Below are positions 1 through 64,000 of a DNA stretch of 64,000 nt, one piece after another. A model generated the notes under the pieces. It was not told the DNA's origin, searched no databases, and was given only the letters and a program-made list of their open reading frames with translations. Position 1 is the first letter of the stretch, and every line of letters starts with the position of its first letter. The DNA comes from Actinomyces gerencseriae DSM 6844 (GTDB lineage Bacteria > Actinomycetota > Actinomycetes > Actinomycetales > Actinomycetaceae), in contig NZ_KE386871.1 of the NCBI RefSeq assembly GCF_000429265.1, forward strand, positions 239,977 to 303,976. Direction: 5' to 3'. The position numbers were made by a program, and so were the translations under genes.

Positions 1-147
1 GACATCACCGTCATGCTGCCCCACGAGTACGACGCGCTGCTGCGCCGTGGCTACGGCGACTACATGGAGCTGCCGCCGGAGGACCAGCGGAGGAACCACA
101 AGCCGCACGTTGTCGACTTCGGCCCCTATGGGAGTACCCTCCCCTGA
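1..147 (+). CDS. LicD family protein, C-terminal end only
   Basis: Only the last 48 residues are in the window, so the start lies upstream. The tail reads MLPHEYDALLRRGYGDYMEL followed by PPEDQRR and a histidine, which resembles the closing GYGDYMxLPPxxxR segment of LicD proteins. That family transfers phosphate-linked groups such as phosphocholine or other phosphodiesters to surface glycans. The catalytic part is not visible, so the substrate cannot be judged. It lies upstream of a flippase in the same direction, which fits a polysaccharide operon. The stop is TGA at 145-147. Confidence 0.6.
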   Translation, partial: DITVMLPHEYDALLRRGYGDYMELPPEDQRRNHKPHVVDFGPYGSTLP

Positions 148-247
148 GGGAGCCCGCCATGATGACGCCCCGCGGCGTCCCCGAGCTGCGGGCCGATCCG
201 TGCGTGCGCACCGTTCCCACGGCCCACAGCCCCCAGGAGGCACGAGC

Positions 248-1495
248 ATGTCCGCACCGGAGAAGTCCCGGGCCCGCGACTATTTCTGGAACACCGTGGC
301 CTCCCTCATGCTGTCCTTGACGACGGCGGTCCTGCTCCTGGTCGTCAAGCGCACCGCCGGGCTCGAGGCGGCCGGGGTGTTCACCATCGCCAACACCGTC
401 GGCCAGCAGTTCCAGGCGCTGGGCATGTACGAGGTGCGCACCTACCACGTCACCGACGCCCGTCACCGCTTCTCCTTCGGCACCTACCTGGCCACTCGGC
501 TGGTGACCGTGGGAGCCATGGTCGCCGGCATCATCGTGTCCGCGGCGCTGTCCGGGGACGGGCTCATGGCGGCGGTGCTCATCGCCCTGATCGCCTGTCT
601 GCGCGTGTTCGACGCCTTCGAGGACGTCTTCTACTGCGAGCTGCAGAGGGAGGGACGGCTGGATATCGCCGGAAAGGCCTGCTTCCTGCGCACCCTGACC
701 ACCATCGGCGTCTTCTCCGTGGTGCTCGCGCTCGGCGGGAGCATGCTCACGGCCGCGGCGATCACCCTGGTCGCCTCCCTCGTCGTCATGCTGGGGGCCT
801 ACCTGCCGCCCGCCAGGCGCCTGTTCCCGCTGGGGCCCCGATGGGAGCCGCGCCCCATCATCAGGGTCCTCGCCGAGTGCCTGCCGCTGTTCCTCGCCTC
901 GTTCATCGCGCTGTACCTCGCCAATGCCCCGCGGTTCGCGATCGACCGCTATCTCGACAACGCGCAGCAGGGATACTTCGCGATCATCTTCATGCCGGCA
1001 TTCACCATCAACCTGCTCTCCTTCGTCATCTTCCGACCGCTGCTCACGCAGATGGCCGACCGGTGGATCGGCGCGGACCGGGCCGGGTTCGCGGCGATCG
1101 TCAGGCGGGGCCTGCTGGGCACCTTCGTCGCCTTCATCGCGGTCGCCCTGGTCACCTACACGGTCGGCGCCCCGATCCTCGGCTTCGTCTACGGCACGGA
1201 CGTCTCCGGTTCCATGCTCGAGCTCATGGTGCTGGTCGCCGGAGGCGCGCTCAACGCGGCGGGCGTGATCCTCTACTACGCCCTGACCACCATGCGGCTG
1301 CAGCGACTCGTCTTCGCCGGATACATCATCGCCGCCGCCGCGATCACCGTCCTGTGCCTCCTGCTCGTGCCGACCTACGGGCTGCTGGGGGCCTCCCTCG
1401 CGTACGCCGGGGCCATGGCGATCCTCGCGGCCGCCTTCCTGGCGGGCGTGCGCCTCGCACTGCGGCGGGCGCCGTCGGGGGCCTCCGACGACTGA
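248..1495 (+). CDS. Wzx-like oligosaccharide flippase (MATE/PST superfamily)
   Basis: This 415-residue membrane protein has about twelve hydrophobic segments spread over its whole length and a short polar C-terminus. That is the usual size and pattern for polysaccharide flippases, which turn undecaprenyl-linked repeat units across the membrane. The ATG at 248 was chosen because AGGAGG (235-240) sits seven bases upstream; the reading frame is open further upstream, but that part is arginine-rich and out of character. It follows the LicD tail by about 100 bases in the same direction. It is one of three flippase-like proteins in the window, so each may serve a different glycan. The substrate is unknown. 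Confidence 0.8.
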   Translation: MSAPEKSRARDYFWNTVASLMLSLTTAVLLLVVKRTAGLEAAGVFTIANTVGQQFQALGMYEVRTYHVTDARHRFSFGTYLATRLVTVGAMVAGIIVSAALSGDGLMAAVLIALIACLRVFDAFEDVFYCELQREGRLDIAGKACFLRTLTTIGVFSVVLALGGSMLTAAAITLVASLVVMLGAYLPPARRLFPLGPRWEPRPIIRVLAECLPLFLASFIALYLANAPRFAIDRYLDNAQQGYFAIIFMPAFTINLLSFVIFRPLLTQMADRWIGADRAGFAAIVRRGLLGTFVAFIAVALVTYTVGAPILGFVYGTDVSGSMLELMVLVAGGALNAAGVILYYALTTMRLQRLVFAGYIIAAAAITVLCLLLVPTYGLLGASLAYAGAMAILAAAFLAGVRLALRRAPSGASDD

Positions 1496-1504
1496 CCGAC
1501 CGCC

Positions 1505-1525
1505 GGCCGAACACCAGACTCGGCC
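1505..1525. terminator. Small GC hairpin between convergent genes
   Basis: GGCCGA (1505-1510) pairs with TCGGCC (1520-1525) around a nine-base loop in the 42-base gap between the flippase and rmlCD, which converge here. It could end transcription from either side. There is no U-tract, as is usual in GC-rich actinobacteria. Confidence 0.3.
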
Positions 1526-1537
1526 CGGGCCGGCCGA

Positions 1538-3019
1538 TCACAGGGTCGGCACGTAGGCCTCCAGGCGCTCCATGGAGTCGCCCGGGGTGAAGCCGGCGGC
1601 CTCGATCTTGGACAGGTCCAGGGCGCTGCTGAGGGGGCGCGGAGCGATGCCCTCCCGGCCCGCGTAGTACTCGGCGGTCGTCACGGGCGTCACCTCGTCG
1701 GCGCTGCGACCGACGAGCTCGTAGACGCGCCTGGCGACGTCGCACCAGGACACGATCGGCCCCTCGCCCGACAGGTTGTAGGTGCCGGGCTCGGCGCCGA
1801 CGGACAGCAGGTGGATGATTCCGGCGGCCAGGTCCGAGGTGAAGGTCAGGCGCCCGGTCTGGTCCGCGACGACCCGTGGAGCGACACCGCGCCCGGCCAG
1901 GGAGGCCATCGTCCGCACGAAGTTCCCGCCGTCGCCGACCACCCAGCTGGTGCGCACCAGATAGTGCCTCGGCACCGCCTGGATGGCGGCATCGCCCCCC
2001 GCCTTGGACTGACCGTAGACGCCCAGGGGGCTCGGGGGCTCGTCCTCGACGTGGAGGTCGGCGGTGCCGTCGAAGGTGTACTCGCTGGAGACGTGCACGA
2101 GGGTCAGGCCGTGCCGGATCGCCTCGCGAGCGAGGTTCGCCGGGCCGGTGGCGTTGGCCCTCCACGACAGGCGGCGCCCGTCCGGCGTCTCGGCGCCGTC
2201 GACATCGGTCCAGGCGGCGGCATTGATGACGACGTCGTAGGCGGACCAGTCCACCGCCGCCATCCGCGCGGCGTCGGAGATGTCGAACTCGGGCAGATCG
2301 ACACCGGTGGCGGTGCAACCGGCCGCGGGGAGCCGAGCCATGAGCTCACGGCCGAGCTGGCCGTGGGCGCCGGTGACCAGCACGCGTCGGCCGTGCTCGA
2401 AATCGGCGGAGTCGGCCGGAAAGGGCGTGACGTCGGGCAGGCGCGGGTGCGCCCGGTCCCTGTCCGACAGGATCGCCCGCTCCAGCGGGATCGGCCACGG
2501 CACCGCGGCGGTCTCGTCGGCGAGGTTGAGGAAGGTGTAGGCCGCCTCCGGCGACCAGTGCTCGTTCACCAGGTAGGTGTAGGCCGTGCCCGGTTCGAGG
2601 GTCTGGTAGGCGTTGCCCACGCCCCTGGGCACGAAGACGGCCACCGACGGGTCGATCTCACAGGTGTAGACGGCGCCGAAGCCCGGGCCCTCGCGCAGGT
2701 CCACCCAGGCTCCGAAGACGCGGCCGGTGGCCACGGAGACGAACTTGTCCCAGGGCTCGGCGTGGATGCCGCGGGTGACGCCCACCTCGTCATTGAACGA
2801 GATGTTGTTCTGGACCGGGCCGAAGTCCGGCAGTCCGAGGGCGATCATCTTCTCGCGCTGCCAGTTCTCCTTGAACCAGCCGCGATCGTCCCCGTGAACG
2901 GTCAGGTCCAGGCGCAGGAAGCCGGGAATCGGCGTGGAGTGGATACTCAGGGGCACACGCATATCGATGTCGCCATCAATGCCGCCCATGACGCCTCGTG
3001 GTTCCTCGCTGCCGGTCAT
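1538..3019 (-). CDS. rmlCD: Bifunctional dTDP-4-dehydrorhamnose 3,5-epimerase / reductase (RmlC-RmlD fusion)
   Basis: The 493-residue protein joins the last two steps of dTDP-L-rhamnose synthesis. The N-terminal half (about 20-200) is RmlC-like, with the active-site histidine in RGIHAEPWDK (His86) and a cupin-type core. The C-terminal half starts near residue 212 with VTGAHGQLG (Rossmann fold) and carries the SDR pair YGQSK (Tyr335, Lys339), as in RmlD. Most organisms have separate genes; fused versions are known in some actinobacteria. The ATG at 3019 overlaps the stop of the upstream glycosyltransferase (ATGA), so the two are probably translated in a coupled way. An in-frame opening further upstream is only a shadow of that glycosyltransferase. 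rmlB is 5 kb away on the other strand and rmlA is not in the window. Confidence 0.88.
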   Translation of the reverse strand: MTGSEEPRGVMGGIDGDIDMRVPLSIHSTPIPGFLRLDLTVHGDDRGWFKENWQREKMIALGLPDFGPVQNNISFNDEVGVTRGIHAEPWDKFVSVATGRVFGAWVDLREGPGFGAVYTCEIDPSVAVFVPRGVGNAYQTLEPGTAYTYLVNEHWSPEAAYTFLNLADETAAVPWPIPLERAILSDRDRAHPRLPDVTPFPADSADFEHGRRVLVTGAHGQLGRELMARLPAAGCTATGVDLPEFDISDAARMAAVDWSAYDVVINAAAWTDVDGAETPDGRRLSWRANATGPANLAREAIRHGLTLVHVSSEYTFDGTADLHVEDEPPSPLGVYGQSKAGGDAAIQAVPRHYLVRTSWVVGDGGNFVRTMASLAGRGVAPRVVADQTGRLTFTSDLAAGIIHLLSVGAEPGTYNLSGEGPIVSWCDVARRVYELVGRSADEVTPVTTAEYYAGREGIAPRPLSSALDLSKIEAAGFTPGDSMERLEAYVPTL

Positions 3020-3897
3020 GCGACGACGTGGCGCCCCAGGTTCTTCACCCCGGCCATGTTCCTGGCGAGCGCGGCCCTGGGGAGCAGGGACCCCGCGTGC
3101 AAGCGCGAGGAGATGTGGAGCCGGGCGACGCGCGCGGCTCGCTTCCAGCCGAGCCGCCCCATCTCGGTGGCCATCTGGAGGAAGAAGCGACGCTCCTCGC
3201 CGAACCTGGTGCCCTCCAGGGCGCGCCAGGACGAGTCGGAGCCCGAGTGACGTCGGTAGAGGAAGGCCGCGGTCGGGTCGTAGAGCAGGCCGCCGCCCTG
3301 CATGGCGACGTCGCACACGAGGGCCATGTCCTGGACCACGTCGTACCCCTCCCGGAAGCCGATGCCGAGAATGGTCTCGGCGCGCCAGGCCAGCGACGGG
3401 AAGTAGAGCCAGTCGCCCCGCAGGATCGAGACCGCGAGGGCCTCCCCGCGCAGCACCTGCGGGACCCTCCTGGACGGCATGTAGAAGCTCTTCACCCTCT
3501 CGACCAGGGTGTGGGAGGGCGCTCCGTGCTCGTCGATCACGAAGACACCGGGCTGGAAGATAGCCGCGTCCGGGTGGCGCTCGGCCGCCCTGACGAGCCA
3601 GTCCACGTAGTTGGGGAGCATGACGTCGTCCGCCCCCATGACCTGCACGAGCGGGTTCTCGACGAAGGTCAGGCACTTGCGGTAGTTGCCGTTGGCCCCG
3701 AGGTTGGTCTCATTGCGCATGTAGGTGACGCGGGAGTCCTCCAGGGAGTCGAACCAGCCGGGTATCGAGTCGTCCGGGTAGCCGTCGTCGACGACGATCA
3801 ACCGCCAGTCGGGATTCGACTGACGCAGAACGGACCTGACCGCCTCCTTCATCATGGCCACATCGCCGTAGAAGGGAAAGAGGATGTCAACAGTCAT
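3016..3897 (-). CDS. Family 2 glycosyltransferase
   Basis: The 293-residue cytoplasmic GT-A enzyme has the nucleotide-binding acid pair in VVDDGYPDD (Asp37/38) and the metal-binding GADD (Asp90/91). Family 2 enzymes of this size usually add one sugar to a lipid-linked glycan. The ATG at 3897 is preferred over a GTG five codons earlier because GGAAGG lies seven bases before it. The gene overlaps rmlCD by four bases, which suggests, but does not prove, that rhamnose is the transferred sugar. The AT-containing stretch just upstream (about 3925-3950) may hold the promoter, but no clear -10/-35 pair was found. Confidence 0.8.
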   Translation of the reverse strand: MTVDILFPFYGDVAMMKEAVRSVLRQSNPDWRLIVVDDGYPDDSIPGWFDSLEDSRVTYMRNETNLGANGNYRKCLTFVENPLVQVMGADDVMLPNYVDWLVRAAERHPDAAIFQPGVFVIDEHGAPSHTLVERVKSFYMPSRRVPQVLRGEALAVSILRGDWLYFPSLAWRAETILGIGFREGYDVVQDMALVCDVAMQGGGLLYDPTAAFLYRRHSGSDSSWRALEGTRFGEERRFFLQMATEMGRLGWKRAARVARLHISSRLHAGSLLPRAALARNMAGVKNLGRHVVA

Positions 3898-4114
3898 GAA
3901 GGGGCCTTCCACGATGCGGTCTGTGCTACCGCTAGGTTAGCATCGCGCGGCGACGTGCTCCGTCATCCGCGCGCGGGCGCCGCACCGGCGCCCCGCGCCC
4001 GGGTCCCGCACGACGGGACCGCCCGATCCCGCTCTCGCCGCTTCTCCCATGCCGTTCGCAGAGGTCCACAGAGCATCACAGCGCCCGTTCACCCGTCCGC
4101 CCGCCCCCGGCGCC

Positions 4115-4120
4115 TACTCT
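4115..4120 (+). promoter_or_regulatory. -10 box TACTCT, leaderless start for the 4127 gene
   Basis: TACTCT lies six bases before the GTG at 4127, so transcription would begin at the start codon. No Shine-Dalgarno sequence precedes the GTG. Confidence 0.5.
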
Positions 4121-4126
4121 GGCCGG

Positions 4127-5506
4127 GTGACGGTTCACAACGGCCCCTCGGTCCCCGCCGAGGGCATTGAGGGCACCGAGGACGCGGGGAGCGCAACGGA
4201 CGGGGGACCGGACGCCGCGGGGGAGCCTCGGACCGGGGTCACCGCGGGGCACGCCACCGGGATCATGGCGGCATCGATCACCGCCGCGGCGTCGAGCCTG
4301 CTCATCACGGTGATCTCCGCCCGGACGCTCACGGTCGCACAGAACAAGGAGTTCCTGGTCTTCTGGGGATTCATGTTCGGAGTCTTCGGCGTGATCTCGG
4401 GCATCCAGACCGAGTCGACTCGCGCCGCCCTGGCCGGTGCCAGGATCCGCGGGACCGCCGAGTCCGCCGGATCCGCCGAGCCCCCCGGACGCGCTCCCCG
4501 CCGTGCCGGCATCCTCACGACCGCGCTGCTGCTCGGTCTCGTCATCGCCCTGCTCACACTTCTCGCGGCTCCGGCGTGGGCGCCGAGGCTGACCCCGTCG
4601 ACCAGGCCGCTCATCGCCGCGCTCATCGCCGCGGGCGTGTGGGGCTACGCCGGTCAGGCATCCCTGTCCGGGATACTGGCCGGGACCAGGCGCTGGAACC
4701 TCTACTCGGCCCTCATGGCCGCCGAGGCGCTGCTCCGGCTGCTGCTCGCGCTCGCCGTCGCCATTATCGCCTCGAGCCTCATCGGCCTGGAGGCCGCGGC
4801 CGCGGCGCCCGCCCTGGTGTGGCTGCTGCTCCTCCTCGTGCCCGCCGTCCGGGCCCCAGCGGGCTCCCGCGCCGACGTCGGCACGGCCCGGCTGACGTCC
4901 TTCAACCTTCAGGCCATGCTCAGCTCGGCCTCCTGGGCGGTACTCGTCACCGGATTCCCCACGCTCCTCGAGATCACCTCGCCAGGGGCCGACGCGGCCG
5001 AGGTCGCGATCGTCATCCTGGCCGTCAGCGTGACGCGCTCCCCGATCATGATCCCCCTCCAGGCCTTCCAGGGCGTGCTCATCACCACCATCGCCGATGC
5101 CGAGCCGTCCAGGCGCCTGACCTCCGTGCTCAGGATCCTCGGCATCCTTCTGGCCGGCGGCGCCCTCCTCGCCATCGTCGTAGCGGCGGTCGGCCCGTGG
5201 CTCGTGCGCGCCGTCTACGGCGCGCAGTACGACCCGTCACCGCCATTACTCGGATTCCTCACGCTCGCCGCCGCCAGCATGGCCTCCCTCGTGCTCACGG
5301 GCGCCTCCACGATCGCGCTCAACAACCACCGGGCGTACACACTCGGGTGGGTCCTGGCGGCGGTCGCGGCCGCTCTCCTCCTGTGGATCCTGCCCCTGGG
5401 AGTGAGTCCCCGCGCGACGCTCGCACTGGGCCTGGCGCCCCTGACCGGGATCTGCGTCCATCTGCGAGCCATCGTCCGCGCCGACGAGGGACGGCGGGTC
5501 CGATGA
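4127..5506 (+). CDS. Flippase-like polysaccharide biosynthesis membrane protein
   Basis: The 459-residue protein begins with about 40 polar, acidic residues and then shows about twelve hydrophobic segments, the pattern of polysaccharide transport (Wzx-like) proteins. The phrase SARTLTVAQNKEFLVFWG in the first part recalls the first helices of such proteins. The GTG at 4127 was chosen over earlier in-frame codons because a TACTCT box sits six bases upstream, implying a leaderless message. A glycosyltransferase gene follows in the same direction 94 bases later. The transported glycan is unknown. Confidence 0.7.
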   Translation: MTVHNGPSVPAEGIEGTEDAGSATDGGPDAAGEPRTGVTAGHATGIMAASITAAASSLLITVISARTLTVAQNKEFLVFWGFMFGVFGVISGIQTESTRAALAGARIRGTAESAGSAEPPGRAPRRAGILTTALLLGLVIALLTLLAAPAWAPRLTPSTRPLIAALIAAGVWGYAGQASLSGILAGTRRWNLYSALMAAEALLRLLLALAVAIIASSLIGLEAAAAAPALVWLLLLLVPAVRAPAGSRADVGTARLTSFNLQAMLSSASWAVLVTGFPTLLEITSPGADAAEVAIVILAVSVTRSPIMIPLQAFQGVLITTIADAEPSRRLTSVLRILGILLAGGALLAIVVAAVGPWLVRAVYGAQYDPSPPLLGFLTLAAASMASLVLTGASTIALNNHRAYTLGWVLAAVAAALLLWILPLGVSPRATLALGLAPLTGICVHLRAIVRADEGRRVR

Positions 5507-5600
5507 TCCCGGCAGGTTCGACGACCCCGCCGAACCCACGACATCTCATGGCCCCAGCACCCAGCAGGCCCCGCATCGAGCGCCGCTCCCGGGAGGACTC

Positions 5601-6653
5601 ATGACATCCACGCCTCGAACACCTCGAACCTCGGTCATCATGCCCGTCTACGGCACCGGCGAACGGGTCGTCGACTCGATCCGCTCCGTCCTGGCGCAGA
5701 CCGACGGGGACTTCGAGCTCCTCGTCCTGATCGATGCGTCCCCCGACGACGCGTCCCAGCGCATCGCCCGGTTCCTGTCGCAGAATCCGGACGCGCGCGT
5801 GCGGGTGTTCGACAACACGGTCAACCGCGGCGTGTCCGCAGTGCGCAACCAGGGGCTCGACTCGGCCCGCGGCGCATGGATCTCATTCATCGACTCCGAC
5901 GACGCCTACCGCCCCGAGTACCTCGCCTCCATGCATCGGGCGGCGGCCGGCGCGGGCCCGGGCCCCGGGTCCGCGCCCGATACGACCGATATGGTCCTGT
6001 GCGCTCACCGGATCAGGGCCATCGGGGAGGCGACCCGGACGCGCATCCGCGTCGCCCCGGGGCGGATGACGGGGCGCGAGGCGGCGCTCCGGCTGCTCGC
6101 CGATACCCTGACCCCCTACGTGTGGGACAAGCTGTTCAAGGCATCACTGTTCGACGACGTCCGCTTCACCACGGACATCAGACGAGCGGAGGACGCGCTG
6201 GTCGTCCTGGAGACTCTGACCCGAGCGCGATCCGTCGTCGTCATCGACGACCCCCTGTACGACTACACGGTGGACACCGATGGCCTGACCTGGGGCCAGG
6301 TCACGCCCATCGAGGAGAGCGATCGGCTGGTCTCGGCGATGGCCCTGGCCTCACGGGGGATGCCGGACGATGCGCGCGTGCGCCGCGCGCTGGCGACCTC
6401 GACGACCCTGACGTATCTCAACAACGCGCAGCAGGCCATGATGGTCGACGGCTCCCGGGCGACGGGCGACCTGAGGGCGTGCAGGAGGAGGATCCCGTGG
6501 AGCGGCATCGCGAGCGCCATGCGGATCAGGCCGGCCGTCGGCATCGCGGCGCTCCTGTTCAAGACGAGTCCCGCGCTCTACCGGAGGGTCTACCGCAGGT
6601 ACGTCCGGCGGGCGTACGGGATCGCCTCGCCGTCCGTCGCGAGGGCCGAGTGA
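5601..6653 (+). CDS. Family 2 glycosyltransferase
   Basis: The 350-residue enzyme opens with SVIMPVYGTGERVVDSIRSV, the typical family 2 N-terminus, and has a DxD-type metal site in FIDSDD (Asp98, Asp100). Residues 101-230 hold the acceptor-side region, including YVWDKLFK, which is frequent in capsule glycosyltransferases. A strong ribosome site (GGGAGGA) precedes the ATG at 5601. It is probably co-transcribed with the flippase gene ending at 5506. The donor and acceptor sugars cannot be read from the sequence. Confidence 0.82.
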   Translation: MTSTPRTPRTSVIMPVYGTGERVVDSIRSVLAQTDGDFELLVLIDASPDDASQRIARFLSQNPDARVRVFDNTVNRGVSAVRNQGLDSARGAWISFIDSDDAYRPEYLASMHRAAAGAGPGPGSAPDTTDMVLCAHRIRAIGEATRTRIRVAPGRMTGREAALRLLADTLTPYVWDKLFKASLFDDVRFTTDIRRAEDALVVLETLTRARSVVVIDDPLYDYTVDTDGLTWGQVTPIEESDRLVSAMALASRGMPDDARVRRALATSTTLTYLNNAQQAMMVDGSRATGDLRACRRRIPWSGIASAMRIRPAVGIAALLFKTSPALYRRVYRRYVRRAYGIASPSVARAE

Positions 6654-6675
6654 GCCCGCCGGGCGACCGGGGCCC

Positions 6676-7071
6676 TCATGACCGCGGCGAGTCCGCCGAG
6701 TCCGCCGAACCCCCTGAGCCCGCCGAATGCGCCTCGAGCTCCTCGACGCGCAGGTTCAGGATGGCGATCTCCTCGACGAGCCTGCGCCTCTCCTCATCCG
6801 CTCGCGAGGCATCGACGCTGAGCTGCAGCGAGACGAGCATCATGACGATTCCCGCGACGAAGAAGGCCAGGTTCAGCGGGACCCTGACGCCCAAGGCGCC
6901 GGCGAGCAGGCTGAGCAGAGCGGGGAACAGCGACACGATGGTCGTGCCCACCACGATGACCACCCACCAGGTCGCGTAGCGCTCCTTCATGCCCGCGTTG
7001 CGCATACGGAAGAACACCGCGAGCAGAACGATCAGTGCGAAGACGAGGCCGATCCAGTACGTGCGTTCCAT
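6676..7071 (-). CDS. DUF2304 membrane protein paired with a GT2
   Basis: This 131-residue protein has three predicted membrane helices (about 5-22, 35-58 and 66-85). They are followed by a charged, heptad-like stretch (about 88-115, ADEERRRLVEEIAILNL) likely to form a coiled coil, then a Ser/Gly/Asp tail. This matches the DUF2304 family, commonly found next to polyprenyl-phosphate sugar synthases. The ATG is three bases after the stop of the GT2 gene at 7075, so the two form an operon. The role is inferred to be a membrane partner of that glycosyltransferase. A second such pair occurs at 37,268-38,386. Confidence 0.75.
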   Translation of the reverse strand: MERTYWIGLVFALIVLLAVFFRMRNAGMKERYATWWVVIVVGTTIVSLFPALLSLLAGALGVRVPLNLAFFVAGIVMMLVSLQLSVDASRADEERRRLVEEIAILNLRVEELEAHSAGSGGSADSADSPRS

Positions 7072-7074
7072 AAG

Positions 7075-7800
7075 TCACTTCTTCTGCGTAGGACGGGTCA
7101 GGGAGACGCCGAGCGCCACGAAGGCCCTCCCCAGGAACTTCGCCGCCTTGAGCGGATTCTGCGACGGGGTTCCTCCCGCTCGGGGCCTCATCGCCACGGG
7201 TTCCTGCCGCACCACCAGGTTCGACCTCGCCGCGACGACGAGGGCCTCGATGGTGTCGCCGAGATACTCCGACGGGTACTCCCTGGCGAAGAGCTCGATG
7301 GCCCGACGCCCCGAGAGCTTGAAGCCGGACGTCGTATCCGTCAGGCGGGTCCCGCAGACCCTGGACAGGATGACGGACAGAACCCTCATCGCCCACCAGC
7401 GCGGACCGCGCACCGAGTAGTCCCCCTTGCCCGCGAAGCGCGCGCCGATGACGACGTCGGCCCGATCCTCCTCGGCCCGATGAAGAAGGCTCGTGATCTC
7501 CTCGGGCGCGTGCTGACCGTCGGCATCGAGCTGGACCGTGTAGCGGTACCCCTGGCGCTGGGCGTACAGGTACCCCGCCCGCATGGCGCCGCCGACACCG
7601 AGGTTGATCGACAGGTCCAGCACCGGCACCCCGGCGGACCGGGCGATGTCGGACGTGGCATCCGTCGATCCGTCCGAGACGACCACGAGATCGGCGAAGG
7701 AGCCGACCGTGTCCCGCACCTCCTGAAGGACGCCGCCCAGCACGTCCGCCTCGTTCCAGGCGGGGATGATGATCAGCGTGTCATGCGTTGGCGGCGCCAT
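7075..7800 (-). CDS. GT2 of the polyprenyl-phosphate sugar synthase type
   Basis: The 241-residue GT-A enzyme has IIIPAWNEADVLGGVL, SDGSTDAT and LDADGQHAPEE (Asp92/Asp94). These are hallmarks of dolichol-phosphate-mannose-synthase-like enzymes that load a sugar onto polyprenyl phosphate. It lacks membrane helices, and its immediate downstream neighbour is the membrane protein DUF2304, a likely anchor or partner. AAGGAGAG precedes the ATG. Lipid-phosphate sugars of this kind feed GT-C membrane transferases, several of which are candidates in this window (DUF6541 proteins, PIG-V-like protein). The sugar is not determined. Confidence 0.78.
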   Translation of the reverse strand: MAPPTHDTLIIIPAWNEADVLGGVLQEVRDTVGSFADLVVVSDGSTDATSDIARSAGVPVLDLSINLGVGGAMRAGYLYAQRQGYRYTVQLDADGQHAPEEITSLLHRAEEDRADVVIGARFAGKGDYSVRGPRWWAMRVLSVILSRVCGTRLTDTTSGFKLSGRRAIELFAREYPSEYLGDTIEALVVAARSNLVVRQEPVAMRPRAGGTPSQNPLKAAKFLGRAFVALGVSLTRPTQKK

Positions 7801-7824
7801 GGCTCTCCTTCACGATGGCGATGA

Positions 7825-8976
<1,152 letters not shown>

Positions 8977-9024
8977 GGGACCGGCCGAGGGCCCGACGGA
9001 CCGCCCGACCATCGCGCCGTCGTG

Positions 9025-11172
9025 TCACTCCTCGATGCCCATGACCCGTTCCACGCGCGAGGCGAGCTCGGGCGCCATCGTCCGGGAGTAGGTGGCCGAG
9101 ACGTGGTTGTCGTCCATGTAGACGAACACGTCGCCGATGATCGTGCCGCACACGCCGTCGGGGCACAGCATGTCACTGGCATCGATCTGATGGAAGAGCG
9201 GAATCTCCTCAAGGGACTTCGCCGGGTCCTCGACGGCCATGGCGCCCGCCTGGGGGAAGAGGCAGCCGCCGACCAGCGTCCGCGGACCGACGGCGTTGGC
9301 GCACTCGTACAGACTCTGGTCGGACCGCGGATTGTCGCGGAAGCCGATGACGGTGATGCCCTGATCGGTGAGCTGCTCGACGAGCCTCCGAATCCCGGGC
9401 CTCAGCAGCTCCACGGAGGAGTCGTCGGAGGTCTCCGTGGTCTGGAGCACGACGACGTCGGGCGGATTCTTCTCGATCTGCTCCAGAACGGCCTCATTGT
9501 GCTCCCGGCATCTGTCCTTGGAGTACTCGGGCGGGCCGAAGGAGCACGCCCCCTTGAGGTAGACCGTGATATCCCAGTCCCGGGACTCGTGCAGCAGGCG
9601 CAGAGTCGGGATGGTGTTCTGGGCCACGTGCGAGTCCCCCGCGGCGACGACCCTGAGAGCGCCGTCGGCGGCTGAGGGCAGGCGCCGGCACGAGGAGTTC
9701 TCGCTGTCGATGCGCGCGGTCACGTCGTCGGCGCACTTGATGCTCGACAGGGAGGCCCACTCGCTGGTCACGGCCAGCGGCCCCGGAACCGGGTCCTTCG
9801 TCCAGTCGCTCGCCTGGCCGTTGAGCACCGCGAGCGCGCCCGGGTGCTCGGGATCGACACCGACCCGGACCTGCTGCGAGATCTCCATCTGGCGCTGGTA
9901 GGCGATGGCAACGCCGGCCACGCCGAGCGGAAGGCCCCCCGCCACGAGGCTCACGGTCACCATCGCGGCCTGCACGCGCAGTCTCCGCCCCGAGCGGGGG
10001 AAGACCTGGGCGGGCCGATCCACGCATCGCGTCATCGCCGCGGCCGCGACGAGCGCGACGAGGATCAGGACGGCACCGGTCCGGACGTCGAATCCCCGCC
10101 GGTGCGTCGCGGTCAGGTACAGGACGAACAGCGGCCAGTGCAGCAGGTAGACGGCGTAGGAGCGGTCGCCCAGAGCGACCAGCGGTCGCCACGACAGGAG
10201 CCGCGAGACCGTGCCCGCCCCGGGCTCCGTGCCGCACAGGAGGATGGCGGCCACCGACGCCATGGGAACCGCGGCCATGGGGCCGGGGTAGGTGCCGATG
10301 CTCACCAGGCAGAAGAGCACGAGTGTCCCCAGGCCGAGCCACGACACCAGCCGGCGCGTCCACGCGCTGCGCGGCCGCAGCCATGGCGCCGCCGCGGCGA
10401 CCGCGGAGCCCAGCGCGAACTCCCAGATGCGGGCCCGGGTGTCGAAGTAGACCGAGCCGTCGGTCGGTGCCGCCGTCACCAGCCACGCCAGGGAGACCAC
10501 TGCCAGCGTGCTGAAGGCCGCTGCCACCACGCGGCGGACCGGCAGCCCCGCACGCGCGGCGAGGCCGGCGCAGACCGCCATGAGAACCGGCCACAGCAGG
10601 AAGACCTGTCCCTGCATGGACATGGACCACAGGTGCTGCAGCGGGGAGGAGACGGCGTGATCGTCGGCGAAGTAGTCGGCGCTGACGGCGGCCAGACGCC
10701 AGTTCTGCCAGTAGGTCACCGAGGCGACGCCCTGCACGAGCACCTCGATCCATCGAGTGCGGGGCAGGATGAGCAGCGAGGCCGCCACTGTGATGAGGAC
10801 GGTGACGACCAGTGGCGGCATGAGCCGCTTGAAGGTGTGCAGCCAGCGCTCGACGAACCAGGGGACGCGGCCGGCCTCGGCACGGCGCACGAAGGCGCCG
10901 GTCATGAGGTAGGCCGAGATCATGATGAAGGCGTCCACGCCGATCGGCGAGCCGATCCGCCAGGCGTGGAAGCCGAGAACCTGCATCATGCACACGGCCC
11001 GAAGGCCCTGGATATCGAGGCGGCGGCCGCCTCCCGAGGCCCTTCGGGAGGCGGTCCGCGCGACTCGCCTCCAGAGTCGAGCGGGCCCGCGCTCGTGGAT
11101 CGCGATGGACCGGGGACGGTCGCACGCCCCGGCGGCCTCCGGCTGCGGGCGGCGCGCCGTGAGGGAGCTCAT
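9025..11172 (-). CDS. Membrane O-acyltransferase with SGNH domain (AT3-SGNH, OafA-like)
   Basis: The 715-residue protein has an acyltransferase-3 membrane domain of about ten helices (about 55-400), starting at RRLDIQGLRAVCMMQVLGFH. A periplasmic SGNH domain follows, with GDSH at 512-515 and the catalytic DxxH at Asp687/His690. Such fusions move acetyl groups across the membrane and place them on surface glycans. It is the last gene of the glf-glfT2-wzm-wzt operon, 61 bases after wzt, so the exported galactan is the likely acceptor. The ATG at 11172 is the only sensible start, although its ribosome site is weak. Confidence 0.85.
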   Translation of the reverse strand: MSSLTARRPQPEAAGACDRPRSIAIHERGPARLWRRVARTASRRASGGGRRLDIQGLRAVCMMQVLGFHAWRIGSPIGVDAFIMISAYLMTGAFVRRAEAGRVPWFVERWLHTFKRLMPPLVVTVLITVAASLLILPRTRWIEVLVQGVASVTYWQNWRLAAVSADYFADDHAVSSPLQHLWSMSMQGQVFLLWPVLMAVCAGLAARAGLPVRRVVAAAFSTLAVVSLAWLVTAAPTDGSVYFDTRARIWEFALGSAVAAAAPWLRPRSAWTRRLVSWLGLGTLVLFCLVSIGTYPGPMAAVPMASVAAILLCGTEPGAGTVSRLLSWRPLVALGDRSYAVYLLHWPLFVLYLTATHRRGFDVRTGAVLILVALVAAAAMTRCVDRPAQVFPRSGRRLRVQAAMVTVSLVAGGLPLGVAGVAIAYQRQMEISQQVRVGVDPEHPGALAVLNGQASDWTKDPVPGPLAVTSEWASLSSIKCADDVTARIDSENSSCRRLPSAADGALRVVAAGDSHVAQNTIPTLRLLHESRDWDITVYLKGACSFGPPEYSKDRCREHNEAVLEQIEKNPPDVVVLQTTETSDDSSVELLRPGIRRLVEQLTDQGITVIGFRDNPRSDQSLYECANAVGPRTLVGGCLFPQAGAMAVEDPAKSLEEIPLFHQIDASDMLCPDGVCGTIIGDVFVYMDDNHVSATYSRTMAPELASRVERVMGIEE

Positions 11173-11233
11173 GAGCTCGGGGCGGCGCTCGCGGAGGGCC
11201 CGCCCCGCATCCGGACGACGGCGGCATCCACGG

Positions 11234-11959
11234 CTACTCCCCGCGCATGCGACGCACGACGTCCTTCGAGGGGCCGTCAGCGACCTTGACGCCCTTCTCC
11301 AGGAGGACCCCGCGCTCGCACAGATCGGAGACCATATCGAGATCGTGGCTGACGATGACCAGCGTCTTGCCCTGGTCGGACAGCCCGCGGATCTCGTCCA
11401 GGCACTTGCGCTGGAAGGGCTCATCCCCCACGGCGAGGATCTCGTCGATGAGGAAGACCTCCGGGTCGGAGTGCACGGCCACGGCGAAGGCGAGCCGCAG
11501 GAACATGCCCGAGGAGTAGAACTTGACCTCGGTCTCCATGAAGTCGGGGATCTCCGAGAAATCGACGATCGAGTCGTAGGCGTCCTCGATCTGCTTCCTG
11601 GTCATGCCCAGGATCGCGCCGTTGAGGAAGACGTTCTCCTGACCCGTCAGATCGGGGTGGAAGCCGGCTCCGACCTCGATGAGGCCCGCGACCCGTCCGC
11701 GGGTGCGGACCCTGCCGCCGTCGGGGCGCAGCACCCCGGAGATGAGCTTGAGCAGGGTGGACTTGCCCGAGCCGTTGAAGCCCAGCAGGGCGACGGTCTC
11801 GCCCTCGTGGACGTCGAAGGTGACGTCGTCGAGGGCCTTGAAGGTGTTGATGCCGAGGTCCTGCCTGCGCACGGCGGCGACGGCGAGCTCCTTGAGCGAG
11901 CGGCGGTGGCGCAGGGTGAACTCCTTGGTCACCCCGGCGATCTCGATACGTGGGTCCAT
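11234..11959 (-). CDS. wzt: ABC transporter ATPase for polysaccharide export (Wzt type)
   Basis: The 241-residue nucleotide-binding subunit has Walker A GFNGSGKS (60-67), the signature YSSGM typical of polysaccharide ABC-2 exporters, Walker B VFLIDE and the SHD switch histidine. It energises export of a lipid-linked glycan with Wzm. It stops right after the ATPase core, so it lacks the extra C-terminal glycan-binding domain of some Wzt proteins. Chain ends would therefore not be recognised by this subunit. The start overlaps the wzm stop by one base (TGATG). Confidence 0.92.
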   Translation of the reverse strand: MDPRIEIAGVTKEFTLRHRRSLKELAVAAVRRQDLGINTFKALDDVTFDVHEGETVALLGFNGSGKSTLLKLISGVLRPDGGRVRTRGRVAGLIEVGAGFHPDLTGQENVFLNGAILGMTRKQIEDAYDSIVDFSEIPDFMETEVKFYSSGMFLRLAFAVAVHSDPEVFLIDEILAVGDEPFQRKCLDEIRGLSDQGKTLVIVSHDLDMVSDLCERGVLLEKGVKVADGPSKDVVRRMRGE

Positions 11960-12824
11960 CACAGCTCCTGCGCGAACTTGCCCTCGGTGCGCTTGAAGGC
12001 GATCTGCCCCAGGCCCAGCACGATCAGCGAGCCGACCAGGCCGATGAGGGCGAGCACGGGCATGGAACCGATCCCGGGGACGTACTCGCCCGTGGCGGTG
12101 GACCAGAACCCGTCGTGGAACAGCTCGACGGCCACGGTCACGGGATTCGCCTGGTAGAGGTGCCACAGCCATTCCGGGGCGACGCCCTTGACCCGGTCCG
12201 CGGGGTACAGGACCGGTGAGACCCAGGTGGCGATCATGAGGATCAAGTCGACCAGGTTCTCGGAGTCCCGGAAGAAGACGTTGAGGCAGCCGAAGATGAG
12301 TCCCAGGCCCAGTGCCGCGAAGGTGACGATGAGGAATCCGACCAGAATGGCCGCCAGCCCCTGGATCGTCGGCGTCCAGCCGTAGTAGAGGGATCCCACC
12401 AGCAGCACGAGCAGCTGCGGCACGAAGTGCACGATGGCCACGTAGACACTGGCCACCGGGAACATCTCTCGCGGCAGGAAGATCTTCTTGATCAGCGCCG
12501 CGTTCCAGATGAGCGTGCGGGTGGCGTTGCCCATCACCTCCGAGAAGTAGGTGATGACGACCATTCCGGAGAACAGGTAGATCGGGTACCCCTCCAGCGT
12601 CGTGTTGAGTCTGAGGAAGACCCCCATCGCCAGGAAGTAGACGACGAACTGAACGGCCGGCTTGATGTAGGACCAGGCCATGCCCAGAACGGATCCGTGG
12701 TACCGGATCCGAAGCTCCTTCTTGACGATCAACGACAGCAGGTAGCGCTGCCGGAAGACGTCGAGCAGGCCCTTGGAGTGACCGGGGACGACGAGTCCGA
12801 CGCCCCCGGCCGCGACGCTCTGAG

Positions 12825-12828
<4 letters not shown>
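11959..12828 (-). CDS. wzm: ABC-2 polysaccharide export permease (Wzm type)
   Basis: The 289-residue permease has an amphipathic N-terminus (LLDVFRQRYLLSLIVKKELR) and about six membrane helices. It also has the conserved NVFFRDSENLVD segment of ABC-2 polysaccharide exporters. It forms the channel for Wzt-driven export. The GTG at 12828 overlaps the glfT2 stop (GTGA) and is preceded by GGAGGAG, so translation is coupled. Its place between glfT2 and wzt indicates that a galactofuranose-containing polymer is the cargo, as in mycobacterial galactan export. Confidence 0.92.
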
Positions 12829-18156
<5,328 letters not shown>

Positions 18157-18271
18157 ACGGGGCGGCTCGGGCCCGGGATCCGGGACCGTGGCGGTCGGCG
18201 GACCCGCCCGGTCATCGACACCCACCTCATCACTAGACTCGCGGTTGCGAGAGGAGCGTACCGCACGCGGG

Positions 18272-18277
18272 TAGAAT
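18272..18277 (+). promoter_or_regulatory. -10 box TAGAAT before the 18286 gene
   Basis: TAGAAT ends eight bases before the GTG at 18286 and no ribosome site is visible. A TTGCGA (18245-18250) lies 21 bases further upstream, too far for a standard -35. Confidence 0.45.
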
Positions 18278-18285
18278 GCGCTCCC

Positions 18286-20298
18286 GTGTGGTCCCAACTC
18301 GTCCCGATCCTCATCGCGGCCACCGCGCTGCTGTACGTCCCCGGAGTCCTCGTCGGCGCCGCCGCGAGGCTGCGACCGCCCCTCGTCGTCGGCCTGGCGC
18401 CGGCGATCTCGATCGCCCTCATCACCGGGACCGGCATCGTCGCCCCCGTGCTCGCGGTGCCCTGGGGGCCGGTGCCGGTCGCCGTCGCCGCTCTCCTCCT
18501 GAGCCTGGCGGCCCTGGCGAGCCGGCTCGTGATGGCGCAACGGCATCCCGAGCGCAGGACGGCATACGCCCGCGGGCGGCTCCGGCCCGGCGCCGTCGCC
18601 ATCTGGTGCGCGGCTTGGCCGCTGTCGGCCGCCGTGACCATGCTCACCGTCACGCACATCCTGGACGCCCCCGATGCGATCTCGCAGACCTACGACGCGG
18701 TCTTCCACCTCAATGCCGTGGAGTGGATCCTCCGGACGGACAATGCGTCCTCACTCCGCTTCTTCCTGGAGGCCCCCCAGGGAGGCGTCTACCCGCTCGG
18801 CTGGCACGCACTGGTCGCCCTGGCCATGAGGCTGTGCGGTGCGACGAGCATCCCCGCGGCGACCAACGCGATCGTGCTGGTCGTGGCGGGCATCGTGTGG
18901 ACCTCCGGCTGCCTGTCGCTGGCGCACGTCCTCTTCCACGGGCGCCCGTCGGCCCTGCTCGTCACCGCGGTCATGTCCGGCAGCTTCACCGCCTTCCCCT
19001 TCGTCCTGCTGTCCTGGGGCGTGCTCTACCCGAACTTCCTCGCCATCGCCCTTCTCCCCTCGCTCCTGGCCGCCGCTCGCGAGCTGATACCGATGGGCCC
19101 GGGCGCCCGCACTCGACCGGCCGGCCTTCTCCTGCCGGCCGGAGTCATCGGCGCGGGCGGCCTCGGGCTGTGCCAGCCGAACACCGTCGCCACCCTCCTG
19201 CTGGCCCTCGTCGCCCTGACCACGGCGAGACTGATCGCCACCCTGCGAATGCCGTGCGACGAGCGCTCCGCCAACAGGATTCGGCGACAGGGACTCGCGG
19301 CCGGCGGCCTGCTCGCAGCCCTGGTCGTCACCTGGCTCTTCCTGCGGCCGGACCGCTCGGGGGCGATCTGGGGACCGAGCTACGCGACGAGCGGCTCCAT
19401 CGGCGAGGCCGTGACCGCCATGCCCGTCCAGCTCCCGCTGATCTGGGTCCCGGCCGTGCTGACTCTTGTCGGATTCATCGCGGCCCTGCGAATCGACGGA
19501 TACAGGTGGTTGGCCGCGCTCCACGCCATGACGGGCGCCCTCTACGTCGTGGCCCGATCCGCCGAGGACGGCGACCTGCGCTTCTTCATGGTGGGCATCT
19601 GGTACAACGACGCCAGCCGCCTGGCCGCTCTCATCCCGCTCACCGCCGTTCCACTGGCCGCTCTCGGCGTGCTCGCCGCCGCGCGATGGGTGCGCGGAGC
19701 GTGCGAGGGCCTCGCCACCGCGCGGTGGGCGGGCGAGTCGCGCGGAGCCCGCCGGCTCGCCGCCATCGGACGCATCCGCGTGCTGTCGTGGTGGAGGTGG
19801 GCCGCCTATCCCGCCATGGTCCTCGCCCTGGTGATGACCGGGCCATCGACGGGAGCGATGTCGGACTCCGTGCAGGTATTCGAGAAGGCCTACCAGTTCT
19901 CCGCGGACTCCCCCTCGCTCACGCCCGACGAGCGCGCCCTCATCGACGAGCTCCCCGACCTGATCGAGAGGAGCGCCGTGGTCGCCGTCGACCCCAGGAC
20001 GGGCGCCGCGCTCGCCTACGCGCTGTCCGGGGTCGACACCACCGTGAAGCACCTCTTCCACCGGCACGACCCGGAGGTGTACGTCATCCAGGACAAGCTC
20101 AACAAGGCCGCCACGGACCCGGCCGTCTGCCCCGCGCTGGCGGACCTCGGTGCGACCTACGCGCTCTACTTCCCGGGCAAGACGATCGCGGGCCAGACCC
20201 CCTTCCCCGGATTCGCCCGCCTGGACGCCGCACCGGGATTCGAGCTCGTCGCCAGGCGGGGGCAGGCGGCTCTCTACCGCATCACCGCCTGCGGGTAG
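18286..20298 (+). CDS. DUF6541-type multi-pass membrane protein, paralog 2
   Basis: This 670-residue paralog is clearly related to the protein at 16156 along its whole length. It shares DAISQTYDAVFHLNAVEWIL (Asp137, His141), RTDNASS, YPLGWHALVALAMRL and the long C-terminal domain ending in YRITACG. It has about twelve helices and a second conserved Cys in AVCPAL. A GT-C-like membrane transferase role is inferred only. The stop codon lies inside a 24-base inverted repeat (20278-20309). It follows paralog 1 in the same direction with its own -10 box. Confidence 0.75.
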   Translation: MWSQLVPILIAATALLYVPGVLVGAAARLRPPLVVGLAPAISIALITGTGIVAPVLAVPWGPVPVAVAALLLSLAALASRLVMAQRHPERRTAYARGRLRPGAVAIWCAAWPLSAAVTMLTVTHILDAPDAISQTYDAVFHLNAVEWILRTDNASSLRFFLEAPQGGVYPLGWHALVALAMRLCGATSIPAATNAIVLVVAGIVWTSGCLSLAHVLFHGRPSALLVTAVMSGSFTAFPFVLLSWGVLYPNFLAIALLPSLLAAARELIPMGPGARTRPAGLLLPAGVIGAGGLGLCQPNTVATLLLALVALTTARLIATLRMPCDERSANRIRRQGLAAGGLLAALVVTWLFLRPDRSGAIWGPSYATSGSIGEAVTAMPVQLPLIWVPAVLTLVGFIAALRIDGYRWLAALHAMTGALYVVARSAEDGDLRFFMVGIWYNDASRLAALIPLTAVPLAALGVLAAARWVRGACEGLATARWAGESRGARRLAAIGRIRVLSWWRWAAYPAMVLALVMTGPSTGAMSDSVQVFEKAYQFSADSPSLTPDERALIDELPDLIERSAVVAVDPRTGAALAYALSGVDTTVKHLFHRHDPEVYVIQDKLNKAATDPAVCPALADLGATYALYFPGKTIAGQTPFPGFARLDAAPGFELVARRGQAALYRITACG

Positions 20299-20309
20299 GC
20301 GGTGATGCG
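20278..20309. terminator. 12-bp perfect stem spanning the stop of DUF6541 paralog 2
   Basis: CGCATCACCGCC (20278-20289) pairs perfectly with GGCGGTGATGCG (20298-20309) around an eight-base loop that contains most of the stop region. The left arm encodes the conserved ITA of the C-terminal motif. It is placed as an intrinsic terminator or an mRNA 3'-end stabiliser before paralog 3. Confidence 0.55.
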
Positions 20310-20418
20310 AACGGTGATGCATGATTCCCCCATCCCGTTCTCCCACCCGTCCCGGCGGGCCTGAGGCGTTCCGTCTCCCCGGGACCGTGGTGATGGCCGG
20401 CAGCCCGAAAGGAATTCC

Positions 20419-22650
20419 ATGGCCAGCTGGAGCGATCTCCTCCCCCCTCTGCTCGTCGCTGCGGCTCTGCTGTACGTTCCAGGCGGCCTCGTCGCCGCTG
20501 CGGGCCGTCTGCCCGTCCGCGTGGCGGTGGCGCTGGCCCCGGCCCTGTCCATCGCGCTCATCGCGGGCACCGGGGCGCTGGCGCCCCGGCTGGGACCGGC
20601 CTGGGGTCCCGCGCCGGTCGCGGGCGCGACCGTCGTCGCGGCCCTGACCACCATGGTCATCACCATCGCCGTCGCCAGGGCCGCCGCCGTGGCCGCCCGG
20701 CACGTGAGCGGGATCCCGGCCGCTCTCCTCCGGATCCCGGCCGCGATCCTGAGCGGCGGGGCCCCGGAGGAGCGCGCCTCTCCAGCGGGCGAGCCGACGC
20801 CCTCGGGCGAGCCGGGCCCCGACGAGCGCGCCTCCCCGCCGAACCCCGACGAGCGCGCCTCCCCGCTGGGCGAATCGGACTCGGACGAGCCGATCACCCG
20901 GCCGGGTCGCCCATCCGTCCCCGACGCCGCTCCCGCGCTCCGGGGCGGAGCGGTCGCACGTCTGCGGGGCCGATGCTGGAACGCCGCACGCGGCCCTCTG
21001 GGCGATCTCGTCCCGTGGACGGTCTCGGCCGTTCTCATGGCGACGATCTGCGTCCGGTTCATCGATGCGCCGGACGCCTTCTCCCAGACCTACGACGCGG
21101 TCTACCACCTCAATGCCGTGCGCTGGATCATCGACACCGGCAACGCCTCGAGCGTGGACTTCGACATGGTGGTCTCCAACGGCACGGTCTACCCCCTGGG
21201 CTGGCACACCCTCGTCGTGCTCACGATGCGCCTGTCGGGCGTCACGAGCATTCCCCTGGCCACCAACGCCGTCATGTGCGCGGTCGCCGTCCTCGTGTGG
21301 ACCTCCGGGATCATGATGCTGACGGGCGTCCTGACGGCCGGTCGCCGGGCCGGGCGCCTCGCAACCGCGGTCCTGGCCTCCGCGGCGCCGGCGTTCCCGC
21401 TGCTCGGGCTGTTCTGGGGCATCCTGTACCCCACGTTCCTGGCGACCGCGCTGCTCCCGGGCCTCTTCCTGACCGCGTTGTCCTCCACCGGCGGGGGGAC
21501 GCCGCTACCCCGTCGGGTGGTCCTGTGGCTCATGGCGGGGGGCGCGTGCACGGGGATAGCCTTCGCGCAGCCGTCGATCCTCGTGATCGCGGCCATCGCC
21601 GCGGTGGCCGCGGCCGCGGCGCGAACCGTCCGCCTGGCGGTCGTCTCCGTCAGAACGCGCCGCGGCGTGCGCCGGGCCGCTGCGGCCTGCGCGCTGACGG
21701 CGCTCCTGGCCGCGGCGTCGTGGACGATCGCGCCCGCGCTGCGCGCCTCGATGAGCGCCTCCCACTGGCCGCCGCACACCTCCGTGGCGGGGGGCATCGG
21801 CGAGGTGGCGACGAGCGCGCCCGAGCTCACCGCCATCGTCTGGCCGCTGGCGCTGCTCGTCGTCATCGGCTATGCGTCGGCCTGGCGCCGCCCGCGTCTC
21901 TGGTGGGTGGCGGTGACCCACACCGCCGTGGGCGCGCTGTACGTCGTGACCGTCTCCCAGGACTTAAGCCGGATGCGCTACGACCTGACCGGGTTCTGGT
22001 ACTCCGACGCCTATCGCCTGGGCGGGTTCCTGATGATCACGGGGCTGCCGCTGGCGGGCATCGGCGCGTGCGCGCTCGCGGACGCCCTCGCCCACGCGCT
22101 GCCCGGCGCGGCGCGCACGGTCCGGACGGTGACGTGGGTCCGGGCGACGCTGACCGTGGTCGTCGTCGCGGCGCTCACGTGGCAGAGTCAGGGAGGTGCC
22201 GCGATGTCCGACAACCTCAGACGGTTCGGCCTCACGTTCCTCGTGACGGACGACTCCCAGTCGCTGACCGCCAATGAGCTCGCCATCGTGAGCCAGCTCC
22301 CCGAGCTTCTCGACCCCGGCGACGTCGTCCTGGCGGACCCCTGGATGGGCGGTTCGCTCGCCTATGCGCTGACCGGCGTCACGACGCTGCCCAGGCACCT
22401 GACCTCCTACGACGCCACGAGTCCGGCCCTGGAGGTGCTGATGGACAGCCTCGACGACGTGAGCGTCGATCCCGAGGTCTGCCCCGCGCTGGAGGAGCTC
22501 GGCGTCGACTACGTCCTGGACTTCAAGGGCCGCACGATCCTGGACGGTCCGAGAGCGGCGGGCCTGTCCGACATCCGGCCCCGTGACGGCTTCGAGCCGA
22601 TCCTCATGATCGGGGACTCGACCCTGTACCACATCACCGCGTGCGCCTGA
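20419..22650 (+). CDS. DUF6541-type multi-pass membrane protein, paralog 3
   Basis: The 743-residue member has the same core as paralogs 1 and 2, with the loop signature TYDAVYHLNAVRWI (Asp226, His230), GNASS and YPLGWHTLVVL. It ends in YHITACA. It is longer because residues 115-170 form an inserted, disordered, Pro/Ser/Glu-rich segment with three DERASP-like repeats between helices. AAAGGAA lies six bases before the ATG, so unlike paralogs 1 and 2 it is read from a leader. Its 3' end overlaps the convergent glycosyltransferase gene by 17 bases. A GT-C role is inferred. Confidence 0.75.
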   Translation: MASWSDLLPPLLVAAALLYVPGGLVAAAGRLPVRVAVALAPALSIALIAGTGALAPRLGPAWGPAPVAGATVVAALTTMVITIAVARAAAVAARHVSGIPAALLRIPAAILSGGAPEERASPAGEPTPSGEPGPDERASPPNPDERASPLGESDSDEPITRPGRPSVPDAAPALRGGAVARLRGRCWNAARGPLGDLVPWTVSAVLMATICVRFIDAPDAFSQTYDAVYHLNAVRWIIDTGNASSVDFDMVVSNGTVYPLGWHTLVVLTMRLSGVTSIPLATNAVMCAVAVLVWTSGIMMLTGVLTAGRRAGRLATAVLASAAPAFPLLGLFWGILYPTFLATALLPGLFLTALSSTGGGTPLPRRVVLWLMAGGACTGIAFAQPSILVIAAIAAVAAAAARTVRLAVVSVRTRRGVRRAAAACALTALLAAASWTIAPALRASMSASHWPPHTSVAGGIGEVATSAPELTAIVWPLALLVVIGYASAWRRPRLWWVAVTHTAVGALYVVTVSQDLSRMRYDLTGFWYSDAYRLGGFLMITGLPLAGIGACALADALAHALPGAARTVRTVTWVRATLTVVVVAALTWQSQGGAAMSDNLRRFGLTFLVTDDSQSLTANELAIVSQLPELLDPGDVVLADPWMGGSLAYALTGVTTLPRHLTSYDATSPALEVLMDSLDDVSVDPEVCPALEELGVDYVLDFKGRTILDGPRAAGLSDIRPRDGFEPILMIGDSTLYHITACA
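20767..20865 (+). repeat. Three 18-bp coding repeats (DERASP) in DUF6541 paralog 3
   Basis: GACGAGCGCGCCTCCCCG occurs exactly at 20821-20838 and 20848-20865, with a diverged copy at 20767-20784. The units encode DERASP or EERASP in a hydrophilic insertion absent from paralogs 1, 2 and 4. Confidence 0.8.
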
Positions 22651-24565
22651 GCAGCGCCCTCTGAGCAGCGCGGTAGGCCGCCTGGCGCGCCGCGGTCGGC
22701 ACCAGGCGGTAGCTGGCGCGCACCGCGAGATTGCGCGCGTACTGGGACGTCGTGATGACGCCGGCGCGACGCATCCTCGCCTGGAGATCGAGCTCGCTGC
22801 GCAGCAGGCGCAGACCCCCGCGCCGCGCGTAGGCGCCCGCGCCGACCCGGTAGCGCACCAGTGCCCGGGGCACGTTGGTGGCGCGCACGCCGTGGTGGAT
22901 CATGCGAGCGAACAACCAGTAGTCCTCCATGAGGTCGAGGGGCTGGTAGCCGCCGACGGCGCGCACCGCGGCCGCCCGGTAGACGACCGAGGGATGGTTG
23001 AAGGGATCGCGCAGGGCCACAGCGCGACGGATCTGCTCCGGGTCCGAGGGCTGGCGACGGACGAGGCCGTCGGTGTCGGCCTCATCGTCGAACTCCTGGA
23101 TGGCCGAACCCACCAGGTCGTACCCGGCCGCGATGAGCGGCAACTGCGTGGCGAAGCGCTCGGGGACGGAGATGTCGTCCGCGTCCTGGCGGGCGACCAC
23201 GTCGTGGGCCACCTCCGCCAGCCCGGCCTCCAGGGCCAGCGCCAGGCCGACGTTCTCGGCCAGCTCGACCAGCCGCACCGGCACGGCCCCGGTGAGCTCG
23301 CCCCTGCGCGCCGAGGCGAGCGCCCCCTCCAGCTCATCGGGCACGGGCCCGTCGCGCACGATGACGACCTCGTCGGGCGGCAGGGTCTGCTCGACGGTGA
23401 CCGAGGCCAGGCTGCGGCGCAGGAAGTCGGCGCGGTCTCCCCGGTAGACCGGCAGCAGCACGCTGAACGGCGGCGCGGAGGCGACGGGTCCGATGCCGCC
23501 CGCGGGTGCCGCATCCGCCGCACCGGTCCCCCCCTCCGCGGCACCGCCGCCCCCCGCCCCGGTGGCCTGGCGGTCCCGCCCGGTTCGCGCACCGCCGGCC
23601 CTCGCCGCGGCACGGGCGGCAGGGGCCATGGACTCGACGGCGGCGACGTCGGCCTGGACGGGCGTGCCCAGGAAGACCTCCGCATTGCTGGCGGGCCGCG
23701 CCAGGGCCTCCAGCAGACCCTGGCGGCCCGCCCTCCACAGCGTGCCCCGGTCGCCCGAGCTCACCGTCGCGCGCAACCAGCGGCGGGCCGTGGCCGCCTC
23801 GTACGCCATCCGCTCGAACGCCCCGAGCCCCTCGGAGTCGCGGAAGGTCCAGACCTTGTTGCGCACCTCGAAGCGGAACCGCTCCCCCGGGTCGGCGTCC
23901 GAGGATCCCAGCGCCCTGGTGAGGTGGTGCACGATCGACCCCGGCACGTACAGCCCGACCCGCCCCCGCAGGATCCGCGAGGTGTACTCGAAGTCGTCGT
24001 TCCACAGGAAGTAGGAGGCGCGTGGCAGGCCGACCTCGCGCACGGCGCGGGCGTTGAGCAGGACCGACACGAAGGAGGCGGTGCGGATCTGGCGGGCGCC
24101 CGCGAGCGCCGCGTGACGGTGGAGCGCCGGCGGAAGGCCGGGGCGGGTGCGCGGCCGGTTCATGGGGTGCTCGGCGCCGTCGGTCCACACGGCCTTGGAG
24201 GCCAGCAGCGCCGGCGTCCCGGGATAGTCCTCAGCGGCCCGCACGAGCGCCTCCAGCGCGGTGGCGGTCGGGACGGTGTCGTCGTCCATGATCCAGATCC
24301 AGTCGGCCCGCGGGAACCGCGTGAGTGCGCGCGCGATGCCGGCGGCGAACCCGCCCGCGCCCCCGGTGTTGACGGGAAGCTCGACGACATGGGCTCCCAG
24401 CCGATGGGTCGAGGCCACCTCGCCGGAGGCGTCGGTGGACGCGTTGTCCACGACGACCGCGCCCATCAACGCGACGGTCTGGTCCGCCAGCCCGTCCAGG
24501 CACCGGCGCAGCAGCTCCTGGCGGTTGTAGGCGACGACGACGGCGACGACGTTCGTGCGGCTCAC
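22634..24565 (-). CDS. Two-domain family 2 glycosyltransferase
   Basis: The 643-residue protein contains two separate GT-A domains. The first (1 to about 310) has VVAYNRQELLRRCLDGL, the metal triad IMDDD (Asp94-96) and WNDDFEY (188-194). That layout matches rhamnosyl- and galactofuranosyltransferases of the GlfT1/WbbL group. An Ala/Gly-rich linker (about 313-365) leads to a second domain, which starts at FSVLLPVYRGD (367) and has RQDADD (Asp461, Asp463). The GTG at 24565 is preceded by GAAGGAG. The frame stays open far upstream, but that part is a shadow of the DUF6541 paralog 4 gene. One protein could add two sugars in sequence. Confidence 0.85.
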   Translation of the reverse strand: MSRTNVVAVVVAYNRQELLRRCLDGLADQTVALMGAVVVDNASTDASGEVASTHRLGAHVVELPVNTGGAGGFAAGIARALTRFPRADWIWIMDDDTVPTATALEALVRAAEDYPGTPALLASKAVWTDGAEHPMNRPRTRPGLPPALHRHAALAGARQIRTASFVSVLLNARAVREVGLPRASYFLWNDDFEYTSRILRGRVGLYVPGSIVHHLTRALGSSDADPGERFRFEVRNKVWTFRDSEGLGAFERMAYEAATARRWLRATVSSGDRGTLWRAGRQGLLEALARPASNAEVFLGTPVQADVAAVESMAPAARAAARAGGARTGRDRQATGAGGGGAAEGGTGAADAAPAGGIGPVASAPPFSVLLPVYRGDRADFLRRSLASVTVEQTLPPDEVVIVRDGPVPDELEGALASARRGELTGAVPVRLVELAENVGLALALEAGLAEVAHDVVARQDADDISVPERFATQLPLIAAGYDLVGSAIQEFDDEADTDGLVRRQPSDPEQIRRAVALRDPFNHPSVVYRAAAVRAVGGYQPLDLMEDYWLFARMIHHGVRATNVPRALVRYRVGAGAYARRGGLRLLRSELDLQARMRRAGVITTSQYARNLAVRASYRLVPTAARQAAYRAAQRALLRRTR

Positions 24566-24756
24566 TCGGACTCCTTCCGTGGACTGGGACCGGGCTCGGG
24601 CCGGACTGGTGCCAAGTGTGCCCCATCCGGGGCCCGCCCTCAGGCGCTGCGGGTCCCGCCGGTCAGGGCCTCCACCGCCGAGCGCCGGCCGGCCTCCTCC
24701 CCGAGGACGCGGCGCCCGCCGGGATCCGGGAGGCCCGGCCGCTCCGGGACGAGAGC

Positions 24757-24845
24757 GCTCAGTCCCCGCAGGCGGTGATGCGCCCCTCACGCGCGGGTTG
24801 GTTGGGGGTCTGCGCGGGCTCAGTCCCCGCAGGCGGTGATGCGCC
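24757..24845 (-). repeat. Duplicated 28-bp 3' end of DUF6541 paralog 4
   Basis: Bases 24818-24845, which encode the end of paralog 4 including its stop, recur exactly at 24757-24784, 61 bases further downstream. The copy encodes the same TACGD-stop tail but has no gene in front of it. It looks like the remnant of another paralog or of an uneven recombination. The rest of the gap 24566-24756 shows no gene. Confidence 0.8.
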
Positions 24846-26826
24846 ACAGGCTGGCGGTGCCCGAGGAGGCCACCGGCTCCATGGCGTCCGTGGGCCAGTC
24901 GGCCAGGGCCCTGTCCCAGCGCAGGGGCGCCTGATGGTCCTCCCACCCCGTCCCGGTGCGGTCGACCCGCAGGTAGTACCGGGCACCGATCTCGCGCAGC
25001 AACTCGCAGGTCGTCGAGCCCGGCCGCAGATCGGGGGCCTGACCGGCGAGCCGGTCCGCGGCGGATCCGATCGTCGGCCTCGATCGCAGCGGGTACACGA
25101 CATCGACGCCCCCGAGCGACCACAGGTAGCTCGCCCCGCGCGCGGGCGTCCCCACGACCACGGCGTCGTCGGGAAGATGATCGCCCAGGCCGGCGATGAA
25201 ATCCGTCTCCTCGGGTGTGAGCATCGTGCCGTAGGCGATCCGATCGGGATCGTGGACCGACCTCACCAGCTCGGCCTGCAACGGCAGACGCCCCACGGCC
25301 GCGACGCACACGAGCGCGATGAGAGCGGCGACCGTCCTGCGCCCGGGACGCGCGTCGAGCAGATGACGCAGCCCCATGGCGGCGAGCACGAGACCGGGTA
25401 TCACGACGAGCGGCTGAATACGCGCCTTCTGCAAGTACCACAGAGCACCGATGCGCCGACCCCACCACTGGGGGCCGCCGACGAGCGCGACGAGGAGCAG
25501 CGCCAGCGCCGCCGTGATCAGCCACGGGCGCGCCCGGGGAACGCGCACCGCCGCCAGCACGGCCAGCCCGCACACCACGACTCCCAGCGGCAGCCCGATG
25601 CGCATCGGGAGCCCGTGGAAGCCGAACGGCCCGTACTGCGGCAGATCGAGAAGCCCCTGCCCCAGGGCTCCCAGGAGGTTCCCGCCGGAGCGGGGGTAGC
25701 TCCAGACCCAGACCAGGGCCTCGCGCATGACCCACGCCCCCACCAGGGCGCAGACGGCGAGCACTCCCAGGACGCGAAGCGTCATCGTCCTGCGCCGACC
25801 ACCGGCGCGGATCAGGCGCACGACAAGGGTGACGGCCGGCGGCCCGAGGAGCACCATGGTGTTGAAGGTCCCCGCGCCGTGGGCCAGGATGATCCCGGCC
25901 AGGGCGCCCGCGAACATCAAGCCGCTCATGAGCAGGCCGGATGGCGGCGGCGCCTCCGTCCGGACGTCCTTCCCGGGGGCGTCCTCGCAGGGCAGGCGGC
26001 GCAGCAGACGCAGCCCCAGGACCAGCACGCCGGGCAGGCAGACCACGCTCAGGGAGTAGGGCCACACCGCCAGGGTGCCCAGCAGCATCGTCGGAGCCCC
26101 CACCGTGGCGGCGCTCAGGACGGTGCCCAGCGCGGCCGCGGTACGGCTGCGGGGGCGGGCGTCGTCGTCGAGGGCCTCGACGAGCAGGCCGGCGATTCCG
26201 AGCGGCCAGGCCAGCGCCCCCACGACGAGCGCCATCGCGTTCGAGGCGACCGTCACGCCCGCCGGGAGCAATGCGACCACCCCGTGCCACACGGTCGGGT
26301 AGTAGGTCGGCGTCCCCTGGTACAGGGCCGCCATGCTCCCGAAGCTGGAGGCGTTCCCCACCTGGCGGATCGCCTGGACGGCGTTGAAGTGGAAGACGAT
26401 ATCGAAGGCCTGAGCCGGGGTGCTCATCGACCCCATGCCGATCAGCATCCCGACGGCGAGAATGAGGCACGCCGTCACCAGCCCGGCCGGCACGCGCGGA
26501 TCGGGGCGCCGGGGACCGGAGTCGTTCCGAGAGTCATCAGAGGCATCGGTGGAGCGGGTCCGGCTCCCGGGGAGAGCACGACGGACGGCCATCAGAAGAC
26601 CCGCGGCGAGAATCGTCAGTCCCGCGATGGCCACCCATCCCCATGGGCTCCAGGCCCGTCCGACGGACGCGGCCGCCAGCTCGGCGGTGCCGATGACGGC
26701 GCAGCTCAGCGGCAGCGCGGCGCTCGCCGCGCCCCAGCCCCGCACGCCCCCCAGGCGGGCCAGGAGCAGCCCGGGGACGATCAGGATCGCGCCCGCCAGC
26801 AGGACGCTCGCAATCGCGTGGATCAT
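24820..26826 (-). CDS. DUF6541-type multi-pass membrane protein, paralog 4
   Basis: The 668-residue protein is the most divergent paralog. It keeps the first-loop signature FDIVFHFNAVQAI (Asp142, His146), GNASSFGSM, YPTVWHGVVAL and the C-terminal WRITACGD, with a partner Cys in TTCELL. It has about twelve helices. The ATG overlaps the stop of the nucleotide-sugar dehydrogenase gene (ATGA), so it is translated with the enzyme that makes a uronic acid. Its job may concern the uronic-acid glycan rather than the galactan. Transferase activity is inferred, not shown. Confidence 0.72.
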   Translation of the reverse strand: MIHAIASVLLAGAILIVPGLLLARLGGVRGWGAASAALPLSCAVIGTAELAAASVGRAWSPWGWVAIAGLTILAAGLLMAVRRALPGSRTRSTDASDDSRNDSGPRRPDPRVPAGLVTACLILAVGMLIGMGSMSTPAQAFDIVFHFNAVQAIRQVGNASSFGSMAALYQGTPTYYPTVWHGVVALLPAGVTVASNAMALVVGALAWPLGIAGLLVEALDDDARPRSRTAAALGTVLSAATVGAPTMLLGTLAVWPYSLSVVCLPGVLVLGLRLLRRLPCEDAPGKDVRTEAPPPSGLLMSGLMFAGALAGIILAHGAGTFNTMVLLGPPAVTLVVRLIRAGGRRRTMTLRVLGVLAVCALVGAWVMREALVWVWSYPRSGGNLLGALGQGLLDLPQYGPFGFHGLPMRIGLPLGVVVCGLAVLAAVRVPRARPWLITAALALLLVALVGGPQWWGRRIGALWYLQKARIQPLVVIPGLVLAAMGLRHLLDARPGRRTVAALIALVCVAAVGRLPLQAELVRSVHDPDRIAYGTMLTPEETDFIAGLGDHLPDDAVVVGTPARGASYLWSLGGVDVVYPLRSRPTIGSAADRLAGQAPDLRPGSTTCELLREIGARYYLRVDRTGTGWEDHQAPLRWDRALADWPTDAMEPVASSGTASLWRITACGD

Positions 26827-28127
26827 TCGCCACCGCCGATCGTCAACCGGGGCGCACCGGTCCACTTGGCGGCATCGGTGGCGCGGCGCCCGTCCAGGAG
26901 GAGTCGCAGCCCGGGCAGGTCGGCGGGGGCGAGCTCGTGGTACTCGGGGTGGTCGGCCTGGACGATGGCGACGTCGACCGGCTCCCCCAAGTGGTAGGGG
27001 GTCCAGCCGAAGCCGGCCAGCTCCTCGTCGGAGTACATGGGGTCGTGCACCAGCACCTCGGCGCCGGCCTCGCGCAGCGCCTCCACGGTGGGGAAGACGC
27101 CGGAGAAGGCGGTCTCCCTGACCCGCCCGCGATAGGAGGCGCCCAGCACGACGGCGCGCAGGCCGTCCAGGGAGCCGAGCACCTCGATGGCGCGGCCCAC
27201 CGCGTAGGCGGGCATGGTCGCGTTGAAGAGGCGAGCGCTGCGGACCACCGTCGCGTCGGGATCCGTGGACAGGTACAGACGCGGGTAGACGGGGATGCAG
27301 TGGCCGCCCACCGCGATGCCGGGGTGGTGGATGTGGGAGTAGGGCTGGGAGTTGCAGGCCTCGATGACGCGCTCGATGTCGAAGCCGGCCCTGTCCGCGT
27401 AGACGGCGAACTGGTTGGCCAGGCCGATGTTGACGTCGCGGTAGGTGGTCTCGGCGAGCTTGGCCATCTCGGCGGCCTCGGCGGTGCCCATGTCCCACAC
27501 GCCGTTGGGACGGGGCAGGTCGTCGCGCTCGTCGAAGTCCAGGACGGACTCGTAGAAGGCGATGCCGGCCCGGGTGCCGGCCTCGTCCAGGCCGCCCACG
27601 AGCTTGGGGTAGCGGCGCAGATCGGCGAGGACGCGGCCGGTCAGGACCCGCTCGGGGCTGAAGACGAGGTGGAAGTCGGTTCCCTCCCTCAAGCCGCTGA
27701 TCTCCTCGATCATGGGCTTGAACCGCCCCCGCAGGGTGCCCACGGGCAGGGTGGTCTCGTAGGAGACGAGGGTGCCCGGGGTCAGGTGGGCGGCCAGGGA
27801 GCGGGTGGCGTCGTCCATCCAGGCGAAGTCCGGCTCCCAGGTGGCGTCGTCGACGAACAGGGGGACCACGAGGACGACGGCGTCCGCGCCCGGAACCGCC
27901 TCGGCGTACTCGGTGGTGGCCCGCAGGGCGCCGTTGCCGGTGGCGGGGCTGAGCGCGGCGAGCTTCTCGGCCATACGGGCCTCGCCGGGGAAGGGCTCGG
28001 CACCGGCGTTGACGGCCTCGACGACGGCGGGGGCGACGTCGACCCCGATGACCTCATGACCTTTGTCGGCGTACTGGACCGCCAGGGGCAGCCCGATCTT
28101 GCCCAGGGCGACGACGGCGATGCGCAT
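26823..28127 (-). CDS. wbpA: UDP-N-acetylglucosamine 6-dehydrogenase-type enzyme (WbpA/WecC family)
   Basis: The 434-residue NAD-dependent nucleotide-sugar dehydrogenase has an N-terminal Rossmann motif VVALGKIGLPLA (5-16), the central helix region AKLAETTYRDVNIGLANQ and the active-site cysteine in GGHCIPVYP (Cys277). A C-terminal UDP-binding domain follows. The length equals that of WbpA. Such enzymes oxidise C6 of UDP-GlcNAc (WbpA) or UDP-ManNAc (WecC). The presence of WbpB, WbpE, WbpD and WbpI homologs nearby favours UDP-GlcNAc. AAAGGA precedes the ATG at 28127. It leads the operon with DUF6541 paralog 4. Confidence 0.85.
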   Translation of the reverse strand: MRIAVVALGKIGLPLAVQYADKGHEVIGVDVAPAVVEAVNAGAEPFPGEARMAEKLAALSPATGNGALRATTEYAEAVPGADAVVLVVPLFVDDATWEPDFAWMDDATRSLAAHLTPGTLVSYETTLPVGTLRGRFKPMIEEISGLREGTDFHLVFSPERVLTGRVLADLRRYPKLVGGLDEAGTRAGIAFYESVLDFDERDDLPRPNGVWDMGTAEAAEMAKLAETTYRDVNIGLANQFAVYADRAGFDIERVIEACNSQPYSHIHHPGIAVGGHCIPVYPRLYLSTDPDATVVRSARLFNATMPAYAVGRAIEVLGSLDGLRAVVLGASYRGRVRETAFSGVFPTVEALREAGAEVLVHDPMYSDEELAGFGWTPYHLGEPVDVAIVQADHPEYHELAPADLPGLRLLLDGRRATDAAKWTGAPRLTIGGGE

Positions 28128-28218
28128 ACGGGTCCTTTCAAGACGGCCGGTTCCTGGCGCCATCGTATGCCACTGGAATGCTTCTGAAACACTTCAGCGA
28201 GAAGTCGGGTCCCATGCG

Positions 28219-28270
28219 GATTTTATATGACAAACAGGCAACATCCATACATATCATACATAAACGATGC
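28219..28270. other. AT-rich intergenic island
   Basis: Bases 28221-28270 contain 16 G+C out of 50, in a genome region that is otherwise about 70% G+C. The stretch has repeated CATACATA-like words and separates two divergent operons. It probably holds promoter elements; no gene is seen. Confidence 0.6.
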
Positions 28271-28285
28271 ACAGGATCCATGCAA
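28257..28285 (-). promoter_or_regulatory. Candidate promoter of the wbpA operon
   Basis: On the minus strand TTGCAT (28285-28280) and TATGTA (28262-28257) are 17 bases apart within the AT-rich island. This would give a leader of about 120 bases before wbpA. An overlapping TATGAT (28258-28253) is an alternative -10. Confidence 0.35.
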
Positions 28286-28352
28286 GGTTCATGAGGAAGC
28301 ATCTCGTCGCGCGCGCAGGAACCGTTCGAGAACGGGACGGGAGCCCGTCTTC

Positions 28353-28358
28353 TAGACT
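28353..28358 (+). promoter_or_regulatory. -10 box TAGACT, leaderless start for the 28365 gene
   Basis: TAGACT ends six bases before the GTG at 28365. A perfect palindrome CCGTTCGAGAACGG (28322-28335) covers the -35 position 17 bases upstream and could be a regulator site. Confidence 0.5.
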
Positions 28359-28364
28359 GCACCC

Positions 28365-29513
28365 GTGAGCCGACGCCCGACGATCCTGGTCATCTCCTTC
28401 TCGCCGATTCACCGGGACGCGCGAGTGCTGCGCGAGATCAGCGCGCTGGCCGAGCTCGGCGACGTGACCTCCGCGGGCTACGGAGTCGCACCGCCCCACG
28501 TGGTCGACCACGTCCGGGTCCCGGACGGGGCGGCGTCCCTCCCGCAGACGCCGGCGGGAGTCCTCGGCCTCGCCCTGCGCCGGCTGCGGGCGTCCGAGCT
28601 GGCCGCCCCGGCCGCGCGCGACGCGGTCCGACGCCTGAGCGGGCACGAGTTCGACGTGGTGGTCGCCAATGACGCGCGCGCGATCCCAACGGCATTCGCG
28701 GTCGCCCACGGCGCACCGGTATGGGCGGACATGCACGAGTGGGCGCCCGAGGAGCGCACCCATGTGACCAGCTGGCGCCTCCTGGTGGCCCCGCTCATGG
28801 ACCACATCTGCCGCGAGTACCTGCCGCGGTGCGCCGCCGTGACGACGGTGGCCGGTTCGATCGCCGACCTGTATCGCGAGCACTATGGCGTCGCGCCGCG
28901 TCTGGTGCGCAACGCCGCGCCCTACGCCGACCTGGAGCCCTCGGCGCCGCGCGAGGACGGCACGGTCCGTCTGGTGCACTCGGGCGGAGCCGTGGCGGGC
29001 CGCAGCATCGAGACCATGATCGACGCCGTCGGAGCCGCGTCGCCGCATCTCACCCTCGACCTGTACCTGGTCCCCGGCAACGACGGCGGCCGCTACCTGC
29101 GTGCGCTGCGCCGCCGGGCGCGGGGATGCAGCCGGATCGCCTTCCACGAGCCCGTCGCCCCGGCCGAGCTGCCGGGCGAGCTCAACGGGTACGACGTCGG
29201 CATCTACTGGATCCCGCCGTTCAACACCAACGCGCGCCTGGCGCTGCCGAACAAGATCTTCGACTTCGTTCAGGCCCGGCTCGCGGTCGCCGCGGGGCCG
29301 ACACCGGAGATGGCCCGCATCATCAACGACTTCGGCATCGGCGTGGTGACCGAGGACTTCGAGCCCGGCTCGATCGTCACGGCGCTCAACGCCCTGACGC
29401 CCGAGGACGTGGCCGTCTACAAGTCCCGCTGCGCCCGGGCCGCCCGCGAGCTCAGCTTCGAGCACGAGGCGGCCACGATCCGGGAGATCATCGACGAGCT
29501 GTCGCCGCGCTGA
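28365..29513 (+). CDS. GT4-like (GT-B fold) glycosyltransferase
   Basis: The 382-residue cytoplasmic protein starts with ILVISFSPIHRDARVLREIS, a phrase typical of GT-B enzymes (the N-terminal nucleotide-like fold with RDARV). The C-terminal half has the sugar-nucleotide-binding region with GIYWIPPFNTNARLALPNK followed by FDFVQARLAV. The expected product is transfer of one sugar to a lipid-linked chain. The GTG start is leaderless (TAGACT box). It is divergent from the wbpA operon and converges on a flippase gene, so it stands as a single-gene unit. Confidence 0.75.
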   Translation: MSRRPTILVISFSPIHRDARVLREISALAELGDVTSAGYGVAPPHVVDHVRVPDGAASLPQTPAGVLGLALRRLRASELAAPAARDAVRRLSGHEFDVVVANDARAIPTAFAVAHGAPVWADMHEWAPEERTHVTSWRLLVAPLMDHICREYLPRCAAVTTVAGSIADLYREHYGVAPRLVRNAAPYADLEPSAPREDGTVRLVHSGGAVAGRSIETMIDAVGAASPHLTLDLYLVPGNDGGRYLRALRRRARGCSRIAFHEPVAPAELPGELNGYDVGIYWIPPFNTNARLALPNKIFDFVQARLAVAAGPTPEMARIINDFGIGVVTEDFEPGSIVTALNALTPEDVAVYKSRCARAARELSFEHEAATIREIIDELSPR

Positions 29514-29536
29514 CGCGCGGGCGCGCCGACCCGGGC

Positions 29537-30862
29537 TCACCGGCCCCCCTCGTCCCCCGCCGGAGCCGGCGGGAGCCCGCCGCGGTCGTAATCGCGTGCG
29601 ACGACGACCGCCATGACCAGCTGGACGACCAGCATGCCCGCCATGAGCCAGCCCAGGACGACGGCCGTCGGCATCAGGTCCAGCCGGCTGAGCCACAGCC
29701 AGCCCAGAGGGGCGAGGCAATAGGCGACGGCGAAGGCGAGCAGCCGGCTCTGCCGCTCGGCGACGATGAAGATGTTGGAGATCGGGGAGGTCATGACGGT
29801 CATGAACAACCAGGGCGTCAGCGCCCTGGCGTAGTAGCCGGCGTCGTGCCAGGTGGCGCCGAACACGAGGGGGAAGAGCCACGGCGCGAGCAGGTAGAGC
29901 GCGGCGAAGGGCACGACGGCGGCCAGGCACGCCCGCCACAGCACTGCGCGCACGAGCGGCAGCATGGTGCCGGGCGCGGCGTCCGCGAGCCTCTTGAGGA
30001 AGACCAGGGACACCGAGCCGGCGATGAGGGCCACCGGGACCTGCAGGATGTTCCAGGCGAGCTGGAACTGGCCGAGCGCGGCCACCGAGGTGGCCCCGAT
30101 CAGCAGGTTGATGCCACTGTTCCTCACCGAGTCCACGAAGACGTTGGGACCGTTGAGCAGGGGCATCCTCCGGTAGCGGTGGGCCATCGCCCGCATCGTG
30201 GGGGCGCCGGCGCCCAGGGGCTCGCGCAGCTCGGGCGTGCGCAGATGCAGGCGGAGCAGCGCCACCAGCTGCCCGGTCACCGTCCCGATGATGATCGCCG
30301 GCAGTCCCCCGTGCAGAGCCAGACCCGCCGCCAGCTGGAAGCAGGGCACGGCCGTGGACTGGAGAACCCGGTTCCTGGCGATGTCGCCGAAGCGCCCCTG
30401 ACGCGTGAGCCAGTACTGAATATTGGTGATCTGCGAGACGAGGAAGACGGTGACACCGGCGCCCATGAGCCACCACATGAGCTCGCCCGAGTGGTGGTAA
30501 TGGTCCCGCAGGATCCGGGCGCCGGCCATGCAGACGGCGGAGGTCAGCAAGGACGTCACGAGCACGCAGCGCGTCGCCAGGCGCTGGAGCACCCGCGCGG
30601 CCGCGTCATCATCGGGCATGATGATCGTCACGTCGAAGCGCAGCGCCGCGAAGGTGATGACGAAGCCGGTGATGGACCCGTACACGCCGAACAGGCCCTT
30701 GTCGACGTCGGAGTAGACCCGTGCGATGGGAATCTGCAGGAGGAAGATGACACCCTGGGAGGCGGCCGTCCCGGACACGAGCGTGAGGATGGACCGGAGG
30801 ACGGGGCTGCGCTGCGCCGGGCCGCGCCACCCGGGCCGCCCAGCACCCATCGGCTTGATCAT
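29537..30862 (-). CDS. Wzx-like flippase, third in the window
   Basis: The 441-residue protein has about twelve to fourteen hydrophobic segments after a short basic N-terminus. It shows flippase-like phrases such as IPIARVYSDVDKGLFGVYGS and SLVFLKRLADAAPG, which match the polysaccharide transport family. It lies downstream of a GT4 gene in the same direction, 76 bases away, with a GC hairpin between them. The neighbouring uronic-acid genes suggest it flips that repeat unit, but the link is positional only. The ATG at 30862 has no clear ribosome site. Confidence 0.75.
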   Translation of the reverse strand: MIKPMGAGRPGWRGPAQRSPVLRSILTLVSGTAASQGVIFLLQIPIARVYSDVDKGLFGVYGSITGFVITFAALRFDVTIIMPDDDAAARVLQRLATRCVLVTSLLTSAVCMAGARILRDHYHHSGELMWWLMGAGVTVFLVSQITNIQYWLTRQGRFGDIARNRVLQSTAVPCFQLAAGLALHGGLPAIIIGTVTGQLVALLRLHLRTPELREPLGAGAPTMRAMAHRYRRMPLLNGPNVFVDSVRNSGINLLIGATSVAALGQFQLAWNILQVPVALIAGSVSLVFLKRLADAAPGTMLPLVRAVLWRACLAAVVPFAALYLLAPWLFPLVFGATWHDAGYYARALTPWLFMTVMTSPISNIFIVAERQSRLLAFAVAYCLAPLGWLWLSRLDLMPTAVVLGWLMAGMLVVQLVMAVVVARDYDRGGLPPAPAGDEGGR

Positions 30863-30910
30863 GCGGGTATTGAATCATGGGGCGACGCCGCCGATCATCC
30901 GGCGGGTGCG

Positions 30911-30936
30911 GGCCCCGGACCCGTCCGGTCGGGGCC
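30911..30936 (-). terminator. Hairpin after the 30939 glycosyltransferase gene
   Basis: GGCCCCG (30911-30917) pairs with CGGGGCC (30930-30936) directly after the stop of the GT4 gene. It is a GC stem without a U-tract, and may reduce read-through into the flippase gene. Confidence 0.4.
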
Positions 30937-30938
30937 GG

Positions 30939-31985
30939 TCAGAGCCGATCGAAGCGCTCGACCAGCCGTGCGACCGCCCGCCGCGGCGAGTGGTGCTCCG
31001 CCACCCAGGCGCGTCCGTTCGTCACCCGCTCGCCGTCCAGGGCCCGCCCGACTCCCCGCACGACGGCCTCCACCATGTCCGACCGGTCCACGGGCCCGCC
31101 CAGGACCGGGACATCGCGTGTGGTGTCGTGAGTCCCGTCGTACCACCGGCGATCCAGGGCCATCACCGTCGTGACCCCGCTCCCGACGGCCTCGAGCTCG
31201 GAGACCCCCATGCAGCCGGTCATCTGCCCGACCGCGACCGACCCGGTCGCCAGCCACCGGGCGTAGGCGTCGTGGCCCATTCTCGGGCGCAGCTCGACTC
31301 CGTGGTCGCGCGCCGCGCGCGGAGCTCCCTCGCCCCAGTCGAGCCCCTCGAGCACGATCGAGTCCCCGTACGCGGACCGGAGCGCGTCGAGCACCTCCAC
31401 CTGGAGCTCCCCGCCCTTGGCGGCGTCCCAGCGGGAGGCGAAGAGCACCCGGAACGGCCCGTGCTCGACCGGCTCAGCCGGCTCGGCCGGCTCGTGCCCG
31501 ACCAGCTCATCGACATCGACGACGACGGGCTGCAGCACGGCGTCCGGTCGCAGGTCCAGGACATGCTCGGCCAGGTCCGGAGTCGTGTAGTAGACGTCCC
31601 GCGCCCGGCGCACCGCGCGCGTCACGAGATCGGCGTAGCGCGCCTGGTACCTGCGCACGCGGATGTCCGTGCCGTGCAGATGCAGGACGCAGGGCCTGCG
31701 CAGCCAGTCGGTGTGCGCCGTCACGGTGGCCCCGTGCACATCGAGCAGATCGGCGCGCATGGCCCTGCGGACGAGCCCGGCCTCCCACCGGGCGCCGCGA
31801 AGCGCGCGCCGCAGCGCCCGGGTCCGGGGGGACCAGCCCGGGTCCGCCCGAGCGGTGTCGTACACGTCCCACCGCAGGCCCTCCGCCCGCGCTCGACGCA
31901 CCAGCGCGCTGCCGATGCGGGCGATGTCATTGACGTGCAGGACCCTCACCCCGCCGGCCGCGCCGTCGGCCACGCCATCAGTCAC
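30939..31985 (-). CDS. GT4-family glycosyltransferase
   Basis: The 348-residue protein has a GT-B layout. The N-terminal domain (VRVLHVNDIARIGSALVRRA) is followed by HLHGTDIRVRRYQ and by the donor-binding half starting at FRVLFASRWDAAKGGELQVE. It ends with the GxxE-type loop near GVSELEAVGSGVTTV, where the glutamate matches the GT4 EX7E region. The GTG at 31985 is preceded at six bases by CACAAT, so it may be leaderless. It is divergent from the WbpI-like epimerase gene, 60 bases away, and probably works on the same glycan. Confidence 0.78.
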   Translation of the reverse strand: MTDGVADGAAGGVRVLHVNDIARIGSALVRRARAEGLRWDVYDTARADPGWSPRTRALRRALRGARWEAGLVRRAMRADLLDVHGATVTAHTDWLRRPCVLHLHGTDIRVRRYQARYADLVTRAVRRARDVYYTTPDLAEHVLDLRPDAVLQPVVVDVDELVGHEPAEPAEPVEHGPFRVLFASRWDAAKGGELQVEVLDALRSAYGDSIVLEGLDWGEGAPRAARDHGVELRPRMGHDAYARWLATGSVAVGQMTGCMGVSELEAVGSGVTTVMALDRRWYDGTHDTTRDVPVLGGPVDRSDMVEAVVRGVGRALDGERVTNGRAWVAEHHSPRRAVARLVERFDRL

Positions 31986-31991
31986 GCCGCC

Positions 31992-31997
31992 ATTGTG
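31992..31997 (-). promoter_or_regulatory. Weak -10 box CACAAT before the 31985 gene
   Basis: CACAAT, preceded by TGC, ends six bases before the GTG on the minus strand. It fits the leaderless spacing seen elsewhere, but departs from TANNNT. Confidence 0.3.
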
Positions 31998-32033
31998 GCA
32001 TGACTGCGGCACGGCGGCCCCGGCCCGTCCCGG

Positions 32034-32039
32034 TAGGGT
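32034..32039 (+). promoter_or_regulatory. -10 box TAGGGT, leaderless start for wbpI
   Basis: TAGGGT ends six bases before the ATG at 32046. There is no ribosome site. It lies back to back with the promoter of the divergent GT4 gene. Confidence 0.5.
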
Positions 32040-32045
32040 CTCGCC

Positions 32046-33134
32046 ATGCACGTTCTGTCCGTGGTCGGCGCCCGCCCGCAGTTCGTCAAGCTCGCCCCCA
32101 TCGACGCCGCCCTCCGCGCCGCCGGGATCCGCCACACGATCGTGCACACCGGCCAGCACTACGACCCGATGCTCTCGGAGGTCTTCTTCCGCGACCTGGG
32201 CATCGGCGCCCCCGACGTCCACATGGGGGTCGGCTCGGGCTCCCACGGCGTGCAGACCGGGGCGATGCTCGCCGCCATGGACACCGTGCTCGCCCAGCGC
32301 GCCCCGGACCGGGTACTGGTCTACGGGGACACGAACTCCACGCTCGCCGGAGCGCTGTCGGCCGTCAAGCTGCACGTGCCGGTGGCCCATCTGGAGGCGG
32401 GACTGCGATCGTTCAACCGCGCCATGCCCGAGGAGATCAATCGGGTCCTGACCGATCACGCGGCGGACCTGCTGCTCGCACCGACGGCGGTCGGGGCGGC
32501 CCACCTGGCCGAGGAGGGGCTCGCGGCGCGCACAGTCGTCGTCGGGGACGTCATGACCGACGTGCTGCTGCGCACGCGCGACCAGGTGGTCGACTCCCCC
32601 GTCCCGATCGTGACGGAGCCGGGACCGGTCACGGGCCACCGGTCGTACTCGCTGGCCACGATCCACCGGGCGGAGAACACCGACGACGCCGACCGCCTGC
32701 GGTCCGTCCTGGACTCGCTGACGCGGATCGACCACCCCGTCGTCCTGCTCGCCCACCCGCGACTGGTCGCCAGGTGCGCCGAGCACGGGATCGTGCTGGA
32801 GGACCGGGGATCCCTGCGGATCCACCCGCCGCTGGCCTACCCCGAGCTCATCGCCTCCGTCATGCACGCGCGCGGCGTCGTCACCGACTCGGGCGGACTG
32901 CAGAAGGAGGCCTTCCTCCTGCGGGTGCCGTGCACCACCGTGCGCCCGCAGACCGAGTGGGTGGAGACCGTCGAGCTGGGTTGGAACGTGCTCGTCGAGC
33001 CGGGACCGCGCCTGGTGGCGGAGGCCTCGCGCCCGCGACCCGCCGAGCCGGAGGAGGCCCTGGCCCATCCCTACGGCGACGGGCGCGCCGCCGAGCACGT
33101 CGCCCGCGTGCTCATCGAGCGCGCCCGGCGCTGA
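32046..33134 (+). CDS. wbpI: UDP-N-acetyl sugar 2-epimerase (WbpI/WecB family)
   Basis: The 362-residue enzyme has the non-hydrolysing epimerase hallmarks VVGARPQFVKLAP (6-18), YGDTNSTLAGALSAVKL, HLEAGLRSFNRAMPEE and DSGGLQKEAFLLRVPC. The motif after this reads RPQTEWVETVELGWN. The TEWVE form is what I expect for WbpI/WlbD, which epimerise UDP-2,3-diacetamido-glucuronate, whereas WecB usually has TERPE. With WbpA, WbpB, WbpE and WbpD homologs close by, WbpI is the favoured call. WecB activity on UDP-GlcNAc is the alternative. The gene stands alone between divergent and convergent GT genes. Confidence 0.82.
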   Translation: MHVLSVVGARPQFVKLAPIDAALRAAGIRHTIVHTGQHYDPMLSEVFFRDLGIGAPDVHMGVGSGSHGVQTGAMLAAMDTVLAQRAPDRVLVYGDTNSTLAGALSAVKLHVPVAHLEAGLRSFNRAMPEEINRVLTDHAADLLLAPTAVGAAHLAEEGLAARTVVVGDVMTDVLLRTRDQVVDSPVPIVTEPGPVTGHRSYSLATIHRAENTDDADRLRSVLDSLTRIDHPVVLLAHPRLVARCAEHGIVLEDRGSLRIHPPLAYPELIASVMHARGVVTDSGGLQKEAFLLRVPCTTVRPQTEWVETVELGWNVLVEPGPRLVAEASRPRPAEPEEALAHPYGDGRAAEHVARVLIERARR

Positions 33135-33149
33135 ACCGCGCCCGACGGC

Positions 33150-34418
33150 TCAGTCGTCGAGGAGCACCCGCGCCGCCTCGTCGAGCGCGGCCGTCATGGA
33201 CCGGTGCTCGAGCACCCAGCGACGCAGTCGCTGCGACCGCTCCCGGATCGATCCCCGGGCGCGCGCGGTCCCCCCGTCGTCGATGGCGGCCAGCAGGGCG
33301 GCCTCCACGGCGCGGGCGTCGTAGTCGGCGACCCATCCCAGCCCGGCCCGCAGCAGGTCGGCGCGCGCAGGACCGGGGCCCGCGTAGACCACGGGCGTCC
33401 CGCAGGCCAGGGCGGCGAAGATCTTGGTGGGGTAGGCGAAGTCGTACCCGAGCCCGGGGCGGATCGACACCACGGACGCCACGGCGCCGCGCTGCCAGGC
33501 CGCGGCCTCGTCGGGCGCCACCACGGGAACCAGGTGGATGCGGGGGTCGTCCGCGGCGAGCTCGCGCAGGTGATCCCAGTCGCTGCCCTGCCCCAGGTAG
33601 ACCAGCTCGACCTGCGGACGGGTCCGGTGGACCAGACGGAGGGCCTCGACGAAGATGCCCGCCCCCTGCCACTCCGAGGCGGTGCCCGCGTAGAGGAGGT
33701 AGGGGGCCCTCGGGGCGTCGGAGGCGACCGGGCCGTCGAGCGTGAACATCTCGGTGTCGATGCCGTTGGGCACGACAGTCACCCGGCGCGCCCCCAGCTC
33801 GGCGACACGCCGGGCCACGCCGCTGCTGACCGTCAGCACGCGGCGGGCGCCGGTCAGCGCGAAGCGCTCCAGCGATCGCAGCGCCGCGACGACCCAGCCA
33901 GGCGCCCCCGTGGACTGCGAGGCGTCGGACCACACGTCCGCCGCGTAGTAGGCGTAGGGAACGCCCCGCAGGGCCGCGATCACGCGTACGACGGCCCCCG
34001 TCGTGGGCGGTGGCTCCGCCACCAGGAGGTCGGGGCGCCGACCGCCCAGAAGCCGCAGGGCGAGGGGCAGGTCGAAGCTCATGTACTGGGCGTAGCCGCG
34101 GATGTAGCCGGTCTCGTCGCGCAACGCGGGCATCGACCTGACCGTCACCCCTGGATCGTCGGGCGCGACGGCTCCCGGTGGGCTGGAGGTGAGGACGCTC
34201 ACCTCGGCGCCGCGCCGGGCCAGGGCGCGCGCCAGCCCGTGCTGCCTGAGCGCGGCCGCGGCCGGCTCGGGGGCGTACAGGCGGGTCGCGAGCACCACTC
34301 GCGGAGCGCGCTCCGAGTCGGGGGCGGCGCGCCCGCGCCGACGGCGGATCGCGACCGCCGCCGCAGCGCCGACCGCCCCGAGCACCAGGGCCGCGACGCC
34401 CCTCGGCACGGGCCTCAC
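33150..34418 (-). CDS. Membrane-anchored GT4-family glycosyltransferase
   Basis: The 422-residue protein has one N-terminal membrane helix (about 7-23) followed by an arginine-rich stop-transfer patch and then a GT-B enzyme. The acceptor half begins at VVLATRLYAPEPAAAALRQH. The donor half has VVPNGIDTEMF, YLLYAGTASEWQGA and PTKIFAALACGTPVVYAG, typical of WbuB/WcaI-like transferases. The GTG overlaps the stop of the WbpB-like gene (GTGA), so it is the last gene of the wbpD-wbpE-wbpB operon. It probably adds the diacetamido-uronic acid or its neighbour. Confidence 0.82.
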   Translation of the reverse strand: MRPVPRGVAALVLGAVGAAAAVAIRRRRGRAAPDSERAPRVVLATRLYAPEPAAAALRQHGLARALARRGAEVSVLTSSPPGAVAPDDPGVTVRSMPALRDETGYIRGYAQYMSFDLPLALRLLGGRRPDLLVAEPPPTTGAVVRVIAALRGVPYAYYAADVWSDASQSTGAPGWVVAALRSLERFALTGARRVLTVSSGVARRVAELGARRVTVVPNGIDTEMFTLDGPVASDAPRAPYLLYAGTASEWQGAGIFVEALRLVHRTRPQVELVYLGQGSDWDHLRELAADDPRIHLVPVVAPDEAAAWQRGAVASVVSIRPGLGYDFAYPTKIFAALACGTPVVYAGPGPARADLLRAGLGWVADYDARAVEAALLAAIDDGGTARARGSIRERSQRLRRWVLEHRSMTAALDEAARVLLDD

Positions 34419-35419
34419 AGCTCGACCGTCCGGTCGCCGGCGGCCGAGGCGAGGACGGCCTCGACAACGGTCAGGGTGGTCACGCCGTCCGACATGGTCG
34501 CGGCACTGCTGCCGGTGCCGAGCACGGCATCGCGGAAGTGCTCCTGCTCCAGGGCCAGGGGCTCGCGCTTGGCGATGGCGTAGCGGATGACGTCCCCCTC
34601 GGTGACGCCCCGGAAGTTGGCGACCTGGTCCCAGGTGGAGGCGACGGTGCCGTTGGCGTGGAAGGTCAGGTCCCCGGTGAGGGTGTCGGCCACGAGGGCG
34701 CCCTTCTCGCCGGTGACGATGATGACGCGCTCCTTGAAGGGAGTCAGCCAGTTGACCGTGTGGGAGACGATGACGCCGTTGGCCAGGACTCCGTTGGCCA
34801 CGACCATGTCCTCGTTCTCGCGCCCGGAGCGGTGGGCGACCTGGGCGCTGATGGCGCGGTAGGGCGAGTCGGCGACCCAGGAGGTCAGGTCGATGTCGTG
34901 GGTGGCCAGGTCCTTGACCACGCCGACGTCGCTGATGCGCGCGGGGAAGGGACCCTGGCGGCGGGTCAGGACCTGGTAGACCTGCCCGAGCTCACCGGCG
35001 TCGAGGCGGTGGCGCAGCTCCCGCAGGGCGGGGTTGCAGCGCTCGACGTAGCCGACGGCCCCCACCAGGCCGCGGGAGGCGAAGGCGTCGGCGACGCGAC
35101 GGCCGGCCTCCACGCTGTGCGCGATGGGCTTCTCGACCATGGTGGGCACCCCCGCCTCGGCCAGGGCCAGGGCGACCCGCTCGTGGTGGACGGTGGGCAC
35201 GGCCACCACGGCGGCGTCCAGCCCGACGTCGATCAGCGCGGCGACGTCCGGCAGCGGCTCGAGCTCACCGGCGACGCCGAATCGGTCGCCGCCGGGATCG
35301 GCCACGGCCACGAGGTCCATGCCCACGGTCGCCCGGATGACCCGGGCGTGATGACGTCCCATGGAGCCCAGGCCGATCAGGCCCACGCGCAGGCCCGGGG
35401 TGCGTGCCGTCCCGCTCAT
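34415..35419 (-). CDS. wbpB: Gfo/Idh/MocA-type nucleotide-sugar 3-dehydrogenase (WbpB/WlbA-like)
   Basis: The 334-residue NAD-dependent oxidoreductase has the N-terminal LIGLGSMGRHHARV (14-27), EKP with Lys97 and the KDLATHDIDL segment (Lys169, His174), which carries the active-site pair of WlbA/WbpB. In the Wbp pathway it oxidises C3 of UDP-GlcNAc-uronate before transamination. The start is three bases after the stop of the aminotransferase gene and the end overlaps the GT4 gene. The order acetyltransferase, aminotransferase, oxidoreductase in one operon supports this assignment over other Gfo/Idh functions. Confidence 0.82.
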   Translation of the reverse strand: MSGTARTPGLRVGLIGLGSMGRHHARVIRATVGMDLVAVADPGGDRFGVAGELEPLPDVAALIDVGLDAAVVAVPTVHHERVALALAEAGVPTMVEKPIAHSVEAGRRVADAFASRGLVGAVGYVERCNPALRELRHRLDAGELGQVYQVLTRRQGPFPARISDVGVVKDLATHDIDLTSWVADSPYRAISAQVAHRSGRENEDMVVANGVLANGVIVSHTVNWLTPFKERVIIVTGEKGALVADTLTGDLTFHANGTVASTWDQVANFRGVTEGDVIRYAIAKREPLALEQEHFRDAVLGTGSSAATMSDGVTTLTVVEAVLASAAGDRTVEL

Positions 35420-35422
35420 GGG

Positions 35423-36544
35423 TCAGGCTCCTGCGCTCACGGTCGCGGTGACCGCCTCGACGATGCGCGCCAGGTCGGCCTCGGACAGGGACGGGTGGAC
35501 CGGCAGGGACAGGCACTCGCGGGCGGCCCTCTCGGTGCCCGGCAGCTCGACTCCCGGCGCGTAGGGCGCCAGGGAGTCCAGCCGGTGGTTGGGGATCGGG
35601 TAGTAGACGCCGGTGCCGACCCGCCACTCGTCCCTCAGCACGGCCTGGATGCGGTCGCGCTCGGCGGCGGTGGCGCCCTCGAAGCGGATCGTGTACTGGT
35701 GGTAGACGTGGGTGCGACCGTCGGGCTCGGTGGGCGTGATCACGCCCGCCGCGTCGGCCAGGCCCTCGTTCAGCGCCGCCGCGTTGGCCCGGCGCCGCGC
35801 GGTCCACCCGGCCAGCCCGCCCAGCTGCACCCGGCCCACGGCCGCGGACACGTCGGTCATGCGGTTGTTCAGCCCCACCAGCTCGTTGGCGTACTGCCTC
35901 TCCATGCCCTGGTTGCGCAGCAGGCGGACCCGGCGCGCCAGTGCGGCGTCACCGGTGGTGACCATGCCCCCCTCCAGGGAGGTCATGTTCTTGGTCGGGT
36001 AGAAGGAGAAGGATCCCCACGCCCCGAAGGCGCCCACCGGAACGGAGCCGATGGCGGCGCCATGGGCCTGGGCGCAGTCCTCGAAGACGGCCAGGCCGTG
36101 GGCCTCGGCGATCCGCATGATCGCGGGCATGTTGGCCGGTAGGCCGTACAGGTGCACCACCTCGATCGCCGCGGTGCGCTCGGTGATGGCGGCCTCCACG
36201 CTCGCCGGGTCCAGGGTGAAGGTGGCGAGGTCGATGTCGGCGAAGACGGGGCGGGCGCCGGCGAGCACCACCGAGTTGGCCGTGGCCGCGAAGGTGAAGG
36301 ACGGCACGATCACCTCGGCGTCCTCGGGCAGGCCGCTGGCCAGCGTCGCCAGGTGCTGGGCGGAGGTGCCCGAGTTGACCGCGACCGCGTGGGCGCCGCC
36401 GACGACCCGCTCGGAGAACTCCTCCTCGAAGGCGGCGACCTGCGGGCCCTGGACCACCATGCCCGAGGCGATGACGGCGTCGACGGCGGAGCGCTCCCGG
36501 GCCCCGATGATCGGCCTGGCAGCGGGGATGAACTCATGCGGCAT
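35423..36544 (-). CDS. wbpE: PLP-dependent sugar 3-aminotransferase (DegT/DnrJ/EryC1 family, WbpE-like)
   Basis: The 373-residue enzyme has the DegT layout. It shows NSGTSAQHLATLA near the start, EDCAQAHGA with the PLP-ring aspartate, and the Schiff-base lysine in FYPTKNMTSLEGG (Lys185). It would place an amino group on the 3-keto UDP-GlcNAc-uronate made by the WbpB homolog. Its ATG overlaps the acetyltransferase stop by one base (TGATG). Other sugar aminotransferases share these motifs, so the position of the amino group is inferred from neighbours. Confidence 0.85.
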   Translation of the reverse strand: MPHEFIPAARPIIGARERSAVDAVIASGMVVQGPQVAAFEEEFSERVVGGAHAVAVNSGTSAQHLATLASGLPEDAEVIVPSFTFAATANSVVLAGARPVFADIDLATFTLDPASVEAAITERTAAIEVVHLYGLPANMPAIMRIAEAHGLAVFEDCAQAHGAAIGSVPVGAFGAWGSFSFYPTKNMTSLEGGMVTTGDAALARRVRLLRNQGMERQYANELVGLNNRMTDVSAAVGRVQLGGLAGWTARRRANAAALNEGLADAAGVITPTEPDGRTHVYHQYTIRFEGATAAERDRIQAVLRDEWRVGTGVYYPIPNHRLDSLAPYAPGVELPGTERAARECLSLPVHPSLSEADLARIVEAVTATVSAGA

Positions 36545-37149
36545 CAGGCACGCACCTCTCGGATCGTGTTCTCGTCCTCCTCGTACAGCGCCCCCGTGGC
36601 CGGGCAGCGCCATCGTCGCGACCCGTCGCTCCCGGCGGCGACCAGCGGCTCGCCCGCGCGCCCCACCCAGCCCACTCGCCTGGCGGGCACGCCGGCGACG
36701 AGCGCGTGCGCCGGCACGTCCCCGGTGACGACGGCGCCCGCAGCCACGGTGGCCCACGCCCCGATGCGCGCCGGGGCGACGCAGACGGCGCGCGCGCCGA
36801 TGGAGGCGCCCTCGTCGATGGCGACGCCCACCGGCCGCCAGTCCGAGGCGGACTTGAGCGACCCGTCCGGGTTGACCGCCCGCGGGAAGCGGTCGTTGGT
36901 CAGCGTCGCCGCCGGGCCGATGAACACCCCGTCGGCCAGCACCGCCGGCTCGTACACCAGGGCGTAGTTCTGCACCTTGCAGTGGCGCCCCATGCGCACG
37001 CCCTCGCCGATGTAGGCGCCGCGGCCCACGATGCAGCCCCGACCCAGCACAGCGCGCTCGCGCACCTGCGCCAGGTGCCACACCGCCGATCCGTCACCGA
37101 TGACGGCGGCCTCGGACACATCGGCGGACGGAGCGATACGAGTGGCCAC
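36544..37149 (-). CDS. wbpD: Hexapeptide-repeat sugar N-acetyltransferase (WbpD/WlbB-like)
   Basis: The 201-residue protein is a left-handed beta-helix built from hexapeptide repeats. They run from DVSEAAVIGDGSAVWHLAQV through IVGRGAYIGEGVRMG to ARIGAWATVAAGAVV. The segment KVQNYALVYEPAVLADGVFI is very characteristic of WbpD/WlbB enzymes that acetylate the 3-amino group. AAGGAG precedes the GTG at 37149. It is the first gene of a four-gene operon. About 35 extra residues follow the helix (WRCPATGALYEEDE), as in several family members. Confidence 0.85.
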   Translation of the reverse strand: MATRIAPSADVSEAAVIGDGSAVWHLAQVRERAVLGRGCIVGRGAYIGEGVRMGRHCKVQNYALVYEPAVLADGVFIGPAATLTNDRFPRAVNPDGSLKSASDWRPVGVAIDEGASIGARAVCVAPARIGAWATVAAGAVVTGDVPAHALVAGVPARRVGWVGRAGEPLVAAGSDGSRRWRCPATGALYEEDENTIREVRA

Positions 37150-37255
37150 GGCGACTCCTTGTCGTTGGGCGGTCCGGATGACCCGGACGGCGCGGGTGGC
37201 GGCACGGGCATCCTAATCCCGCCCCCATCCCGCCGCGAGCGTCGGACCCGCATGC

Positions 37256-37261
37256 GAGAAT
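37256..37261 (+). promoter_or_regulatory. Weak extended -10 box TGCGAGAAT before the 37268 gene
   Basis: GAGAAT, preceded by TGC, ends six bases before the GTG at 37268. No ribosome site is present. Confidence 0.35.
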
Positions 37262-37267
37262 GCGGCC

Positions 37268-37987
37268 GTGACGTCTTCCCCGGACCTCCCCATCCCCGCA
37301 GAATCCACGTGCTCCGACGAACTCACCGGTACCTGGCTCGTCATTCCGCTGTACAACGAGGCGCAGGTCGTCCGCGACGTCATCGAGGAGGCCCGCCGGA
37401 CCTTCCCCCGCATCGTCGCCGTCGACGACGGCTCGCGGGACGACTCCGCGGCGCGGGCCGAGTCCGCGGGAGCCCTCGTCGTCCGCCACCCCGTCAACCT
37501 GGGGCAGGGCGCGGCCCTGCAGACCGGCATCAGCTACGTGCTGGAGCGCACCGACGCGCGCTACCTCATCACCTTCGACGCCGACGGGCAGCACTCGGTC
37601 GCCGACGCCGCCGCGATGGCGGCCGCCGCCCGGGACGAGGACCTGGCGATCGTGCTCGGCTCCCGGTTCCTCGAGGGCCCCTCACCAGTCGGTCCGCTCA
37701 AGCGCCTGGTGCTCGCCACGGCGGCCGCGGTCGCGTCCCGCACGACCGGTATGCGCCTGAGCGACGCGCACAACGGCCTGAGGCTGCTGCGGCGCGACGC
37801 GGCCGAGCGCCTCGACCTGAGGCAGAACCGCATGGCGCACGCCAGCGAGATCATCCGCCAGCTCGCGGCCACCGGTCTGCCCTGGAGGGAGTTCCCGGTC
37901 CGCATCGCCTACACCGAGTACTCGAGGGCCAAGGGGCAGTCGCTGCTCAACTCCGTCAATATCCTCGTCGATCTGATCTTCTCCTGA
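37268..37987 (+). CDS. GT2 of the polyprenyl-phosphate sugar synthase type
   Basis: The 239-residue GT-A enzyme has WLVIPLYNEAQVVRDVI, AVDDGSRDDSA and FDADGQHSV with the DxD pair. The later segment SDAHNGLRLLRRDAAE is the NG-RxF-like region of polyprenyl-phosphate sugar synthases. It has no membrane helices. A DUF2304 gene follows 18 bases downstream, repeating the arrangement at 6,676-7,800. It probably loads a sugar on polyprenyl phosphate for use outside the membrane. The two GT2 proteins differ enough to use different sugars. Confidence 0.78.
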   Translation: MTSSPDLPIPAESTCSDELTGTWLVIPLYNEAQVVRDVIEEARRTFPRIVAVDDGSRDDSAARAESAGALVVRHPVNLGQGAALQTGISYVLERTDARYLITFDADGQHSVADAAAMAAAARDEDLAIVLGSRFLEGPSPVGPLKRLVLATAAAVASRTTGMRLSDAHNGLRLLRRDAAERLDLRQNRMAHASEIIRQLAATGLPWREFPVRIAYTEYSRAKGQSLLNSVNILVDLIFS

Positions 37988-38005
37988 CCGCGCAAGGAAT
38001 CCGCC

Positions 38006-38386
38006 ATGAGCTCCCAGCTGATCATCAAGTCCGTCCTCCTCATCTGCGTCGCGGGCCTGGGGTGGATGATGCTGCGCTCCCCCGGCGGGACCCGGCACCA
38101 GGCCGGGCGCAGGCTCGCGACCCTGGCCTTCGTGCTGTTCGCCATCGTCGCCATCGCGGCGCCCTCCCTCACCACGCGCCTGGCCCACCTCGTCGGCGTG
38201 GGACGGGGGGCCGACCTGCTCCTCTACGCCCTCGTCATCGCCCTCCTGGCCCAGATCCTGTCGTCTTTCCGGCGCAACGCCAGCCGCGAGCGGCAGATCA
38301 CGCGCCTGGCGCGCCGCATCGCCCTGGACACGGCGCCCGACCCCCATCAGGACCCTCCGGAACGGAACGCGGCGCAAGCGCAGTAG
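38006..38386 (+). CDS. DUF2304 membrane protein paired with a GT2
   Basis: The 126-residue protein has three hydrophobic segments (about 5-22, 35-55 and 68-87). A basic, heptad-like helix follows (RRNASRERQITRLARRIAL), then a disordered tail. The topology and length match the other DUF2304 protein in the window. GGAA lies seven bases before the ATG. It is the second gene of the pair with the GT2 ending at 37987 and is inferred to anchor or regulate it. Confidence 0.72.
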   Translation: MSSQLIIKSVLLICVAGLGWMMLRSPGGTRHQAGRRLATLAFVLFAIVAIAAPSLTTRLAHLVGVGRGADLLLYALVIALLAQILSSFRRNASRERQITRLARRIALDTAPDPHQDPPERNAAQAQ

Positions 38387-38390
38387 CCCG

Positions 38391-38440
38391 CAGTGGGTCG
38401 CAGCGGGCTGTAGCGGGCTGTAGCGGGCTGTAGCGGGCCG
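38391..38440 (+). repeat. 10-bp tandem repeat, four good copies plus one diverged
   Basis: The unit TAGCGGGCTG is repeated at 38401-38440 (first and last copies with one change), preceded by a diverged CAGTGGGTCG. An inverted AGCCCGC at 38385-38391 can pair with any of the copies, giving a family of alternative hairpins after the DUF2304 gene. Confidence 0.8.
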
Positions 38441-38502
38441 AGGAGGGCACATATCACGCCCGACGCGAGACTCGAATCATAGGATCAGGCGAGTCGACCA
38501 CG

Positions 38503-38508
38503 TATTCT
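38503..38508 (+). promoter_or_regulatory. -10 box TATTCT, leaderless start for the first LCP gene
   Basis: TATTCT ends seven bases before the GTG at 38516, and no ribosome site is seen. Confidence 0.5.
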
Positions 38509-38515
38509 TCCGCAC

Positions 38516-39766
38516 GTGTCCACGCCACCCGTACGCCATGCAGCGCGCGAGCTGCGCCACCGCCTGCTGCGCAACGTCATGCTGAGCCTGCTGGCGGCCA
38601 TGCTCTTCGTGACCACGGGCGCCTGGGCCGTCTACCGCGACCTCCAAGGGCGGCTCAGCGTCTGGGACATCGACGACATCCTCTCGGAGGAGGATCGCCC
38701 GCCGGGCCCCACGGACCACTCCTTCGAGGGACGCGCCGTCAACATCCTCGTCATGGGCTCGGACTCGCGCAACGGCCAGGTGGTCGATGACGGCACCGAG
38801 GGCATGCGCTCGGACACGGCCATGATCGTGCACCTGTCCGAGGATCGCAGCCGCATGGACGTCGTCTCGATCCCCCGCGACACGATGGTCCAGATACCGT
38901 CGTGCAAGCTGCCCGACGGCTCGGAGAGCGATCCCTCCTCCTACGCCATCTTCAACTCCGCCTTCTCCACCGGCGCCGACAACTCCTCCAACCCCGACGA
39001 CGTCAAGTTCGCCGCGGCCTGCACGATCAAGACCGTCGAGAAGCTCACCAACATCCGCATCGACGAGTACATGGTGGTCGACTTCACCGGCTTCGAGAAG
39101 ATAGTGGACTCCCTGGGCGGCGTGCCCATGTACGTCGAGGAGGACGTCGACGACGACAGGGCGGACCTCCATCTCACCAAGGGCTGCAACACGCTCAACG
39201 GCGCCCAGGCCCTGGGCTACGCGCGGGCCCGCTACTCCCTGGGCGACGGCTCCGACATGTCCCGCATCGGACGCCAGCAGCAGCTGGTCGCGGCGATCAT
39301 GCGCACCGCCCAGTCGAAGAACCTCCTGACGGACATGCCGACCCTCTACGACTTCGCGACCTCCTCGCTGGAGACGCTCACCGTCAGCCCGGGGCTCGGA
39401 GGCGTGGACAAGCTCGCGGGCCTGGCCAACAGCGCCGCCAGCATCGGCATGGACAAGATCAGCTTCATCACCATGCCCGTCGAGCAGGATCCCTACGACG
39501 CCAACCGCGTGGCGCCCAGCGACCAGGCCGACGACGTCTGGGACGCCATGCGCGACGACAAGCCGGTCCCCGAGGAGGCCGTCTCCCTGTCCGCCGACGG
39601 GACCTCCCCCAGCCAGGAGGCGGCCCCCGCCACGGGCGACTCCACCGGGGGCAGCGCCTCCACCGGGTCCAAGACCGAGCCCGGGACCACTCCCGCCGAC
39701 CCGGGAGGCTCGGGGGCCGGATCGGGTGACCCGGCGACCGTCGATCCCGCGACGCAGTGCCGGTGA
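38516..39766 (+). CDS. LytR-CpsA-Psr (LCP) family glycopolymer ligase
   Basis: The 416-residue protein has a short cytoplasmic tail, one membrane helix (about 20-40) and an extracellular LCP domain (about 75-290). Hallmarks are LVMGSDSRNG with the diphosphate-binding region, MRSDTAMIVHL, SIPRDTMVQIP, the GCNTLNGAQALGYARARYS segment and RIGRQQQLV. LCP proteins transfer undecaprenyl-linked glycans to peptidoglycan. The final 70 residues are Ser/Thr/Gly/Pro-rich and probably extended. Its stop overlaps the next LCP gene (GTGA). Its place just after the polysaccharide locus suggests that it attaches those products. Confidence 0.9.
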   Translation: MSTPPVRHAARELRHRLLRNVMLSLLAAMLFVTTGAWAVYRDLQGRLSVWDIDDILSEEDRPPGPTDHSFEGRAVNILVMGSDSRNGQVVDDGTEGMRSDTAMIVHLSEDRSRMDVVSIPRDTMVQIPSCKLPDGSESDPSSYAIFNSAFSTGADNSSNPDDVKFAAACTIKTVEKLTNIRIDEYMVVDFTGFEKIVDSLGGVPMYVEEDVDDDRADLHLTKGCNTLNGAQALGYARARYSLGDGSDMSRIGRQQQLVAAIMRTAQSKNLLTDMPTLYDFATSSLETLTVSPGLGGVDKLAGLANSAASIGMDKISFITMPVEQDPYDANRVAPSDQADDVWDAMRDDKPVPEEAVSLSADGTSPSQEAAPATGDSTGGSASTGSKTEPGTTPADPGGSGAGSGDPATVDPATQCR

Positions 39767-41259
39767 CAGGGCCGGTGACTCTACCCCCATCCTTCGATCC
39801 CGACCGGGACGACGCCTCGGGCCGTCGCCGGGGGCGGAGACCGCCCTCCCCGGTCCGCCGTTCGGCGGCCCCGGGAGACGGCTCCGGGTCGGCCGCCGAA
39901 CGGCCGGCAGCGCCGTCGGGGCGCCCCGCCGGCACCCGGGGAGGCGATTCTCGTCCCATCCCGCCCCGCACGGGCCCCGCGGATCGGGCTGCAGGGCGCG
40001 GAGGGGCTCCACCACCCCGCCCTCCGCGACGGGTCTCGACGCGAAGGGCCGAGCCGAGTAGGGCCGGTGGTCGGGAACCCGGATCGAGCCATGTGCGTCC
40101 GGGGTCCTCGGCCGTGCCCATCGGGCACGGGCCCGCCGAGCGCCCCGATCCGACCCGGGCCCTGCCCACCAGGGGCGCAGCGGCTCCCGGCGACCCCGCC
40201 GATGCCCTCGCGCGAGGCACGTTCCCGGTGGGTCCCGGGCCCTCGCCGTACGGCGACCCGGCCCAGCTGCCGACGCGTCCCGAACGCGCACCGGTCCGCC
40301 CCCGCAAGCGCCGTCCGCTGCGATGGCTGGCGGCGGCCCTCGTCCTGCTCCTCGTGCTCATCGGGGGGCGCGTGGCATGGCTGTGGCACGACGTGGACTC
40401 CAAGCTCCAGCGCGTCGATGCCCTGTCCGGTGCCAGGGACACCTCCGGGGAGACCTGGCTCATCGTCGGTTCTGACTCCCGCGCCAACGGGGGCGTGCCC
40501 CAGGACGGCACCGAAGGATCGCGCGCCGACTCGATCATGGTGCTTCACAAGGCGTCCAACGGGCAGGCCTCGCTGACGTCGCTGCCCCGCGACACCTACG
40601 TCGAGATCCCCGGCTACGACGACGACAAGATCAACTCGGCCTACTCCTACGGGCAGGCGCCGCTCCTGGTCCAGACCGCCGAGAGGCTCACCGGGCTGAC
40701 CATGGACCATTACGTCGAGGTCGGCATGGGCGGAGTCACGCGAATGGTCGACGCCGTCGGCGGTATCGACGTGTGCCTCGACTACGACGTCGACGACCAC
40801 GACTCGTCCCTGGTGTGGGACACCTCGAAGGGCACCTGCCAGGAAGTCGACGGCGACAAGGCCCTGGCGTACTCCCGCATGCGCAAGTCGGACCCGACCG
40901 GCGACATCGGCCGCGCGCAGCGCCAGCGGACAGTCGTCTCGGCGGTGGTCTCCAAGGCCATGTCCGCCCAGACCCTGATCAATCCCTTCCGTCAGGACAA
41001 GCTCGTCGACTCCGGAACACAGGCGCTGACCGTGGATGAGGACGCCTCCCCGCTCGACCTGGGGCAGATGGCACTGGCCTTCCGCTCGGCCTCGCACAAG
41101 GGGCTCACCGGCGCGCCGCCCATCGACACCCTCGACTACGAGCCCGGCGGGATCGGCGCCGCGGTGCTCCTGCAGGACACGACCGCACCGGACTTCTTCT
41201 CCAAGATGCGCGCGGGCGAGCTGACGGCCAAGGACTTCGACCAGCCCGACCAGTCCTGA
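39763..41259 (+). CDS. LytR-CpsA-Psr family protein with a long disordered N-terminus
   Basis: The 498-residue protein carries about 185 residues rich in Pro, Arg, Gly and Ser before a single membrane helix (RWLAAALVLLLVLIGGRVAW). The extracellular LCP domain then shows IVGSDSRANGG, SRADSIMVLHK, SLPRDTYVEIPG and ALAYSRMRKSDPTGDIGRAQ. The start GTG at 39763 is chosen because it overlaps the previous stop (GTGA); GTG 39757 is in frame and possible. The long basic cytoplasmic region is unusual and may be a regulatory or kinase-target segment. It is a paralog of its neighbour and probably shares the ligase role. Confidence 0.88.
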   Translation: MTGPVTLPPSFDPDRDDASGRRRGRRPPSPVRRSAAPGDGSGSAAERPAAPSGRPAGTRGGDSRPIPPRTGPADRAAGRGGAPPPRPPRRVSTRRAEPSRAGGREPGSSHVRPGSSAVPIGHGPAERPDPTRALPTRGAAAPGDPADALARGTFPVGPGPSPYGDPAQLPTRPERAPVRPRKRRPLRWLAAALVLLLVLIGGRVAWLWHDVDSKLQRVDALSGARDTSGETWLIVGSDSRANGGVPQDGTEGSRADSIMVLHKASNGQASLTSLPRDTYVEIPGYDDDKINSAYSYGQAPLLVQTAERLTGLTMDHYVEVGMGGVTRMVDAVGGIDVCLDYDVDDHDSSLVWDTSKGTCQEVDGDKALAYSRMRKSDPTGDIGRAQRQRTVVSAVVSKAMSAQTLINPFRQDKLVDSGTQALTVDEDASPLDLGQMALAFRSASHKGLTGAPPIDTLDYEPGGIGAAVLLQDTTAPDFFSKMRAGELTAKDFDQPDQS

Positions 41260-41299
41260 GGCCCCTCCCGGCCCCGCCCGCGCCCGCCCGCTCCCCTAT

Positions 41300-41339
41300 C
41301 GCCGAGATCGGTCGAGTTCCGTGCCGAGATCGGTTGAGG
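41300..41339 (-). repeat. Dispersed 22-bp repeat, site A
   Basis: On the minus strand, one full 22-bp unit (41333-41312, CCGATCTCGGCACGGAACTC then GA) is followed by the first 12 bases of another and preceded by a diverged tail. It lies in the gap between the convergent LCP and galE genes. Related sites are at 43,033 and 56,016. Confidence 0.85.
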
Positions 41340-41363
41340 ACGGCGGGCGGGGCGGGATTCCTC

Positions 41364-42353
41364 TCAGTCGAAGCTCTTGCGCTCGGGGTCGGCCTGCCAG
41401 GCGGTGAAGGACGAGGTCACGATGTCGTCCAGGTCGTGCTCGGCCTTCCATCCCAGCACCTGGCCGATGCGCTCGGCGTCGCCGATGAGCTGGGGCGGGT
41501 CGCCGGCGCGGCGGTCGAGCTCCTCGGGCTCGACGTCCAGACCGGTGGAGGCGATGACCCTCGAGACGACCTCCCGCACCGACGAGCCCTTGCCGGTGCC
41601 CACGTTGAAGATGTGATCGGCCATCCGCCCGCCCCCGGCCAGGTAGTCCAGGGCGGCGATGTGCGCCACCGCCAGGTCGCGCACGTGGATGTAGTCGCGA
41701 ATGCACGTGCCGTCGGGAGTCGGGTAGTCGGTGCCGAAGATCTTGGGGGTCTCCCCGCGAGAGAGGCGGTCCAGCACCATGGGGATGAGATTGAGGGTGG
41801 CCATGTCTCCCAGGTCGTCCCAGCCGGCGCCGGCGACGTTGAAGTACCGCAGGCCGGCCCAGCGCAGCCCCCAGGCCCGCTCGCAGTCCGCCATCATCCA
41901 CTCGCCGATCAGCTTGGTCTCGCCATAGGGGTTGATGGGATGGCAGTCGATGTCCTCGGGCACGACCTCCACCGGCGGCATGCCGTAGACGGCGGCCGAG
42001 GAGGAGAAGATCATCTGATCGACCCCCACCCGCTCCATCGCCAGCAGCATGTTCGCCAGGCCGCCGACGTTCTGCTGGTAGTACCAGCCGGGCCGTGCCA
42101 CCGACTCGCCCACCTGCTTGCGCGCCGCGAAATGGATGACCGCCGTGACGCCGCGGCGCTCCATGACGCCCGCGAGCGTTTCCACCGCCTCGCCGGACGC
42201 CACGTCCAGCTCGATCACCTCAGCGCCCTTCACGCGTCCCGGCGAGCCGTAGGACAGGTCATCGACGACGATCACCTCGTCCCCGCGCTCAAGCAGAAGA
42301 CGGACGACGTGGGCTCCGATGTAGCCGGCACCGCCGGCAACGAGAATACTCAT
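41364..42353 (-). CDS. galE: UDP-glucose 4-epimerase
   Basis: The 329-residue extended SDR enzyme interconverts UDP-glucose and UDP-galactose. It shows VAGGAGYIGAHVV (5-17), VIHFAARKQVGES, the YGETK pair (Tyr143, Lys147) and ALRYFNVAGA-like sequence. It supplies UDP-galactose for glf and glfT2. The ATG at 42353 is leaderless (TAGCAT six bases upstream). It is a single-gene unit that converges on the second LCP gene. Activity on N-acetyl sugars cannot be excluded. Confidence 0.92.
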   Translation of the reverse strand: MSILVAGGAGYIGAHVVRLLLERGDEVIVVDDLSYGSPGRVKGAEVIELDVASGEAVETLAGVMERRGVTAVIHFAARKQVGESVARPGWYYQQNVGGLANMLLAMERVGVDQMIFSSSAAVYGMPPVEVVPEDIDCHPINPYGETKLIGEWMMADCERAWGLRWAGLRYFNVAGAGWDDLGDMATLNLIPMVLDRLSRGETPKIFGTDYPTPDGTCIRDYIHVRDLAVAHIAALDYLAGGGRMADHIFNVGTGKGSSVREVVSRVIASTGLDVEPEELDRRAGDPPQLIGDAERIGQVLGWKAEHDLDDIVTSSFTAWQADPERKSFD

Positions 42354-42359
42354 GGCAGC

Positions 42360-42365
42360 ATGCTA
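42360..42365 (-). promoter_or_regulatory. -10 box TAGCAT, leaderless start for galE
   Basis: TAGCAT on the minus strand ends six bases before the galE ATG, with no ribosome site. Confidence 0.5.
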
Positions 42366-42423
42366 CAGAAACTTGCGCGGGCTCGTGCCCATCGCCCGCG
42401 CCGCGACGACCGAACCGCCGGGG

Positions 42424-42951
42424 TCAGATCCCTGGCCCGAGCCGCTCGCGCAGCGCAGTGCCCTTGGCGCGGGCCATCTCTGCGAGATCGGATTGGAAGG
42501 CCGCCATCGCCCGCCTCAGTCGGGTGGCCTCCTCGCCGTCGCCGGCAGCAAGCATGCGCACGGCGAGCAGGCCGGCGTTGCGGGCACCGCCGATCGACAC
42601 GGTGGCCACCGGGACACCCGCCGGCATCTGGACGATGGACAGCAGCGAGTCCATGCCGTCGAGGTGCTTCAGCGGCACGGGCACGCCGATGACCGGCAGC
42701 TCGGTGACAGCTGCGAGCATGCCCGGCAGGTGAGCCGCCCCCCCGGCGCCCGCGATCACGACTCGCAGGCCCCGCTCGGCGGCCGCGCGCCCGTAGTCGA
42801 TCATCTCGGCGGGCATGCGATGGGCGGAGACGACGTCGGCCTCGTAGGGCACGGCGAACTCCTCCAGGGCCGAGGCAGCGGCCTCCATGGTGGGCCAGTC
42901 GGAATCCGAGCCCATGACGATGCCGACCCTGGCCTGCGAGGCGTGGTTCAT
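42424..42951 (-). CDS. purE: N5-carboxyaminoimidazole ribonucleotide mutase
   Basis: The 175-residue class I PurE converts N5-CAIR to CAIR in purine synthesis. The motif [14 protein letters not shown] (9-22), SAHRMP with the catalytic histidine, and [10 protein letters not shown] are all present. The start is the ATG at 42951 with GGAAGGG nine bases upstream; the frame is open far upstream, but only as a shadow of purK. It lies downstream of purK in the same direction, separated by 163 bases that contain a 22-bp repeat array. Confidence 0.93.
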
Positions 42952-43032
42952 GACGGGAGTCCCTTCCTGCTGCTCATCCGTAGGCGGGCGGGGTCGGTGG
43001 TCCAGCCCGTTCCCGCTGGGCACCAGTCTCGC

Positions 43033-43091
43033 CCGATCTCGGCGCGGACGCGAACCGATTTCGACGCGGAACTGGACCGATCTCGGCGAAG
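43033..43091 (+). repeat. Dispersed 22-bp repeat, site B
   Basis: Two full 22-bp units (43033-43054 and 43055-43076) and a 15-base partial unit (43077-43091) lie between purK and purE. Each unit begins with CCGATYTCGRCGCGGA. The array is in the intergenic gap only. Confidence 0.85.
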
Positions 43092-43114
43092 GGGAGAAGA
43101 TGAGGGGCCCGCGC

Positions 43115-44443
43115 TCAGTCGTCCCCGCGCAGGACGGCGGCGACGGCCCGGGCGCGCGCCAGAGCCGCGGCCACCGCCGCAGCGGGGTCGGCGGTGGGAT
43201 CGACAACGAGATTGACGTGGCCGAGCTTGCGACCCGGACGCCGGCTCTTGCCGTACATGTGGATGCGGACCTGCGGATCCAGGGCCAGGGCACGGGCCAG
43301 AGCATCCTCACCGGGCTCCGACCGGCCCCCCAGGACGTTGACCATGACCGTGGCCGGGGCGGTGGGCTCGGAGGAGCCGAGCGGCAGATCGAGAACCGCG
43401 CGCATGTGCTGGGCGAACTGGCTCGTGACCGCGCCATCCTGGGTCCAGTGGCCCGAGTTGTGGGGGCGCATCGCCAGCTCGTTGACATACAGGGAGGCGG
43501 GGCGCCCCGCGGCCTCGACGGCGAACAGCTCGACGGCGAGCACGCCGGTGACCCCGAAGCGCTCGGCCACCGTGCGCCCGATCCGCTGCGCCCGCGCCGC
43601 GTCCGCCTCCTCCAGGCCCGGAGCCGGGGCGACGACCTCGGAGCAGACGCCGCCGTCCTGGACGGTCTGCGCCACCGGCCAGACCCGCACCTCCCCGCTG
43701 GGGCTGCGGGCGAGCAGGACGGCGAGCTCGCGGGTGAAGGGGATCGCCCGCTCGACCAGCAGGCTGGTGACCGCGCCGCCGCCCAGGCTCCCCCCGCCCC
43801 CGGCGCCGTCGGAGGCCGCACCGGCACGGGCCGCGGCGGTATCGGCGATCCAGGCCGCCGCCTCCGCGCCGCTGTCGCGCAGGTCCCGCGGCCCGTCCAC
43901 GACGAGCACGCCGTGACCGTCGTAGCCGCCGCGCGGCGTCTTGAGCACCACCGGCCAGCCGTGGCGGTCGGCGAAGGCGCCGATCTGCTCGGCCATGGCG
44001 CCCGCATCGCCGGCGACCTCGGCCCACGCGGGCTGAGGCAGTCCGACCTCATCCATGGCGCGGCGCATGGCGAGCTTGTCGCGCGCCAGCAGCAGGGCCC
44101 GCGGGCCGGGCTGGACGGAGACGCCCTCGGTCCGAAGCCGTTCCAGAAGCTCGAGGTCCTGGTGCTCGTGCTCGAAGGTGAGGGCATCGGCACGGCCGAC
44201 GGCCTGACGGGAGACGGCATCGACGGCTCCGGGGCGCTGGGCGCCGTCGCGACCGTCCACGAGGGCGCGCACGGCGACGTCCTCGTCGGCCCCGCCCACG
44301 GGCGCGTCCACCGTGACCTGCGCCGCCGAGCCGTCCGGCGCCTCGACCAGGGTCCGCAGATGAATACCCAGAGCGGAGGCCTCCTCCTGCATCATGCGGG
44401 CCAGCTGCCCGCCTCCGACAACGGCGAGAATGGGTGCGATCAC
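43115..44443 (-). CDS. purK: N5-carboxyaminoimidazole ribonucleotide synthase
   Basis: The 442-residue ATP-grasp enzyme makes N5-CAIR from AIR, ATP and bicarbonate. It has [11 protein letters not shown] (8-18), [14 protein letters not shown] with the ATP-binding lysine, and [14 protein letters not shown] and [12 protein letters not shown] in the C-terminal half. Compared with short PurK proteins it has a Gly/Ala-rich insertion (about 200-220). The GTG at 44443 has TAGCCT six bases upstream and is probably leaderless. It is divergent from a membrane glycosyltransferase gene. Confidence 0.93.
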
Positions 44444-44449
44444 CTCCCC

Positions 44450-44455
44450 AGGCTA
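44450..44455 (-). promoter_or_regulatory. -10 box TAGCCT, leaderless start for purK
   Basis: TAGCCT on the minus strand ends six bases before the purK GTG. The intervening GGGGAG is too close to act as a ribosome site. Confidence 0.5.
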
Positions 44456-44509
44456 CCGGCAGACGGCGAACCGCCGACGCCCCGCCGCCCCCGGTCCTCC
44501 TCGGCGCCG

Positions 44510-44515
44510 TACGCT
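44510..44515 (+). promoter_or_regulatory. -10 box TACGCT, leaderless start for the 44523 gene
   Basis: TACGCT ends seven bases before the GTG at 44523. It shares an 80-base gap with the divergent purK promoter. Confidence 0.5.
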
Positions 44516-44522
44516 GGGCGTC

Positions 44523-45836
44523 GTGCTCAGCCCGTTCGCCCCCGCCCAATCGCCGCCCTCCGCGCGGCGGGCCCCCGATGCCCCTGACGCTCCCGATGAC
44601 GCAGCGCCATCCTCCGATCACCGCACCGGTGCCCCTCACTGGCTGAGGATCCTGGCGGTGTGGGGCGCCGCCTCGGCGGTCTCGCTCATCATTCTGCGAC
44701 TGAGCGCCCCGGACACCCCGCGCACGATATGGGCGCCGCCCTCCCCCACCTGGCTGGAGCACATCTCCTTCTGGGACTCGGGCTGGTACAACCGCATCGA
44801 TCAGCAGGGCTATCCCTCCGCGCTCGCCGCGGATGCCGACGGTCATGTGGATCAGAACGCCTGGGCGTTCATGCCGCTGCTTCCCGCCCTCGCCGGTGGG
44901 ATCGTGCGGGCCACGGGGTGGTCCTTCTACGCCTGCGCCGCCCTGGTGGCGACGGCGGCCTCCGCCGGTGCCGCCGTCGTCATGGACCGGTGGCTGGCCC
45001 CGGTGGTGGGAGAGCGGGCGTCGCTGTGGGCGGTCGCCCTGATGTGGAGCTCGCCGTGCGCTCTCGTGCTGCAGGTGCCCTACGCGGAGTCCCTGGGCCT
45101 GCTGTTCACGGCGGCGGCCCTGGCCCTGGCCGGGGGCGGCGGGCGGGGGCGCTTCGCCCTCGCCGCCGTCTGCGTCGTGCTCGCGGCCTTCTCCCGACCG
45201 ATCGGGGTTCCGCTGACCCTCGCCCTCGGCGCCTGGTGGCTGTGGGAACTCGCCGGTGAGCGGCCGCCCGGGGCACGGGGGCGGTGGAGGAGTGGGCTCC
45301 TGCCCGCCGCCTCAGGGCCGTCGGGGCCGGACCGCGGGCGACAGGTGCGCCTGCTGGCGCTGACCATCCTCTCGGGCGCGTGCACCCTGGCCTGGCCGGT
45401 GCTCGCCTGGCTGTCCACCGGACGCGGGGATGCGTACACGGCGACCGAGACGGCGTGGCGCGACGGCTCGCTGACGCCCTTCGCGCCCTGGCTCGCTCGC
45501 AGCGGCTGGTGGGTCGGACCGCATCTGGGGCCGCTGCTGCTGGCGGGGATCCTGGTGGTGGCCGCCGCCGCGCTCAGCGCGCCGTCGCTGCGGCGCCTGG
45601 GCCCGGGGGCGTGGTTCTGGTGCATCGCCTACGTGGTGTACCTCCTGGCGTTCTTCGACCCCACGACGTCGGTCTTCCGCATCCTGCTGCCGCTGGCGCC
45701 GGTGGCCTGGGCGCTGGCAGCCTCCTTGTCGCTCCGGCTCAGGATCCTGCTGCTGACGACCTGCGTCGTGGGGCAGCTGTTCTGGATCGGCTGGGTGTGG
45801 GACCTCTCCGTCAGGGTGACCCAGTGGGTGCCGTGA
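44523..45836 (+). CDS. PIG-V-like membrane mannosyltransferase candidate (GT-C fold)
   Basis: The 437-residue protein has a polar N-terminus of about 40 residues and then roughly ten membrane helices. The first outer loop has FWDSGWYNRIDQQGYP (83-98). The WDSxWY motif, with its loop aspartate (Asp85), is the signature of PIG-V-type mannosyltransferases and related actinobacterial membrane proteins, which use polyprenyl-phosphate mannose. AFMPLLPALA follows, as in the family. The GTG at 44523 is leaderless. Its neighbours are GtrA and DedA genes in the same direction, each with its own promoter. The acceptor is unknown. Confidence 0.7.
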   Translation: MLSPFAPAQSPPSARRAPDAPDAPDDAAPSSDHRTGAPHWLRILAVWGAASAVSLIILRLSAPDTPRTIWAPPSPTWLEHISFWDSGWYNRIDQQGYPSALAADADGHVDQNAWAFMPLLPALAGGIVRATGWSFYACAALVATAASAGAAVVMDRWLAPVVGERASLWAVALMWSSPCALVLQVPYAESLGLLFTAAALALAGGGGRGRFALAAVCVVLAAFSRPIGVPLTLALGAWWLWELAGERPPGARGRWRSGLLPAASGPSGPDRGRQVRLLALTILSGACTLAWPVLAWLSTGRGDAYTATETAWRDGSLTPFAPWLARSGWWVGPHLGPLLLAGILVVAAAALSAPSLRRLGPGAWFWCIAYVVYLLAFFDPTTSVFRILLPLAPVAWALAASLSLRLRILLLTTCVVGQLFWIGWVWDLSVRVTQWVP

Positions 45837-45848
45837 GCACCCGTGCCC

Positions 45849-45854
45849 TACGAT
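45849..45854 (+). promoter_or_regulatory. -10 box TACGAT, leaderless start for the GtrA gene
   Basis: TACGAT ends seven bases before the GTG at 45862, with no ribosome site. Confidence 0.5.
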
Positions 45855-45861
45855 CACGAGT

Positions 45862-46458
45862 GTGACTCGATCCAGCTCGCGCGCACCCGGCACGCTCGAA
45901 TCGCGCTCGATCCCGCCCGCCGACTCCGCATCGGACACGGACCGCGACCCCGCCCTCCTCAAGGGGCCGACCCTCAAGGAGCGCATTCGCGCCTGGGTGA
46001 CGGAGTTCCTGCAGTTCGGGCTGGTGGGGGCGCTGGCCTACGTCGTGGACTCGGGCCTGTTCGTCCTCCTCCAGCACGGGCCGCTGGGCCTGCTGGCCGG
46101 GCACCCGAACACGGCCAATGCGACCAGCGCGACGATCGCGACGATCTTCTCCTGGGTGGCCAACCGCCTGTGGACCTATCGGGGGCGCACGCAGGAGAAC
46201 ATGGCGCGAGAGGCGCTCCTCTTCGCCCTGGCCAACCTGGGCGGTCTGTTCATCACCCAGTTCTGCCTGCTCTTCACCCACCACGTCCTGGGGCTGGCCT
46301 CGCCGCTCGCCGACATGATCGCCGCATACATCGTCGGCTTCGGCCTGGGGACCGCCTTCCGATTCGCCTTCTACCACTACATCGTCTTCAACGGCACGAC
46401 GGACGACGACGAAGCGGATGGAGCACCCGCGGCGGACGATCCGGCCGGAACGAGCTGA
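45862..46458 (+). CDS. GtrA-family membrane protein
   Basis: The 198-residue protein has a disordered acidic N-terminus of about 45 residues, four membrane helices (about 48-175) and an acidic tail. EFLQFGLVGALAYVVDSGLF and SWVANRLWTYRG are the family signatures. GtrA proteins are thought to help flip or present polyprenyl-phosphate sugars in surface glycan modification. Together with the PIG-V-like protein upstream and the two GT2/DUF2304 pairs, this fits a lipid-phosphate-sugar pathway. The GTG is leaderless. Confidence 0.85.
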   Translation: MTRSSSRAPGTLESRSIPPADSASDTDRDPALLKGPTLKERIRAWVTEFLQFGLVGALAYVVDSGLFVLLQHGPLGLLAGHPNTANATSATIATIFSWVANRLWTYRGRTQENMAREALLFALANLGGLFITQFCLLFTHHVLGLASPLADMIAAYIVGFGLGTAFRFAFYHYIVFNGTTDDDEADGAPAADDPAGTS

Positions 46459-46529
46459 GCGGCTCCGGCGTGCCTGACGCCACATGCCCGTTGAGGGCGT
46501 CCTCATGGCAGCCGATGCGACGTCTTCCA

Positions 46530-46535
46530 TAGCCT
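46530..46535 (+). promoter_or_regulatory. -10 box TAGCCT, leaderless start for the DedA gene
   Basis: TAGCCT ends six bases before the GTG at 46542. Confidence 0.5.
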
Positions 46536-46541
46536 GAGTCG

Positions 46542-47303
46542 GTGACGATATCGACCGCGGCCGCCACGGCCGGACTCTCCACGATCCTGTCCCCCGTCCA
46601 TCCCCTCATGCCGGCCCCCGCGCTCGGGCCGGAGTGGCTGGATCCCGCCAACATCATCACCGCCTTCGTCGGATGGATCGGCCCATGGGCGATCGTGGGC
46701 GTCATGCTCGTGATCTTCGCCGAGACGGGGCTGCTGGTCGGGTTCTTCCTGCCCGGGGACTCCCTGCTGTTCACCCTGGGAATGTTCGTCGCCATCGGCG
46801 AGAGCGATCCCTCCAGCGGTGTGCCGGTCCACATCTGGATCGCCGCGCCCCTGGTCTGGCTGGCGGCGATCTGCGGCAACCAGTGCGGCTACGTCATCGG
46901 CCGCAAGGCGGGTCCGGCGATCTTCAACAAGCCGGACTCCCGCCTGTTCAAGCAGGAGTACGTCGAGCGCACCGCCGCCTTCTTCGCCAAGCACGGGGGC
47001 AAGGCCATCACCCTGGCCCAGTTCGTCCCGATCGTGCGCACCTTCACTCCCGTCATGGCCGGAGTCGGCAGGATGCACTACAGCCACTTCCTCGGGTTCA
47101 ACGCCCTGGGCGCGACCTTCTGGGCCTTCGGCATCACCTGGCTCGGTTACTTCCTGGGCAACATCACCTGGATCCAGAAGAACATCGACCTCATGATCCT
47201 CGGGATCGTCTTCGTCTCGGTCATCCCGATGCTCATCGCGGCCCTGCGCAAGCGCTTCGCCGGCGGCAAGCGCCTCGCCGGCGGCAAGCGCGAGATGGCC
47301 TGA
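46542..47303 (+). CDS. DedA-family membrane protein
   Basis: The 253-residue protein matches the DedA (VTT-domain) family. FAETGLLVGFFLPGDSLLF carries the conserved E and G-F-PGD, and GRKAGPAIF and FVPIVRTFTPVMAGVGRM carry the conserved R and G residues. About five membrane segments are seen. Family members recycle undecaprenyl phosphate or act as lipid scramblases, which would support heavy use of that carrier by the polysaccharide genes. The C-terminus carries a repeated KRFAGGKRLAGGKRE stretch from an 18-bp duplication near 47250-47289. The GTG is leaderless. Confidence 0.9.
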   Translation: MTISTAAATAGLSTILSPVHPLMPAPALGPEWLDPANIITAFVGWIGPWAIVGVMLVIFAETGLLVGFFLPGDSLLFTLGMFVAIGESDPSSGVPVHIWIAAPLVWLAAICGNQCGYVIGRKAGPAIFNKPDSRLFKQEYVERTAAFFAKHGGKAITLAQFVPIVRTFTPVMAGVGRMHYSHFLGFNALGATFWAFGITWLGYFLGNITWIQKNIDLMILGIVFVSVIPMLIAALRKRFAGGKRLAGGKREMA

Positions 47304-47310
47304 CGGACCG

Positions 47311-47353
47311 CCCCGCCGGCGGCATGCCGAACCTCGGCAGCAGGCCGGCGGGG
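47311..47353. terminator. Cruciform-like bidirectional terminator
   Basis: CCCCGCCGGC (47311-47320) pairs with GCCGGCGGGG (47344-47353). Inside it TGCCGA (47325-47330) pairs with TCGGCA (47334-47339). It lies between the convergent DedA and sensor kinase genes. Confidence 0.65.
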
Positions 47354-47403
47354 AAGCGGGGCCGACGACGGCGCGGGTCAGGAGCGGCGCGGGACGAGAG
47401 CGG

Positions 47404-48483
47404 TCAGAAGCGGCGCCTGCGCCCGACGCTCACCAGCGCCCCCTGCGGCAGCACGTTGTTCGGATCCAGTGACCGTGGCACAGCGTTGAGCAGGACGGAG
47501 AACACCGCCGGACTGCGCTGCGACAGCTCGATCTTGCCCCCGTCGGCCTCCACCAGGTCCTTGGCCAGCGCCAGCCCCACTCCCGTCGAGCCGTGCCCGG
47601 AGACGTGGCGCTCGAACACGTGCTGGGCGATATCCTCCTCGACGCCATCGCCCTCGTCGGCGACATCGATGAAGACGCCGTGCCCGCCCTTGGCACTGCG
47701 CACCCTCACGCTCGTCGTCCCCGCGCCGTAGCGCAGCGAGTTCTCGATCATGGTGGCCAGCACCTGCGCCAGGGAGCCGGGGCTCGCCAGCACCGGCAGC
47801 TCGACGTCGTCGGCGAAGGTGATCTCCCTGCCCGCCTCCGTGAAAGCCGGCTCCCACTCCTCGCGCTGCTGGGCGAAGACCTCGTCGAGGTGCAGGGCCT
47901 CGGTGGTGCCGCCGCCGGTGCGTCGGGAGACCTTGAGCAGGTCCTCCACCACTCCGGTGAGCCGATCGACCTGCTCGATGCACGCGCGCGCCTCCGCGCG
48001 CACCTCCTCCTCGCTCGACATGAGCTCGATCTCCTCCAGACGCAGGCTCAAGCCCGTCAAGGGCGTGCGCAACTGGTGGGAGGCGTCGGAGGCGAACTGC
48101 CGTTCGGCCGCGAGCCTGCCCGCGACGCGCTCGGCGGTGCGCACCAGCTCCGCCTGGACCAGATCGATCTCCTCGATGCCCGAGCGGCGCAGACGCGGGC
48201 GCACCTGCCCCGAGCCGAGCTGCTCGGCCTCCGCCGCCAGGAAGATCAGCGGAGCGCTGATCCGCCGCGACGCCTTGGCGGCGACCACGTAGGCGGCGAT
48301 CAGAGCCACCGCCGTCAGCCCCACGGCGGTCAGGGCAACCGTGATCACCACCCGGGCGCGGTCATTGGCATTCGGCGTGGTGCGGAAGGCCAGGGCGATC
48401 CAAGCGCCCCCCAGGGGGATGCCCAGCAGGACGACGGCGACGGAGACCGCCACCATCGTCATCGTCATCGTCCGACGGCGCAT
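47404..48483 (-). CDS. Sensor histidine kinase (HisKA type)
   Basis: The 359-residue protein has two N-terminal membrane helices (about 8-32 and 45-70) with only a very short outer loop, then a HAMP-like linker. The phosphoacceptor is in FASDASHQLRTPLTG (His136) and the HATPase region has MIENSLRYGAG, GDGV and STGVGLALAKDLV. The tiny outer loop suggests that it senses the membrane or a partner protein. AAGGGAG precedes the ATG. The partner regulator gene lies directly upstream in the same direction, 107 bases away. The C-terminal 40 residues extend past the kinase core. Confidence 0.9.
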   Translation of the reverse strand: MRRRTMTMTMVAVSVAVVLLGIPLGGAWIALAFRTTPNANDRARVVITVALTAVGLTAVALIAAYVVAAKASRRISAPLIFLAAEAEQLGSGQVRPRLRRSGIEEIDLVQAELVRTAERVAGRLAAERQFASDASHQLRTPLTGLSLRLEEIELMSSEEEVRAEARACIEQVDRLTGVVEDLLKVSRRTGGGTTEALHLDEVFAQQREEWEPAFTEAGREITFADDVELPVLASPGSLAQVLATMIENSLRYGAGTTSVRVRSAKGGHGVFIDVADEGDGVEEDIAQHVFERHVSGHGSTGVGLALAKDLVEADGGKIELSQRSPAVFSVLLNAVPRSLDPNNVLPQGALVSVGRRRRF

Positions 48484-48510
48484 GCCCGCTCCCTTCGTGA
48501 ATCCTGCACC

Positions 48511-48516
48511 ACGCTA
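48511..48516 (-). promoter_or_regulatory. Candidate -10 box TAGCGT for the sensor kinase gene
   Basis: TAGCGT on the minus strand lies about 28 bases before the kinase ATG. It would allow expression separate from the regulator gene. No clear -35 was seen. Confidence 0.35.
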
Positions 48517-48590
48517 GACGCCCCGGTCCGCACTGGGCGGGACCGGGGCGCGCTCGTCGGGCCGACACCCGCGCACGGGCGGCCGGAGTG

Positions 48591-49259
48591 CTACACCGCC
48601 AGACGGTAGCCGACGCCGTCGCGCAGGAGCAGCGTAGGGGCATCGGCGTCGTCGCCCAGCTTACGACGCAGCCATGTGACGTGCATCTCAAGGGTTTGCT
48701 CAGTACCCGTTGGATCCTCGCCCCAGACCTCCTTGAGGACATCCTCGATCGACACGACCTGGCCGCCGCCGCGCACCAGCACTCGCAGCAGCTCGAACTC
48801 GCGAGTGGTCAGCTGCAGCTCGCGGGAGGCGACGAAGGCGCGGTGGGCGGCGACATCCACGCGGATCTCACCGGCGGTGAGCTCGTCCTCGATGGCCTCG
48901 CCCGAGGCGCGGCGGACCTGGGCGCGCACGCGGGCCAGCAGCTCGGCCAGGCGGAAGGGCTTGGTGACGTAGTCGTCGGCACCCGCATCCAGACCGACGA
49001 CGAGATCGGTGTCCTCGCTGCGGGCGGTGAGCATGAGGATGGGGGTGGTCAGACCCTGAGCGCGCACCTGACGGGCGACATCGAGCCCGTCGATATCGGG
49101 CAGGCCGAGATCCAGCACGATGATGTCGGCGCCGGCGATCTCCTCGAGAGCACCCTTGCCGGTGCCGTGGGCGCGCACCTCGTAGCCCTCGCGCCCGAAG
49201 GCGCGAGCGAGGGGCTCGGAGATGGCGGGATCGTCCTCAACGAGAAGCACTGTCGTCAT
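48591..49259 (-). CDS. OmpR-family response regulator
   Basis: The 222-residue protein has a receiver domain with acidic pocket VEDD (8-10), phosphoacceptor Asp50 in IIVLDLGLPD and Lys100 in YVTKPF. A winged-helix DNA-binding domain follows (about 128-220: TTREFELLRVLV, EQTLEMHVTWLRRKLG). It is the expected partner of the kinase at 47,404. The ATG is preceded at seven bases by TACGAT, so its message is probably leaderless. The target genes are unknown. Confidence 0.93.
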   Translation of the reverse strand: MTTVLLVEDDPAISEPLARAFGREGYEVRAHGTGKGALEEIAGADIIVLDLGLPDIDGLDVARQVRAQGLTTPILMLTARSEDTDLVVGLDAGADDYVTKPFRLAELLARVRAQVRRASGEAIEDELTAGEIRVDVAAHRAFVASRELQLTTREFELLRVLVRGGGQVVSIEDVLKEVWGEDPTGTEQTLEMHVTWLRRKLGDDADAPTLLLRDGVGYRLAV

Positions 49260-49266
49260 AGGTCGG

Positions 49267-49272
49267 ATCGTA
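49267..49272 (-). promoter_or_regulatory. -10 box TACGAT, leaderless start for the response regulator gene
   Basis: TACGAT on the minus strand ends seven bases before the ATG at 49259. Confidence 0.5.
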
Positions 49273-49333
49273 GGCGACCGAAGGCCCCGCCGCCATCATT
49301 CGCAAGATGGAGACACGGGGACCGGATCTCCGC

Positions 49334-50527
49334 TCAAGCGCGGGAGAGCTCCCAGGGCGTGATGTTGCCCAAACCCTTGGCGACCACCTCGTGACAGGGA
49401 TCGACCCGGTAGTGGTCGGATCCCGGACCGGAGGCGATCGCCATGGCGGTCGCCTCGTCCATCCGGATCCCCCCGGGATCGGCCGTGTCCACCAGGCGGG
49501 AGGCCAGGTTGACCGGCGGGCCGAAGACGTCCCCCGAGCGGGAGACGACCCTGCCCTGGACCAGGCTGGCGCGCACGAGCAGCATCTCCGGGCCGGACTG
49601 GAGCTCGTCGACCAGGGCGGTGACGACCTCGGCGGCGACGAGAAGGTCGTCGGCGATGTACATGACGGCATCCCCGATGGTCTTGACCACGCGCGCGCCC
49701 CGGGAGGTGACCACGTCCCGGGCCGTCGACTCGAAGTCCTCCAGCATGGCGGACAGCTCCTTGCGGCCCATCGTCTGAGCGCGCTGGGTGAAGGAGACGA
49801 TATCGACGAAGCCGAGCGAACGGGACAGGGGGTACAGGTCGGGACCGGCGTCCTCGCGTCCGCGGTGAGCGACCTCGGTGTCGGTGCGGCCGATGAGCGC
49901 GGCGAGGTGCCGCCGCCAGACGTAGCCGAGCTGCGCGGACAGGGAGCCGACCAGCTCGTCGATGTGGTCCAGCGCCACGAGCCTGGCGGAGGTGTCGTCC
50001 AGGTGGAGGCGCTGCCCGATATCGGTCACGAGGGTCTCCAGCTGCCACAGCACGAGACGGTCCATGGTGAAGGACTGGGCCCGCAAGAGCTCCAGGACGC
50101 TGCTGGCGGCCAGCCCGCCGCCGGGAGCCGCCGGGGAGGGGAGCCCGTCATCGGTGTCGTCGATGAGGTCCGCCATGGTGCGCAGCGCATCGATATCGTT
50201 CTCGGTGAAGCGCACCTCGTCCGGATCGACGTCGGCGAAGCCCATCGCCCGCCAGAAGCGCATGGCGAGCCCGAGGCTGGTGCCGGCGCGCTCGGCCATC
50301 TCGCGCATGCTCAGAACGGGGGGCCCTCCGAGGAGGAGGTGCTCGTGACCGGCGAGAGTGGCCCACTGGGCACCGCAGGGGATGGCGGTGCCGTCGGGCG
50401 CGGCGCCGTTGGCCGCCGCACCGATCGCGCTGTCCGACGCGCCGCTGGAGGTACCGCTGGATGCTGTGGCGAGTGCCCGGGGCTCCCCCTCCTGGGTCTG
50501 GACCGCGGGGCTGGTCTGGTCGATCAC
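49334..50527 (-). CDS. Class III adenylate/guanylate cyclase with N-terminal regulatory domain
   Basis: The 397-residue soluble protein has an N-terminal regulatory region (about 40-200). This includes SMREMAERAGTSLGLAMRFW and DPDEVRFTENDIDAL, which resemble the autoinhibitory domain of Rv1264-type cyclases. A catalytic domain follows (about 225-397), with FVDIVSFTQRA carrying the first metal aspartate, VKTIGDAVMY carrying the second, and FGPPVNLASRLVD with the transition-state residues. It would make cAMP. The start at GTG 50527 was chosen because TACGGT sits seven bases upstream; an in-frame GTG slightly upstream lacks this. The signal sensed is unknown. Confidence 0.85.
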   Translation of the reverse strand: MIDQTSPAVQTQEGEPRALATASSGTSSGASDSAIGAAANGAAPDGTAIPCGAQWATLAGHEHLLLGGPPVLSMREMAERAGTSLGLAMRFWRAMGFADVDPDEVRFTENDIDALRTMADLIDDTDDGLPSPAAPGGGLAASSVLELLRAQSFTMDRLVLWQLETLVTDIGQRLHLDDTSARLVALDHIDELVGSLSAQLGYVWRRHLAALIGRTDTEVAHRGREDAGPDLYPLSRSLGFVDIVSFTQRAQTMGRKELSAMLEDFESTARDVVTSRGARVVKTIGDAVMYIADDLLVAAEVVTALVDELQSGPEMLLVRASLVQGRVVSRSGDVFGPPVNLASRLVDTADPGGIRMDEATAMAIASGPGSDHYRVDPCHEVVAKGLGNITPWELSRA

Positions 50528-50534
50528 ATCCGCA

Positions 50535-50540
50535 ACCGTA
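50535..50540 (-). promoter_or_regulatory. -10 box TACGGT, leaderless start for the cyclase gene
   Basis: TACGGT on the minus strand ends seven bases before the GTG at 50527, and this decides the start. Confidence 0.45.
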
Positions 50541-50619
50541 GCGCACGTCACACAATGACGCTCATCGTAGGGAACGCGAGTCGCTCTCCTCGGCCGGATC
50601 CCCGTGCCCACGGCACGGC

Positions 50620-51594
50620 CTACGCTCCGAAGCGCGCGGATGCCACGTCCCCGGCGGACACGACGAACTCCTCGGCCCCGTCCCCCGCCGGACCTCCGAC
50701 GGCGTCGCGCAGAACGAGTCCCGGCCGCAGGTCGACCGCCCGCCCCCGAACCCGGCTCGGCGACCCCGCCGGCCCCATCGGCACGGTGACGACCACGTCC
50801 CGGCCCAGCGTCGAGCAGGCCTCGCGCAGATCCCGTCCGAGCCCGCCGTCGCCCCCATCGGGATCGCCGTCCTGCTCCTCCCAGCGCGCGACCAGCCCCG
50901 CGAGGTGCTTGCCGAGGTCCCTCAGGACGTCGTCGGCGGCCGCGAGCCCGGGATCCGCGCCCAGGCCGACGAGCGAGGCCGCCCAGGGCACGGGAAGGTC
51001 GGCGGCGCCCTGGGCCAGGTTGACGCCGATGCCGACGATCACCGCCGGCATCGCGGCGCGAGCCGCCTCCGCGCCGTCGCGCGACCCATCCGCACCGCCG
51101 GAGTGGCCATCGACGCGGTCCGCACCGGGCACCAGCTCGCACAGGACGCCGGAGACCTTGCGACTGGGCCCCCACCCGGGCACGTCCGCCACCGCGCAGG
51201 TGGACGTCTCCTCGGGCAGAGCGACGACGTCGTTGGGCCACTTCGTCCGCACCCGCTGGCCGGCGCCCTCCAGGCGGGGGGCGAGCGCGCGCTGCACCGC
51301 CAGGCCCGTCAGCAGCGGCAGCCACTCCAGCCTCGCAGCGGGTACGAGCGGGCGCAGGACCACGGACACCGTCAGGGCGCCGCTGGACGGCGTCTCCCAT
51401 GTGCGCCCCGCGCGCCCGCGGCCCGCCGTCTGCGCCCGAGCGCGCAGGGCGGACAGATGGGGCCAGGAGCGGGCCGCCTCCGGGTCCACGCGCCCGTCCG
51501 GCCCGCTCAGGGCGACGCGCAGGTCATCATTGGTCGAACCGGTGACTCGAACCGTGACGAGCCGGGAGAAGGGGGTGAAGGGGGTGCTGCTCAT
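50620..51594 (-). CDS. birA: Biotin--[acetyl-CoA-carboxylase] ligase
   Basis: The 324-residue enzyme attaches biotin to carboxylase carrier domains. It has the substrate loop RVTGSTNDDLR (16-26), the adenylate-binding AGRGRAGRTWETPSSGAL, TKWPNDVV with the catalytic lysine, and KVSGVLCE. It lacks the DNA-binding domain of group II BirA, so it is not a repressor. Two hydrophilic insertions (about 160-185 and 250-260) are longer than usual. The ATG is leaderless (TAGGCT box) and divergent from maf. Confidence 0.9.
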   Translation of the reverse strand: MSSTPFTPFSRLVTVRVTGSTNDDLRVALSGPDGRVDPEAARSWPHLSALRARAQTAGRGRAGRTWETPSSGALTVSVVLRPLVPAARLEWLPLLTGLAVQRALAPRLEGAGQRVRTKWPNDVVALPEETSTCAVADVPGWGPSRKVSGVLCELVPGADRVDGHSGGADGSRDGAEAARAAMPAVIVGIGVNLAQGAADLPVPWAASLVGLGADPGLAAADDVLRDLGKHLAGLVARWEEQDGDPDGGDGGLGRDLREACSTLGRDVVVTVPMGPAGSPSRVRGRAVDLRPGLVLRDAVGGPAGDGAEEFVVSAGDVASARFGA

Positions 51595-51600
51595 CGCGGC

Positions 51601-51606
51601 AGCCTA
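51601..51606 (-). promoter_or_regulatory. -10 box TAGGCT, leaderless start for birA
   Basis: TAGGCT on the minus strand ends six bases before the birA ATG. Confidence 0.5.
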
Positions 51607-51664
51607 TCGGACCGCGCCCGCCGGCCCGCTGCGCCCGCCGTGCTCGACCCGCGGGGCCGTCATC

Positions 51665-51670
51665 TAGGGT
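51665..51670 (+). promoter_or_regulatory. -10 box TAGGGT, leaderless start for maf
   Basis: TAGGGT ends six bases before the GTG at 51677. It is back to back with the birA promoter in an 82-base gap. Confidence 0.5.
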
Positions 51671-51676
51671 GGGACC

Positions 51677-52315
51677 GTGATCCTCCTGGCCTCGCAGTCC
51701 TCCGGTCGTCTGGCCACCCTGCGCGCCGCAGGCGTCGAGCCGCTCGTGCGGGTCTCCGACGTCGATGAGCACGCCGTCCTGCGAGTGCTCGCCGCCGACT
51801 CCCGTCAGGAGCCGACCCCCGTTCAGCAGGTGCAGGCCCTCGCGCGCGCCAAGGCGGAGGAGGTGGCCGCCGCCGTCACCCGGGCCGAGCGGGAGGCGGA
51901 TCCCTCCCTGGTGGTCGTCGGCTGCGACTCCATGCTGGAGATCGACGGGCGGGTCGTCGGCAAGCCGGGGACATCCGAGATCGCCCGCGCGCGCTGGCGG
52001 TCCATGCGCGGGCGCACGGGAGTGCTCCACTCCGGCCACGCCCTGGTGCGCGTGGGCAACGGCGCCCGGGCGGGCGGGGTCTCCTCGACGACCGTGCGCT
52101 TCGGCTCCCCCACCGACGCCGAGATCGACGCCTACGTGGCCACCGGCGAGCCCCTGGGGTGCGCCGGGGCCTTCACCATCGACGGGCTCGGCGGGGCCTT
52201 CATCGACGGAATCGACGGCGATCCGCACGGCGTGGTGGGCATCTCACTGCCGCTGCTGCGGCGTCTGCTGGCCGACCTGGATGTGAGGTGGACGGATCTG
52301 TGGGTCTCCCCCTGA
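51677..52315 (+). CDS. maf: Maf-type nucleoside triphosphate pyrophosphatase
   Basis: The 212-residue enzyme hydrolyses non-canonical or selected nucleoside triphosphates to monophosphates. It begins with LLASQSSGRLATLRAAG, the SxSxxR phosphate-binding motif, and has GCDSMLEIDGRVVGKPG with the acid-lysine pair, and CAGAFTIDGLGGAFI. The length is normal. The GTG is leaderless. It converges on a MarR gene, with a GC hairpin between them. Confidence 0.92.
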   Translation: MILLASQSSGRLATLRAAGVEPLVRVSDVDEHAVLRVLAADSRQEPTPVQQVQALARAKAEEVAAAVTRAEREADPSLVVVGCDSMLEIDGRVVGKPGTSEIARARWRSMRGRTGVLHSGHALVRVGNGARAGGVSSTTVRFGSPTDAEIDAYVATGEPLGCAGAFTIDGLGGAFIDGIDGDPHGVVGISLPLLRRLLADLDVRWTDLWVSP

Positions 52316-52316
52316 G

Positions 52317-52347
52317 GCGCCCCGGGCGGGCGGGTCGAGCGGGGCGC
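52317..52347. terminator. Bidirectional terminator between maf and the MarR gene
   Basis: GCGCCCC (52317-52323) pairs with GGGGCGC (52341-52347) just after the maf stop. An outer TGAGGCG (52313-52319) could instead pair with CGCCTCA (52365-52371). Confidence 0.5.
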
Positions 52348-52368
52348 GGGAGGCCGGGCTCCGCCGCC

Positions 52369-52926
52369 TCAGTCGGTCCCGCCGCCCACGAGCACGGTCA
52401 GGAGTCCGGTCAACACGATGAGCTGCTCATGCGTGAAGCGGTCGACGACGTGCCGACGCACGCCGTCCAGGTGAATGGGGGCCGCGGTGCGCAGGAAGCT
52501 CAGGCCCTCCTCCGTGAGCCGGCAGTTCACACCGCGCTTGTCGACCGCGCACGAGGCGCGCTCGACGTAGCCCGCCTTCTCAAGACGGCCCACCGTGTGC
52601 GTCAGGCGCGACCGGGAGTGCGAGACGTGCCCGGCCAGGGTGGACATGCGCAACTGGCGATCGGGCGCCTCCGACAGCCGCACGAGGATCTCGTACTCGT
52701 GCATGGAGACGCCCGCGCCGACCTCCAGCTCATGGTTGAGGCTGGCGGACACCGAGGTCGATGCGGCGAGAAAGGCGCGCCACGCCCGCATCTCCACGTC
52801 GTCGAGGGGACGGTCGGGACCCGCCGTGGCAGCGCCGCATTCCGACGGCGGCTCGTCGGAGGGCGAAGCGGCCGAGACGGCGGCCCGGCCGCAGTCGCCC
52901 GCCACCGCACCGCTCGCCTCATCCAT
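52369..52926 (-). CDS. MarR-family transcriptional regulator
   Basis: The 185-residue protein has a winged-helix core. MHEYEILVRLSEAPDRQLRM leads into the recognition region LAGHVSHSRSRLTHTVGRLE, and AVDKRGVNCRLTEEG is the wing with the D-R pair typical of MarR. About 40 disordered residues precede the core. The start is set at 52926 because AGGAGG (52933-52938) sits six bases upstream; the ATG at 52932 would abut that site. A perfect 14-bp palindrome at 52996-53009 is a likely operator for self-regulation. The ligand and other targets are unknown. Confidence 0.88.
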   Translation of the reverse strand: MDEASGAVAGDCGRAAVSAASPSDEPPSECGAATAGPDRPLDDVEMRAWRAFLAASTSVSASLNHELEVGAGVSMHEYEILVRLSEAPDRQLRMSTLAGHVSHSRSRLTHTVGRLEKAGYVERASCAVDKRGVNCRLTEEGLSFLRTAAPIHLDGVRRHVVDRFTHEQLIVLTGLLTVLVGGGTD

Positions 52927-52932
52927 CGTCAT

Positions 52933-52938
52933 CCTCCT
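52933..52938 (-). promoter_or_regulatory. Ribosome site deciding the MarR start
   Basis: AGGAGG on the minus strand is six bases before the ATG at 52926 and zero bases before the in-frame ATG at 52932, so the downstream ATG is preferred. Confidence 0.6.
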
Positions 52939-52995
52939 GCTGCTCGCACGGGTGGCGCCCGCTTCCACACGTTCCACATGATCATTCAGGATGGA

Positions 52996-53009
52996 ACAAT
53001 CGCGATTGT
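52996..53009. promoter_or_regulatory. 14-bp perfect palindrome, candidate MarR operator
   Basis: ACAATCGCGATTGT reads the same on both strands. It lies about 70 bases before the MarR start and 10 bases downstream of a possible -10 (TATACA, 53024-53019 on the minus strand), in a locally AT-rich stretch. Confidence 0.5.
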
Positions 53010-53181
53010 CTCCCTTTCTGTATATCATCCGATCATCGGAGGACGCCTCGTGCTCCTCCTCACCGGGCCCTCGCGACGGGGCACGGGTGCGACCGGCCCC
53101 GCCGACTGCTCGTCGACGGGGCCGGTCGTGCTCGCGGGCCGATCCGTATCGGCCGCGGAAAGGAATTAGGGGAAACGTCCC

Positions 53182-53352
53182 TCAGCGGGTCTCGCGGTGC
53201 TCGGTGTGCTTGCCGCAACGAGCGCAGAACTTCTTGATCGCGAGCCGGTCGGGGGTGTTCCGACGGTTCTTCTTCGTGATGTAGTTGCGCTCCTTGCACT
53301 CCGAGCAAGCCAGAGTGATCTTGGGGCGAACGTCGCTGGTCTTGCTAGCCAC
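53182..53352 (-). CDS. rpmG: 50S ribosomal protein L33
   Basis: This 56-residue protein begins [19 protein letters not shown] after the first two residues and has the full zinc-binding set: CSEC in the first half and CARC near the end. It is therefore the zinc-ribbon (C+) form of L33. The [20 protein letters not shown] core is nearly consensus. GAGGAG precedes the GTG at 53352. It sits just upstream of three tRNA genes in genome order, a common actinobacterial arrangement, although here the genes are transcribed toward the MarR gene. Confidence 0.95.
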
Positions 53353-53407
53353 GTGTCTCTCCTCTGATTGATCCTTGAGCCGGTGGGGGCCTTGCTCGAA
53401 TCCTGCG

Positions 53408-53481
53408 TAGCGGGGGAGGGACTCGAACCCTCGACCTCACGATTATGAGTCGTGCGCTCTAACCAGCTGAGCTACCTCGCC
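53408..53481 (-). tRNA. tRNA-Met (CAT), elongator type
   Basis: A 74-base cloverleaf is read on the minus strand. The D arm is GCTC/GAGC, the anticodon stem CACGA/TCGTG encloses CTCATAA (anticodon CAT), and the T arm is GAGGG TTCGAGT CCCTC. The acceptor starts with G1 opposite T72, typical of elongator tRNA-Met. The A5-C68 pair is a mismatch, which is unusual. CCA is not fully encoded. Confidence 0.9.
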
Positions 53482-53522
53482 ATATCAACACAAGAAGGGC
53501 CGTACGGCCCCGCTGGCGCCAG

Positions 53523-53595
53523 AGCCCCGAAAGGGAATCGAACCCTTGACCTTCTCCTTACCATGGAGACGCTCTGCCGACTGAGCTATCGGGGC
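53523..53595 (-). tRNA. tRNA-Thr (GGT)
   Basis: A 73-base cloverleaf is read on the minus strand. The acceptor GCCCCGA/TCGGGGC is fully paired. The anticodon stem TCTCC/GGAGA encloses ATGGTAA (anticodon GGT), and the T arm is AAGGG TTCGATT CCCTT. CCA is not encoded. Confidence 0.93.
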
Positions 53596-53716
53596 AACGA
53601 GCGAGATCCTATGCGGATCGGATTTGCCGTGGCAATCCGGCCCTGCGTGTCCTCCCTCACTGCCGCACCGCCCTATGGACGGCACCGATCGTCCCGCCGG
53701 GGCGGGGCGATCACGG

Positions 53717-53798
53717 TGGCGGGTGAGGGATTCGAACCCCCGTAGCATTCCGCGGCTGATTTACAGTCAGCTCCCATTGGCCGCTCGGGCAACCCGCC
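53717..53798 (-). tRNA. tRNA-Tyr (GTA)
   Basis: An 82-base class II tRNA is read on the minus strand. It has the acceptor pair GGCGGGT with ACCCGCC, an anticodon loop with GTA within CTGACTGTAAATCAG, and a long variable arm typical of tRNA-Tyr. The T arm is GGGGG TTCGAAT CCCTC-like. Confidence 0.92.
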
Positions 53799-53842
53799 GT
53801 GCTCCGCGCCCGTCCCGAATCCAGGGGGCGCGACGCCGTGGA

Positions 53843-53848
53843 AGAATA
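53843..53848 (-). promoter_or_regulatory. Candidate -10 box TATTCT for the tRNA-Tyr unit
   Basis: TATTCT on the minus strand lies about 45 bases before the tRNA-Tyr 5' end. The -35 is not clear. Confidence 0.35.
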
Positions 53849-54007
53849 GCAAGCCGACGACGATCCGCGCCATTCCCCGCCGTGGGGGCCTGGTCACACC
53901 CGGACGCCCGGATCCCCGCCGCGGCGGGCCCCGGTCGGGGCGTCGGGGACGCCGGGGCGCGGCACGAACCCAGCGGCCCGGCGGGGTCGGATCGAGCCCC
54001 CGCCCGC

Positions 54008-54652
54008 TCAGGCCGACAGCAGGGTGAGCACGGCCTTGACCCGACGGTGCACGGCGGAGCCGGGAAGAAGGCCCAGCTTGGCGAAGATGCGCTGAGTGTG
54101 CTTCTCCACGGCGCCCTCGGTGACCACCAGCCGTGCCGCGATGGCCGCATTGGTGCAGCCCTCGGCCATGAGCGCGAGCACGTCGCGCTCGCGCGGCGTG
54201 AGCGACTCGATCGGGTCGTCCCGCCTGCTCCGGTGCATCACCTGGGCCACGACGTCGGGATCCAGGACCAGCTCGCCGCGCGCCACGCGCTCGACCGCTT
54301 CGAGGAAGGAGTCGATGTCGGTGACACGGTCCTTCAAGAGGTAGCCGATACCGCCCCCGCCATCGGCCAGGAGCTCGGGCACGTAGCCGGCCACCACGTA
54401 CTGGCTCAGCAGGAGGATGGGGGCGCGTCCCCACTGCCGCCGGATACGGGTGGCGGCGCGCAGCCCCTCGTCGGTGTGCGATGGCGGCATGCGAATGTCG
54501 GCGATGACGAGCTCGGGGCGCAGCCGCAGCGTCTCGGCCTCGAGCGCCCGGCCGTCGCCGAGCTCGGCGACCACCTCGTGACCGCCCTCGGCGAGGATGA
54601 GCGCGAGCCCCTGACGCAGGAGAACGGAGTCGTCGGCGATCAGGACTCGCAC
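54008..54652 (-). CDS. NarL/LuxR-family response regulator
   Basis: The 214-residue protein has a receiver domain with acidic pocket ADDS (6-9), Asp52 in VIADIRMPP and Lys107 in YLLKD. A LuxR helix-turn-helix follows (about 147-205: SLTPRERDVLALMAEGCTNA, AVEKHTQRIFAKLGL). It is the partner of the kinase just upstream, whose last 13 bases it overlaps. The start is a GTG within the end of the kinase gene. The target genes are unknown. Confidence 0.93.
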   Translation of the reverse strand: MRVLIADDSVLLRQGLALILAEGGHEVVAELGDGRALEAETLRLRPELVIADIRMPPSHTDEGLRAATRIRRQWGRAPILLLSQYVVAGYVPELLADGGGGIGYLLKDRVTDIDSFLEAVERVARGELVLDPDVVAQVMHRSRRDDPIESLTPRERDVLALMAEGCTNAAIAARLVVTEGAVEKHTQRIFAKLGLLPGSAVHRRVKAVLTLLSA

Positions 54653-55899
54653 GGGATCACCGCCTCAACCCGGGTGGGGCCGCCGTCCGGCGAGGTGACC
54701 GTGAGCTCGCCGTCGACGCCGTCGAGCCGCTCGGCCAGCCCGGCCAGGCCGTGCCCCTTGGCGAGCGCCGCTCCCCCGACGCCGTCGTCGGCGACCCATA
54801 GGCGCAGCCGCTCGCCGTCGACGACGGCGCCGAGCTCGGCCGAGCGGGCCCCGGAGTGCTTGTTGACATTGACCAGCGCCTCGCTGGCCACGAAGTAGGC
54901 GGCATGAGCGACGTGATCGGGCAGGTGCGGCAGGTCCGCCCGCACCGTCACCGGCACGGCGGAGCGCGCGGCGGCCTCGATCAGGGCCGCCGACAGGCCG
55001 CGGTCGACGAGCACCGGCGGAGCGATGCCGCGCGAGAGACTGCGCAGCTCGTCGAGGGTCTGGCGGGTCTGGGCCATCGCCTCGGTGAGGATGCCCGCCG
55101 CGGCCTCCGGGTCCTCGGCGGTCCGACGCCTGGCCCGCGCCAGGTCCATGCCCAGACGTACGAGCCGCTGCTGGGGACCGTCGTGGATATCGCGCTCCAG
55201 CCGACGACGGGCGTCCGCCTCCGCGCGCCGCACGGCGGCTCGGGAGGCCTCCAGGCGCGCGATCTCGCCACCACGGCACAGCAGGACGCGGGTGAAGGCC
55301 TGCTGAGCGCGCGCCAGCGATCGCAGGACGAAGGGAGCCGTGAGGGAGAACAGCACACCGATCGTCAGGTCGATCCCGATCTGCCACAGCAGAGCCGGCC
55401 GCAGCCCGAGCAGCTCGGCCAGGGACTCGCTCCGGGATCCCAGGACCGAGTCCAGGACCACCTCCGCAACGGGTCCGAGCAGCCCGGCGATCGCTATCGC
55501 GAGCCAGGCGATGGACACGGCCCAGGTCACGAGCGTCACGACGAGGCCGACGACGACCCAGACCAGGTCCAACCAGCGCTGCGGGTCGCGCAGCGGCACG
55601 GCCAGGCGGCGCGTGAGCCCGGCCCCGGGCTCCGCCCGCGCGTAACGCCCGGGCACGTACTCGCTGGAATCGACGGCCGCCACGGCGCGGCGCGCAGCGG
55701 CGGCGAAGCCGGCGCAGATCGCCAGGCTCAGCACCAGGATGGGCGCGCCGACCCAGACGATGATGACTCCCGCCCCCAGGGCGGTCAGCGGCACGACGAC
55801 GATGAAGGCGAGAAGGTGGATGGGCCAGGAGAGCAGGAGGTAGACGGCGTCACGTCCCAGCTGCCGATAGCGGCGTCCCCATGAGGGTGGAAGGCTCAT
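54640..55899 (-). CDS. HisKA_3-type sensor histidine kinase
   Basis: The 419-residue protein has an N-terminal membrane domain of about five helices (about 18-210) with the putative-sensor layout. A dimerisation domain with the phosphoacceptor follows in ARRRLERDIHDGPQQRL (His239). The short HATPase domain has VNVNKHSGA, VADDGVGG and GHGLAGLAERL. It belongs to the NarX/DesK group that pairs with LuxR regulators, as found here. The ATG has only a weak ribosome site. It is separated from htpX by a strong hairpin and a 22-bp repeat array. Confidence 0.9.
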   Translation of the reverse strand: MSLPPSWGRRYRQLGRDAVYLLLSWPIHLLAFIVVVPLTALGAGVIIVWVGAPILVLSLAICAGFAAAARRAVAAVDSSEYVPGRYARAEPGAGLTRRLAVPLRDPQRWLDLVWVVVGLVVTLVTWAVSIAWLAIAIAGLLGPVAEVVLDSVLGSRSESLAELLGLRPALLWQIGIDLTIGVLFSLTAPFVLRSLARAQQAFTRVLLCRGGEIARLEASRAAVRRAEADARRRLERDIHDGPQQRLVRLGMDLARARRRTAEDPEAAAGILTEAMAQTRQTLDELRSLSRGIAPPVLVDRGLSAALIEAAARSAVPVTVRADLPHLPDHVAHAAYFVASEALVNVNKHSGARSAELGAVVDGERLRLWVADDGVGGAALAKGHGLAGLAERLDGVDGELTVTSPDGGPTRVEAVIPCES

Positions 55900-55951
55900 G
55901 GGGACATCCTGCCCCGGTGACGCCGGTGGTCCCAGTCCGCCACCTGGCCAG

Positions 55952-55979
55952 CCGGTGGTCGGGCTGGCCCGACCACCGG
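55952..55979. terminator. 12-bp stem hairpin downstream of htpX
   Basis: CCGGTGGTCGGG (55952-55963) pairs perfectly with CCCGACCACCGG (55968-55979) around a four-base loop. It lies between htpX and the sensor kinase gene, both on the minus strand, and probably ends htpX transcription. Confidence 0.65.
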
Positions 55980-56015
55980 GCCCCTGGTCCGAGGACGACG
56001 AAGCGGTTCCCGGAA

Positions 56016-56075
56016 CCGATCTCGACGCGGAACCGGACCGATCTCGACACGGAACTCGACCGATCTCGACGACGG
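56016..56075 (+). repeat. Dispersed 22-bp repeat, site C
   Basis: Two full 22-bp units (56016-56037 and 56038-56059) and a 16-base partial unit (56060-56075) lie between htpX and the sensor kinase gene. Units begin CCGATCTCGACRCGGAAC. This is the best-preserved of the three sites. Confidence 0.88.
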
Positions 56076-56101
56076 GGCCACGATCGGCCAGTGGCGGGCC
56101 G

Positions 56102-56965
56102 TCAGTAGCCGGCCATCTGCTCCAGGCGCTCGATGCGCCGGCCCATGGGAGGGTGGGTGGAGAAGAGGTTGCGGACCCGTCCGAAGGGGTTGGCGATCAT
56201 CATGGAGGAGACCGGTTCCACCCGCGGGTCCTGCCCCATGGGCACGCGCGAGACGCCCGACTCCAGCTTGCTCAGCGCGCTGGCCAGGGCCAGCGGATCA
56301 CCGGTGAGGACGGCTCCGTCGTGATCGGCGTCGTACTCCCGGGTGCGCGAGATGGCGAACTGGGTGACGCTGGCCGCCAGCGGGGCCAGCAGGGCCAGGA
56401 GCAGCACGACGAGGCCATTGCCCTCGCGCCGGTCCCTCCCGCCGCCGAACCACATGAGCATCATGGAGACCGAGGAGATGACCCCGGCGATGCCCGCCGC
56501 GACGGAGCCGGTGAGGATATCGCGGTTGTAGACGTGGGAGAGCTCGTGCCCCAGAACCCCTCGCAGCTCGCGCTCGTTGAGGAGCTGGAGGATGCCCTGG
56601 GTGCAGCACACCGCGGCGTGAGCCGGGTCGCGGCCGGTGGCGAAGGCGTTGGGGCTCATGGTGGGCGCCACGTAGAGGCGCGGCATGGGCTGTCCGGCCG
56701 CGGCGGAGAGCTCCCGCACGATGGCGTGCATCCGGGGCTGCTGGGCCTCGGTCACCTCGATGGCGCCCATGGAGCGCACGGCGAGCCTGTCCGAGTTCCA
56801 GTAGGAGTAGGCGGTCTGGGCGACACCGATCAGCGGCATGACGAACAGCCAGATCGAGGAGCCGGTGCCCTTGGCGAGCACCCACCCGAAGAGGAGGAGC
56901 AGGCTCCACAGACCGCCCATGAGGAGGGCGGTCTTGAACCCGTTGTGGTGATTGGCTTCGGTCAT
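56102..56965 (-). CDS. htpX: HtpX-type membrane zinc metalloprotease
   Basis: The 287-residue protease has two N-terminal membrane helices, the zinc site HELSH (140-144) in VLGHELSHVYNRD, and two further helices. The third zinc ligand lies near ISRTREYDADHDGA. It degrades misfolded membrane proteins with the active site in the cytoplasm. The ATG at 56965 was chosen because TACACT sits seven bases upstream and the length then fits the family; the in-frame extension to 56998 would remove that promoter. Confidence 0.92.
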   Translation of the reverse strand: MTEANHHNGFKTALLMGGLWSLLLLFGWVLAKGTGSSIWLFVMPLIGVAQTAYSYWNSDRLAVRSMGAIEVTEAQQPRMHAIVRELSAAAGQPMPRLYVAPTMSPNAFATGRDPAHAAVCCTQGILQLLNERELRGVLGHELSHVYNRDILTGSVAAGIAGVISSVSMMLMWFGGGRDRREGNGLVVLLLALLAPLAASVTQFAISRTREYDADHDGAVLTGDPLALASALSKLESGVSRVPMGQDPRVEPVSSMMIANPFGRVRNLFSTHPPMGRRIERLEQMAGY

Positions 56966-56972
56966 GACGGGC

Positions 56973-56978
56973 AGTGTA
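56973..56978 (-). promoter_or_regulatory. -10 box TACACT, leaderless start for htpX
   Basis: TACACT on the minus strand ends seven bases before the ATG at 56965. Confidence 0.5.
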
Positions 56979-57038
56979 TGAGCACTGTCTGTGCGCACGC
57001 TGAGACGATGCGGGCCCCGGCCCCCGCGCCCGATCCGC

Positions 57039-58154
57039 TCAGTCCAGCAGGGCGGCCGCGTCGGCCGCGGGGATCCCCAGGGCCTCGCCGACCCCGGCGG
57101 TGTACAGCGCTCCGGCGTGAGTGGTCAGGCCGCGGGCGAGGTCGCGGTGCGCCCCGATCGCGTCGCGCCAGCCGTCGTCGGCCAGGGCGAGCGCGTAGGG
57201 CAGGGTCGCGTTGGTCAGCGCGTAGGTGGAGGTGTGCGGCACGGCACCGGGCATGTTCGCCACGCAGTAGAAGACCTTGCCGTCCACCTCGAAGGTCGGC
57301 GCCGAGTGGGTGGTGGGGCGGGAGTCCTCGAAGCAGCCGCCCTGGTCGATGGCGATATCGACCAGCACGCTGCCCGGCCGCATGGTCTCCACCATCGCGC
57401 GCGTGACCAGGTTCGGGGTGCGGGCCCCGGGCACGAGGACGGCGCCGATGACCAGGTCCGCTCCGGCGCAGGCCCGCGCCACGTCGAGCTCGGTGGAGAA
57501 GCGGGTGCGGATGGTTCCGCCATCGATCTCCTCGATGCGGCGCATGCGCACGGGGTCGACGTCGAAAACGGTGACATCCGCGCCCATGCCGGCCGCGACC
57601 CGCGCGGCGCTCAGGCCGGCGGTGCCGCCTCCCAGGACGACGACGTCTCCGCGCCGCACCCCGGCCGCCCCGCCCAGCAGGACGCCGGCCCCGCCGCGGG
57701 GGCGCAGCAGGGCGTCCGCGCCCACCTGGGCGGCCAGGCGCCCGGCGATCTCGGACATGGGCGCCAGGAGGGGCAGGGCACCGGTGTCGGTCGCGACGGT
57801 CTCGTAGGCGATGGATGTGACCCGCTCGGAGAGGAGCTCCTCGGTCAGGGGGCGGTCCGCGGCCAGGTGGAGGTAGGTGAACAGCAGCAGGTCCGGGCGC
57901 AGGAACCGGTACTCCTCGGCGACCGGTTCCTTGACCTTGAGGATGAGCTCGGAGTCGGCCCAGAGCGCCGAGGCGTCGTCGACGATGGCGGCGCCGGCGA
58001 CGACGTACTCCTCGTCGGGGATCGAGGCCCCTTGGCCGGCGCCCGCCTGGACGGCCACGGTGTGCCCGTGCCGGACGAGCGCGTGAACGCCGGCCGGCGT
58101 GACGGCGACGCGGAACTCGTTGTCCTTGATCTCGGTGGGAACACCGATTCGCAT
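57039..58154 (-). CDS. ald: Alanine dehydrogenase
   Basis: The 371-residue enzyme catalyses NAD-dependent interconversion of alanine with pyruvate and ammonia. It starts MRIGVPTEIKDNEFRVAVTP as in the family. It has the substrate lysine Lys75 in LKVKEP, the catalytic His96 in FTYLHLA, and the NAD-binding VVLGGGTAGLSAARVA. AIDQGGCFEDSRPTTHS is also canonical. GGAGGT is six bases before the ATG. It is an isolated gene between fprA and htpX on the same strand. Confidence 0.95.
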   Translation of the reverse strand: MRIGVPTEIKDNEFRVAVTPAGVHALVRHGHTVAVQAGAGQGASIPDEEYVVAGAAIVDDASALWADSELILKVKEPVAEEYRFLRPDLLLFTYLHLAADRPLTEELLSERVTSIAYETVATDTGALPLLAPMSEIAGRLAAQVGADALLRPRGGAGVLLGGAAGVRRGDVVVLGGGTAGLSAARVAAGMGADVTVFDVDPVRMRRIEEIDGGTIRTRFSTELDVARACAGADLVIGAVLVPGARTPNLVTRAMVETMRPGSVLVDIAIDQGGCFEDSRPTTHSAPTFEVDGKVFYCVANMPGAVPHTSTYALTNATLPYALALADDGWRDAIGAHRDLARGLTTHAGALYTAGVGEALGIPAADAAALLD

Positions 58155-58238
58155 GGTTCTACCTCCGGGGTGGTCGTCGTGAGGGGACGGGTTGACGCGT
58201 ATCGACCGGGACCGGCGGCAGGGCCGCCGAGCCCTGGG

Positions 58239-59726
58239 TCAGTCGGCCAGGCGGTCGGCGACGCGCTCGGGCACGCGGTCCGCCTCGGGCCGGCCGATGA
58301 GGTCCTCGGGGACCTCGGTGGAGCGGGAGATCGCGGTCATGGCGTCGCGGGAGACGACCTTGACGCGCTCGCGCGACCTGGTCTCGCCGCCGGTGACGAC
58401 GACCTCGCCGTAGTCCTCGCCGAGCTCGCGCTCGTAGGCGTCGAGCAGCTCCCAGCCCTCCCAGTTGGTGAAGGGGACGCCGCGGGACTCCAGCAGGGCG
58501 ATGAGGGCGTCGTGGCCGACCTGGGTCTCGTCGTCGGTCCCGGCGTGCAGGAGGCCGGCGTTCGCGTCGGTCACGAGGTTCGAGACGGTCTCCTGGGCGT
58601 CGGACTTGGTGGAGCCGATGAGCCCCACCGGACCGCGCCGGATCCAGCCCGTGGCGTACAGGCCGGTCAGCGGCTCGCCGTCCTCCCCGAGCACGCGGCC
58701 GCCCTCGTTGGGCACGACGTGTCGCTCGGCGTCGAAGGGCAGGCCCTCGATGCTGCTGGAGGCGTAGCCGACGGCGCGGTAGACGGCCTGGACCGGCCAG
58801 TCGTGGAACTCGCCGGTGCCGGTGACGCCGCCGTCGCCGGTCAGACGGGTGCGCTCGGTGCGCAGGGCCCGCACGTGACCGCCGTCGTCGGTGAGAACGG
58901 CCGCGGGCGCCTGGAAGAGATGGATGTGGATGCGGCGGGAGGCGGTGAGGTCCTCCGGCTCCTGCATCGCGTAGCCCTCGAGGGCCTTGACGACCTGGCG
59001 CTGCTGGTTGGAGGACTTGAGTGCGGCCTGGCTGCCCTCGTCGTACTCGAAGTCCTCCTCATCGACGAGGACGTCGACATCGGCCTGCTTGCCGAGCTCG
59101 CGCAGCTCCAGGGGGGTGAACTTCACCTGGGCGGGACCGCGGCGTCCGAAGACGTGGACGTCGGTGACCGGGGAGTCCTTGAGGGCGGCGGCGACGTTGG
59201 CCGGGATCTCGGTGGTCATGAGGTCGTCTGCGTGCTTGGCCAGGACGCGCGAGATGTCCAGAGCCACGTTGCCCACGCCGATGACCGCGACCTCCCTGGC
59301 ACTGAGATCCCACGTGCGCGGGTGATCGGGGTGGCCGTCGTACCAGGAGACGAAGTCGGCGCCCCCGTAGCACTCGGGGGCATCGACGCCGGGGATGTCC
59401 AGGGGGGCGTCGGTGTCGGCGCCGGTGGAGAAGATGATGGCGTCGTAGTGCTCGTGGAGCTCGGCCACGGAGATGTCGCGGCCCACCTCCACGTTGCCGA
59501 TGAGGCGGATGTCGCCGCGCTGGAGGATCTTGTAGAGGGCGACGATGATCTGCTTGATGCGCGGGTGGTCGGGGGCCACCCCGTAGCGCACGAGGCCGTA
59601 CGGCGCGGGCAGCTGCTCGAACAGGTCGATACGGACCTCCATGCCCGACTTCGAGAGGATGTCCGAGGCGTAGATGCCCGCGGGACCGGCTCCGATGACG
59701 GCGACATTGAGGGGACGTGCGTTCAC
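58239..59726 (-). CDS. fprA: Ferredoxin/adrenodoxin-type NADP reductase (FprA family)
   Basis: The 495-residue flavoenzyme has FAD-binding VAVIGAGPAGIYAS, the PYGLVRYGVAPDHP signature of the FprA/adrenodoxin-reductase group, and an NADP-binding VAVIGVGNVALDISRVL segment. The C-terminal region GWIRRGPVGLIGSTKSDAQE is also typical. It passes electrons from NADPH to ferredoxin. The GTG at 59726 was chosen because the FAD strand begins within ten residues. It is about 40 residues longer than FprA of M. tuberculosis. Confidence 0.93.
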   Translation of the reverse strand: MNARPLNVAVIGAGPAGIYASDILSKSGMEVRIDLFEQLPAPYGLVRYGVAPDHPRIKQIIVALYKILQRGDIRLIGNVEVGRDISVAELHEHYDAIIFSTGADTDAPLDIPGVDAPECYGGADFVSWYDGHPDHPRTWDLSAREVAVIGVGNVALDISRVLAKHADDLMTTEIPANVAAALKDSPVTDVHVFGRRGPAQVKFTPLELRELGKQADVDVLVDEEDFEYDEGSQAALKSSNQQRQVVKALEGYAMQEPEDLTASRRIHIHLFQAPAAVLTDDGGHVRALRTERTRLTGDGGVTGTGEFHDWPVQAVYRAVGYASSSIEGLPFDAERHVVPNEGGRVLGEDGEPLTGLYATGWIRRGPVGLIGSTKSDAQETVSNLVTDANAGLLHAGTDDETQVGHDALIALLESRGVPFTNWEGWELLDAYERELGEDYGEVVVTGGETRSRERVKVVSRDAMTAISRSTEVPEDLIGRPEADRVPERVADRLAD

Positions 59727-59999
59727 TGTTCTTCGTTCCTGGCAGAGGGGGCGTGGATGCGGCACCGGGACCGGCGGACCCGGGCGGGGGACGGCGGCGG
59801 GGCACCGCGCCACAGTCTATGGACGAAGGCCGGCCTCACCCAGGGCGCGGACGACATCGTCGCTTTGAGGCGCGTCACGTCGGCGCGATCCCGGTCGATG
59901 GGTTCGGGACAACTCCCCATTGCCCCGACTCGGAAGCGGGCCGACCATCAAGGGGCCGTCGCAATGGCCGGCCCCGTTCCAGCACGCCACAGGAGCAGC

Positions 60000-61418
60000 A
60001 TGCGCCGCCGCATATTTCTCACTACCGTTCTCGGCGCCGCAGCGGGCGCCGGCCTCTCCCTCCCCGGCGGATGCACCGCCACGCGCTCCCACAGCTCACC
60101 CTCGAGCACGGCGAGCCCGAGCACGCCGGTGCCGACGCCACCGAGCCCCACGGCAGCGCCCACCGACTTCGGCACGGAGCCGCTCTGGCCACCACCAGGA
60201 GTAGTCGAGATCGAGGAGGACACCCCGGTCCGGGAGGACGAGTGCCGCGTCATGCGCGCCCGCGGCCACTGCCTCACCGGCAGCATCAATGCCCGTTACC
60301 TCCCGGATCGAACGGACCTCCGGGGAATGTGCCCGGTCATCGTGGACCTCAGCGGTCCCGACGTCTACGCCGTGCTCCCCGACGACTCCGGGACCAGTTA
60401 CCGCACGTCCGTTGTCACGTTGATAGAACCACCGGAGGAGACGGCCACGCCGAGCCCCGGGGCCGTCACGGTGCTCGCCGCCGGGCCCTCCGCTCTCGAC
60501 GACGATCACGCCTACGTCATCGTTGGCAGGAGTGAAGGAGCGAGGGCAACCGACGGCCCGACGGATCCGAAGGGTCCCTTGACCCTGCTCAAGATCCGGT
60601 TGTCCGACGCCGACGTGGTCTCCAGCGCCCAGCTCTCGACCGGCTTTCCCATCTATTCGCTCACCACTCGGAATGGGCCGAGCGGCGGCATCGCCCCCAC
60701 CTCCGACGGAAGCGCCCTCATGCTCACGACCGGTAGTGACCCTTATCTGGCCCTCCGGTTATCCATCGCAGATCTATCGGTCCAATTCGATGCGCATTCT
60801 GTTCTGACGGGAACCTGCCGGGGGGACCTGGGGGACGAGGCCGTCTGCACGGACAAAGACAGTAATATCACATCAGGCACCACGATAGTCACTCTGACCG
60901 ACGGCGCTCCCCACGAGGTCCCCAAAGGGGATACCCCTCGATTCGTGTGCGAACGATGGCTCTACTCGAGTCGATACGAACCTGGGGGCCATACAACGGT
61001 CATGACCGACTTGGGCACCGGCGAGGAAGCTGTCCTCACCGGATACCCCGGCACTTACTCCTCCCCCGGGAACACGACGGCAGACGGAGGATACATCATT
61101 ACCTGCGCATCGGATCAGATCGACGTGCGCCCGCCGGGGTCGGCCACAGCAACGCTGACCTGGACCACGGCAGAACGGACAGTGCCCGCGTCGGGACTCG
61201 TGTACGGAGCCAACCTCTACACACGTTCCGCATCCGGCAGGATCAGCGTCACCGGCCTGAAGTCAGGAGGCAACATCAAGAGCCTCCAGCTCGACAAGGC
61301 CCGAGCAGGAGGGGGCATCAACGCAGTCACCCCCTATGGGATCAGCGACGGATACCGCTTCTACCCCGCAAGCGAATGGGCGGAAGACCCCGCACCCTCC
61401 TCAACAGGAACATCATGA
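60000..61418 (+). CDS. Twin-arginine-type lipoprotein of unknown function, paralog 1
   Basis: The 472-residue exported protein starts MRRRIFLTTVLGAAAGAGLS, a Tat-like n-region with RRxFL, and has a probable acylated Cys25 (the lipobox PGGC is weak). A Ser/Thr/Pro linker leads to a beta-rich body with CPVIVDLSGP and YLALRLSIADLSVQFDAHSV. Both segments are repeated in the next two genes. I recognise no domain; a beta-propeller-like fold is only a guess. AGGAG precedes the ATG. A very long in-frame extension upstream is a shadow of ald and fprA. GC content falls from here to the window end. Confidence 0.8.
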   Translation: MRRRIFLTTVLGAAAGAGLSLPGGCTATRSHSSPSSTASPSTPVPTPPSPTAAPTDFGTEPLWPPPGVVEIEEDTPVREDECRVMRARGHCLTGSINARYLPDRTDLRGMCPVIVDLSGPDVYAVLPDDSGTSYRTSVVTLIEPPEETATPSPGAVTVLAAGPSALDDDHAYVIVGRSEGARATDGPTDPKGPLTLLKIRLSDADVVSSAQLSTGFPIYSLTTRNGPSGGIAPTSDGSALMLTTGSDPYLALRLSIADLSVQFDAHSVLTGTCRGDLGDEAVCTDKDSNITSGTTIVTLTDGAPHEVPKGDTPRFVCERWLYSSRYEPGGHTTVMTDLGTGEEAVLTGYPGTYSSPGNTTADGGYIITCASDQIDVRPPGSATATLTWTTAERTVPASGLVYGANLYTRSASGRISVTGLKSGGNIKSLQLDKARAGGGINAVTPYGISDGYRFYPASEWAEDPAPSSTGTS

Positions 61419-61491
61419 CTGGTCAGATCTCGCCTCACGGCTCTGGGAGATGCTCCCGGATCAGAAGAAGTCCACGTCCCCGCAGCCGAAT

Positions 61492-61510
61492 CTCGATGCC
61501 GAGCATCGAG
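61492..61510. other. 8-bp stem hairpin between lipoprotein paralogs 1 and 2
   Basis: CTCGATGC (61492-61499) pairs with GCATCGAG (61503-61510) around a three-base loop, 37 bases before the second gene. It may be a terminator or attenuator inside the array. Confidence 0.4.
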
Positions 61511-61546
61511 AAGCCCGCCCCCGTTCCAGGAAACCATAGAAACGTC

Positions 61547-62998
61547 ATGCGTCGTCGCACCTTCCTCGCCACCGCCGCGGCCACCACGGCCCTGCCCGTC
61601 CTGGCCGCCTGCACTCATCAGACTCGACAGCCCAACCGCCCCGCTCCGACACCACCCCCAGGACCCGACTCGGTTCCCACGTCGTTCGCAGATCGGCCCA
61701 CATGGCCGACAGCGGGGACAACAGACACCGACACCGTCATCACCGCCGCCCACGACCGCTATCTGTGCGGTGGTGCCAGGATCAAGGAGGCTCTCGACGT
61801 GATCACCGGCGGTTGGTGCCCCGTCGTCGTCGACGTAGGGACCCTCACGACCCACGCGGTTCTTCTGGATGAGAACGGGTCCTGGACGACCAAGGAGGCG
61901 GAGACGGCTGGTCTCCACAGCATGGGCAAGGACCCGCGAACTGCGCTCACCACGATCATGATGGGTCCCGCACTTCTCGACGACGAATACGCTTATCTCA
62001 CCATGGGCGCCCTTATCCTGTCCTCCCCGAGCACCGAGGACCCTTCATCGTACGATCATCCTCCCGAGGGCACGACCTGTCCGGTAGTCGTGGCCAAGGT
62101 CCGCCTTTCCGACGCTTCCATCATGAACGTCGCAACAGTTGCCGAGAAGTATTCGACCAAGAATGTCGAGAGCATCAATCTATCTTTTTCCGCCGACCGG
62201 AGCTCCCTCATCATGACGGGAAAGGGAGACCAATCGCCGACGACTCAGCCCCCCGAGAATTACATAGCTCTCCGCCTCAGCGCTGCGGATCTGTCGGTCG
62301 AGCTCGACGCGCGCTCTATCCTGGAGAACCAATATGTCACCTATATCAGATCCTATGGTCAGGCCATCGGCTATCATCCCGCAACCGCATCGAACTCGAG
62401 CATCCTGTTCCTGAGCAACGGCGAGCACGAAAGCACTGGAGGAGCCGTCCCGATCATCGTGAGGGACGACTGGTACTACTACAGGGATGACACCACCGAC
62501 GAGCAAGGCCTGGCGAGAAACGTCTCCTCCGGTCAGACCGTTGTCCTGAAGGGCGACTGGGAGAACGAGGTCGAGTGGTGGCCGACTATCTCCTCCGATC
62601 AGCAGGCGAGCCTTGCATTCAATCATCAGCGCGGTTCCGCTCCTTATTTGTCCGTGCGCCTGCCGGGAGCCTCCGCACCGGCACTGAAATGGACTGAGAA
62701 CGAACGAAGAGTACCGGATGGCGCGTGCGTCGTCGGCGATATCCTGTACTCATCCTATGACCTCGATGACTCTGGGAGCACCACGACTGATCATCTCGAT
62801 CTCACGTCGATCAGCACAGGCAAGGAGATCACTCAGACTGAAGGCGAGACGGGACTGGCCGGAGAATACAGTAATGTCATCACACCATGGGGACTCGCCA
62901 CCTACGGCGCTTTCTACTCGGCAACCGCCTGGCTCGATGCTTCGATCACAGCAGAACCGGAGAGCCCGGATGCGTCCGCCACGTCCACTGCCTCTTGA
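61547..62998 (+). CDS. Twin-arginine-type lipoprotein of unknown function, paralog 2
   Basis: The 483-residue protein starts MRRRTFLATAAATTALPVLA with a good RRxFL Tat motif and a clean lipobox LAAC (Cys22), so it should be lipid-anchored outside the membrane. It is a paralog of the gene before it, sharing WCPVVVDVG, KVRLSDASIM and YIALRLSAADLSVELDARSI. It also shares a body of repeated beta strands and a Trp/Tyr-rich segment (DDWYYYRDD). The C-terminus is a short Ala/Ser/Thr tail. The ATG has no strong ribosome site, unlike its neighbours. The function is unknown. Confidence 0.78.
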   Translation: MRRRTFLATAAATTALPVLAACTHQTRQPNRPAPTPPPGPDSVPTSFADRPTWPTAGTTDTDTVITAAHDRYLCGGARIKEALDVITGGWCPVVVDVGTLTTHAVLLDENGSWTTKEAETAGLHSMGKDPRTALTTIMMGPALLDDEYAYLTMGALILSSPSTEDPSSYDHPPEGTTCPVVVAKVRLSDASIMNVATVAEKYSTKNVESINLSFSADRSSLIMTGKGDQSPTTQPPENYIALRLSAADLSVELDARSILENQYVTYIRSYGQAIGYHPATASNSSILFLSNGEHESTGGAVPIIVRDDWYYYRDDTTDEQGLARNVSSGQTVVLKGDWENEVEWWPTISSDQQASLAFNHQRGSAPYLSVRLPGASAPALKWTENERRVPDGACVVGDILYSSYDLDDSGSTTTDHLDLTSISTGKEITQTEGETGLAGEYSNVITPWGLATYGAFYSATAWLDASITAEPESPDASATSTAS

Positions 62999-63000
62999 CA

Positions 63001-63015
63001 TTCCTCCCGGAGGAA
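63001..63015 (+). promoter_or_regulatory. Ribosome site of paralog 3 within a small hairpin
   Basis: TTCCTCC and GGAGGAA (63001-63015) are inverted repeats, so the ribosome-binding GGAGG can be paired. The hairpin lies two bases after the stop of paralog 2. Confidence 0.4.
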
Positions 63016-63026
63016 AGGAATCCACT

Positions 63027-64000
63027 ATGCGTCGTCGCACACTCCTCGCCACGGCCATCGGCGCACTGGCCGGACTCGAAGCCTGCTCGGGCACGTTCGG
63101 CAAGTCCGCTCCGGGACCAACCCCGTCAATCGCCCCGATGCCGACCCCGAGCAGGACACCGCGGCCGTCGCCGCCGACCGATACCGCAGTCCCCTCATAT
63201 TTCTCCGACCAGGCCATGTGGCCGGACACCAGAGCCCAGACGAACGCAACGATCACCGCTCTGCACGGACATCATCTGTGCGGGATGATCGCAATCCCCG
63301 AGTTGCAGGAGACCGTCTCCGAAGGTCAGTGCCCCGTTGTCGTCGACTTGAAGGGCCCGACCACCTGGGCATTGACGCCCGACAGCAAGGGGAGCTGGAA
63401 CGCGAGGTTAGTTGACTTGGCGGCGAGTTCCACCCCGGAAGCAGAAGCAACTGCCGGCCCCACCACGACAGCGACCCCAGCACTCCCGGAGATCAGTGTC
63501 GCGACCGGTCCTGCGATCGTGGATGACACCCATGCCTATCTTGTGGCCGGCGTCTATTACGAAGGCGATTCGCAGCCGGGGGGTTCGTATGGAGAACCGG
63601 TGACGTGCGCGATCGACGTGGTCAAGGTTTCCGTTTCCGACTACGCGATCGTAGCATCGGTGCGGCTGGTCGAGGCGTACAAGTTCGACAGACAGCTGCT
63701 CGATCGGGTGTCTTTGAACTTCAATGCCGACCACAGCGCTCTGCTCATAGCCGGAAGCAAGGACCATGACGCCGCAGATGCCAGAGGTTTTGGATTCCGC
63801 CTGAGCGCCACCGATCTGTCGACGCAATTCGACGCGAGCACCGTTCTCACCGGCAGCTATCAGGACATGGACGAAAAAGGGGAGGCATTGACCGCAATGG
63901 ACGAGAACTCGAAGGCGGTATTCGTTTACCTCACCAACGGCACCACAGAGACCACGGAAGACGAATGGCGGATCGAAAGAGTCCAGGACGACTGGATCTA
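63027..64000 (+). CDS. Twin-arginine-type lipoprotein, paralog 3, cut by the window end
   Basis: The first 324 codons are present; the stop is outside the window. It starts MRRRTLLATAIGALAGLEAC, with a basic n-region and probable acylated Cys20, then a Pro/Thr/Ser linker. It shares with paralogs 1 and 2 the segments CPVVVDLKGP, VVKVSVSDYAIV and FRLSATDLSTQFDASTVLTG. A low-complexity Ala/Thr stretch (about 130-150) interrupts the N-terminal part. GGAGG and AAAGGAA precede the ATG. The function is unknown. Confidence 0.75.
   Translation, partial: MRRRTLLATAIGALAGLEACSGTFGKSAPGPTPSIAPMPTPSRTPRPSPPTDTAVPSYFSDQAMWPDTRAQTNATITALHGHHLCGMIAIPELQETVSEGQCPVVVDLKGPTTWALTPDSKGSWNARLVDLAASSTPEAEATAGPTTTATPALPEISVATGPAIVDDTHAYLVAGVYYEGDSQPGGSYGEPVTCAIDVVKVSVSDYAIVASVRLVEAYKFDRQLLDRVSLNFNADHSALLIAGSKDHDAADARGFGFRLSATDLSTQFDASTVLTGSYQDMDEKGEALTAMDENSKAVFVYLTNGTTETTEDEWRIERVQDDWI

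Follow-up and report, generated by a model that had tools for sequence, protein, structure and literature searches.

A conserved Actinomyces locus predicted to make a diacetamido mannuronic acid for the wall by an actinomycete utr-type pathway

Whether a given umbrella toxin acts on a Streptomyces species depends on differences in a teichuronic-acid-like polymer (PMC13274773). The wall polymer of S. griseus, which has utrH, contains ManNAc3NAcA by NMR, with both gluco and manno forms present, and in S. antibioticus, which lacks utrE, utrF and utrH, NMR identified GlcNAc3NAcA; only the polymer was determined, while the steps of the utr enzymes are predictions (PMC13274773). A search for diacetamido sugars in the walls of Actinomyces and other actinobacteria retrieved no report for Actinomyces, a weak absence as subscription literature lay mostly outside the search. 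The window analyzed here is a stretch of 64,000 nucleotides from Actinomyces gerencseriae DSM 6844, an organism for which we know of no sugar analysis. One of its loci very probably makes UDP-2,3-diacetamido-2,3-dideoxy-D-mannuronic acid (UDP-ManNAc3NAcA) from UDP-GlcNAc for a wall glycopolymer attached by LytR-CpsA-Psr (LCP) proteins, using an actinomycete utr-type pathway. An earlier note on this DNA had proposed the same product, which is indirectly supported by the match and tree position of the epimerase, the match of the acetyltransferase and the utr-like orthologues of S. halstedii.

All five pathway genes are open reading frames at the positions given in the earlier note, and Pfam agrees for each of them. 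A (26823..28163, minus strand) is, according to Pfam, TIGR03026, PDB 4r16 and its tree, a nucleotide-sugar 6-dehydrogenase; it is UtrD-like, takes the WbpA role and would oxidize C6. B (34415..35419, minus strand), a Gfo/Idh/MocA oxidoreductase of the archaeal/7bvj type (NF040723, 7bvj, tree), is the predicted sugar 3-dehydrogenase that would oxidize C3. E (about 35423..36544, minus strand), a DegT protein of an actinobacterial lineage (PF01041, 384 bits; tree), is predicted to be the PLP-dependent 3-aminotransferase that would aminate C3, and D (36544..37149, minus strand), a hexapeptide acyltransferase, is the predicted N-acetyltransferase for the new amine. Finally, I (32046..33134, plus strand), a predicted UDP-GlcNAc3NAcA 2-epimerase in the WbpI role and UtrH-like, would invert C2. 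D and E overlap in TGATG, which places the start of E at the ATG at 36544; the gap between E and B is three bases, and B overlaps in GTGA with a GT4 glycosyltransferase (33150..34418, minus strand; PF13579, PF13692). Given this tight packing, three predicted transcription units, as proposed earlier, are a fair reading.

The remaining neighbors suggest how the sugar might be used. Between A and I lie a GT4-like glycosyltransferase (28365..29513, plus strand; PF13439, E 2.4e-8), a probable Wzx-like polysaccharide flippase (29537..30862, minus strand; weak PF01943 match below the cut-off, E 0.0022) and a protein without a Pfam match up to E 0.5 (30939..32003, minus strand), which has a 68% relative in another locus (L037) and is perhaps a glycosyltransferase, by context only. 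A DUF6541 membrane protein (24820..26475, minus strand; PF20176, 312 bits) follows downstream of A. Beyond D, the plus strand encodes a GT2 protein resembling a polyprenyl-phosphate GalNAc synthase (37268..37987; NF058614, 266 bits, below the cut-off of 370), a DUF2304 membrane protein (38006..38386; PF10066) and two LCP proteins (38516..39766 and 39757..41259; both PF03816), of which the former is a probable wall-polymer ligase. An SDR sugar epimerase with a possible role in UDP-GalNAc/Gal supply lies at 41364..42353 on the minus strand (PF01370, 173 bits). The local glycosyltransferases and the probable flippase would pass the sugar into a wall glycopolymer, which the adjacent LCP proteins would attach.

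The five reading frames are genuine and intact, and they are conserved as a set. At the cut-offs for a match, A, B, E and D occur together in 31 of the 37 genus members (own genome included), and D, E and B adjoin in all nine genus stretches examined that hold the set, so the gene set is not a matter of chance. Among 59 relatives, A and B are found in the same 41 genomes. I is present in 36, each of which also has A, B, D and E, and five relatives (G003, G007, G015, G040 and G049) hold these four genes without I.

The epimerase is the most informative of the five enzymes. The best PDB match of I is 8sxv, the T. thermophilus enzyme with proven UDP-GlcNAc3NAcA 2-epimerase activity, with 335 bits, against 124 bits for 1f6d, which we take to be E. 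coli WecB. At the T. thermophilus positions 12, 17, 18, 96, 98, 120, 306 and 307, I reads R, K, L, Y, D, E, E and W, and the catalytic residues are present. Two of the three substrate-linked residues of the T. thermophilus enzyme are thus found in I. Trp307 replaces the Arg that UDP-GlcNAc 2-epimerases direct to the C3 hydroxyl; Tyr96 is a weak marker, since it also occurs in 3 of 11 Arg epimerases. The third position (18) is Leu, typical of UDP-GlcNAc epimerases, rather than Ala. Ala18 has been noted as substrate-linked for one enzyme, however, position 18 varies among other Trp epimerases too, and Leu is found in all 30 Actinomycetota matches of our genome scan (L090-L119), S. halstedii included. 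The motif TEWVE, to which the earlier note had drawn attention, is indeed present instead of the TERPE-type Arg, which is carried by a second epimerase elsewhere in the same genome. In a tree of 63 epimerase rows, 47 Trp rows, including the proven enzyme, lie on one side of a well-supported branch (100/99) and 15 Arg rows on the other, with I in a 17-row actinobacterial clade together with S. halstedii (100/100). I groups with the Trp epimerases and not with WecB-like ones; a grouping with the latter is what would have spoken against the proposed product. NCBIfam wecB (TIGR00236) does score I above its cut-off (258.6 bits versus 210.15), but plasmid records also give the name wecB to Trp epimerases of complete Wbp-like clusters, so the name is not taken as the function of I. 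Among 22 loci retrieved through an epimerase hit, the neighborhoods follow the same division: a B, D or E gene lies within 10 kb in 9 of 11 Trp loci (not in L059 and L068) versus none of 11 Arg loci (Fisher p 0.0002), a count that leaves out the Arg epimerase of L063, which stands beside a window-type D. The 80 genome-scan loci, among which S. griseus is absent, showed no such contrast (57 of 80 Trp, 3 of 3 Arg).

D likewise behaves as the earlier note had it. The WbpD-like segment QNYALVYEPA is present, the best PDB match is 3mqg (128 bits, next 74), labeled as an LPS acetyltransferase and presumably WlbB, and D falls on the WbpD/WlbB side of a 100/99 branch in a tree that warns of long branches. 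The claim that all five enzymes are Wbp-like in type holds for D and I only, as the trees place A, B and E in other lineages. A, with 4r16 as its best PDB match (206 bits), belongs to an actinobacterial clade (100/100) whose sister consists of two haloarchaeal rows (99/95), and lies outside the group holding an annotated wbpA, the gene that represents WbpA in this tree. Translation of A may in fact start at M13, where its PDB alignments set in; those to same-genus proteins set in at residues 2-11. E is outside a 32-row clade (100/100) with DesV, 7b0d and a stand-in for WbpE (the E of L016, 600 bits to WbpE); its best NCBIfam model is PseC, below the cut-off (257 of 423.5). Comparison of B with three proteins of the WbpB family, one of which matches P. 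aeruginosa WbpB 3oa2 at 574 bits, gave E values of 0.8, 0.005 and 0.004, too weak to be of use, and B receives no score from the WbpB profile. Its tree sets it apart from WbpB by a branch of 2.97 (100/100), separates it from the WlbA structures as well (98/94) and groups it with archaeal enzymes and PDB 7bvj (96/92), the latter on a long branch, with Schaalia, Trueperella and Arcanobacterium as the neighbors of the window protein. The match to 7bvj, labeled "Oxidoreductase, NAD-binding" and taken by us to be GnnA, is 77 bits, and NF040723 yields 194 bits against a cut-off of 450. Judged by its sequence, B is neither WbpB nor WlbA. B and E lie outside the Wbp groups, though their companions are enzymes of the same predicted reaction class and not of unrelated sugars; the objection foreseen in the earlier note, an oxidoreductase and aminotransferase from unrelated sugar families, thus applies only in part.

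These lineages make it very unlikely that the locus is a true Wbp pathway by descent, with orthologues of WbpA, B, E, D and I acting in a WbpA-first order. Such a pathway would share the five predicted activities and accounts for D and I, but not for a B unscored by the WbpB profile and apart from WbpB and WlbA, an E outside the clade of the WbpE stand-in, or an A outside the annotated wbpA group. As A, B and E are not of Wbp lineages, we read the locus as an actinomycete utr-type pathway that reaches the Wbp product as an apparent mosaic, with a bacterial D of the WbpD/WlbB kind, a Trp-type, WbpI-like I, and A, B and E nearest to haloarchaeal or archaeal enzymes. Because of their different ancestry, the steps may also run in a different order, although a WbpA-first order could still be the case. 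It is possible, if on balance somewhat doubtful, that the archaeal/GnnA-type dehydrogenase, the aminotransferase and the WbpD-type acetyltransferase would make UDP-GlcNAc3NAc from UDP-GlcNAc, followed by a dedicated 6-dehydrogenase that forms the uronic acid and then by inversion of C2 through I; the product, convergent with that of Pseudomonas, would come from archaeal-like A, B and E combined with bacterial D and I, and gain or loss of I would act as a gluco/manno switch.

A WecB/WecC route to UDP-ManNAcA for A and I was rejected because of the Trp position, the tree and the co-occurrence. Two parallel routes, one leading through A and I to UDP-ManNAcA and the other through B, E and D to carboxylate-free UDP-GlcNAc3NAc, are improbable. 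In their favor, the named kinds nearest to B act on UDP-GlcNAc, a Streptomyces plasmid has E, B and a D-like match within 31 kb in which A and I were not found, and A is absent at E 1e-80 from 5 of 17 B-holding genomes of the phylum scan. Against this stand the Trp of I where UDP-GlcNAc epimerases have Arg, the finding that at the cut-offs used every I-bearing genome among the 59 relatives also has A, B, D and E, a Brevibacterium locus (L109) in which an Arg epimerase and a dehydrogenase of the Cap5O clade are retained alongside the Trp set, and the diacetamido uronic acids of Streptomyces polymers. Slimmer still is the chance that the polymer sugar stays mainly gluco or bears another N-acyl or acetamidino group: in five relatives the four genes do stand without I, both forms occur in the polymer of S. 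griseus and a Methanococcus glycan contains a 3-acetamidino variant, but the I of this genome is intact and has its catalytic residues.

The utr-type reading would connect a locus conserved in the genus and in many other actinomycetes with a rare acidic diamino sugar, and corrects the assumption that all five enzymes are Wbp orthologues. It also sharpens two questions, namely what the substrate of B is and whether one can tell from the presence of I if the wall sugar is manno or gluco.

Compared with WbpA-B-E-D-I of P. aeruginosa, the window shares the predicted end product and the Wbp-side placement of D and I, whereas A, B and E come from other lineages. With GnnA/GnnB, which make UDP-GlcNAc3N for lipid A, it shares the clade of B and 7bvj, but their product has no carboxylate, unlike the sugar predicted here. 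The haloarchaeal D-E-B-A-I clusters of Haloferax mediterranei (L017) and Halolamina (L164) provide the nearest sisters of A and, less firmly, of E (94/89); their B falls in a 32-row clade with the window B, that of Haloferax being only 32% identical, and their D is of another kind. The utr cluster of S. griseus has the same five roles as the window, which differs from it in having LCP genes, a probable flippase, DUF6541 genes and other glycosyltransferases; no TarS-linker match was found among the window genes scanned. S. halstedii (L115) has a layout like that of the S. griseus cluster, one strand carrying E, B, a GT2 with a TarS linker, and A, the opposite one D, an acyltransferase-3 and I. 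In all five trees A, B, D, E and I of S. halstedii, which represents the utr layout in this comparison, fall in the clades of the window proteins.

All five genes that the earlier note had recognized by motif are open reading frames at its positions, and Pfam and NCBIfam agree with the broad families it gave: a nucleotide-sugar 6-dehydrogenase (A; 26823-28163, minus strand), a 2-epimerase (I; 32046-33134, plus strand), a Gfo/Idh/MocA oxidoreductase, predicted to be a 3-dehydrogenase (B; 34415-35419, minus strand), a DegT aminotransferase (E; about 35423-36544, minus strand) and a hexapeptide acyltransferase, predicted to be an N-acetyltransferase (D; 36544-37149, minus strand). They likely form a pathway with UDP-ManNAc3NAcA as the predicted product. 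Four minus-strand genes, D, E, B and one for a GT4 glycosyltransferase, are packed head to tail. A DUF6541 gene follows A on the same strand, and I is by itself on the plus strand. Flanking genes encode a probable flippase, glycosyltransferases, a DUF2304 protein, two LCP proteins and an SDR sugar epimerase. Four DUF6541 membrane proteins are encoded in or near the locus within 16156-26475 (starts at 16156, 18286, 20419 and 24820).

The top PDB match of I is the Thermus thermophilus UDP-GlcNAc3NAcA 2-epimerase (335 bits), compared with 260 bits for 4neq and 124 bits for 1f6d, presumably the UDP-GlcNAc epimerases of M. jannaschii and E. coli, respectively. According to PMC10622841, UDP-GlcNAc epimerases direct an Arg to the C3 hydroxyl, while the T. 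thermophilus enzyme has Trp307 in place of that Arg and Ala18 and Tyr96 as further changes. The Trp and the Tyr are both present in I; position 18 is Leu, as in 30 of the 30 Actinomycetota matches of a genome scan (L090-L119). Ala at this position occurs in L054-L056, loci from the three f58 genomes (G202, G257 and G172) that have window-type A and B. In a 63-row epimerase tree, a single branch (support 100/99) parts 47 Trp rows, including the T. thermophilus enzyme, from 15 Arg rows, and I belongs to a 17-row actinobacterial clade (100/100) that includes Streptomyces halstedii. The proposed kinship of the epimerase to WbpI rather than WecB thus holds. For D, the best PDB match is 3mqg, presumably WlbB (128 bits; runner-up 74). 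A 52-row tree places D in a 20-row actinobacterial clade (98/93) on the side of a named wbp cluster, L016 (38 rows, 100/99), apart from archaeal acetyltransferases, at a point where the tree program warns that long branches meet.

The other three enzymes have a different descent. Neither of the WbpB structures 3oa2 and 3o9z is among the 55 PDB matches of B at E 1e-3, and WbpB-family proteins of P. frederiksbergensis, Deinococcus and Sulfitobacter give E-values of 0.8, 0.005 and 0.004 in partial-length alignments; the first of these scores 574 bits against P. aeruginosa WbpB. The Haloferax mediterranei enzyme shares 32% identity with B over 309 columns, and the closest NCBIfam model is that of the archaeal UDP-GlcNAc 3-dehydrogenase, which B matches with 194 bits where the cut-off is 450. 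In a 62-row tree, a branch of 2.97 (100/100) sets off the 10-row WbpB clade, and 3q2k and 3q2i (presumably WlbA) group among seven rows (98/94). B belongs to a clade of 24 actinobacterial rows (100/100) nested within a larger one of 32 rows (96/92), which also includes 7bvj and archaeal enzymes. Yet another B lineage occurs in four other families of the same phylum (f34, f37, f41 and f75). A profile search recovers a B in 21 of the 30 Actinomycetota loci (L090-L119), in no case of the WbpB type; that type was found in five of the remaining 50 genome-scan loci (L122, L129, L157, L165 and L168). L129 (759-2339), from a contig assigned to Bacteroidetes, has a WbpB near-identical to T. thermophilus 3o9z (end branches 0.03 and 0.005) and also a near epimerase, reflecting either recent transfer or a mislabelled contig. 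In the 64-row tree of E, a 32-row clade (100/100) unites 7b0d, DesV (as we take 2oga to be) and the aminotransferase of L016, a stand-in for WbpE (600 bits against it). E falls outside, among 17 actinobacterial rows (100/99); together with haloarchaeal ones these make up 21 rows, at a fork that is not firm (94/89). A is found among 20 actinobacterial rows (100/100) with two haloarchaeal rows as sister (99/95). A gene annotated wbpA belongs to a separate group of 24 rows (100/99); that group is functionally impure, since it also has dehydrogenases beside Arg epimerases. Of the claim that all five enzymes are Wbp-like in type, D and I therefore stand, and A, B and E do not.

The five genes largely travel together. 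Among 59 relatives (own genome included), with cut-offs set after the score gap was seen (A 1e-150, B and E 1e-100, D 1e-70, I 1e-120), A and B occur in an identical set of 41 genomes, E in 42, D in 43 and I in 36, and every genome with I also has A, B, D and E; as the genomes are related, these counts do not represent independent events. At these cut-offs the own genome has one match each for A, B, D and E, and a second epimerase with the Arg signature on another contig. Five genomes have A, B, E and D without I (G003, G007, G015, G040 and G049); G007 and G015 are single contigs, and in G049 (about 500 contigs) the absence may be a gap. Short epimerase-like fragments (68%) in differing frames lie about 400 kb from the I-less cluster of G015 (C1, 2109766-2110156), and G022 has similar ones. 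B and E are each split in two pieces in G012. In G028, E is the only one of the five found at these cut-offs; this aminotransferase (82%; L022, 8383-9714) adjoins two LCP genes. Across 236 genomes of the phylum, 12 hold A (E 1e-80), with B (E 1e-50) in all 12, D (E 1e-45) in nine and I at 49% identity or more in eight; B occurs without A in five of 17 genomes. An epimerase match at E 1e-60 is more widespread (67 of 236), and 57 of these 67 genomes lack B at E 1e-50.

In one of two sets of loci, the Trp residue tracks the neighbouring genes. A B, D or E gene lies within 10 kb in nine of 11 Trp loci and in none of 11 Arg loci (Fisher p 0.0002), in 22 loci, some of them short (L069, 5.5 kb), hand-picked after the phylum-scan results for A, B and D were known and before neighbouring genes were viewed (17 from the 67 phylum genomes, four from relatives, one own). 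Four loci were excluded: L063 and L065, whose genomes had known D or B matches, L080 for its length of 3.4 kb, and L083 as a repeat. L063 counts against the link: in this stretch (G276), an Arg epimerase adjoins a window-type D beside a wbpA-group dehydrogenase, and window-type B was not found. The 80 genome-scan loci give no contrast: the query match carries Trp in every one of them, with a B, D or E neighbour in 57, and the three additional Arg epimerases all have such a neighbour as well.

In the Wbp route, C6 oxidation comes first. In the window, the C3 steps (B, E, D) might instead precede oxidation by A, starting from UDP-GlcNAc. This order is plausible but unproven, judging from the genes: GnnA, among the kinds named nearest to B, acts on UDP-GlcNAc, as does the enzyme of the archaeal model; the D-E-B unit lies apart from A; and an E and B pair (52% and 54%) occurs on a Streptomyces sp. 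NBC_00057 plasmid (L013, 11013-16026), in a 31-kb stretch where neither A nor I was found. That pair, which may serve a natural product containing a 3-amino sugar, adjoins genes for a TauD dioxygenase, an FAD oxidase and phosphopantetheine-binding proteins, an ORF over the last giving a D-like match (42%, 120 bits). Against this order counts the presence of A in all 41 relatives with B.

Related sugars are known from other actinobacteria. One sugar of the Cutibacterium acnes lipoglycan is thought to be a diaminohexuronic acid, according to a review, and Cutibacterium porci has relatives of A, I and B. In Brevibacterium renqingii, one locus (L109) combines an Arg epimerase and a Cap5O-clade dehydrogenase with a Trp epimerase and a window-type dehydrogenase, placing two routes to acidic amino sugars next to each other. 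That A, B and E differ in descent from their Wbp counterparts is a new observation, the portions of the literature examined containing no statement of it. For S. griseus, PMC13274773 predicts UDP-ManNAc3NAcA as the product of the utr genes; by NMR, the polymer consists of GalNAc and ManNAc3NAcA, with GlcNAc3NAcA at the reducing end. The genes utrE, utrF and utrH are missing from S. antibioticus, whose sugar is GlcNAc3NAcA. The relatives without I parallel S. antibioticus, which is without utrH. In S. halstedii (L115), one strand carries E, B, a GT2 gene with TarS linker and A, and the other D, an acyltransferase-3 gene and I, the utr order as described for S. griseus. Since all five S. halstedii proteins fall in the clades of the window's enzymes, the window carries an orthologous version of the utr system, and its pathway belongs to this actinomycete type.
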